Positions 1 through 34,590 of a stretch of DNA of 34,590 bases are shown one piece after another. Origin of the DNA: Candidatus Scalindua sp. (GTDB lineage Bacteria; Planctomycetota; Brocadiia; Brocadiales; Scalinduaceae). Every line of letters starts with the position of its first letter. Position 1 is the stretch's first letter. The stretch is from assembly GCA_021776915.1 (NCBI GenBank), contig JAIQZU010000015.1, positions 1 through 34,590 of the forward strand, in the 5' to 3' direction. A program made the translations under genes and the position numbers. The notes beneath the pieces were generated by a model, which saw nothing but the letters and a program-made list of their open reading frames with translations, made no database searches and was not told the DNA's origin.

Positions 1-43
1 CCTTCGGCGAAATTTTTATGTCTTCATTCTTTCTGATAACAAG

Positions 44-114
44 TGTCGGGTAAGAAACCCGACCTACGCGTAATAATTTAATATTTTTGTAGGGCGGGTT
101 TCTTACCCGCCGAC
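44..114. repeat. REP-type palindromes (two hairpins)
   Basis: Two short imperfect palindromes lie close together. The first has arms GTCGGGT (45-51) and ACCCGAC (57-63) around a 5-nt loop and is followed by CTACGCGT. The second is the opposite-orientation type, GGCGGGT (93-99) with ACCCGCC (105-111). The same family recurs at about 1907-2275, 3441-3712, 4250-4585, 7944-8131 and 8514-8610. This is the first member of the REP population associated with the RAYT transposase at 3724. Confidence 0.85.
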
Positions 115-115
115 T

Positions 116-229
116 TTGAAATTCCTATACACCAAGTTAGGTCGCTATCACGACAAAAGACTATCCTTCGACTCCGCTCTCTCCGAGCCGGAGGCGGAAT
201 GACGTCACACTCTGAGCGGAGTCGAAGTG
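116..229. repeat. Composite interspersed repeat (family B hairpin with 5' modules)
   Basis: A module beginning TTGAAATTCCTATAC (116-130) is followed by a short hairpin with arms GTCG and CGAC (about 141-154). Then comes a long hairpin with arms CTTCGACTCCGCTC (166-179) and GAGCGGAGTCGAAG (214-227). The three parts recur in various combinations at 15919-16050, 16626-16752, 23187-23291 and 24090-24235. This is a non-coding interspersed element, probably mobilised in trans. A TTGAATTTCCTATGCATTAA module follows again at 243-262. Confidence 0.8.
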
Positions 230-290
230 TGATCAATATTATTGAATTTCCTATGCATTAAATTACCACCATCTAAATTGGGCGATTTGA

Positions 291-341
291 GTAGCCGCAA
301 CCGTTCGACTGAGCTCACGCCGATGCCTCGAGGTTGCGTAA
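291..341. repeat. Family E hairpin repeat, GTAGCCGCAACC/GGTTGCGTA
   Basis: The arms CGCAACC (296-302) and GGTTGCG (332-338) pair perfectly. A shorter relative in the opposite orientation lies at 23290-23315, where ACGCAACC is followed by GGATGCGGC. In both places the element follows the ATTAAATTAC module. The stretch 343-430 continues with small hairpins (CATC/GATG at 354-365; GCCGTGCC/GGCATGGC at 382-389 and 409-416) that I cannot assign. An open frame covering 242-565 is not credible as a gene because it starts inside repeat sequence. Confidence 0.55.
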
Positions 342-485
342 CTTACGCAAATCCATCAGGTGATGTAAAAAGCAGGCTAAAGCCGTGCCGAAGGACAGAC
401 CTGCCTCTGGCATGGCCAGCGGCTACGACGGCATGTAAAATAAAATCGCTCAATTTAACCACCAATAATACCCCCATTCCCATAG

Positions 486-534
486 TGTGCCACGGCACAT
501 ATACGTGTCACTTCACTATCGTGTCATGGCACAC
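486..534. promoter_or_regulatory. Palindromic operator-like sites, TGTGCC-AC-GGCACA and a partner
   Basis: A 14-bp palindrome with perfect 6-bp arms lies at 486-499. A second, imperfect copy ending in TGGCACAC lies at 522-534, and a further half site (TGGCACAC) at 675-682. The group is upstream of the tiny gene at 763. A similar 14-bp palindrome, TGTGCA-AT-TGCACA, occurs at 14521-14534 beside the sigma-54 activator gene. I infer a shared transcription-factor site; the factor is unknown. The rest of 435-760 is AT-rich with nothing else recognisable. Confidence 0.35.
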
Positions 535-762
535 AATTCACCTGAAAAATACTTTTTCTGATTAACTAACATAATTTAAAAACCACTTAGCACATTGTAT
601 AACATCATATCTTATAAAACCTTAAGACAATATTGCATTTGCCGGAAAAGATATTAAACAGCAGTCTATCTTTGTGGCACACATATTGATAATACAAACA
701 TCAGATCAAGCTTATCTCTTTAAAATTACTCCTTAATAATGAAATGAAAGGACTACATCGTT

Positions 763-873
763 ATGTTAAATAAACTATTTACTATCGGGCTTTTTGCTCT
801 TATTGCATGTGTAATTTTTATAGCAGGCATAGGGCATAATATTGCACAGAATATCTTTAGAAGGCAATTATAA
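763..873 (+). CDS. Tiny single-span membrane protein (36 aa), copy 1
   Basis: This short frame begins with ATG preceded by AAAGGA at about 746-751. It encodes a positively charged start (MLNK), about 20 uninterrupted hydrophobic residues, and a C-terminal tail containing HNIAQNIF followed by basic residues. The tail matches the tiny protein at 1151, whose C-terminus is YNIVQNIF. That shared tail, the identical layout and the RBS make it more convincing than its length alone would. Family and function are not recognised. By size it resembles small membrane subunits that attach to larger complexes, but there is no partner gene beside it. A structured stretch (924-1106) follows. Confidence 0.55.
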   Translation: MLNKLFTIGLFALIACVIFIAGIGHNIAQNIFRRQL

Positions 874-923
874 GTTCTAATATCTGGTGCGATGTTGTGA
901 TGAATTCTGGAATTACCCTTTCT

Positions 924-1106
924 GCTGGTTCAGTTATACATTGGCAGGGACGCCAACTTCAAATACAGGAAGATAATAATTGAACCAGCGGTTAATTGTA
1001 ACCTGAAATTCAAGGCACTCGGTATCCTTAACAGGCCAATTCCTGTTAAGGCGGTTTTAGCCCCCACCACCAAATCAGGCAGAAACCGGCCGATGCCTTG
1101 AATTTC
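924..1106 (+). ncRNA. Candidate structured RNA element, copy 1
   Basis: Two folded domains are visible. Domain A is closed by GCTGGTTCA (924-932) with TGAACCAGC (981-989) and contains TTGGC (941-945) paired to GCCAA (952-956). Domain B is closed by a perfect 13-bp helix, 1005-1017 with 1094-1106. Within it are a perfect 10-bp hairpin CCTTAACAGG/CCTGTTAAGG (1026-1035, 1042-1051) and CGGT/ACCG (1020-1023, 1085-1088). A second copy with compensatory changes lies at 1313-1497. It sits 44 nt upstream of the tiny gene at 1151, so it could be its leader or a free RNA. The strand is inferred from the flanking genes. No known riboswitch class was recognised. Confidence 0.5.
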
Positions 1107-1150
1107 CATAAAAAGGTAAACTGCTTTTTTAAGAGACGGGAGAAGATATC

Positions 1151-1246
1151 ATGGCATTAGAAAAATTGGTTTTTATCGGATTTGTTATATTGTCCATCAT
1201 TTTTGTGATAAGCGCATGGTATAACATTGTGCAGAACATTTTCTAG
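1151..1246 (+). CDS. Tiny single-span membrane protein (31 aa), copy 2
   Basis: The ATG is preceded by GGGAG at about 1138-1142. The peptide starts MALEKL, has a hydrophobic segment of about 17 residues, then ISAWYNIVQNIF at the end. The NI-x-QNIF ending is shared with the 36-aa protein at 763, although the DNA is clearly diverged, which suggests selection on the protein. It lies between the two copies of the structured element (924-1106 and 1313-1497). Function is unknown. The topology, with a short N-terminus, one helix and an amphipathic tail, suits a peptide subunit or membrane regulator. Confidence 0.55.
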   Translation: MALEKLVFIGFVILSIIFVISAWYNIVQNIF

Positions 1247-1312
1247 GAAACAACCGCTTGTATGAGCCTGGCTGGTTATTTACCATGTTGAATTTAGAAT
1301 CCATTTATCTGC

Positions 1313-1497
1313 GGGTTCAATCTATTGTCTTACTGCAATGGAGAGACGCGTCCACACTAAACGCTATAATATTATTGAACCAACCGATATTAATGCCTTA
1401 AAATTCAAGGCGGTTGACATCTTTAATGGAAGCCAATTCCTGTTAAAGATGGTTTTTCACCCCCTGCCAAACCAGTCAGGCAACTACCAGCCGATCA
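1313..1497 (+). ncRNA. Candidate structured RNA element, copy 2
   Basis: This diverged copy of the 924-1106 element lies downstream of the second tiny gene. GGTTCAAT (1314-1321) pairs with ATTGAACC (1374-1381). TGGA (1339-1342) pairs with TCCA (1351-1354) around a loop containing the conserved GACGC. CATCTTTAA (1418-1426) pairs with TTAAAGATG (1443-1451), where a C-G pair of copy 1 is replaced by T-A. GTTG (1413-1416) pairs with CAAC (1481-1484) where copy 1 has CGGT/ACCG. The loop sequence GCCAATTCCTGTTAA is shared. The outer 13-bp helix of copy 1 is not preserved here. Confidence 0.45.
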
Positions 1498-1630
1498 CCC
1501 AGAACAATTCCTGAGGTAGATATCGACTCATACCGCAACACTCAGAATAATAAAAAAGTAATCCGTTTTGATGGCATATTCTCATGCATCATAATGAGTC
1601 CACCTTTAACATAAATTGACGATTTGTGTC

Positions 1631-1658
1631 TTGACTATTAGTGAAAAAGGCGTAATAT
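1631..1658 (+). promoter_or_regulatory. Sigma-70-like promoter
   Basis: TTGACT (1631-1636) and TAATAT (1653-1658) are separated by 16 bp, close to the vegetative consensus. It would start transcription near 1665, about 60 nt ahead of the small frame at 1728. The assignment rests on sequence resemblance only. Confidence 0.4.
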
Positions 1659-1727
1659 TACCTATCTCAAAGGCACGTTCTAATCCTTAACATAAGTGTA
1701 CATATTAATGTCATTGAAGAGGTGCTA

Positions 1728-1916
1728 ATGAAAAAGACAATTTCTGATGTTCACATTCCACGTATCTTCGCACACACAAATGTACACTCTCTTCAGGAAT
1801 CAAATCGTAAATATCACTTCAATCATTTACCTTGTGTTTCAATGCTCACGGAACACTTCTTAATACGATTACATACAATTTATACTCAATATCTATTTCA
1901 GGATTATGTCGGGTAG
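1728..1916 (+). CDS. Possible 62-aa protein of unknown function
   Basis: The ATG at 1728 is preceded by GAAGAGG with a 5-nt gap and by a promoter-like sequence at 1631-1658. The product is rich in His and aromatic residues and has no recognisable domain. Its last residues (DYVG) and its stop codon are supplied by a REP palindrome (GTCGGGT at 1908-1914), so the original C-terminus may have been lost. It may equally be a chance frame in a decayed region. A GTG two codons upstream (1722) overlaps the RBS and is less likely. Confidence 0.3.
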   Translation: MKKTISDVHIPRIFAHTNVHSLQESNRKYHFNHLPCVSMLTEHFLIRLHTIYTQYLFQDYVG

Positions 1917-2275
1917 TAAACCCGACATACGAGGTATGAGAGAAGATGGACGATAGACGAAAAGTTTTGTTGTGATTGATTATGTATTCGTTAATCGTCT
2001 TATCTTCCTTCATCTATCGTAAAATGATGTAGGCCGCATTTCTTATGCGGCAAATATAAACCACGCGGAATGGATAATGTCGGGTAAGAAACCCGACCTA
2101 CACGTGGAAGATAAACCGTAGGTCGTATTTCTTACCTGCCCAGCTTCGTCGTTCGGGCGGATGCGACACATAACGGCGGGTGATAAACCCGCCCTGCAAT
2201 AACATTATATTTTTACTCGTAGGTCGGGTTTCCCCGCCTGAATAGCGAAGCCGGGCAGGTTACCAGACATTTCTA
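1907..2275. repeat. REP cluster
   Basis: At least six REP-type hairpins stand in alternating orientation. Examples are GTCGGGT/ACCCGAC at 1908-1926 and 2079-2097, and GCCGCAT/ATGCGGC at 2033-2051, with further degenerate copies up to about 2275. Two subtypes alternate, one based on CGGGT-AAGAA-ACCCG and one on CGCAT-TTCTT-ATGCG. The remainder, 2280-2460, is AT-rich and holds only a 24-codon frame without an RBS, which I do not call. Confidence 0.8.
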
Positions 2276-2464
2276 ATCAGACTATGAAAATTATTGAATT
2301 ATTATTCGGAACCATAAATAAAAAAGCTATATGCACAACGATCGTATTGATCAGTTAGAAACCATTGCTGATTTTAAGACAAAGAAGATTGAGTCTTTTT
2401 CTCAAGGAACAAGAAATGATCTTTTAACAACTCAAGGTTATTTTAAATTAACGAGAGAATAAAT

Positions 2465-3427
2465 GTGATCAAAAGGACAATAGCTTTTATTATTCTTATG
2501 CTGATTAATGCCTTTATCCCGTTGAATAATGTGGATAGTGCAGATGAAATTACCTCAACGGATGTATATTATCTACTGAAATCAATTGATGATTCCCTTG
2601 TAGAGATGCATGAACTGTACACAGAATTTGACAAGGAACAGTTTGCGAATAATAACAAACTCAACAGTAATTTTCAAAGAGCGATAAAATTAGCCGAAGA
2701 GTTTAGCTATCTTCATACTAATGTTTTTGGGCAGTCTTCAATAAGTAGAAAGCAATTACAGAGATTGGAAAAGGAAGCGAATTATGCACATATACAGCCA
2801 GAAGATGTCTACGATGTTATATCAATTATAAAAAATGTTCTTTTGTCAGGAGGTAATTTTATTGAATACAAAGGGGAAAGGAAAGAGAAGACTCCCAGCG
2901 ATGTATATCAAATGATGCGGCAAACAGCATATAGCCATCTCTTAATATTTAATAAAAGAAATCCAATTCCATGGAACAAACCTGAAAGAGTTTATGAGGC
3001 TAATTTTTTTGAAATTTATCCCATGTTAATCAAGATTGTAAGAGAGAAAGGACATGTCCCTGAAATATTTTCATTTCCACAAAAGCCGGCAACAGGAATA
3101 TTACCAAGGGATGTTTATAATGCCGAGATCTATCTTTACGACCTTGTACAAAAGTATTTAACTTCCAAAATGTCGAATTATGAACCTGTTTATATTGTAC
3201 AAACAAAATATCTAACCAAAATTGAGCCTAGTGATGTCTTTGATTTAGCTCAAATTATCATTGCAGAACTTAAAAGTGTTTCAGGAAATCCACAGAAACT
3301 TGATAGACAAACCCTTTCCAGATATTATTCCTGGAAAAGTGATAAACTACATAATATTATTCCCGGAGACGTTTACAATTTAGTGCAATACAATATTTCT
3401 CTGCTGGAAAGTCTGGACTTGAAATAA
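2465..3427 (+). CDS. Secreted protein with repeated P-x-D-V-Y motifs, function unknown
   Basis: The product is a 320-aa protein with a hydrophobic signal sequence (residues about 5-22) and probable export to the periplasm. The rest is organised around a recurring motif P-[ESRG]-D-V-[YF] followed by a helix of about 15 residues. Instances start near residues 32, 112, 144, 173 (degenerate, PERVY), 214, 255 and 300, with spacing of about 30 to 80 residues. The motif probably caps a helix in an all-alpha repeat fold. I do not recognise the family. The start is GTG at 2465, with GAGAG about 10 nt upstream; the ATG at 2463 overlaps it in another frame and stops at once. It is monocistronic and followed by a REP cluster. 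No enzyme motif, haem site or lipobox was seen. Confidence 0.8.
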   Translation: MIKRTIAFIILMLINAFIPLNNVDSADEITSTDVYYLLKSIDDSLVEMHELYTEFDKEQFANNNKLNSNFQRAIKLAEEFSYLHTNVFGQSSISRKQLQRLEKEANYAHIQPEDVYDVISIIKNVLLSGGNFIEYKGERKEKTPSDVYQMMRQTAYSHLLIFNKRNPIPWNKPERVYEANFFEIYPMLIKIVREKGHVPEIFSFPQKPATGILPRDVYNAEIYLYDLVQKYLTSKMSNYEPVYIVQTKYLTKIEPSDVFDLAQIIIAELKSVSGNPQKLDRQTLSRYYSWKSDKLHNIIPGDVYNLVQYNISLLESLDLK

Positions 3428-3440
3428 TCAGGATAATGTC

Positions 3441-3712
3441 TAAACCGTAGGCCGCGTTTCTTACGCGGCATATATCTGTGGGTTGCGTTTTCATACGCGC
3501 CGAACACGATAATGTCGAGTAACCTGCCCGACTTCGCTGTTCAGTGAAGTCGTCGGGTAAGAAACCCGACCTACGCGTGAATCGTGTACTAAACTGTGGG
3601 GTGCGTTTCTTACGCGGCAAACACGAAAATGCCGGGTAGGAAACCCGACATACTCGTGGATCGTGTACTAAACTGTAGGCCGCATTTCTTATGCGGCAAA
3701 TATCCGTAAATT
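3441..3712. repeat. REP cluster upstream of RAYT 1
   Basis: Five to six REP hairpins of both subtypes lie here. They include GGCCGCG-TTTCTTA-CGCGGC near 3451-3468, CGTCGGGT-AAGAA-ACCCGAC near 3551-3571 and GCCGCAT/ATGCGGC near 3679-3697. They directly precede the RAYT gene, which is the usual arrangement of a REP-RAYT locus. Open frames on the minus strand here are translations of the palindromes. Confidence 0.85.
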
Positions 3713-3723
3713 ATAATTGTAAA

Positions 3724-4245
3724 ATGTCAAATTACCGAAGATATTATATTCCAAACTCTATTTATTTTATTACTACGGTTACAAATAAGCGGTTACCTAT
3801 TTTTAAGGATGAGAAGAATATTCAAATCATTTTCACTACTTTAAAAACGGTGAAACATATGAAACCATTTAACTTAATCGCATACTGTTTACTGTACGAC
3901 CATTTCCATTTACTAATCAGTATTGGTGAAGAATGTAAACATAATATAACTAACATCATACACTCTATGAAAAGAAACTTTACGATGAATTACAAAAAAG
4001 GACATAAAATTACACACAAAATTAATCTATGGCAGAAACGATTCTGGGACCACATGATAAGAAATGAAAATGATTTGAAAATACATCTGGATTACATTCA
4101 TTACAATCCGGTTAAACATGGGATAACCTTTAAACCTGAGAATTATAAATATTCCAGTCTTAATATATGGATGAAAAAAGGATTTTATGAAACAGGATGG
4201 GGTCATTCAGAACCTGAAAATATGAAAGATATTGAATTTGAATAA
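3724..4245 (+). CDS. REP-associated tyrosine transposase (RAYT 1, Y1_Tnp family)
   Basis: This 173-aa single-strand DNA transposase belongs to the IS200/IS605-like HUH superfamily. In the known family such enzymes nick and join REP hairpins. The HUH metal-binding pair is visible as D-H-F-H (His60, His62). The catalytic tyrosine is most likely Tyr124 in LDYIHYNPVKHG. The C-terminus has the GWGHSEPE ending typical of RAYTs. The length is complete and no frameshift is seen. I chose the ATG at 3724 over the one at 3691 because the latter lies inside a REP hairpin. The gene is flanked by REP clusters on both sides, its likely substrates. Its AT-rich codon use differs somewhat from that of the second RAYT (12009), so the two are separate lineages. 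Confidence 0.9.
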   Translation: MSNYRRYYIPNSIYFITTVTNKRLPIFKDEKNIQIIFTTLKTVKHMKPFNLIAYCLLYDHFHLLISIGEECKHNITNIIHSMKRNFTMNYKKGHKITHKINLWQKRFWDHMIRNENDLKIHLDYIHYNPVKHGITFKPENYKYSSLNIWMKKGFYETGWGHSEPENMKDIEFE

Positions 4246-4249
4246 ACTG

Positions 4250-4585
4250 CGGTTACATACGCGCCAGACATGAAGATGTCGGGTAAGAAACCCGACCTAC
4301 ACGTGAAATAATTATACCAGGGTTGCTCTGATGTAGGTCGCATTTCTTATGCGGCAAATATAAACCACGCGGAATGGATAATGTCGGGTAACCTGCCCGA
4401 CTCAATCTTTCAGGCGGGGAAACCCGACCTACACGTGAATCGTGTAATAAACTGTGGGCAGCGTTTCCATACGCGCCAGACATGAGAAAGTCTGGTAAGA
4501 AACCCGACCTACACGTGAATAATTACACCGTGTTTGTTTTGATGTAGGTCGCATTTCTTATGCGACAAGTATAAACTGTAGGGAA
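4250..4585. repeat. REP cluster downstream of RAYT 1
   Basis: Several REP units alternate between the two subtypes, for example GTCGGGT/ACCCGAC near 4279-4297 and 4383-4430, and GTAGGTCGCATTTCTTATGCG near 4335-4355 and 4543-4563. A block of about 100 bp near 4430-4570 is repeated almost exactly at 7965-8105, so larger units have been copied. The cluster ends about 15 bp before the kinase gene at 4600. Confidence 0.85.
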
Positions 4586-4599
4586 AAAAGGAATAAGAG

Positions 4600-7500
4600 A
4601 TGAGTGACAAGAGAGAAATTAAAACCCGGAAAAGAATAATCACATACCTTGCCCTTTTTATTGTCCTTTTCCTGGGATATTTTCTAATACGGGGTTCAAA
4701 CTGGCAGGGCAGTAATCATCTCCACACCATAATGGAGACTATGGCCACGTTATTTGCGTTGAGTGTTGGTATAGTGTCAATTGTGCTGTTTTACAACAGA
4801 AAAAATAATATGTTTCTGTTTTTAGGGGTTGGGTTTTTAAGTACTGCATTTCTGGATTGCTACCATACCATTGTGACAAGTGAATTGTTTGTTCGTGTGA
4901 TGCCCTCGACACCTTATTATCTGATACCATGGAGCTGGAATGCATCCCGCCTCTTTCTGTCGGTTCTCATGTGTGTTAGCTGGTGGACGAGTAGGAGAGA
5001 ATTACTGTTAGGAGCTGGCGGAAAGATCAGTGCGAGATTTATCTATATTTTTGTGGGGACTATGACCTTTATAAGTTTATTAATTTTTACCTTAGTCCCA
5101 TTACCGAGGGCATACTATCCGGAACTTATGTTTGGCCGGCCTGAGGAGTTTATTTCTGCCATATTCTTTTTTGTTGCTCTTATTGGCTACCTGTTTAAAG
5201 GTACCTGGAAATATGACACATTTGAACATTGGATAATCCTGTCGCTGATTGTCGGTTTTATGTGTCAGGCCATGTTCATGTCATTCTCACACAGTTTATT
5301 TGACGGGATGTTCGATATGGCCCACTTATTGAAAAAGGTCAGCTATCTATGTGTCCTCACAGGGTTGATGTTAGGTACGTACCGACTGTTCGTAAATGAA
5401 GGGAATTATGCTTCAGAACTAATGGCAGTCAACGAACTGCTGACAAAGAATGTTGCCCAAACCCGTGCCATTCTAGATAATACAGTAGACGGGATAATTA
5501 CCATTGATGAACATGGCATTGTCGAATCTTTCAATCGAGCGGCAGAGCGAATTTTCGGCTACACGGCTGAAGAGGTTATTGGCAACAACATCAAGATGTT
5601 ACAGCCGGAGCCATATCATAGCGAACATGATGGATATCTCCGAAATTATTTGAGTACAGGCATTAAAAAGATTATAGGTATTGGCCGTGAAGTTAAAGGA
5701 TTGCGTAAAGACAGGACAACTTTCCCGCTGGACCTTGCGGTAAGTGAAGTGTTGGTTAATGAAAAACGTATTTTTACCGGAATTATCCGTGACATTACTG
5801 AACGCAAGCAGGCGGAGTCTCAACTTGAGGAGAGGGCTAATCTTCTTGCCATGAGCGCGGATATTGGAAAGGCACTTACGGAAATAAAAGATATTCCGCT
5901 TATGCTCGATAGATGCGCGAATTTCATAGTAAAGCATCTTGATGCGGCATTTGCGCGTATCTGGATATTGAATGAAACGGAACAGATGCTCGAATTACAG
6001 GCAAGCGCCGGTATGTATACCCACATCGACGGCGCACATGGCAGGGTGCCTGTCGGAAAGTTTAAGATAGGCCTTATTGCGCAGGAACGAAAGCCTCATT
6101 TGACGAATGATGTGCAGAATGACCCGCGTGTGGGTGATCATGAATGGGCAAAACGGGAAGGAATGGTATCATTTGCGGGTTATCCTCTGTTGGTTAAAGA
6201 TCACTTAATTGGTGTTATGGCAATGTTTGCGAAGACGTGGTTACCGGATGCGAGTATTAACGCGCTTGGTTCCGTCTCAACACAAATTGCCCTTGGTATA
6301 GAACATCTTCAGGATGAAGCGGATTTGTTAATAGCTAAAGAAAGAGCCGAAACTGCAACTCGTGCCAAGTCAGAATTCCTCGCAAACATGTCTCATGAAC
6401 TCAGAACCCCAATGAATTCCATCATTGGTTTTACTGGCCGCGTAATCAAGAAGGCCGGTGATTTACTCCCGGAGAGACAGCTTAATAATCTTCACACTGT
6501 AGAGAGAAACTCATACCACCTGCTTAATCTTATCAACAGTCTCCTGGACATCTCGAAGGTTGAGGCCGGGAAAATGGAAGTTTTCTCAGAGGAATTCAGT
6601 CTCAACCCTTTGATTACAGAAGTAATAGAACTGACTCAAAGCCTCGCCAGTGATAAAGGACTTGAGACAGTTAATGACATTCCTGATAAAGATATTATCA
6701 TGTATTCAGATAAGACGAAGCTGAAACAGATATTAATCAACCTGATAGGTAATGCCGTCAAGTTTACGGAGAAGGGTAGCATTACAATAAAATGCGGAAT
6801 TGTGAATAAAGAAAAAGCTGACAGTGACGTATTCTTCAAGGCCGGTACAGATTATGTATCACTCAGCATAACAGATACCGGGGCAGGTATGAGCAAAGAT
6901 GAGATGCAGTATATATTCGAACCATTCAAACAGATAGACTCGGCTACGACGAGAAAAGTAGGTGGTACAGGACTGGGGCTTACCATTACGAAGAAATTTA
7001 CCGAACTCCTGAACGGGAAGATAGAGGTAGATAGTGTAAAAGAAAAAGGCACAACCATAACGGTAACCATCCCTGTTACAATGAGTGATGTGAGTAATGT
7101 GTCCAGCGATGAGGGGTTCCTGGAGCCGAAGGAATATGAGCGGCTGAAGGACAGACAAACAGTTCTCTGTATAGACGACAACCCTGAGGTGATTGATCTG
7201 TTACGGGGATATTTGAATGATGAGGGTTATAATGTGATAAGCGCCTTGAGTGGCGACGAGGGGATCAGGAAAGCGAGAGAGTTCAAGCCGTTTGTCATCA
7301 CACTGGATATCATGATGAAGAATAAGAATGGTTGGACGGTGCTTAATGAGCTTAAGAGTGATGGGACGACTAAAAATATTCCCGTCATTATTGTGACGGT
7401 ACTGGAAAACAAAAAAAAGGGCTTTAAACTTGGCGCCAGTGGCTTCATCCAAAAACCTGTTAATCCAGATGTGTTAATAGATTCAATAAAAAATTTATTG

Positions 7501-7899
7501 TCGGTAATGGCTGAGACTGTCCTTGTGGTGGATGACGATCCCGAAGTACGTAGTCTGATACGACAGGTGCTTGAGGATGAAAAAGTAACTGTCAAGACGG
7601 CAGAGAACGGCCTTAAAGTATTGGAAGTTCTTAAGGAAATGACACCAGACCTGATCCTGCTTGACCTGATGATGCCGGAAATGGACGGCTTTGAAGTAAT
7701 CAAGAGGTTAAAGGAAAAAGAGAAATGGGCAGAGATTCCGGTGCTAGTAATAACGGCAAAGACACTTAATGCTGATGAAAGAGTATTCCTGGAACAACGG
7801 GTTAAAACTGTAATCTCAAAAGAGGGCATAAGTTCCAATGCATTCCTGAAAGAGCTGATCGATACCATGAGGGCGATAGGAGGAGTGACGAGAAGATGA
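4600..7899 (+). CDS. Membrane hybrid histidine kinase (7TM-PAS-GAF-HisKA-HATPase-REC-REC)
   Basis: This 1099-aa sensor kinase starts with about seven membrane spans (residues 18-265, MASE-like). A PAS domain follows (about 285-405, ending in DITERK), then a GAF domain (about 410-573). The HisKA domain carries phospho-acceptor His599 in [10 protein letters not shown]. The HATPase domain has its N box at Asn718, DTGAGMS at 759 and GGTGLGLTI at 788. Two receivers follow, with phospho-acceptors Asp903 (TLDIMM) and Asp1022 ([11 protein letters not shown]). All catalytic residues are present. AAGGAA precedes the ATG. The N-terminal membrane module suggests sensing of a membrane-related or redox cue, but the ligand is unknown. 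Phosphate could pass through the attached receivers to the stand-alone receiver at 8162. No HPt domain is encoded nearby. Confidence 0.95.
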
Positions 7900-7943
7900 G
7901 GGATGAAAGAAGATGGACGTAAGACGAGGAGTGAAGTGAAGAC

Positions 7944-8131
7944 GTCGGGTAAGAAACCCGACCTACATGTGAATCGTGTAATAAACTGTGGGCAGCGTTT
8001 CCATACGCGCCAGACATGAGAAAGTCGGGTAAGAAACCCGACCTACGCGTGAATAATTACACCGTGTTTGTTTTGATGTAGGTCGCATTTCTTATGCGAC
8101 AAATGTACTTCTTCGTTCGGGTGGGTGCGAC
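7944..8131. repeat. REP cluster between kinase and receiver genes
   Basis: GTCGGGT/ACCCGAC hairpins lie near 7944-7962 and 8024-8042, followed by a GTAGGTCGCATTTCTTATGCG unit near 8077-8097 and a degenerate half unit. The block 7965-8105 is nearly identical to 4430-4570, which shows recent copying of a REP pair as one unit. Its position between co-directional signalling genes suggests it may act as a transcript-end or stability hairpin. Confidence 0.8.
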
Positions 8132-8161
8132 AATCATAAACGTCTGGTTAGGTAGAAAACC

Positions 8162-8524
8162 ATGAAGACAATACTGGTAGTAGAGGACAACCCTGACAAT
8201 ATGGCCCTTGTTGAGCAGATACTTGAGGACGAGGGTTTTTGTGTTTTAAAGGCCGTTCTGGCTAAAGACGGTATAGCTCTGCTCAAGGAAAGCGCCGTGG
8301 ACATGATCCTTATGGACATTTCTCTTCCTGAGATGAACGGCCTGGAAGCCACAAAAATTATCAAGGCAGGAGAAACCACTAAAGATATTCCTGTTATTGC
8401 CCTGACCGCCCATGCCATGGAGACTGACAGAGAGGAGGCAATATCGGCAGGTTGTGACGGCTACCTTACAAAACCCATCGATGAGGAAGAATTGCTGGAG
8501 ACAATAAAGGATAATGTCGGGTAA
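8162..8524 (+). CDS. Single-domain response regulator (DivK/CheY-like)
   Basis: This 120-aa receiver has acidic residues E8 and D9, phospho-acceptor Asp52 (LMDISLPEMNG), Thr82 in ALTAHA and Lys104 in TKPID. There is no output domain, so it probably works as a phosphate shuttle or protein-interaction switch. It follows the hybrid kinase at 4600 and precedes the receiver-kinase at 8641. The last three residues and the stop (NVG, TAA at 8522-8524) are encoded by the left arm of a REP hairpin (8516-8534), so a REP insertion has redefined its C-terminus without harming the core fold. The RBS is weak (AGGT). Confidence 0.92.
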   Translation: MKTILVVEDNPDNMALVEQILEDEGFCVLKAVLAKDGIALLKESAVDMILMDISLPEMNGLEATKIIKAGETTKDIPVIALTAHAMETDREEAISAGCDGYLTKPIDEEELLETIKDNVG

Positions 8525-8610
8525 GAAACCCGACCTACACGTGGAAGGCGTGATAAACCGTAGGTCGCATTTCTTACCTGCCCGACTTCGTCGTTCGGGC
8601 GGGTGCGACA
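8514..8610. repeat. REP pair overlapping a gene end
   Basis: Arms GTCGGGT (8516-8522) and ACCCGAC (8528-8534) form the first hairpin, which contains the stop codon of the upstream receiver. A degenerate GTAGGTCGCATTTCTTACCTGCC unit follows, ending near 8610. Confidence 0.8.
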
Positions 8611-8640
8611 GATGATGTCTTTGTATCAAATAAGGAGAAT

Positions 8641-9738
8641 ATGATGAAAATACTTGCAGTAGACGATGAGCGGGATAATGTAGAGCTTCTCTGTCAGATT
8701 TTAGAAGATGATTACGAGATTATTACGGCATATAATGGCGCTGATTGTATAAAACTGGCAAAGGAACAACATCCTGACATAATAATCCTTGACGTCATGA
8801 TGCCGGAGATGGACGGCTATGAGGTCTTAAAAAGATTACTGGAGGATGAAAGCACCCGCGAGATTCCGGTGATATTCCTGACCGCTCGTTATAAGGATAC
8901 TGACAGGATAGTCAAAGGTCTGGAGAGTGGAGCATTTGATTATATTACCAAACCGATCAACGATGAGGTATTACTGGCAAAGGTTAATACTGCGGCACGC
9001 ATAAAGAAGGCGGAAGATGAGGTCAAGAGACAAAAGGCAGAACTTGAGAAAGCGCAGGAAGAACTTATTCTTAAAGAACGTCTGGCAGCACTGGGGCAAT
9101 TAATAGCCACGGTCAGTCATGAAATTCGCAACCCGCTCGGGACCGTGCAAAACGCCGTATTCTCAATTGGTGAAGCAGTTAAGCACAACAATACAGATCT
9201 GATAGACAGCTCACTGAAACTCGCCGAACGCAATATCAAACGCTGTGACAGGATCATCAATGAACTGCTGGACTTTACGCGCATTCAGAAAATAGAGCTT
9301 GAAAAGGTGGAAATAGACAGTTGGCTCGGTGGTTTGCTTGATGAATATGAACTACCAGAAAACATTGAATGTGTGAGGGATTTGCATTCCGGTATTGATC
9401 TTCAGATAGATCGTGAATATTTGCGCCGCGCTATCAACAATGTTGTCACCAATGCAGTTCAGGCTATACAGGATGAAAACTCGAATGGTAATCAGTTAAA
9501 TGTGAAATCAGTAGCTAACGGGGAGCGGTTAGAACTGCACTTTATCGATAATGGCCCCGGAATACCTGAGGAGATTCTGGAGAAAATCTTTGAGCCCCTG
9601 TTCAGTACCAAAGGGTTTGGAGTGGGTCTGGGTATGCCGGTTATCAAGGATATCATGGAAGAACACAAGGGTGGAGTCGAGATTAAGAGTAAAGCCGGGC
9701 AGGGTACAACTGTTATACTATGGTTGCCAATACAATAA
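8641..9738 (+). CDS. Receiver-first histidine kinase (REC-coiled coil-HisKA-HATPase)
   Basis: This soluble 365-aa protein begins with a receiver (phospho-acceptor Asp51 in ILDVMMPEMDG, Lys104 in TKPIN). A charged coiled coil follows (about 121-150), then HisKA with His160 (SHEIRNPLG), then an HATPase with NNVVTNAVQAI, DNGPGIP and GFGVGLG motifs. With the receiver upstream of the kinase, the protein is probably an intermediate in a relay, with kinase activity set by phosphorylation of its own receiver. There is no membrane segment. AAGGAG stands 5-6 nt before the ATG at 8641; the adjacent ATG at 8644 is also possible. It lies in line with the kinase at 4600 and the receiver at 8162. Confidence 0.93.
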   Translation: MMKILAVDDERDNVELLCQILEDDYEIITAYNGADCIKLAKEQHPDIIILDVMMPEMDGYEVLKRLLEDESTREIPVIFLTARYKDTDRIVKGLESGAFDYITKPINDEVLLAKVNTAARIKKAEDEVKRQKAELEKAQEELILKERLAALGQLIATVSHEIRNPLGTVQNAVFSIGEAVKHNNTDLIDSSLKLAERNIKRCDRIINELLDFTRIQKIELEKVEIDSWLGGLLDEYELPENIECVRDLHSGIDLQIDREYLRRAINNVVTNAVQAIQDENSNGNQLNVKSVANGERLELHFIDNGPGIPEEILEKIFEPLFSTKGFGVGLGMPVIKDIMEEHKGGVEIKSKAGQGTTVILWLPIQ

Positions 9739-9740
9739 AA

Positions 9741-9823
9741 GCTGGGTAGGAGCCGTCTCCTGACGGCGATCGCCAACGGGAGTTGGCTCCTACCAAAACA
9801 TTGAAATTCCTCATACATTAAAC
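9741..9823. repeat. Hairpin repeat GTAGGAGCC/GGCTCCTAC plus 23-bp module
   Basis: GTAGGAGCC (9746-9754) and GGCTCCTAC (9785-9793) form a perfect 9-bp stem. It is followed by the module TTGAAATTCCTCATACATTA (9801-9820), which also appears beside other hairpin families at 116, 243, 16033 and 23268. It fills the gap between two receiver-containing genes and ends at the start codon of the next. Confidence 0.7.
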
Positions 9824-9824
9824 T

Positions 9825-10220
9825 ATGAAGAATCCGATTTGTATATTTATCGTGGATGACGATCATGATTTTGCCAAAAGCATGGCTGACATTATGGAGC
9901 TGCATGGCTATGATGTACAAACGGCTCATAGCGGTGAAGAGGCGGTAAGTAAATTCCGTGATCAGGATTTCGACGTTACTTTTATGGACGTAAAGATGCC
10001 GGGTAAAAATGGCGTTGAAAGTTTTCTGGAAATTCGCAAATTGAAACCAGATGCAAAGGTGGTGATGATAACTGCCTACAGCGTAGAACAACTGCTTGAA
10101 AAGGCTATTCGAAGCGGCGCTTGTGGAATTCTCCACAAACCTTTTGACATGGAAAAAGCAACTAAGATGATAGAGAAACTAAGGGGCCGCAACGGTTCTA
10201 TAAAAAATAACATAAAATAA
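9825..10220 (+). CDS. Single-domain response regulator
   Basis: This 131-aa receiver has an acidic triad DDD (11-13), phospho-acceptor Asp55 (FMDVKMPGKNG), Thr83 and Lys105 (HKPFD), and a basic C-terminal tail but no DNA-binding domain. The stop codon overlaps the ATG of the following kinase (TAATG, one base shared), which indicates translational coupling and probable partnership with it. The ATG follows a repeat module and has no clear Shine-Dalgarno sequence. Confidence 0.92.
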   Translation: MKNPICIFIVDDDHDFAKSMADIMELHGYDVQTAHSGEEAVSKFRDQDFDVTFMDVKMPGKNGVESFLEIRKLKPDAKVVMITAYSVEQLLEKAIRSGACGILHKPFDMEKATKMIEKLRGRNGSIKNNIK

Positions 10221-11758
10221 TGAAGGCGAAAGAAACTAGACAATTTAAAAGCCCTGATGACAAGCGTATTCTGATTGTTGATGATGATGAGGATTTTGTC
10301 ATAAGCCTGGTGGATATTCTGGAACCGCTTGGTTATGTGGTTGAAACTGCGTATAACACAAAGGATGCCCGTAAGAAAATCCAGAATTTCGACGCACATC
10401 TGGCCCTTCTGGATATCCGTTTGGGCCACACCAATGGTGTTAACTTGATTACTAAGTTCAAGTCGGCAAATCCTGATATTCTCTGTGTGATGATGACTGC
10501 CTATACAGATATAGACGCCTCTATCCAGGCACTTAAGGAAGGTTCCTACGACTATCTAAGGAAACCGATAGAAACACATGATCTGTTGGCAACAATAAAC
10601 AGGTGTTTCGAAAGGATTCATCTGGAGGATGAAAAATCTACTGCAATAAGAGAATTACGAGAAAGCGAGAACAAATTCCGAAGACTGTCACAGGAGTTCC
10701 ATACCCTGCTGGACGCTATTGATGATCCAATGATTCAGATTTCCCCCGAGTTTAAAATATTATGGGCAAACCGCAGCGCCGCGACCTTCTCCGGAAAAGA
10801 CACTTCCAGCCTGCAAGGCCAGTATTGTTATAAATTGTGGTTTAAACGCTCCGGCCCTTGTGATGAGTGTCCTGCAATAGCAAAATGTTTTCAAACAGGA
10901 GAAACAGGGAGCATTCAATTCTCAACCCCTGATGGCCGATTTTGCAACTTAAAGGCTTTTCCTGTAAAGAACGAAAGAGGAGAAGTGCAAAATGTAATAG
11001 AATTATATCGTGATATAACGAAAGAGACGATTATGCAGGAGGAATCAACGAGAGCCGCACAGATGGCGACACTGGGAGAACTGGCAGCAAGTGTAGCGCA
11101 TGAAATAAACAACCCGGTATATGGTATTACCATGTGCGCCCAATCATTACTTGCGGAAACCAGAAACGGTAAAATTAAAGATCATGATGTTGTCTTGATG
11201 ATTTTGAAGGAATCGGACCGTATTGCTAATGTGACGAGATGCCTTCTCTCCGCTGTCAGAGATTCTGAAGATACCAAGTGTCTTTGTGATATCAATGGAA
11301 TACTCTCCGACACTCTTACATTAACCGGCGTAATAATACAAAAAGAAGGTATTATTTTAAGGATACAAGTACCCAGAGACCTGCCCTTAATCCTTGCACA
11401 CCCCCAACGGATTCAACAAGTCTTCCTGAATATCCTTAATAATGCAAGGTACACCCTGAACAAAAAGTATCCTGATACAGACGAAAACAAGATCATTGAG
11501 ATCACAGGCAGGGAGATAATGATAGATGACAGCCCGTGTAATCAAATTATATTTTATGATAGAGGTATGGGGATAGCTGCTGATAAAATAGACAAGATAT
11601 TGAATCCGTTCTTTACCACTAAACCTGTGGGAAAAGGAACAGGTCTGGGCCTAAGCATCAGCAATAAGATTATCAAGGGCCATGATGGCAAGATAGAGAT
11701 AGATAGCGTTGAAGGAGAGTTTACGAAGATAATTATCACTCTTCCGGTAGCAAGGTAG
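10220..11758 (+). CDS. Receiver-first histidine kinase with Cys-containing PAS domain
   Basis: This 512-aa cytoplasmic protein has a receiver (Asp65 in LLDIRLG, Lys115), a short coiled coil and a PAS domain (about 158-268). HisKA follows, with His294 in SVAHEINNPV, then an HATPase (NILNNARYTL, DRGMGI, GKGTGLGLSI). The PAS contains a tight cysteine group, C214-x2-C217-x5-C223 (CDECPAIAKC), plus Cys203 and Cys242. Such clusters in PAS domains often suggest redox or metal sensing, but the cofactor cannot be read from sequence. Translation is coupled to the receiver at 9825. Downstream lies a RAYT duplication, so transcription into the sigma-54 activator gene (12771) may have been interrupted. 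Confidence 0.93.
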   Translation: MKAKETRQFKSPDDKRILIVDDDEDFVISLVDILEPLGYVVETAYNTKDARKKIQNFDAHLALLDIRLGHTNGVNLITKFKSANPDILCVMMTAYTDIDASIQALKEGSYDYLRKPIETHDLLATINRCFERIHLEDEKSTAIRELRESENKFRRLSQEFHTLLDAIDDPMIQISPEFKILWANRSAATFSGKDTSSLQGQYCYKLWFKRSGPCDECPAIAKCFQTGETGSIQFSTPDGRFCNLKAFPVKNERGEVQNVIELYRDITKETIMQEESTRAAQMATLGELAASVAHEINNPVYGITMCAQSLLAETRNGKIKDHDVVLMILKESDRIANVTRCLLSAVRDSEDTKCLCDINGILSDTLTLTGVIIQKEGIILRIQVPRDLPLILAHPQRIQQVFLNILNNARYTLNKKYPDTDENKIIEITGREIMIDDSPCNQIIFYDRGMGIAADKIDKILNPFFTTKPVGKGTGLGLSISNKIIKGHDGKIEIDSVEGEFTKIIITLPVAR

Positions 11759-11764
11759 TGTTTT

Positions 11765-12008
11765 GGGTTGTAGTGAGCCGGATTCGCTTAAGGGTATGGA
11801 TATTGAATAATTTAACGATGGGTCTGCTCCGCTTGACCCATCCTACAGAATACGCAATATGTATATATGGCAGAAACACGAGTACGTAGGTTGGGCCCGC
11901 CTGCCAGTCTCCGCCGTTCGGACGGGTACCTGTTCAGGCAGAGAGTGAAGAAATTCGTAGGTTGGGTCAAGCGAAGCGGATCCAACAAAATTAATCTAAT
12001 ACCCAAAA
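11765..12008 (+). repeat. Direct repeat, upstream copy, with remnant RAYT 3' end
   Basis: About 240 bp here is nearly identical to 12500-12770. It begins with the last codons of a RAYT gene (encoding CSEPDSLKGMDIE and a stop, about 11770-11809), then has a GGGTC/GACCC-type hairpin region and a GTAGGTTGGG palindrome block. It ends in CAACAAAATTAATCTAAT just before an ATG. The only trace of the first RAYT copy is its 3' end, so this is the scar of a tandem RAYT duplication that lost most of one gene. Confidence 0.8.
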
Positions 12009-12545
12009 ATGGAATATCGTAGAGTATGGTATCCTGGTGGTTGCTTCTTTTTCACGGTAGTTACTTACAAAAGGCGACCGATCCTGACGATACCGAAAAA
12101 CACCTCGCGATTACGAAAGGCATTTGTACACGTAAAACTTAAGCGGTCTTTTGACATTGCAGGAATTGTTGTATTACCTAACCATTTACATTGTATATGG
12201 CAATTGCCTGAAAACGACTATGATTTTGCAACAAGGTGGCGTTTGATTAAACACTTCTTCAGCCGTTCTTGTATAGGCATTGAAGAGGTTCAAAACCAAT
12301 CACGAATAAGTAAAAAAGAAAAGACGGTATGGCAGAGACGTTATTGGGAACATGTAATTCGTGATGAAAAGGATTGGCAACGGCACATGGATTATATTCA
12401 TTACAACCCTGTTAAACATGGTCTTGTGGAGAGGCCGGTTGACTGGCCATATAGTTCATTCGAGAGAGCAGTCAAGAATGGATTGTATGAAAGAGATTGG
12501 GGTTGTAGTGAGCCGGATTCGCTTAAGGGTATGGATATTGAATAA
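12009..12545 (+). CDS. REP-associated tyrosine transposase (RAYT 2)
   Basis: This intact 178-aa Y1 transposase has the HUH pair N-H-L-H (His59, His61) in VVLPNHLHCIW. Catalytic Tyr129 lies in HMDYIHYNPVKHG, and the WQRRYWEH segment and GCSEPDS C-terminal signature are present. It shares these motifs with RAYT 1 (3724) but belongs to a different subgroup and is flanked by a different palindrome family (GTAGGTTGGG...). The gene lies between two copies of the same 240-bp flank. It separates the kinase at 10220 from the regulator at 12771. Confidence 0.9.
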   Translation: MEYRRVWYPGGCFFFTVVTYKRRPILTIPKNTSRLRKAFVHVKLKRSFDIAGIVVLPNHLHCIWQLPENDYDFATRWRLIKHFFSRSCIGIEEVQNQSRISKKEKTVWQRRYWEHVIRDEKDWQRHMDYIHYNPVKHGLVERPVDWPYSSFERAVKNGLYERDWGCSEPDSLKGMDIE

Positions 12546-12770
12546 TTTAACGATGGGTCTGCTCCGCTTGACCCATCCTACAGAATACGCAATACGTATA
12601 TATGGCAGAAACACGAGTATGTAGGTTGGGCCCGCCTGCCAGTCTCCGCCGTTCGGACGGGTACCTATTCAGGCAGAGAGTGAAGAAATTCGTAGGTTGG
12701 GTCAATGTCCTCGGCGCTTTTTGTCCGGGGAAGCGAAGCGGACCCAACAAAATTAATCTAATAAACAAAA
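12500..12770 (+). repeat. Direct repeat, downstream copy, with inserted CTCGGCGC element
   Basis: This is the second copy of the 11765-12008 repeat, beginning inside the 3' end of RAYT 2. It differs by a few substitutions and by an insertion of about 25 bp (near 12704-12729, GTCCTCGGCGCTTTTTGTCC). The inserted sequence also occurs at 16071-16095 and, with inverted copies, at 21127-21150 and 21249-21272. The repeat ends with the same AAAATTAATCTAAT sequence directly before the start codon of the sigma-54 activator. Confidence 0.8.
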
Positions 12771-14483
12771 ATGGATAAGTCTAAAATCCTCATAATCGAC
12801 GACGAGCCAATTATTACTTCTATGCTGGAAAGATTTCTTTCGCAGGAAGGATACGATGTTGCTACCGCTAATGATATCAAAGAAGCCAATACCAGGATGT
12901 CCCATAAAGATTTTGATTTGTTAATTTCTGACATTATCCTGGGTAGTAACACGGGAATCGACCTCTTACGGGAAATTAAAGCGAAGAAGTTGAGCTGCCC
13001 CGTGATCTTTATCACCGGAAATCCCAATGTTGAAACAGCATCCGAGGCCGTTCGCCTGGGCGCTTACGACTACTTATCAAAACCGGTAGAATTTGAGATA
13101 CTACTACGCACTGTTAAGAAAGCCTTACAACACAAGGCGCTTATTGACGAAAATACTAAATACCGGTCAAACCTTGAGGCTATTTTCAAGAGTATTGATG
13201 AGGCAATAATTACAGTGGACAAGGATTTAGTGATACTTGAATTCAATAAAGCAGCCGAAAAAATATGTGGATTTCCGGGTAATGCTAAAGGACAAAAGTA
13301 TGAATCTTTTCTGGATGGCTGCTGTGGAATAAGCCTTGAAGCTCTCAAAGAGACAATCAACACAAGACTGCCTGCAGAAAGAGGCCGTTTCGAATGTAAT
13401 AAATCAGGCCAACCCAAACGTGTTCTCAGTGTAACCACATACCCACTCTTTGACTACCAGGAGAAATTTAACGGTTGTGTCATGGTAATGAAGGATGATA
13501 CCAGGCTCGTCGACCTGGAGTGTGATCTGCACGAACGTCAGCAACTACAGAATATCATAGGCAAAAGCGCCGGGATGCAAAAGGTTTATTCTTTCATTGA
13601 AGATCTCGCCGACATTCAAACAACCGTCTTGATTACAGGAGAGAACGGCACAGGAAAAGGACTGGTAGCAGAAGCGCTGCATTACCACAAAATGGGTATT
13701 AAAAAGCCTCTTGTCGTAGTAAATTGCACCGCCTTATCTGACAATCTGCTCGAAAGTGAATTGTTTGGACACGTTAAGGGCGCATTTACAGGGGCTGTCA
13801 GTGATAGAATCGGCAGATTCCAGAAAGCAGATGGAGGGACTATCTTCCTGGATGAGATAGGAGATATATCAAATATAATGCAGCTACGCTTATTAAGAGT
13901 GTTACAGGAAATGGAGTTTGAGCGTGTGGGCGATTCAACACCCATCAAAGTAAACGTCAGGATCATTGCCGCCACAAATCAGGACATCCCCAAAAGGGTA
14001 AGACAGGGAAAGTTCCGTGAAGACCTGTATCACAGACTGAGAGTTGTGGAATTGAATGTGCCGCCACTCAGGGAGAGACGCGAAGACATTCCACTCCTGG
14101 TAGAGCATTTTATAGTAAAGTTCAACAAAAAATTCAATAAGAACATTAAATCCATATCTGCAGATGTTCAAAGGATATTCATGGATTACAAATGGCCCGG
14201 AAACGTCAGGGAACTCCAGCACACTATGGAATATGCGTTCGTACTCTGTAAAGAAACCATAATCACTAAAGACTGCCTGCAAACTGATTTTCAAGACTCC
14301 AGCGCCGCAGATACCCAATCAATAAAAAAGAAGAAACACTATGACAAACAGGCAATTATTCAGGCATTGAAAGAAACCGGTTGGAACAAGGCCAAGGCAG
14401 CGCGACTACTGGGTATAGCCCGCAGAACTATCTACCTGAAAATAAATGAGTATGATATTGTGGAGAATGTAGCAGATTCATAA
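12771..14483 (+). CDS. Sigma-54-dependent response regulator (REC-PAS-AAA-Fis, NtrC family)
   Basis: This 570-aa transcription activator has a receiver (Asp54, Lys104) and a PAS-like domain (about 130-245) that most NtrC relatives lack. The AAA domain carries Walker A GENGTGKG (290-297), the sigma-54 contact loop GAFTGA (337-342) and Walker B GGTIFLDEIGD (355-365). A Fis-type helix-turn-helix lies near the C-terminus (NKAKAARLLGIARRTIY). All motifs needed for sigma-54 activation are present. Walker A ends in G rather than the usual E, which is unlikely to matter. It is the only DNA-binding regulator in the island and a plausible end point for the phosphate relay. The start codon directly follows a repeat, so its native promoter may have been displaced. 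Confidence 0.95.
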   Translation: MDKSKILIIDDEPIITSMLERFLSQEGYDVATANDIKEANTRMSHKDFDLLISDIILGSNTGIDLLREIKAKKLSCPVIFITGNPNVETASEAVRLGAYDYLSKPVEFEILLRTVKKALQHKALIDENTKYRSNLEAIFKSIDEAIITVDKDLVILEFNKAAEKICGFPGNAKGQKYESFLDGCCGISLEALKETINTRLPAERGRFECNKSGQPKRVLSVTTYPLFDYQEKFNGCVMVMKDDTRLVDLECDLHERQQLQNIIGKSAGMQKVYSFIEDLADIQTTVLITGENGTGKGLVAEALHYHKMGIKKPLVVVNCTALSDNLLESELFGHVKGAFTGAVSDRIGRFQKADGGTIFLDEIGDISNIMQLRLLRVLQEMEFERVGDSTPIKVNVRIIAATNQDIPKRVRQGKFREDLYHRLRVVELNVPPLRERREDIPLLVEHFIVKFNKKFNKNIKSISADVQRIFMDYKWPGNVRELQHTMEYAFVLCKETIITKDCLQTDFQDSSAADTQSIKKKKHYDKQAIIQALKETGWNKAKAARLLGIARRTIYLKINEYDIVENVADS

Positions 14484-14485
14484 TC

Positions 14486-14534
14486 TGTGCAATTATACAC
14501 TTATGTGCATTCTTCACTTATGTGCAATTGCACA
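14486..14534. promoter_or_regulatory. Cluster of TGTGCA palindromes
   Basis: TGTGCAATTATACA (14486-14499), a half site in TATGTGCAT (14503-14510) and a perfect 14-bp palindrome TGTGCA-AT-TGCACA (14521-14534) directly follow the sigma-54 activator gene. An inverted half site TTGCACATAAGT lies at 14913-14924. The layout suits activator or repressor binding ahead of the receiver genes at 15004. A similar palindrome lies at 486-499. The remaining sequence to 14994 (about 450 bp) is AT-rich, with no gene and no repeat recognised. Confidence 0.45.
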
Positions 14535-15003
14535 CCTTTATTGTCTTTTAAACCTCCGATTACATCAAAATTTTGATACAAATAAAATTTTTTCTCACAC
14601 ACTGCCCGTGCCCTCATAAAGCTATCTTTCACCATCGAATATCAGTATCACTATAGCTGTTTTATCCTGCCAGGACTCTCACCATTAAACACTTTACAAA
14701 CTTATAAACTATTATAATACATGCCTTTAGCCACAATTTCCATACATTTATTTTTTATGTTTCCATGGCAATATTCTTCAGTATTTTAAAGAGCCACTCA
14801 TTAATCTATGTTAAACACATTGCGATATTAAATTTCCTTAATTCTCCAGTCTGAAGCTGAAAACTTAGCAACATTTTTAAAATGGCATTTATTTTGATAT
14901 ATAATCATCTAGTTGCACATAAGTTGAGTAATTCAGGTTACACAATATTTTCGTTGGAAGTACATCAGGCGTAAACTGTACTGATAAAAAGGAGATGTTT
15001 GTT

Positions 15004-15414
15004 TTGGGAGTAAAGCAGATTTTAATTATTGAAGACGATCCGGATCACGCAGAGTTAATTATTGAAGGACTCGATGTAGAAGACATCAAAAAGAAAGTCA
15101 TCTTAATGAAAGATGGACAGGAGGTAATAGATTATTTTCAGGAATCTGTTGTTAAATGGGAGGGAAAGATACAATATATTATAAGCCTGATTATACTGGA
15201 CCTTAATATACCTAAAGTTCATGGTATGGATGTACTGAAGTTTTTGAAGAATAATCCAATGTATAGTTCGATTCCGGTAATTATTCTTTCAACAAGTAGT
15301 GACCATAAAACCATTAAGAAGGCGTATGAAAATGGAGTTGACGGTTATATTATAAAGCCACTTTCCTATGATGATTTTGTTGAAAAATTAAAGATACTGA
15401 AAGGATTCTGCTGA
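15004..15414 (+). CDS. Single-domain response regulator, tandem paralogue 1
   Basis: This 136-aa receiver is of the Rcp1-like type, with an insertion before the phosphorylation strand. It has IEDDPDHAELI near the N-terminus, phospho-acceptor Asp66 (LDLNIPKVHGMD), the LSTSS segment and Lys118. The TTG at 15004 is preferred over the ATG at 14995 because GGAG (14991-14994) abuts that ATG but sits 9 nt from the TTG. The paralogue at 15469 also begins with TTG in the same GTTTGTTTTGG context. It is first of three tandem paralogues that probably arose by gene duplication. No output domain or adjacent kinase is present. Confidence 0.9.
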   Translation: MGVKQILIIEDDPDHAELIIEGLDVEDIKKKVILMKDGQEVIDYFQESVVKWEGKIQYIISLIILDLNIPKVHGMDVLKFLKNNPMYSSIPVIILSTSSDHKTIKKAYENGVDGYIIKPLSYDDFVEKLKILKGFC

Positions 15415-15468
15415 ATACTTCTACCTCGCCAGGCAAAAGGCCTCAACGAAAAGAGAGAAGGGTTTGTT

Positions 15469-15882
15469 TTGGAAGAAAAGACGATATTAATTGCTGAAGA
15501 TGACCCGGACCATGCAGAGTTAATTATTGATGAACTTAATACCGGGGATATTAGAAAGGAAATTATATTAAAGAAAAATGGCCAGGAGGTAATAGATTTT
15601 TTTCTGGAAACAGGCATTAATAGCTGTGGTGAAAAAGGGCTTCAAATTGACTTAATCGTGCTTGACCTTAATCTGCCAAAAATCCATGGTATGGACGTCC
15701 TGAAAATTCTAAAGAATGACCCTAAGCATAAGTCAATACCTATAGTAGTGTTCTCAACAAGTTTTGATCCTAAAACTATTTCAGAGGTGCGGAAGAATGG
15801 GGCCAACGGTTACATAACAAAGCCTGCTTCTTTTAAAGAGTTCGAGGAGAATATAAAGTTGTTGAAGGAATACATCTCTTAG
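15469..15882 (+). CDS. Single-domain response regulator, tandem paralogue 2
   Basis: This 137-aa receiver is closely related to its neighbours. It has AEDDPDHAELIID, phospho-acceptor Asp66 (LDLNLPKIHGMD), the FSTSF segment and Lys118 (TKPAS). Translation starts at TTG 15469 with GAAGGG about 7 nt upstream. It lies 54 nt after paralogue 1 and is probably co-transcribed with it. The unusual start codon could keep expression low. Confidence 0.9.
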   Translation: MEEKTILIAEDDPDHAELIIDELNTGDIRKEIILKKNGQEVIDFFLETGINSCGEKGLQIDLIVLDLNLPKIHGMDVLKILKNDPKHKSIPIVVFSTSFDPKTISEVRKNGANGYITKPASFKEFEENIKLLKEYIS

Positions 15883-15918
15883 ATTGGATTCCAACATCTA
15901 CTCTATATTCAATCAAGT

Positions 15919-16050
15919 TAAGTCGCTATCACGACAAAATTCCTCGACTCCGCTCTCTCCGAGTCAGAAGCTCTACTGAGCCGGAAGCGGAATGACGTCA
16001 CACTGAGCGGAGTCGAAGTGTTATCAACATTGTTGAATTTCCTATGCATC
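15919..16050. repeat. Family B composite repeat
   Basis: AAGTCGCTATCACGAC is followed by CTCGACTCCGCTC and its inverse GAGCGGAGTCGAAG (about 16005-16018), then by the TTGAATTTCCTATGCAT module at 16033. The modular order matches 116-262. It sits between receiver paralogues 2 and 3. Confidence 0.75.
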
Positions 16051-16062
16051 CAGTTAGCAACA

Positions 16063-16116
16063 ATGGGTCAATGTCCTCGGCGCTTTTTGTCCGGGGAAGC
16101 GATGCGGACCCAACAT
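16063..16116. repeat. Family C palindrome with CTCGGCGC insert
   Basis: TGGGTC (16064-16069) and GACCCA (about 16107-16112) flank the sequence GTCCTCGGCGCTTTTTGTCC. The same block occurs in the repeat at 12700-12750. It lies directly upstream of receiver paralogue 3. Confidence 0.7.
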
Positions 16117-16138
16117 AATTTATATAAAGAGTTAACCC

Positions 16139-16612
16139 ATGAATGAACCGAAAATTAATATCCTGCTTATCGAAGATGACCCGGACCACGCAGACCTGAT
16201 ACTTGACATATTCGATACAGAGGATGTCAATAGTGATGTTATCTTGATGAAGGATGGGCAGGAAGTCATAGATTATCTTCAAGGAACAGATTACCCTGCC
16301 GGGACAGTACAATCTGATATTAAGGGTGACAATATAAGACACTCTCAAATTGACCTGATCATATTAGACCTTAATCTGCCCAAGATTAATGGCATGGATG
16401 TACTGAAATCTCTAAAGGGAAACTCAAAGTGTTCTTCAATCCCTGTAGTTATTTTATCAACAAGCTCTGATCAAAATACTATTTCAGAAGCATACAGAAA
16501 CGGAGCAAATGGTTATGTAACAAAACCAATGTCTTATGATGAATTCGTAGACAAGATAAAGATGCTGAGGCTGTATTGGTCTGATACTAATACGTTACCG
16601 CTACAAGTATAA
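16139..16612 (+). CDS. Single-domain response regulator, tandem paralogue 3
   Basis: This 157-aa receiver has IEDDPDHADLI, phospho-acceptor Asp77 (LDLNLPKINGMD), LSTSSD and Lys129 (TKPMS). It is longer than its two upstream relatives, with about ten extra residues around 52-68 in the insertion before the phosphorylation strand, and with an extra C-terminal tail. Two repeats (15919-16116) separate it from paralogue 2, so it may have its own promoter. The ATG start has no strong RBS. Confidence 0.9.
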   Translation: MNEPKINILLIEDDPDHADLILDIFDTEDVNSDVILMKDGQEVIDYLQGTDYPAGTVQSDIKGDNIRHSQIDLIILDLNLPKINGMDVLKSLKGNSKCSSIPVVILSTSSDQNTISEAYRNGANGYVTKPMSYDEFVDKIKMLRLYWSDTNTLPLQV

Positions 16613-16621
16613 CTTTAAAAA

Positions 16622-16755
16622 CAATCCTTCGACTCCGCTCAGGATGATGTCACACTGAGCGGAGTCGAAGTGCTAACAACAAGTTAGACAAATGTTTGGT
16701 AGAGTGGATGACCCGGGCGGGAGCGATGTCACACTGAGCGGAGTCGAAGTGTAAT
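16622..16755. repeat. Family B repeats (one full, one half)
   Basis: A short full hairpin (CCTTCGACTCCGCTC ... GAGCGGAGTCGAAG, about 16625-16670) is followed about 60 bp later by a lone right half, ACACTGAGCGGAGTCGAAGT (about 16731-16750). Confidence 0.75.
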
Positions 16756-16765
16756 CAATAATATT

Positions 16766-17148
16766 ATGAAAAACCAGACAAGCAAAATTCTGATAGCCGA
16801 TGACGATAATACCGTTTTACTGGTGACCACAGATTTGTTACGCAGGGAGGGATATGAGTGTTACTACGCCCCTGATACAAAAACTGCTATAGAGACACTG
16901 AAATCTGTAAAGTTTGATCTCTTGATTTCAGACATTAATATGCCCGGAAACAACGAATTGGATCTGATAAAAAACTTCCGGAAATTGCAGAAGGGCTACC
17001 AGTTATACTCATAACCGGCGGACAATTCTCCAACACACAGATACAATCCATGAAACCTCATGTAACAGCCTGCCTGAACAAACCACTTGATTTTGAAGAG
17101 CTACTGATGCATGTCAGAAGTTCTATTAAAGTCAATACCAATCCTTGA
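16766..17148 (+). pseudogene. Response regulator broken by a frameshift
   Basis: The first frame encodes a receiver N-terminus with DDD (12-14) and phospho-acceptor Asp56 (ISDINMPGNN), then stops at 17014. From about 16981 the sequence continues in a different frame with the missing half: EIAEGLPVILITGG, then NKPLDFEELL containing the conserved lysine, ending at TGA 17146-17148. Joining the two restores a normal receiver of about 127 aa. A single lost base near 16971-16981 (AAAAAC or CCGG) explains it. It may be a real mutation, a sequencing error or, less likely, a recoding site. Confidence 0.85.
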
Positions 17149-17197
17149 TAGAAACTACCTCAGGAATGAGGAGCGACATCTACCCATTAAAATACTT

Positions 17198-17226
17198 TTT
17201 GCAAAAACTCCCTTTTCAAGTATAAT
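17198..17226 (+). promoter_or_regulatory. Possible promoter for the binding-protein operon
   Basis: TTTGCA (17198-17203) and TATAAT (17221-17226) are 17 bp apart. The -10 box is perfect but the -35 box is weak. It would start transcription about 165 nt ahead of the gene at 17397. Nothing else is seen in the gap 17149-17396. Confidence 0.35.
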
Positions 17227-17396
17227 TTCGCCTGCTTTTAATTTTTTCAATTATTCTAAGATTAAACAACCCTTTGGAAGCAAATATTGCCGGCATACTT
17301 TTTAACATAATTTCCTTTCACGATCAGTCTCAGTTCTGCGCAGACTTCAAAAACGGTTATTATTTTCTGAAATAAATATTAGGAGTTGCCGTTGAA

Positions 17397-18533
17397 ATGA
17401 AGATAAGGAAAATTATCAGTAGTTTTATAGTAACGCTCCTGATATTGTTGACCCACACCACTTTTCTCAAGACTGGAAAAGCGGAAAAATATTCTATACT
17501 TACAACTCCGGATCTTTCCAATCACCCTGTCTATTCCAATTACAAATTTAATAACTCAGAAGAAGTTGTCAACTTAGGCGTCCAGCCTGTTTATTCACCA
17601 ACCGGCCTTATCTCCGAGACCATGAAGCGTGATGCTATTCTGCATAAAGCTTTGTCAGAACAGGGAGTAAAGATCAGATTCTACGCATTTCTAAATGGAG
17701 ACGACGTAAACCATTTTCTTCATCGAGGAGATATTGACGCCGGTATAGGCGGCGACATGCCTGCCATCACCGCCGCTGCAACCCTGGACATTGTTATCCC
17801 CATCCTGATTCAACAGGGCTTTACTTCCATCATAGCCAAACACCCCATGTTAATCAGAGAATTACGTGGCAGGAAAATTGGTTACGCCTTCGGCACCAAT
17901 GCACATTATGCATTGCTAAGGTCTCTCTCTTCTGACGGACTTAGTAAAGAACAAGTCAATCTCATTCCCATGGAAGTCAATGAGATGCCTGAGGCATTGC
18001 AGGCAGGAAAGATTGCGGCATTTTCAGCGTGGGAACCAATCCCTGCTATCACATTAAACAAGTATCCTGAAAACGTTGTGATCCATCGATGTCTAAGTTC
18101 AGGTTATATATATTTCGCAAAGGCTTATTCGGATAAATATCCTGAGATTGTTCGACAAATAATATCAGCCGAAATTCGTGCGCTCCGATGGATGCAAAGC
18201 AACAGGCAAAATCTAATACGAGCCAGCGAATGGGCCCTACAGGCAGGTGGAAGATTAACAAACCAGAAACTTGAACTCACCGCAGAACAAAATGCGTCTC
18301 TTGCTGAAAGCGACATTTTGGGTCTAACCTCAGCCCCCATCATTCCACAAAAAGACCTCAGACAAAACGGTCTGCTGCAAATGGAATTTGAATATATTAA
18401 AACACTTGGCAAGATTCCCGCCTCTACTAATTGGGACAAGGTACATGACAGCTTTGATCTCCAAATCATAATCGAGGTACTTGCCAACGCTAAAAAATAT
18501 AAACTTAATGAATTTGATTACGATATTGAATGA
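17397..18533 (+). CDS. Periplasmic binding protein, NMT1/SsuA-like, probably a sensor input
   Basis: This 378-aa exported protein has a signal sequence (residues 1-29). The body resembles substrate-binding proteins of the nitrate/sulfonate/taurine/pyrimidine (NMT1/SsuA) type: GVQPVYSP near 62, GDIDAGIGGDMPAI near 111, GRKIGYAFGTNAHY near 158 and AAFSAWEPIPA near 206. No permease or ATPase follows. Six bases downstream starts a membrane kinase with an extracellular domain, and then a receiver, so I infer that this protein presents a ligand to the kinase. The ligand cannot be told from sequence. AGGAG lies about 10 nt before the ATG. Confidence 0.85.
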   Translation: MKIRKIISSFIVTLLILLTHTTFLKTGKAEKYSILTTPDLSNHPVYSNYKFNNSEEVVNLGVQPVYSPTGLISETMKRDAILHKALSEQGVKIRFYAFLNGDDVNHFLHRGDIDAGIGGDMPAITAAATLDIVIPILIQQGFTSIIAKHPMLIRELRGRKIGYAFGTNAHYALLRSLSSDGLSKEQVNLIPMEVNEMPEALQAGKIAAFSAWEPIPAITLNKYPENVVIHRCLSSGYIYFAKAYSDKYPEIVRQIISAEIRALRWMQSNRQNLIRASEWALQAGGRLTNQKLELTAEQNASLAESDILGLTSAPIIPQKDLRQNGLLQMEFEYIKTLGKIPASTNWDKVHDSFDLQIIIEVLANAKKYKLNEFDYDIE

Positions 18534-18539
18534 AACATA

Positions 18540-20516
18540 ATGATGAGTGATAAAACACCAATCAATAGTTTAGAAGATACGGTTAAAAAAAGATTCCCTT
18601 TCAGCATTCGTTCAAAGATGCTCATTTATTTCGGATTGATGTTTCTTGTAATCCTGACAATGTTCGTATTGTCGGATATGTATGGTATACCATTTACAAA
18701 TTTCAGAGGTTCATACAAACAGGAGCAATCAAAGGTATTTCAGAATCTCAATCTGTTTGCAGACTTGAGGAAAGAACGCCTGAAAAATTGGATAGGTGAA
18801 CGAAGAGGCGATGCAAGGGCGCTTTCCGAAAGTACCATGATAAGGTCTAACGTTGCATCACTTCTGCCTTTGGTTAACGGTGTGGAAGAAAACGGATTCC
18901 AGACTGAATTACAAAAAGAAGCACCTTATCAGACCCTCAAACAATACCTGAACCTGGTCAAAAGAACTTACGGTGTATACGATAAGATACAAATCATTGA
19001 TGCCTTAAACGGGACAATTATGATCTCCACCCAGAACCAGGAATCAGGTATGGATATTTCTCAGAATGATTCCTTCTCCAAAATCATTCATCAAGGTTAC
19101 AATGAAGTAATAGATATTAATAAAGATCCTTCGAGTGGTATTCTTAAACTTTTCATCTTTCGTGCTATTTATAGTTATGATGATAAAGTATCTGCAGTAC
19201 TCATAATGCAAATAAATCCTGATGACTTTATTAAACCCATGCTCCACACAGGTGGAGGCCTGGGACAGACAGGTGAAGTGCTATTTGTTAACCAGGACGT
19301 GAAGCTACTGACAACACTCAAATATCCGCTGGCAAATGGAACTGCCGCCATACCGTTGGAATATCAGATCAATTCCAAACCGACTACCCTTGCCGCCCGG
19401 GGAGAAGAAGGTATTATTGCAACAAGAGACTATCGTGGTGTAGAAGTTCTGGCTGCATATCGACATATACGTATCACGTCAGAACTGGGATGGGGACTGG
19501 TGATTAAAGTTAACCGGGCAGAAGTCTTTGCACCTCTTCAGGAAAATATCTTTTACCGCAGCATCACAGGTATTATCTGCGCCCTTCTGGCGCTGGGTTT
19601 AATAACCGTAATCGCAGGAAACCTTTCGCAGCCTCTCAGGCGCCTGAGCAAAGCAGCCCGAGAAGTGCAAGAGGGTAATCTTGATGTTCGAATATCAGAA
19701 AACGCAACTGATGAGGTGGGTATTCTGGCGTCAGCCTTCAATTCCATGATTCATCAGGTTCAGAACTGGAATAAAGAACTCAAAATACAGGTTCATGCCC
19801 GTACCGCAGAGCTGGAAGCGAAAAACGCTGAGTTGGAGCGGTATACTTACACTGTCTCCCACGACCTGAAAAGCCCTCTGATAACCATCAAAGGATTCCT
19901 GAGTCTGCTGGAGAGGGACGCCATAAAAGGAGATATAGAGCGTGTAAAGAAAGACGCCAGCCGCATTCATAATGCAGCAGAGAAGATGAACCAACTCCTG
20001 GATGAATTGCTCGAATTAGCCAGGATTGGACGAGTAGTAGGCGTAAGTGAATCGGTATCGCTGAAGGATTTGGCAAACGAAGCGGTGAATCTGATTGAAG
20101 GACAAATCAAAGAGCTGGGGATACAAGTAAAAATATCCCCCGACCTGCCGGTATTATATGTGGATCGCCGCAGATTCGTAGAGGTGCTGCAAAACCTGAT
20201 TGACAATTCGGCAAAACACATGGGCAAACAGCCTGAACCACGTATCGAGATCGGGGCTAGACAGGACAATGAAAAAACCGTATATTATGTCAGGGATAAT
20301 GGCATTGGGATAGAGGAGCGTTATCACGAGAATGTTTTTGGCCTCTTCAATAAACTGGATCATAAAAGCGAAGGAACAGGGATAGGCCTGGCTATTGTCA
20401 AGCGTATCGTGGAAGTACACAGCGGCCGTATCTGGATAGAATCCGAGGGTAATGGGAGAGGCAGTACATTCTGTTTTACAATTCCGGAGAAAGGAGAAAC
20501 ACCTGATCATGAATAA
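18540..20516 (+). CDS. Membrane histidine kinase (dCache-like-HAMP-HisKA-HATPase)
   Basis: This 658-aa sensor kinase has a first membrane span at about 27-45, a large periplasmic domain (about 46-337, Cache-like) and a second span (about 338-360). A HAMP domain follows (about 361-415), then a coiled coil rich in E and A, then HisKA with His441 in VSHDLKSPL. The HATPase has Asn556 (NLIDNSAKH), DNGIGIE and GTGIGLAI. The kinase core is of the phytochrome-like class, which often pairs with Rcp1-type receivers, and one such receiver overlaps its 3' end. The stop codon overlaps the start of that receiver by 8 nt. It sits 6 nt downstream of the binding-protein gene, so the three genes form an operon. 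Confidence 0.93.
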   Translation: MMSDKTPINSLEDTVKKRFPFSIRSKMLIYFGLMFLVILTMFVLSDMYGIPFTNFRGSYKQEQSKVFQNLNLFADLRKERLKNWIGERRGDARALSESTMIRSNVASLLPLVNGVEENGFQTELQKEAPYQTLKQYLNLVKRTYGVYDKIQIIDALNGTIMISTQNQESGMDISQNDSFSKIIHQGYNEVIDINKDPSSGILKLFIFRAIYSYDDKVSAVLIMQINPDDFIKPMLHTGGGLGQTGEVLFVNQDVKLLTTLKYPLANGTAAIPLEYQINSKPTTLAARGEEGIIATRDYRGVEVLAAYRHIRITSELGWGLVIKVNRAEVFAPLQENIFYRSITGIICALLALGLITVIAGNLSQPLRRLSKAAREVQEGNLDVRISENATDEVGILASAFNSMIHQVQNWNKELKIQVHARTAELEAKNAELERYTYTVSHDLKSPLITIKGFLSLLERDAIKGDIERVKKDASRIHNAAEKMNQLLDELLELARIGRVVGVSESVSLKDLANEAVNLIEGQIKELGIQVKISPDLPVLYVDRRRFVEVLQNLIDNSAKHMGKQPEPRIEIGARQDNEKTVYYVRDNGIGIEERYHENVFGLFNKLDHKSEGTGIGLAIVKRIVEVHSGRIWIESEGNGRGSTFCFTIPEKGETPDHE

Positions 20517-20970
20517 CAACAAAATTAATGGAGAGCCTGTTACCGTATTGCTTGTTGAAGACAATGAGGCCCATGCCGAACTCGTAATGCATAGTTTCAC
20601 AGAGCATCGAATAGCAAACAAAATTTATCATGTCTCTGATGGTGAAGAGGCCCTTGATTATTTGTATAGGCGTGGAGACTATGCCGATCAGCTAAAGAGT
20701 CCACAGCCTCATTTAATCCTCCTTGACCTGCGCCTGCCCAAGGTTGACGGCATGGAAGTCCTGAAAGAGATAAAGTCCTCTAAAGAGTTAGACAAGATAC
20801 CCACAGTTGTCTTCACTAGTTCCAATGTAGAAACGGATGCAGCAAGAGCCTATGAGTATCGTGCAAACAGCTACCTGGTTAAGCCGATTGACCATGAAAA
20901 ATTCCACCAGTTATTAAATGACCTCGGATTTTACTGGCTGGCATGGAACTATTATCCGTGGGGAGACTGA
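20509..20970 (+). CDS. Rcp1-like response regulator, cognate to the upstream kinase
   Basis: This 153-aa receiver has LLVEDNEAHAEL, phospho-acceptor Asp73 (LLDLRLPKVDGMEVL), FTSSN and Lys125 (VKPID), with the aromatic C-terminal end GFYWLAWN typical of Rcp1-type receivers. The ATG at 20509 has AAGGAG 12 nt upstream and overlaps the kinase stop codon. An in-frame ATG at 20452 lies deep in the kinase gene and is rejected. There is no output domain. Confidence 0.93.
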   Translation: MNNNKINGEPVTVLLVEDNEAHAELVMHSFTEHRIANKIYHVSDGEEALDYLYRRGDYADQLKSPQPHLILLDLRLPKVDGMEVLKEIKSSKELDKIPTVVFTSSNVETDAARAYEYRANSYLVKPIDHEKFHQLLNDLGFYWLAWNYYPWGD

Positions 20971-21278
20971 TCACTTATAATACTATTACTGTCATGCTGA
21001 ATCCTCAATCCCTCAATTCCTCAACATATTTCTCTTTGACTCACGTTCACAGCGATGGTAACATGCAGCTTTGTGTGTATTTCCAGAACCCTTGCCGGCA
21101 TAAAAATTGTGTTATCGGCCTCTCTTCCCCGGACAAAAGGCGCCGAGGACTTTTCGAGAGGCATCCAGTTCTGGAATCCCGCCAGGGGCGGATCTTGAAG
21201 CTAACATTAAATCAATGTTAATTAGTGTAAATTTGTGCCTTTTACTCGCCCTCGGCGCTTTTTGTCCGTGGGAAATTA
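20971..21278. repeat. Gene-free stretch with an inverted pair of CTCGGCGC elements
   Basis: CCCCGGACAAAAGGCGCCGAG (21127-21147) and CCTCGGCGCTTTTTGTCC (21249-21266) are inverted copies about 100 bp apart. They belong to the element also seen at 12704-12729 and 16071-16095. Frames in this stretch have no RBS or family match. Nothing else is recognised. Confidence 0.55.
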
Positions 21279-21752
21279 GTGTCTAAACAGGAATACCGGA
21301 ACACGAATTTAATGGTCTATAATAATAAACATACGCCTGAAAAAATAGTCGGGCGTACATCAAATCTGACGATTTTTCTGGGAATACTCTACACAAGCCT
21401 GAGCATTGTCGCTATTACAGGAATCACTTCTCTTTCAGCCAGGGGATACGGGATACAGAGTATTATAATAGGGAGCACAATAATCGGTTTAGGTTACGGT
21501 ACCCGTTACGGAAGTAAAACATGCCTGTATATGGCAACCGTTTTATTCGGGATGTTAGCTGCATATTTCATGTATAATCTCCTGATAAATAAATCAATTA
21601 ATTCGATAGTTCGTTTTGCATTCAGTGTATGGGCAGTCAGCACGCTTACCAGGACTATTCCCGAAATGGCCAGGTTAAAGGCAAGAGGCTCTTCACCGGA
21701 CAGGAGCAGTCGCTATAAAGACTTTTTTTTAAGGCGCACACAATACAAATAA
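21279..21752 (+). CDS. Small integral membrane protein, unknown
   Basis: The product has up to 157 aa and four likely membrane helices (about 28-50, 57-73, 80-101 and 107-123). A basic C-terminal tail ends in RRTQYK. Short loops and Gly-rich helices (GSTIIGLGYGTRYGS) are visible, but no known motif. The start is uncertain: GTG 21279 gives the full length, while ATG 21312 gives a shorter product that still keeps all helices. It ends 35 nt before argG, so the two may be co-transcribed, though a functional link is not evident. Confidence 0.65.
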   Translation: MSKQEYRNTNLMVYNNKHTPEKIVGRTSNLTIFLGILYTSLSIVAITGITSLSARGYGIQSIIIGSTIIGLGYGTRYGSKTCLYMATVLFGMLAAYFMYNLLINKSINSIVRFAFSVWAVSTLTRTIPEMARLKARGSSPDRSSRYKDFFLRRTQYK

Positions 21753-21787
21753 AATAATATAGATTCAGAGATCAACAAGGAGAAAAA

Positions 21788-23062
21788 ATGGGAACTGAAA
21801 AGAAGAAAGTTGTCCTGGCATATTCAGGCGGACTGGATACATCTGTCGCCATAAAGTGGATACAGGAAAAATATAACATGGACGTAATAGCCCTGACCAT
21901 TGATTTGGGGACTGAAAAGGATCTGAAACCGGTAGTGAAAAAAGCAGTAAAGACAGGAGCATGCAAGTCAATGATTATAGATGCAAAGGAGGTCTTTGTT
22001 GACTATTTCATTTTTCCTGCACTTCAGGCCGGAGCCCTTTATGAGAGAACATATCCTCTTGCAACCGCACTTGGCAGGCCATTGATAGCAAAACTGCTGG
22101 TAGATACAGCAAAGGCAGAAGGTGCCTGTGCCGTAGCACACGGATGCACCGGGAAGGGAAATGACCAGGTCAGATTTGACATTGCCATACACACGCTGGA
22201 TCCATCTCTACAGATAATAGCGCCATTACGGGAGTGGAATATGACCAGAAATGAATCAATGGAATATGCCAGAATAAACGAAATCCCCGTTGACGTAAGT
22301 ACCCGGAACCCTTACAGCATAGATGAAAATATCTGGGGGAGAAGCATTGAATGCGGAATACTTGAAGACCCATGGGCAGAACCACCCGAAGACATATATA
22401 AATGGACAAAAAATGCGAACGACGCCCCTGGTGAACCAACATACATAGAGATCGGCTTTGAAAATGGAATCCCTCTAACTTTGAACGGACAGGAAACAGA
22501 TGGAATAAACCTCATAAACGAACTAAACAAGATAGCCGGTGATAATGGCGTAGGAAGGATTGACCATCTAGAGAATCGTATTGTCGGTATAAAATCCAGA
22601 GAGATATACGAGTCCCCTGCCGCAATAGTACTTCACAAGGCCCATCAGGCACTGGAAGAAATAGTCATGACTAAAGATACCCACAGATTCAAGGATATGG
22701 TTTCAACGCATTATTCAGATATGGTTTATAACGGCTTGTGGTATTCAACATTTCACCAGGACCTTGCGGCTTATATATTAAGCAACCAGCGATTTGTTGT
22801 CGGTACTGTCAGGCTGAAATTATTCAAGGGAAACTGCATTGTTGTTGGCAGAAAATCACCGTTATCACTGTACGATCACTCTCTCGCCACTTATGATACC
22901 GGAGATACCTTTGAACATGATGCGGCAACCGGCTTTATCAAGATCTATGGCCTGCCTACAAAGACCCAGGCACAGATTCAACTTAAGGCACTGAAAACTG
23001 GTGAAGTTATTCCCTCAATCATGCCGCCCAAAGTCGAGCCGACAGATGTAATGGAGAAATAA
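21788..23062 (+). CDS. argG: Argininosuccinate synthase
   Basis: This 424-aa enzyme (EC 6.3.4.5) condenses citrulline and aspartate using ATP in arginine biosynthesis. The N-terminal PP-loop AYSGGLDTS (about 11-19) is diagnostic, followed by CVAHGCTGKGNDQVRF-type and EYARINEIPV segments and WGRSIECGILEDPW. Length is normal or slightly long. An AAGGAG ribosome site precedes the ATG. No other arginine gene is present in the window, so the pathway is dispersed. It is a housekeeping gene beside an accessory region. Confidence 0.97.
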   Translation: MGTEKKKVVLAYSGGLDTSVAIKWIQEKYNMDVIALTIDLGTEKDLKPVVKKAVKTGACKSMIIDAKEVFVDYFIFPALQAGALYERTYPLATALGRPLIAKLLVDTAKAEGACAVAHGCTGKGNDQVRFDIAIHTLDPSLQIIAPLREWNMTRNESMEYARINEIPVDVSTRNPYSIDENIWGRSIECGILEDPWAEPPEDIYKWTKNANDAPGEPTYIEIGFENGIPLTLNGQETDGINLINELNKIAGDNGVGRIDHLENRIVGIKSREIYESPAAIVLHKAHQALEEIVMTKDTHRFKDMVSTHYSDMVYNGLWYSTFHQDLAAYILSNQRFVVGTVRLKLFKGNCIVVGRKSPLSLYDHSLATYDTGDTFEHDAATGFIKIYGLPTKTQAQIQLKALKTGEVIPSIMPPKVEPTDVMEK

Positions 23063-23097
23063 GAAGAATTTGACTTCTGATGTTATACAGTTCAAAC

Positions 23098-23315
23098 ATC
23101 CCAGTACTGGATTCCTCCCCGTCCGAATGGCTAGGCCGGGCGGGCCGAAAGGGAGATAACATCCATAGCCTCTCTGCAACTCCTGTTCCTCGACTCCGCT
23201 CACCTGTCCGCCAGTCTGTTAGGTGGGGCATGACGTCACACTGAGCGAAGTCGAAGTGTAACAAACATTGAAATTCCTATACATTAAATTACGCAACCTA
23301 AAGGATGCGGCTACA
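23098..23315. repeat. Repeat block (family B, 23-bp module, family E hairpin)
   Basis: CTCGACTCCGCTC (about 23190-23202) pairs with CTGAGCGAAGTCGAAG (about 23241-23256). TTGAAATTCCTATACATTAA (23268-23287) and then the hairpin ACGCAACC/GGATGCGGC follow (about 23292-23311). The module order is the same as at 166-302, which confirms a composite element. It overlaps the 3' end of the minus-strand NTPase gene. Confidence 0.7.
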
Positions 23316-23829
23316 CAAATCGTTTAATTTGTCTTAATATTAAATCTGGCAATAAATCTCTGTTGTCCTCAGTTACTTCGTTTATTTCAATATCTTCCCT
23401 CTTCTTTATTTCCAGGATAAAAGCGTCTCCACCAAATGTTATTGTGCCTATGACGATATTTGGTGTATCAAGGGCGTTGACAGATGCCTGTTTGAAAGCC
23501 ATGGAAAAACATTCCATCTTTCCGATTTCGTCGAGTATGATGACATTACTCTTTACGGGGATGATTGAAGGCACGGCAATGTGTTCAATATTATCAATAC
23601 TTACGCCGTATCTTCTTATGTGGAAATCAGACTTAATATCCTTATGGGCAAGATAACCCTTCCTGCCGTCAAGGGTCTTCATAAGAAAACCAACTCTTTT
23701 ACCGTCGACTCTCTCTTCTTCCGTATAAAACCCGTTAGCAGGATAACCCAGCTTTTCAATTATTTTCTTGATGACTGTGGTCTTTCCTGAAGAGGGAGCG
23801 CCTGTTAAGAAAATGTTTTTCTTGTTCAT
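23311..23829 (-). CDS. THEP1-type nucleoside triphosphatase
   Basis: This 172-aa P-loop enzyme belongs to the NTPase_1/THEP1 family, which hydrolyses NTPs in vitro and has an unclear cellular role. Walker A is GAPSSGKTT (10-18). Walker B is VIILDEIGKME (95-105), whose LDEIGKME form is characteristic of this family. Length is typical. It lies 42 nt downstream of a 62-aa gene on the same strand, so the two may be co-transcribed. The RBS is weak. Confidence 0.9.
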   Translation of the reverse strand: MNKKNIFLTGAPSSGKTTVIKKIIEKLGYPANGFYTEEERVDGKRVGFLMKTLDGRKGYLAHKDIKSDFHIRRYGVSIDNIEHIAVPSIIPVKSNVIILDEIGKMECFSMAFKQASVNALDTPNIVIGTITFGGDAFILEIKKREDIEINEVTEDNRDLLPDLILRQIKRFV

Positions 23830-23871
23830 ATAAAAATTTATCAGGAATAAGCCTGTCGGTAGTGCCCTGTT

Positions 23872-24060
23872 TCAGCCGCCTATCTTTATTTGTGATATAT
23901 TCAGCACTTCCATTTTATTCTCTACCAGATGCCTTATCTGATCTTCTGCATCAAGCTCATTCTCTGATTCTGCACTGATAATGAATATCTGCTCTCCTCT
24001 TTCTATATCTTCGCCTTTTTCTCCTATTCCAAGCTCTACTCTTACTCTGAATTCGTACAT
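23872..24060 (-). CDS. Small acidic protein (62 aa), unknown
   Basis: The ATG is preceded by AAGGAG about 11 nt upstream on the minus strand, a good ribosome site. The sequence alternates beta-like and helical stretches (YEFRVRVELG, then EQIFIISAESENELDAEDQIRHLVENK), which suggests a compact alpha/beta fold. No family is recognised. It precedes the THEP1-type NTPase gene and may be its partner. Confidence 0.65.
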   Translation of the reverse strand: MYEFRVRVELGIGEKGEDIERGEQIFIISAESENELDAEDQIRHLVENKMEVLNISQIKIGG

Positions 24061-24089
24061 TTTTTATTTTCTCCTTCTTAAAAGATATT

Positions 24090-24235
24090 TATTAAGTTAG
24101 GTCGCTATCGCGACAAAAGACTATCCTTCGACTCCGCTCTCTCCGCGCCGGAGGCGGAATGACGTCATGCCCCACCTAACAGACTGGCGGACAGGTGAGC
24201 GGAGCCACGCCAGGCGGGGCGAAGTAGAAGCATTA
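24090..24235. repeat. Family B composite repeat
   Basis: AAGTTAGGTCGCTATCGCGAC, then CCTTCGACTCCGCTC, are followed by a variant right half (GAGCGGAGCC... ). An extra inserted block (near 24165-24200, CACCTAACAGACTGGCGG) is also found in inverted form at about 23206-23226. Confidence 0.7.
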
Positions 24236-24249
24236 TATTCTCTATCCAT

Positions 24250-24269
24250 AAAACCTCAGTTCACTGAGG
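24250..24269 (-). terminator. Rho-independent terminator-like hairpin
   Basis: Read on the minus strand, CCTCAG-TGAA-CTGAGG is followed by TTTT. The stem is 6 bp and the loop contains the TGA stop codon of the 24263 gene. It would end transcription coming from the 24261-24863 gene. Confidence 0.5.
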
Positions 24270-24863
24270 AGGATGGTCCCTGTCGATGGATGGAAATTCC
24301 ATATTCAGATCTTTAAATTTTTGAACGAGCTTCTTTGCACCCGGTATCAGATCTTCTGTAGATTTGGCTGATTTTATGATATCCCATATTTCATTGATAA
24401 TGCCGCTGTCGTGTAACTTCACGCATCGGTCACTATTGCATCCTTCGGCCACATCCACATCAAACAGGACGTATTCAAGTTCTCTCCAGAAATAATCATT
24501 ACCCGCAGTTCCACCTGCATTAGTTCCCTCAATGCCTTCCTTATAGAATCTGTTTAATGTCACCTCGAACTTTGGGAAACGCTGACAAAATTGATAATTA
24601 ACATAGGCTTGCTCAATAGTATCCAGTGACATGGACACTTCATACTCCAGTTCACTTTCGGGAACACTGGTACTGAACAGAACGTGAGCAGACTCGCGTA
24701 ACGCCGCCTTTAAGATCATTAAGAAATCATATTGATACAGAGGGAGTATAACCTCTTTATTTTCAGGCAATGAATACCCCGCAGGAACATCTTCAAATTT
24801 AACTTTTATTTCCGGGTCTAAGACTTCAATACATTTTACTATCATCTCGTGAATTTTTTCCAT
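24261..24863 (-). CDS. Unknown soluble protein (200 aa)
   Basis: This acidic, mostly helical protein has no signal peptide or membrane span. It contains a paired-cysteine segment (EGCNSDRCVKLH) and a glycine-rich turn (TNAGGTAGNDYFW). I do not recognise the family. The ATG at 24863 is chosen because GAGG lies 8 nt upstream; a TTG two codons earlier sits too close to it. It lies about 220 nt downstream of the transporter operon with no gene between, so co-transcription is possible but unproven. A terminator-like hairpin covers its stop codon. Confidence 0.7.
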   Translation of the reverse strand: MEKIHEMIVKCIEVLDPEIKVKFEDVPAGYSLPENKEVILPLYQYDFLMILKAALRESAHVLFSTSVPESELEYEVSMSLDTIEQAYVNYQFCQRFPKFEVTLNRFYKEGIEGTNAGGTAGNDYFWRELEYVLFDVDVAEGCNSDRCVKLHDSGIINEIWDIIKSAKSTEDLIPGAKKLVQKFKDLNMEFPSIDRDHPPQ

Positions 24864-25083
24864 ATTCAAAACCTCACAAATATCAAGTTAAACAGGACGC
24901 AGATTTACGCAGACGTCCTCAGATAAAAACCTTTAGAAAAACCCATAATTCCTACTAACAAATACCTGAAGAAAGAAGGCTGGCAATAACATAAAAACAG
25001 CCGTTCTTCATTATACTGATTAAGCTGTATTTGTCAAAGGCGTGATGATGCTACTACAGGAGAAAATAACTTTCTATGGAAAC

Positions 25084-26601
25084 TCAAGCCGCAGGTTTCA
25101 AACGCAAGCCTTTTGGTACAAAAAATCTCTCTAAGGCCTCAAAACTACCTTGTACTATCAGGGCAAGTGCGGCTGCCGGCACTGCTCCCTGTAGGATGAG
25201 TGAAATATTATCTAATCGAATACCTGTGAGAATTAATTGTCCATAACCACCGGCGCCTATAAGTGCACCTAATGTTGCCGTTCCAATATTAATCACAGCT
25301 GAGGTCTTGATGCCTGCCAGAATAGACCGCGACACCATTGGCAATTCCACTAACCTGAGCCGTGCTCCCGGTGGAAGTCCAAGTGCCTCTGCAGACTCTC
25401 GAATATGTGGACGAATATCGTGAAGACCGGTGTACGTATTCCGTACAATTGGCAGGAGACTATAGAGAAAAAGAGCCGTAATGGCCGGAGGTCCGCCAAT
25501 ACCCAGTAACGGAATCATAAAGACAAGAAGAGCCAGTGAAGGAATAGTCTGAATAACACCAACAATACCCAGGATGATTTGTCCAGATTTTGGTCGCTTT
25601 GCAGAAACGATACCCAGTGGTATTGAAATTAGAATGGCTGCTGATAATGAAATTGCGACTAAATAAAGATGTTCTCTGGTATGGCGTAACAGGCGGCTAA
25701 TTGCAGTTTCTTCATAAGATTCAGTCTCCAGAGATAAACCTTCTGATAAGAAGTCTGCGGCTATCCGGTTTTCCGGCACCATTTCCATATTGGCACGAGA
25801 ATTCATTTTGACCATTTCTGATTCGGGGATTTTACTCTCGATCTTTTTTAGAACGGTCACCACATGCGGAGCACGTTCTTCTAAATCAGACCGATACAGG
25901 ATTACGGCATTGTAAGCGGGAAAATGATTCAGGTCGTCCTCTAACAAACGTAGATTATAATACCGGATCTTGGCGTCGGTTGAATAGATATCAATTGCCT
26001 GAATAGTGCCTTTTTCCAGGCCACGGTAGGCAAGATCATGATCCAGGCCTCGTACATTTTGCTGAGGCAGGTTGTAATGCCTGCGCAGAATCGGCCATCC
26101 GTCACCCCGGTCCATGAACTCATTACCGAAACCAAATTTCAAATCAGGGTGGAGACGCAAATCTGAGATCTTTTGGATTTTCAACTTTTCTGCAACTTCC
26201 CCCTTCATTCCAATGGCGTAGGTATTGTTAAAACCTAATGCATTTGTCATCTTAATCCCACGTTTCATTAAGGCTTGCCGGATCTCCTCATCACTGCGTA
26301 CTCCCTCACCAGCCAGAATTTCCTCGCTGATAGTACCTGTATATTCAGGGTAAATATCGATCTCACCTTTTAATAAGGCATTCCACAATACACGCGTGCC
26401 TCCCAGTTCCCGCAGGTGAATGGGCTGTTCGCCCGCACTCTTTACCAGATGTGTAGCTATCTCACCCAAGATTACAGATTCAGTAAATTTCTTAGAACCA
26501 ATCTTGATCTCTAGTGTGGAACTGTATACTGCAAGAGGAAAGAAATATGCAATGATAATATTGCACACAAACATGTGTATGACAAAAAGGTATGTTTTCA
26601 C
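25084..26601 (-). CDS. ABC transporter substrate-binding/permease fusion, OpuC/EgtU type
   Basis: This 505-aa fusion begins with a signal or anchor helix (about 5-25). A binding domain of the quaternary-amine type follows (about 29-290, with GSKKFTESVILGEI and IDIYPEYTGTI). A permease domain (about 312-500) has five to six helices and the EAA loop EALGLPPGARLRLVELPM (405-422). Known EgtU-type ergothioneine importers are also fusions, but as I recall them the permease comes first; here the order is reversed. Quaternary ammonium compounds, including ergothioneine, fit the family. The GTG start overlaps the ATPase stop codon by 4 nt (GTGA). With genes at 27471 and 31019 nearby, ergothioneine or trimethylhistidine is the leading substrate guess. 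Confidence 0.9.
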   Translation of the reverse strand: MKTYLFVIHMFVCNIIIAYFFPLAVYSSTLEIKIGSKKFTESVILGEIATHLVKSAGEQPIHLRELGGTRVLWNALLKGEIDIYPEYTGTISEEILAGEGVRSDEEIRQALMKRGIKMTNALGFNNTYAIGMKGEVAEKLKIQKISDLRLHPDLKFGFGNEFMDRGDGWPILRRHYNLPQQNVRGLDHDLAYRGLEKGTIQAIDIYSTDAKIRYYNLRLLEDDLNHFPAYNAVILYRSDLEERAPHVVTVLKKIESKIPESEMVKMNSRANMEMVPENRIAADFLSEGLSLETESYEETAISRLLRHTREHLYLVAISLSAAILISIPLGIVSAKRPKSGQIILGIVGVIQTIPSLALLVFMIPLLGIGGPPAITALFLYSLLPIVRNTYTGLHDIRPHIRESAEALGLPPGARLRLVELPMVSRSILAGIKTSAVINIGTATLGALIGAGGYGQLILTGIRLDNISLILQGAVPAAALALIVQGSFEALERFFVPKGLRLKPAA

Positions 26602-27350
26602 TTGAAATCCTTTCTCATAACTTCTAAAGGACTTCGCTGAGCATTTATAAAGCGGGTAACAAATGAATCGGCTGGTGATTGTACGAGATCCTCCAGTGTG
26701 CCTTTCTGTAAAATTTTTCCATCCCGTAGCAAGGTGATAACGTTGCCAAAAAATCCGGCTTCTGCTATATCGTGAGTTACCAGGACAACTGTTTTGCCAA
26801 GTGCCTGGAAAATCCTTTTCAAATCCACCTGGAGATCGGCCCTTATCATCGGATCAAGGGCGCCGAGAGGCTCATCTAACAGAAGCACGTCAGGATCTAA
26901 CATGAGAGCACGCATCAAACTCACCCTCTGTTGTTGGCCGCCGGAAAGTTGTACGGGAAAACGATCAAGTCCGTCAGAAGGAAAAGATGTCAATTCCGTT
27001 AGCTCGTTCAACCGTTTTCTTATCCGTTCATTATTCCAGCCCAGGTAGTGTGCCATCATTGCGATATTGCCATACGCAGTAAGGTGAGGAAAAAGGCCTC
27101 CCTCCTGGATAACGTAACCCATCCTTCTCCTTAAGGAAATCACGACCTCAGGAGTAATTTTAGTTTCCTCAAAATATATAGATCCGCTATCCGCTTGTAA
27201 AAGACCTATGATCAGTCGAAGTATTGTAGATTTGCCACAGCCACTTTGACCAATTAATACAGTTGTTAGACCGGCTGGAATGGTTAAATCAATGGATTGC
27301 AGTGCTCTGGTTTGACCAAAAATTTTCGAAACATCCTGTATCCTAATCAT
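26598..27350 (-). CDS. ABC transporter ATPase, OpuCA/EgtV-like
   Basis: This 250-aa nucleotide-binding subunit has Walker A GQSGCGKST (34-42), Q-loop Gln82, signature LSGGQ (135-139), Walker B LLLDEP (156-161) and switch His193. It resembles the ATPases of osmoprotectant/quaternary-amine importers but stops at 250 aa and so lacks the CBS pair that senses ionic strength in OpuA-type ATPases. That argues against an osmotic-stress role. It is translationally coupled to the downstream fusion gene. The intergenic stretch upstream (27351-27470) is short and AT-rich. Confidence 0.93.
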   Translation of the reverse strand: MIRIQDVSKIFGQTRALQSIDLTIPAGLTTVLIGQSGCGKSTILRLIIGLLQADSGSIYFEETKITPEVVISLRRRMGYVIQEGGLFPHLTAYGNIAMMAHYLGWNNERIRKRLNELTELTSFPSDGLDRFPVQLSGGQQQRVSLMRALMLDPDVLLLDEPLGALDPMIRADLQVDLKRIFQALGKTVVLVTHDIAEAGFFGNVITLLRDGKILQKGTLEDLVQSPADSFVTRFINAQRSPLEVMRKDFK

Positions 27351-27470
27351 AAATGAATGTTTATACGATCTTTCTATACCAATAAACTATATTATTAATT
27401 TTATCCTTTTTTTATAACACTTCAAACCTACACTGGAGCTTCCATTTTGTAGACACTTCAAAATAGTGCC

Positions 27471-30400
27471 TCATCGGCAGGGTATGAAGCGTACCATGGT
27501 TTTCTTGTCCCTGATGACTTCTCCGAGAAGATCAATAGTGAGATCGATTTCTTCCATCGTATTACCGAGTCCCAGTGAGAAACGCAGTGCACAATGCGCC
27601 TCTTCTTCTGAAAGACCCATTGCCAGCAAGGCATGTGATGGTTTAGGTGATCCGGCCCTGCATGCCGACCCGGAAGAAAGAGAAACACCTTTCTGGTCCA
27701 GGGCGAGTACCACTGACTCTCCACGTATTCCGGGTAAGGTCATATTTAATGTGTTTGGCAACAGTGCCTCCGGATTTCCGTTCAACTTTGCGTCTGCCAT
27801 TAACTCATGTATGCCTTTTTCAAGCTTGTCCCGCATCCTCCTGACCCTGTCCATTTCATGAATCCGCTGTACAGCAAGTTCTGCCGCCTTACCCAGCCCG
27901 ACAATCCCGAGTACATTTTCTGTTCCAGCGCGCATACCGTTCTCCTGCTTGCCACCGCTTACGAGGGGTTCCAGGACAACTCCTTTACGAATATATAAAG
28001 CGCCGACTCCTTTTGGACCGTATATTTTGTGCCCCGACATCGTAAGCAGGTCTACTCCGAGGGACTCCACATCTATAGCAACCTTACCAACTGCCGGCAC
28101 ACAATCAGTATGGAATAGCACGTTACGTTCCTTTGCTATACGAGTCATATCTGCTACAGGATTAATAGAACCTGTCTCGTTGTTCGCCATCATCACACTT
28201 ATCAGGCATGTTTTTTCTGTAATTGCTGATTTTAAATCTTCCGGATTAATTTTCTTAGTTTTATCAATCTCCAGGTATGTTACAGTAAATCCATGTCTTT
28301 CAAGCCACTGACATGTATCGATAACAGAAGGGTGTTCTATGGAGGTTGTAATAATATGATTCTTTGAATTCCAGTTTGCAAAAGCAACACCTTTTATAGC
28401 GAGATTATTGGCCTCGGAACCGCTGCCGGTAAAGGTTATACGTCTTGCAGTGCAATTGAGCAGCTGGGCTACACTTCTCCGTGCCGCCTCAACAGCAAAC
28501 CGTGCATCTTTTCCCTCGGTATATATACTGGATGGATTGCCATGACCATTTTCCGCAAACTGAAGCATGATCTTCCTGACTTCCGGGTCAAGAGGAGTGG
28601 TAGCATTGTGATCTAGGTAAATACGTTTTTCAATATGCTGAGGCTTTGCGCAGGATTCTACCATTCCAACAGTATCACTGTATTCACCTGAATCTACTTC
28701 AAGTGTATTCTCTCTTTCTGTTACTTTAACTACTTCACACAGGAGAGTTTTATATACAGGGAAGCCCGATATTGGATCATAGCGCTGGAGATCAGTTAAA
28801 TCATTTACATTACAATTCTGCCACTTCTCCGGCCCAACAGGCCCTCCACCACCCATATTGGCATCAATGGCACCCCGTACAATATCATCCGTGACCAGCG
28901 CACACATTGTAACTGTGCCGCGTTTTGTCATAATATTTACAAGGTCTCCACTCTTAATGTCACGCGTTTCTGCATCCAGGGTATTAATCGTTACAGTCGG
29001 CTCAGGCCTTTCTTTCAGTAATCCGGTAATACCATGATGCTGAGAACGAAAATCCGTGGTTACTCGTGACCCTGAATTGAAAACAAGTGGAAATTTCTCT
29101 GCAAGGTCAGGCTGTGAATGAGGACCTTCACCCGGTTCTGTATAGACTGGCAAAGGGTCATAACCATGCTCTTCAAGTATTGTAGATGCTATTTCAAACT
29201 TTCCTGTTGGAGTATCGAACCCGGGCTTACCGTCAGCGCGCAGTAATCCCTTTTCCCATTTCTTATACTGTGTCATTACTGTGGGTACCTGCACAATTCC
29301 TTTTGCATTCTGAACATCTTCAAGTGTAAAGCCGGAGCCCTTCAATACATGTCGAAGGAGCTCTTCTTCATTCGCAGGGTAAAGGTGTCCATATCCAAGG
29401 CGTTCGGCAAGTTCTGTCAGAATAAAGAAATCATTGCGGGCCTCACCTACAGGTTCAACAACCTTTTCCCTGATCCGAAAGATTGGGCCATAAGCCATGT
29501 ATGATTCAATCTCATACATGGTAGTTGCCGGAAGAACAATATCTGCATAAGCAGCATCTGCCGTTAACTGGCGATCTATAGATACAAGAAAATCAAGTTT
29601 GTTCAGTGTCTTACGCCAAATGGCAGGTTGAGGCCATGAGGTAACGATTGAACCACCAAGAATGATGAGGGAACGAATAGGATATGGTTTTCCTTCCAAA
29701 ATTGATTCCGGTAATGCAATTGCATGAGATTCACCACGATACGCACTATATACAGGAAAGCGCTCCCTGCCCAATGCTTTTCGTACATCAGGATTGGGAA
29801 TGTGACCTTCACGGTTTACAGGAAAATTATTCTGACGCATGGTAAAGCAGCGCCCTCCCGGCACATCAAGCTGTCCTGCAAGTGCCCAGAGAACCATGGT
29901 TGCACGTATTGCCTGCACACCGCTGTCACTATACTCGAGTCCGCTATACATAATTGGTGATGCGCCGTTTGCCTCTGAAATCCTTCGGGCAAGAGATATG
30001 ATTGTCCCGGCAGGAACACCAGTAATGTTTTCTACAGCATCCGGCCTGAAGTGTTGAACATATCTGGCAAGGTCATCGAACCCGACCGACCAGTCTTTTA
30101 CAAAGTCCTCGTCATATAACTCCTCTTCTATGATAACATTGCACATGCCGAGAGCCAGGGCGCCATCAGTACCGGGGCGTATTGGAATCCACTCCGCATC
30201 GGTAAGTTTTGCAGTCATGGTTCTTCGCGGATCGATTACGACAACCTGTGCTCCCTGTTTCTGTGCACTGACAATCCTGTTGAGATCAAGCGGCGGACAA
30301 TCGGTAGCAGGATTTGTTCCCCATACTACTATTAGCTGGGCATTCTCAATATCTGAAAACATGTTAACCAGCATACCCCCCATAGTGATATGAGGAGCAA

Positions 30401-30878
30401 TCATTGCAAAAGAGACGTAACAGAGCGCCCCTACACCCAGGGTATTTGGTGAACCAAATGGAAACAAAACGCTTGATGCCGATGAAACTGCTACACCCTC
30501 AGGCTGAAAGATGTCACACATGGCAAGTTCAAAGCTCCCCCGTCCGGTATAAATGGCAGTAGCTTCCGGCCCGGACTCTTCTTTAATTTTATTAAGGTTT
30601 TCAACGATAATATCATAAGCATTATCCCAAGAAACCCTCTCAAAGTCGTATGTCCCCTTTGGGCCTTTTCTCCTCATCGGGTAGCGAAGCCGATCTTTAG
30701 AATATACAATTTCAGCAGAATATTCGCCGAGCTTGCAGATCATCCCTAAATGAGAGCTTCGATCAGGGCGTACTTTGTCAATCATTCCCTTCTCATCATA
30801 GGTAACTGTAACCCAGCAGCCTGCCGGGCAGATACCGCAGATTGCATTCTTATTGTTAATATTGTTTTTTAATCCCAT
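27471..30878 (-). CDS. Molybdopterin oxidoreductase-cysteine desulfurase fusion (metallopterin-dependent ergothioneine synthase-like)
   Basis: This 1135-aa fusion has two parts. Residues 1 to about 745 are a DMSO-reductase-family enzyme with an N-terminal [4Fe-4S] site, Cys14, Cys17, Cys21 and Cys48 (CGICPAGC), followed by bis-pterin binding segments (WGTNPATDCPPLD, VVIDPRRT, GLEYSDSG). Cys153 (GVGALCYVSF) is placed to be the metal ligand. Residues about 750-1135 are a NifS/IscS-type desulfurase with YLDHNATTP, PLP-binding Lys951 (SGHKIYG) and sulfur-carrying Cys1073 (SSGSACRAG). I recall a metallopterin-dependent ergothioneine synthase of this composition from Caldithrix abyssi, which inserts sulfur into trimethylhistidine without oxygen. 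The adjacent EgtD-type gene supports the same role here. The ATG at 30878 has AAAGGG upstream; a GTG 17 codons earlier lies in repeat sequence. Confidence 0.88.
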   Translation of the reverse strand: MGLKNNINNKNAICGICPAGCWVTVTYDEKGMIDKVRPDRSSHLGMICKLGEYSAEIVYSKDRLRYPMRRKGPKGTYDFERVSWDNAYDIIVENLNKIKEESGPEATAIYTGRGSFELAMCDIFQPEGVAVSSASSVLFPFGSPNTLGVGALCYVSFAMIAPHITMGGMLVNMFSDIENAQLIVVWGTNPATDCPPLDLNRIVSAQKQGAQVVVIDPRRTMTAKLTDAEWIPIRPGTDGALALGMCNVIIEEELYDEDFVKDWSVGFDDLARYVQHFRPDAVENITGVPAGTIISLARRISEANGASPIMYSGLEYSDSGVQAIRATMVLWALAGQLDVPGGRCFTMRQNNFPVNREGHIPNPDVRKALGRERFPVYSAYRGESHAIALPESILEGKPYPIRSLIILGGSIVTSWPQPAIWRKTLNKLDFLVSIDRQLTADAAYADIVLPATTMYEIESYMAYGPIFRIREKVVEPVGEARNDFFILTELAERLGYGHLYPANEEELLRHVLKGSGFTLEDVQNAKGIVQVPTVMTQYKKWEKGLLRADGKPGFDTPTGKFEIASTILEEHGYDPLPVYTEPGEGPHSQPDLAEKFPLVFNSGSRVTTDFRSQHHGITGLLKERPEPTVTINTLDAETRDIKSGDLVNIMTKRGTVTMCALVTDDIVRGAIDANMGGGGPVGPEKWQNCNVNDLTDLQRYDPISGFPVYKTLLCEVVKVTERENTLEVDSGEYSDTVGMVESCAKPQHIEKRIYLDHNATTPLDPEVRKIMLQFAENGHGNPSSIYTEGKDARFAVEAARRSVAQLLNCTARRITFTGSGSEANNLAIKGVAFANWNSKNHIITTSIEHPSVIDTCQWLERHGFTVTYLEIDKTKKINPEDLKSAITEKTCLISVMMANNETGSINPVADMTRIAKERNVLFHTDCVPAVGKVAIDVESLGVDLLTMSGHKIYGPKGVGALYIRKGVVLEPLVSGGKQENGMRAGTENVLGIVGLGKAAELAVQRIHEMDRVRRMRDKLEKGIHELMADAKLNGNPEALLPNTLNMTLPGIRGESVVLALDQKGVSLSSGSACRAGSPKPSHALLAMGLSEEEAHCALRFSLGLGNTMEEIDLTIDLLGEVIRDKKTMVRFIPCR

Positions 30879-30928
30879 AAATATGCCCTTTAAAATGCAG
30901 GTTCTCGATAAGCCGGGGAATACCACCA

Positions 30929-30965
30929 CCTAATCACCTCCTTGCGAAGGAGGGGGAAAGAGGTG
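30929..30965. repeat. Hairpin repeat CCTCCTT/AAGGAGG
   Basis: CCTCCTT (30937-30943) and AAGGAGG (30947-30953) form a tight hairpin flanked by CCACCT and AGGTGG. It lies between the methyltransferase and the fusion gene. On the minus strand it mimics a very strong Shine-Dalgarno sequence in front of a GTG, a possible source of mis-annotated starts. Confidence 0.6.
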
Positions 30966-31018
30966 GTCAAAAATTTATAAGTATTCTCTGGCTTACTGAG
31001 AACCCACTTTAAATTTTA

Positions 31019-32020
31019 TCAACCAGCAACCGGTGCAAACAAGTTCAGGCTAAAAAGTCGTGCAGGATCAAACCATTGTTGTTCTACGTAAAGACCGGTC
31101 TGTCCTGCTAACATATCAATTTCGTCAAGCGAATACTTAAACGAATTTTCCGTGTGGATACTTTCATTTGCCGCAAACGAAACATCTAAATCAAGTTCGC
31201 GGATAAAAACCTTCTGGTCAATATTACTGATCAGATACATCTCAATCCGTCCAACTTCTTCATTATAAACTGCATGGTGATCAAAATTCTCGGTATTAAA
31301 ATTACCCCCAAGTTCCCTATTCACGTGTGTAAGGAGGTTCAGATTAAATTCAGCAGTGATGCCCTGTGTATCATTGTAGGCATTTTCTATAATTGTTTTG
31401 TCTTTTCGCAAATCGATGCCGACCAGAAATCTGTCATCAGGGTGCATTGTCTCCTGGATGTGCTGCAGGAGAGTTGTTACCTCCGATCTCTCTAAGTTGC
31501 CGATACTTGATCCTAACCATGTAATGAGATTCTGTTGATCATTCCGGATATTCATATGTTCAATTCCTTCGTTGTATCTGGCAGCAATTGCATTGATTTC
31601 AAGATCAGGGTATTCCCTGAGCAGAGAATAAGAACTTTCCTCAAGCATCTGAAGAGACACGTCTATAGGTGTATAATGAGCAAGGCTCTGACGTTCAAGA
31701 AAAGTCTCTATCAGTATTCTTGTTTTTGTAGAACTCCCACTACCTAATTCGACAAGGACTGTTTCTTCAGAAAATTGAGAGGCAATATCATCAGCGTTTG
31801 ACTCAAGAATATTCGTTTCTGCGCGTGTCAGGTAGTATTCCGGAAGTTCACAGATTTTCTCAAACAACTGTGATCCGATATGATCATAGAAATAGACAAA
31901 TGGAAGGTATTTGGACTCAGATGTAAGACCTATTTTAACATCTTCGGAAAAGTTATTTATGAATATTTCGTCATCGGTTGTTGTAAGCGTAAACCGCTCT
32001 TCAATTGTTGAAGTTGACAT
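31019..32020 (-). CDS. egtD: L-histidine N-alpha-methyltransferase, EgtD family
   Basis: This 333-aa SAM-dependent enzyme has YDHIGSQLFE (45-54), PEYYLTRAE (60-68), SAM motif VELGSGSSTKT (90-100), PIDVS (118-122), ITWLGSSIGNL (166-176) and GIDLRKD (201-207). These are the hallmarks of the EgtD/DUF2260 family, which trimethylates histidine to hercynine, the first step to ergothioneine. The ATG at 32020 is preceded by GGAGGAGG; a TTG six codons earlier lies within that ribosome site and is rejected. It is the gene upstream of the metalloenzyme-desulfurase fusion on the same strand. Other EgtD-family enzymes methylate other amines, so the substrate is inferred partly from context. Confidence 0.9.
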   Translation of the reverse strand: MSTSTIEERFTLTTTDDEIFINNFSEDVKIGLTSESKYLPFVYFYDHIGSQLFEKICELPEYYLTRAETNILESNADDIASQFSEETVLVELGSGSSTKTRILIETFLERQSLAHYTPIDVSLQMLEESSYSLLREYPDLEINAIAARYNEGIEHMNIRNDQQNLITWLGSSIGNLERSEVTTLLQHIQETMHPDDRFLVGIDLRKDKTIIENAYNDTQGITAEFNLNLLTHVNRELGGNFNTENFDHHAVYNEEVGRIEMYLISNIDQKVFIRELDLDVSFAANESIHTENSFKYSLDEIDMLAGQTGLYVEQQWFDPARLFSLNLFAPVAG

Positions 32021-32242
32021 TAGATATTCCTCCTCCAAAAACGTTTTTGTAAAATGAGATATCTTACAGTATGCCTGATTAAGAAATCAAGAAATCTTAA
32101 ACCTTTCTGCAATAAGCCCGGAATGACGCTTCTCGATCAGCCCGCAGATCTTTTACGTATTCAGTTCAAGAGCACTGTTGTACTTCATTTTTTTAATACA
32201 AGCTCAAAGTGTTATTCTGGAATCATCCATATTTGTCAGGTT

Positions 32243-32737
32243 TCAATTAAACTTCGAAGCCGTTAAAATACAAAATAAATAAAGTATTTTTCGGGTTGAT
32301 GATAAAATGTCTTTGTCCGGTGGCGCCAATCCAGTTTTTGAACTATGCACATAGTTGCCGTGTATTCTTCTTAGAATTTCTACTAAATTAATAAGCGCTT
32401 CCCTGGGATCAGAATCCCTTGATGACCTTACCTTCCCAATTATTCTCATAGTTGAATCTTCGACCGACTCTTCGTCAGGGCCGGCAAGCACAGTTTCTAA
32501 AGGTGGATCCAGAAAAATCAACGAACCTACTGATCCTTCCTTTAATAACCTCTCAATTTCAACTTCAGAAAATCTCTCTACAAGCGATAGCATTCTTTGC
32601 CGATCGAGATCACGTTCACCTTCGCCCTGCATTACATTTACAGCCTTTGTCATTGCAGCCCACAAGGCATTAACTGCCTCGTAATCCGGTAAAGATTGTG
32701 TGGAAACAATCTCATTTAGGATTTGTTCTTTTTCCAT
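32243..32737 (-). CDS. Unknown protein (164 aa) upstream of egtD
   Basis: This soluble, helical, acidic protein (MEKEQILNEI... ending LTASKFN) has no recognised motif or membrane span. AGGGAG lies about 11 nt before its ATG. It precedes egtD on the same strand with a gap of about 220 nt that holds no gene, so it may be in the same transcription unit. The function is not known. Confidence 0.65.
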   Translation of the reverse strand: MEKEQILNEIVSTQSLPDYEAVNALWAAMTKAVNVMQGEGERDLDRQRMLSLVERFSEVEIERLLKEGSVGSLIFLDPPLETVLAGPDEESVEDSTMRIIGKVRSSRDSDPREALINLVEILRRIHGNYVHSSKTGLAPPDKDILSSTRKILYLFCILTASKFN

Positions 32738-32850
32738 GTACGCAATTACTCCCTTTCTCCATTTCCCTTTTTCTTATCCTTCGATATTCGAAATTTCTTG
32801 TTCGTTATTCATTATTCGTAAATCACAATATCATGTTCTAAATAAATCTT

Positions 32851-32892
32851 CAATATTCAATATTCAATATTCAATATTCAATCTTCAATCTT
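32851..32892. repeat. Heptanucleotide tandem repeat
   Basis: Four CAATATT units (32851-32878) are followed by two CAATCTT units (32879-32892). The tract lies between the cytochrome gene and the 164-aa gene, about 115 nt upstream of the latter. It could vary in length by slippage. Confidence 0.75.
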
Positions 32893-32898
32893 CTACCC

Positions 32899-33375
32899 CT
32901 ATCCTCCTCCAGAATCAGTAAGATCCAATGACCCTTTCATCTCCTTATTAAAACTTTCATGGCAAGCATCACATGACTTTATCAGGTTATCAAATTCCAG
33001 ATTCGCATTATCAGTGTCTTGTTCCTTACTGCACAGAATTAATTTATTTATGGCGCTGTTAAATTTGTTGCTTAATACAGTAAACTCGTCTGAAACATCA
33101 TTATTCTCAATCATATACAGTTCCACACAACTGAAGCCTATACCCTCTTTGAGTTCCTGAGTCCACATATCCATTTCAACCCAGTTATTATTTTCCACCG
33201 CTCTTGCCAGCCGCCTCATCATTATACCCGCCCTCTTCATGGCCCCTGCTAAAGCGCTCTGTTCTGGCACGTTTGCCTGCAACTCTTCAACCCTGACTTC
33301 CTCAGACTTCTTACAGGAAGCAATGGTCATAAGAGTTCCCAGAATTAATGTCAAAATTATTAATGAATGTTTCAT
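32899..33375 (-). CDS. Lipoprotein monohaem cytochrome c, cytochrome c'/c-556-like
   Basis: This 158-aa protein has a signal peptide ending in lipobox IASC (Cys21), so it is probably anchored to a membrane facing the periplasm. A single haem-binding motif CDACH (135-139) lies near the C-terminus, the position typical of the four-helix cytochrome c' and c-556 families. Helical, Met-rich segments (MKRAGIMMRRLARA) agree with that fold. AGAGG stands about 7 nt before the ATG. It may shuttle electrons or bind a small gas; neither can be told from sequence. It is probably monocistronic, with about 290 bp of AT-rich, unremarkable sequence (33376-33668) upstream. Confidence 0.85.
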   Translation of the reverse strand: MKHSLIILTLILGTLMTIASCKKSEEVRVEELQANVPEQSALAGAMKRAGIMMRRLARAVENNNWVEMDMWTQELKEGIGFSCVELYMIENNDVSDEFTVLSNKFNSAINKLILCSKEQDTDNANLEFDNLIKSCDACHESFNKEMKGSLDLTDSGGG

Positions 33376-33668
33376 TTTTTACCTCTTCCTATTATTGAAT
33401 TAACAGGTTATCATATTAACTGTAAAATTTAAATATATAGCAAATTCTTGATTATTGCTACAGTAAATATTTCTCGGTCCAGGATAATTATGGGCAGTTA
33501 CTATTGATTTCCACCTGACCCTTTTAGGTTTTGCCTATTTTTATTGTTGATTAACTAGTCGTCCCTGAAATAACAATCCATGCCTTATAAAATAAGGGTG
33601 ACAGCGTTTTTTGAGTATGTTAAAATTGCAAGAAATTGCTTTAAATTACTCAAAAACTGGAGGATTTC

Positions 33669-34590
33669 ATGCAAGCAAAACCCAAGTCACCACAGATGGA
33701 ATTATTCAAAACACCCCTTAATAAGATAATAAAACGGAGTCATGCTTTATGCATTTTAGGAGATAAAATAAAGTGGCATGAGTTTGATAAAATCTTTGGT
33801 CCCTTATACAGTGAGGGTAAGGGCCGGCCAGGTAAACCAACACGTTTAATGGTTGGTCTCCATTATATAAAGCATACGTACAACTTGAGCGATGAGGAGG
33901 TTGTATTGCAATGGTTAGAGAATCCGTACTGGCAGTATTTTTGTGGTAATGAGTATTTTGAGCATGACTTCCCGATAGATGCCAGTTCTATGACACGCTG
34001 GCGGCAACGTGTGTCGGAAGCTGGAATGGAAAAACTTCTTGGTGAGACTATTAATGCCGGATTGGAAATAGGTGTTATAAAGAAGTCTAGTATGAACAAG
34101 GTTAATGTAGACACCACGGTGCAGGAGAAAGCCATAAGTTTTCCTACCGATGCAAAGATGTATCATCGTATGAGAGAGAGATTGGTCAATATGTCAAAAG
34201 AACATGGAGTAGTTCTTCGTCAGAGTTATAAATTTAAATCAAAGCATTCTTTGTTCATGAGCGGTCGTTATTCTCATGCTCGTCAGATGAAAAGGTTTAA
34301 CAGGGAGTTGAGGCGGTTAAAGACATATTTGGGTAGAGTGGTAAGAGATATAGGGAGAAAGACGGCAGGTGATGAGGAATTAAGAGGCATATTCTCAGGG
34401 CCGTTATCACTGGCACAACGGATAATAAATCAAAGGCGTCAGGACAAGGATAAATTATACAGTCTTCATGCCCCGGAAGTGGAGTGTATTGCGAAGGGTA
34501 AGGCACACAAGAAGTATGAGTTTGGTTGTAAGGTGAGTGTAACGGCTACTTCGAGGGAATGTTTTATTGTTGGTATGCAAGCGCATCATG
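33669..34590 (+). mobile_element. IS5-like transposase, 3' end outside the window
   Basis: An open frame runs from ATG 33669 (GGAGG 6 nt upstream) to the window edge with no stop, giving 307 codons. The N-terminus has the DUF772-type signature of IS5-family transposases (KIFGPLYSEGKGRPGKPTRL, then LSDEEVVLQW and PIDASSMTRWRQRV). The first catalytic Asp is Asp148 in VDTTVQEKAISFPTD. The remaining catalytic residues lie mostly beyond the edge. The left end of the element probably lies within about 33580-33668, but its terminal inverted repeat cannot be set without the right end. No frameshift is seen so far. Confidence 0.88.

Follow-up and report, generated by a model that had tools for sequence, protein, structure and literature searches.

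The closest described counterparts of the locus analyzed here are found among several kinds of bacterial regulatory RNA. Known CsrA sponges (e.g., RsmY/RsmZ and CsrB/CsrC, which are under GacA control) carry several hexaloops. The high-affinity consensus site of CsrA/RsmE is an ANGGAX hexaloop placed directly on a stem (PMC4005645). In the luxO-qrr and qseF/glrR-glmY systems, a sigma-54-dependent RNA gene lies beside the gene for its own AAA+ response regulator, with activator palindromes upstream (PMC10162802, PMC8745638). Riboswitches and attenuators are structured leaders with conserved loops and tandem copies, as illustrated by the HMP-PP riboswitch, a terminator-embedded aptamer (PMC6478431). 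Finally, in 5' UTR stabilizers of the ompA type, the mRNA of an outer-membrane protein has a stable stem close to its 5' end. The locus compared with these systems below holds more than the earlier note on this DNA had described, namely two RNA families outside Rfam, two small proteins that are subject to selection and a regulon of the sigma-54 type.

The window, i.e., the whole 34,590-nt stretch of DNA that was analyzed, is contig C7 of a 3.79-Mb draft genome of a Candidatus Scalindua relative (anammox bacteria). A blastn comparison of positions 740-1120 with 39 relatives (Brocadiales) resolved the folded part of the locus into two conserved blocks, A (~922-990) and B (~1002-1110), each of which is also found alone. 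Both RNAs sit between two small membrane-protein ORFs and on the same strand as these, in the order ORF1, RNA A, RNA B, ORF2, decayed A2 and decayed B2, preceded by a putative control region:

486-499, unstranded: distal palindromic activator site (UAS-like), TGTGCCACGGCACA, from an alignment of 12 loci
520-533, unstranded: proximal palindromic activator site, CGTGTCATGGCACA, 34 bp from the distal site, from an alignment of 12 loci
675-690, plus strand: sigma-54-like promoter, TGGCACACATATTGAT (GG-N10-GA), with a TGGCAYNNNNTTTTGAT-like element occupying this position in every aligned A locus
763-873, plus strand: ORF1, a 36-aa predicted single-span membrane protein (NIAQNIF), Shine-Dalgarno sequence AAAGGA
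922-990, plus strand: RNA A, outer stem CTGCTGGTTCAGT/ATTGAACCAGCGG around the hairpin UUGGC[AGGGAC]GCCAA (CsrA-site-like), plus ACAGGA
1002-1110, plus strand: RNA B, copy 1 (B1), a three-way junction P1/P2/P3 with a C-rich P3 loop; leader of ORF2, ~40 nt before its ATG
1151-1246, plus strand: ORF2, a 31-aa predicted single-span membrane protein (NIVQNIF), Shine-Dalgarno sequence GGGAG
1305-1391, plus strand: A2, a degenerate second copy of RNA A (R1, 47.6 bits; fold z -3.16), GGA hexaloop lost
1397-1512, plus strand: B2, a degenerate second copy of RNA B (R3, 75.7 bits; fold z -2.55), part of the outer stem lost

The two ORFs, both with the NI-x-QNIF ending, and a related folded sequence after each of them are present as the earlier note had reported. 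Its "same folded element", however, holds only insofar as related folds follow both ORFs: these are really two separate RNAs, found apart elsewhere, and of the loops that it took for constant parts of one element, the GACGC loop is part of A and the GCCAATTCCTGTTAA loop part of B. Nor are the two cassettes equivalent, since the second copies are degenerate (fold z of -6.4 for A1 vs. -3.2 for A2, and -8.6 for B1 vs. -2.5 for B2). The second cassette looks like a lineage-specific duplication of the ORF-A-B unit; the tandem arrangement is found in genomes G000 and G002 and, in part, in G003 and G005.

In the reading that we favor, with a probability of roughly 55%, sigma-54 controls the locus as a unit, RNA A serves to titrate CsrA or to recruit it, and RNA B is a new cis-regulatory leader, of the riboswitch/attenuator type. 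The whole region would form one transcription unit, switched on by an NtrC-type response regulator that is encoded just upstream and would bind the two palindromes ~155 bp before the sigma-54 promoter. The transcript would contain, in this order, small membrane protein 1, A, B, small membrane protein 2 and the decayed copies of A and B. Within its terminator-like stem, A would present a CsrA-binding-type ANGGAX hexaloop on a stem of its own, and, once the activator fires, it may titrate CsrA or else put the transcript under CsrA control. B would act in cis as an attenuator, of the riboswitch or protein-binding type, setting the expression of the gene behind it. The geometry of promoter and activator sites, the joint occurrence of activator and A, the structures and covariation of the RNAs, the position of B as a leader and the coding nature of the ORFs are shown computationally, whereas we infer the binding of this activator to these sites, the binding of CsrA, the signal that B would sense and the direction of regulation.

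Both ORFs show purifying selection that is confined to the correct frame, with between-species pN/pS values of 0.19 (ORF1) and 0.34 (ORF2) in their own frames vs. 0.73-1.83 in the remaining frames. Because of these own-frame values, ORF1 and ORF2 are probably real proteins, each with one predicted hydrophobic stretch. Searches of Pfam and NCBIfam gave no family match for either of them, and their homologs are confined to these loci, with a 41-aa family member at one G008 locus, a truncated remnant in G014 and one weak match in G001. Elsewhere in the window, a 320-aa protein (2465-3427) without a Pfam match contains about six repeats of an (S/P)xDVY-like motif, and one minus-strand ORF of 1152 aa (27471-30929) seems, as judged by eye, to combine a molybdopterin oxidoreductase with a NifS-like cysteine desulfurase. 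The window also contains REP-like palindromes GTCGGGTAAGAAACCCGACCTACG (at 44-71, 89-111, 1907-1934, 2078-2105 and 2174-2241), a Y1-type transposase (3691-4245, Pfam match) and an ORF (12009-12545) similar by resemblance to such a transposase.

The control region has a constant geometry. Upstream of all primary A copies, two TGTGCCATGGCACA-like palindromes lie 33-34 bp apart and are followed, after ~155 bp (155 bp in the window, from the proximal palindrome at 520 to the promoter at 675), by TGGCAYNNNNTTTTGAT, a -24/-12 element whose GG-N10 spacing is that of sigma-54 promoters; the palindrome pair and the sequence TGGCAYN5TTTTGAT line up in 12 loci. The usual -12 element of sigma-54 promoters is GC, and the GA or GT found here is weaker than canonical. 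The palindromes recur across Scalindua genomes (a reversed control gave ~0 matches), and at loci without A a promoter is again found 153-158 bp after them (11 observed vs. 0.10 expected). These other palindrome-controlled loci include those of PilZ, hemerythrin and receiver proteins and of a MarR_EPS-like regulator; CstA was considered as a further target and rejected, as it lies upstream of the palindromes and not downstream. A 46-49-bp composite operator, containing TGTGNCATGNCACA twice and often a third palindrome in the middle, is present in 21 of the 62 Brocadiales genomes, the control giving no match (at 486-533 of the window, in G004, G008, G022 and in other Brocadiales genomes), and, judged by this sequence pattern, looks like the mark of a putative order-wide sigma-54 activator regulon.

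At most A loci, the palindromes are immediately preceded by the gene for a sigma-54 activator of the NtrC type with receiver, PAS, AAA+ and Fis domains. Its cluster at an identity of at least 80% comprises exactly the 11 genomes with A and none of the six without A. The activator is a fragment at a contig end in G004, its ortholog and A are on different contigs in G014, and in the genome that contains the window it is found at one end, the last part, of contig C8, the first bases of which overlap the window start in reverse complement. The break between C8 and C7 falls inside a REP-like repeat. Within the window, sensor kinases and response regulators are densely clustered at 4600-21000, and a second NtrC-type activator (12771-14483) has 57% identity to the companion activator of RNA A.

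RNA A occurs in 11 of the 17 Scalinduaceae genomes. Each of these has a single syntenic locus, except for G008 with two; G000 and G002 carry degenerate extra copies as well. Across four relatives, A shows 93% identity vs. 80% for the sequence before it and 67% for that after it, and it stays constant while the leader between promoter and A ranges from 113 to 385 nt across loci. The outer stem has 13 bp in the consensus and 16 in the minimum-energy structure of the window copy, which also contains the AGGGAC hexaloop; the fold z is -6.43 for this copy and -5.1 and -5.4 for those of relatives. A coding function was rejected: the spacing of the conserved blocks varies (13, 16, 18, 20 nt), with every frame broken. 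The stems contain 16 G-U cells vs. four A-C cells, which argues that A is an RNA on this strand. Loci L017, L019 and L020 and short (41-43-nt) R1 matches were not accepted as copies of A, being chance hits or plain terminator-like hairpins, and the matches outside Scalindua (Cyclobacteriaceae, Bacillota and others) were obtained with a 25-base degenerate pattern that can match by chance.

The hexaloop of A fits the high-affinity ANGGAX form, and all 12 primary copies retain an inner A[G/A]GGA loop, with a weaker closing stem in G014; this is the only canonical hexaloop in A, the ACAGGA motif being partly paired. A(N)GGA motifs number 56 in the putative transcripts vs. 28 after shuffling, in sequences that are not independent. 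CsrA is encoded above the cut-off in 17 of 17 genomes, whereas no Hfq exceeds the cut-off in any of them. Given this loop and this distribution, CsrA appears to be the most likely partner of A, if A acts via a known RNA-binding protein. A resembles RsmY/RsmZ and CsrB/CsrC in bearing the hexaloop directly on a stem, in the presence of CsrA in all genomes and in an expression apparently set by a response regulator via upstream palindromes. It differs from them in its predicted control by sigma-54 and an NtrC-type activator instead of GacA, in one canonical hexaloop as opposed to many, in having no sequence match to them and in the small ORFs that share its transcript in some species.

It is possible, although we consider it rather unlikely, that A is simply the transcription terminator or a 3' stabilizer of the unit and that its GGA hexaloop is fortuitous. 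The outer stem (CTGCTGGTTCAAT/ATTGAACCAGCAG) does fit terminator-like hairpins that recur in Scalindua (L160, L032), and TTTTTT follows some A copies; on the other hand, the loop is retained in every primary copy while the other hairpins of this sequence are devoid of it, and no strict terminator was found in the window. The recurrent hairpin, TTGCTGGTTCAATC..GATTGAACCAGCA(TTTTTT), whose stem sequence is common with the outer stem of A, is observed at L160 (1799-1839), L032 (1501-1542), L042, L049 and L158.

Turning to the second element of our favored reading, covariance models identified 27 copies of RNA B in 14 of the 17 Scalinduaceae genomes. None was found outside Scalinduaceae in the 39-genome Brocadiales search, and among 246 genomes drawn across the phylum, a draw that lists no other Scalinduaceae, the R3 model detected B in no genome but that of the window. 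The structure consists of P1, a variable P2 and a P3 with a conserved C-rich loop (CCCCUCC..GUCUGAUA), and B1 folds with a z of -8.60. Across the 27 copies, 18 of 27 pairs are changed on both sides, G-U outnumbers A-C by 60 to 21, and the covariation score is 0.298 vs. 0.158 for shuffled and 0.02-0.08 for slid alignments, with none of 500 shuffles reaching any of five measures; the alignment was fitted to the structure, and these slid and shuffled controls weigh more than the percentages. The earlier note had taken covariation between two copies as a sign of a functional RNA: two copies alone are insufficient as proof, and it is the wider family that provides it. The change from CCTTAA/TTAAGG to CTTTAA/TTAAAG on which it relied is real and lies in helix P2, whereas CGGT/ACCG vs. 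GTTG/CAAC does not represent a family-wide pairing, the 27 copies showing TCGG:CCGA in P1 and CGGTT:AACCG in P3. Its suggestion of an undescribed riboregulator of no recognized class is borne out by the strong covariation, by the conserved genomic context and by Rfam, where neither the gathering threshold on the whole window nor E<=5 on nine loci returned anything relevant for A or B. The 3' part of B (AGUCAGGCAnnnACCNGCC) was considered as a cobalamin B12 box and dropped, Rfam giving no cobalamin match.

Most B copies are 5' leaders on the same strand as the gene behind them. B precedes a BBP2-type beta-barrel porin gene in 11 genomes (the assignment being by Pfam for one representative and by sequence recognition for the rest), and at most of these loci a sigma-54 promoter is found 65-79 nt before B, at a pattern density of 0.22 per kb over the searched loci. 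It likewise precedes a Rieske gene (Rieske/bc1; G003, G011 and G013, with tandem pairs in G003 and G011), a hemerythrin gene (G004) and, at window-type loci, ORF2; in these three classes the start codon follows B at a distance of ~40-55 nt. For five copies, no gene is clearly recognizable directly behind B (B2 of the window, the second copy in G002, two in G003 and one in G011), and an A-B copy lies ~200 nt before argG in G014. The expectation that every RNA copy would neighbor a short NI-x-QNIF frame is thus contradicted on both counts: the gene behind B is in most cases one for a porin, a Rieske protein or hemerythrin, and A mostly occurs without an ORF of this kind nearby.

A cis-acting attenuator is favored for B because the Rieske, hemerythrin and ORF2 copies stand immediately before the start codon. 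With riboswitches and attenuators such as HMP-PP (PMC6478431), B shares the structured leader, the conserved loops, the tandem copies and, in part of its copies, a closing stem directly before a U-run; unlike the known riboswitches, it has a three-way junction of its own. A T run of at least five follows P1 in 10 of the 27 copies (background 4.6%). To our knowledge, the set of genes behind B (porin, bc1, hemerythrin) is unlike that of any riboswitch class. Pairing of the C-rich loop with the Shine-Dalgarno sequence (mean z -0.8) is suggestive in porin leaders; we make no claim of anti-Shine-Dalgarno pairing, which is absent in window-type and Rieske leaders.

At the porin loci, a stand-alone sRNA is a serious rival, because a sigma-70-like TTGACT, mostly accompanied by a -10-like hexamer, follows B. 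This sequence is located directly after B and before the porin gene at eight of the 11 porin loci (L161, L166, L073-L076, L084 and L189), in most cases with a TAATAA/TAAATA-like hexamer at 15-17 bp, an arrangement from which a porin gene with two promoters (sigma-54 before B and sigma-70-like after it) appears possible. Extended to B in general, the idea of a short trans-acting sRNA, transcribed from its own sigma-54 promoter and ending at P1/U-run while the gene behind has its own promoter, accounts for the sigma-54 promoter ~70 nt before B at porin loci, for this post-B motif and for the several U-runs after P1. It nevertheless seems unlikely to us, as the spacing of the Rieske, hemerythrin and ORF2 copies from the start codon is too tight for a second promoter, Hfq is above the cut-off in none of the 17 genomes and B1 of the window has no U-run. 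Improbable, too, is a role of B as a 5' stabilizer or protein-binding element of abundant mRNAs, comparable to the ompA leader and without a switch. The position of B near the 5' end of porin transcripts, its very stable P1 (fold z -8.6) and its occurrence with different gene families would suit such a role; the P3 loop, however, is conserved more than stability requires, the tandem copies before Rieske genes look like tandem switches and, unlike ompA-type stabilizers, B combines a conserved loop sequence with several unrelated downstream genes.

Quite improbable is that A is a sigma-54-dependent sRNA akin to Qrr or GlmY, encoded beside its own activator and pairing with target mRNAs or acting as a decoy for a processing factor. 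The architecture is as in luxO-qrr and glmY-qseF, including the upstream palindromes, but A is a different RNA with no Rfam match (known Qrr/GlmY families included), Hfq is again above the cut-off in no genome, and A is linked to small membrane proteins and to RNA B. A type I toxin-antitoxin pair, brought up by the earlier note and suggested by tiny hydrophobic ORFs adjoining a structured RNA, is highly improbable, as the RNAs lie on the ORF strand and not antisense (G-U bias), occur in most genomes without the ORFs and belong to a single orthologous locus with sigma-54-type control. Its other proposal, a mobile REP- or MITE-like element, draws on the dispersal of B (up to five copies per genome) and on the REP-like repeats and Y1 transposase of the window, and is just as remote, given that B copies are not scattered but occupy orthologous leader positions before the same genes in one orientation with compensatory stem changes, that the REP sequences are unrelated to A and B and that most genomes have A at a single syntenic locus.

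Overall, the marine anammox bacterium Scalindua probably uses a so far unknown RNA layer of gene control, since one uncatalogued RNA (B) also fronts genes of the respiratory chain and of outer-membrane channels. By estimate, roughly half of the nitrogen lost from the oceans is due to anammox bacteria (PMC7438415), and our literature search found no regulatory RNA described for these organisms. In Kuenenia, ammonium limitation strongly induces a BBP2 porin (PMC7438415) and, by analogy, the porin with a B leader is a natural candidate for nutrient-responsive control. A more far-reaching and, in our estimate, still doubtful version of the proposal would make B a new anammox riboswitch class that senses an anammox metabolite or redox signal and controls the bc1 complex, porin and hemerythrin, with A as a one-family CsrA sponge. 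RNA B fronts core energy and transport genes, and both A and B are short, concrete sequences for testing; if this version is true, the B riboswitch and the A sponge would jointly constitute an RNA-level circuit for anammox energy metabolism.
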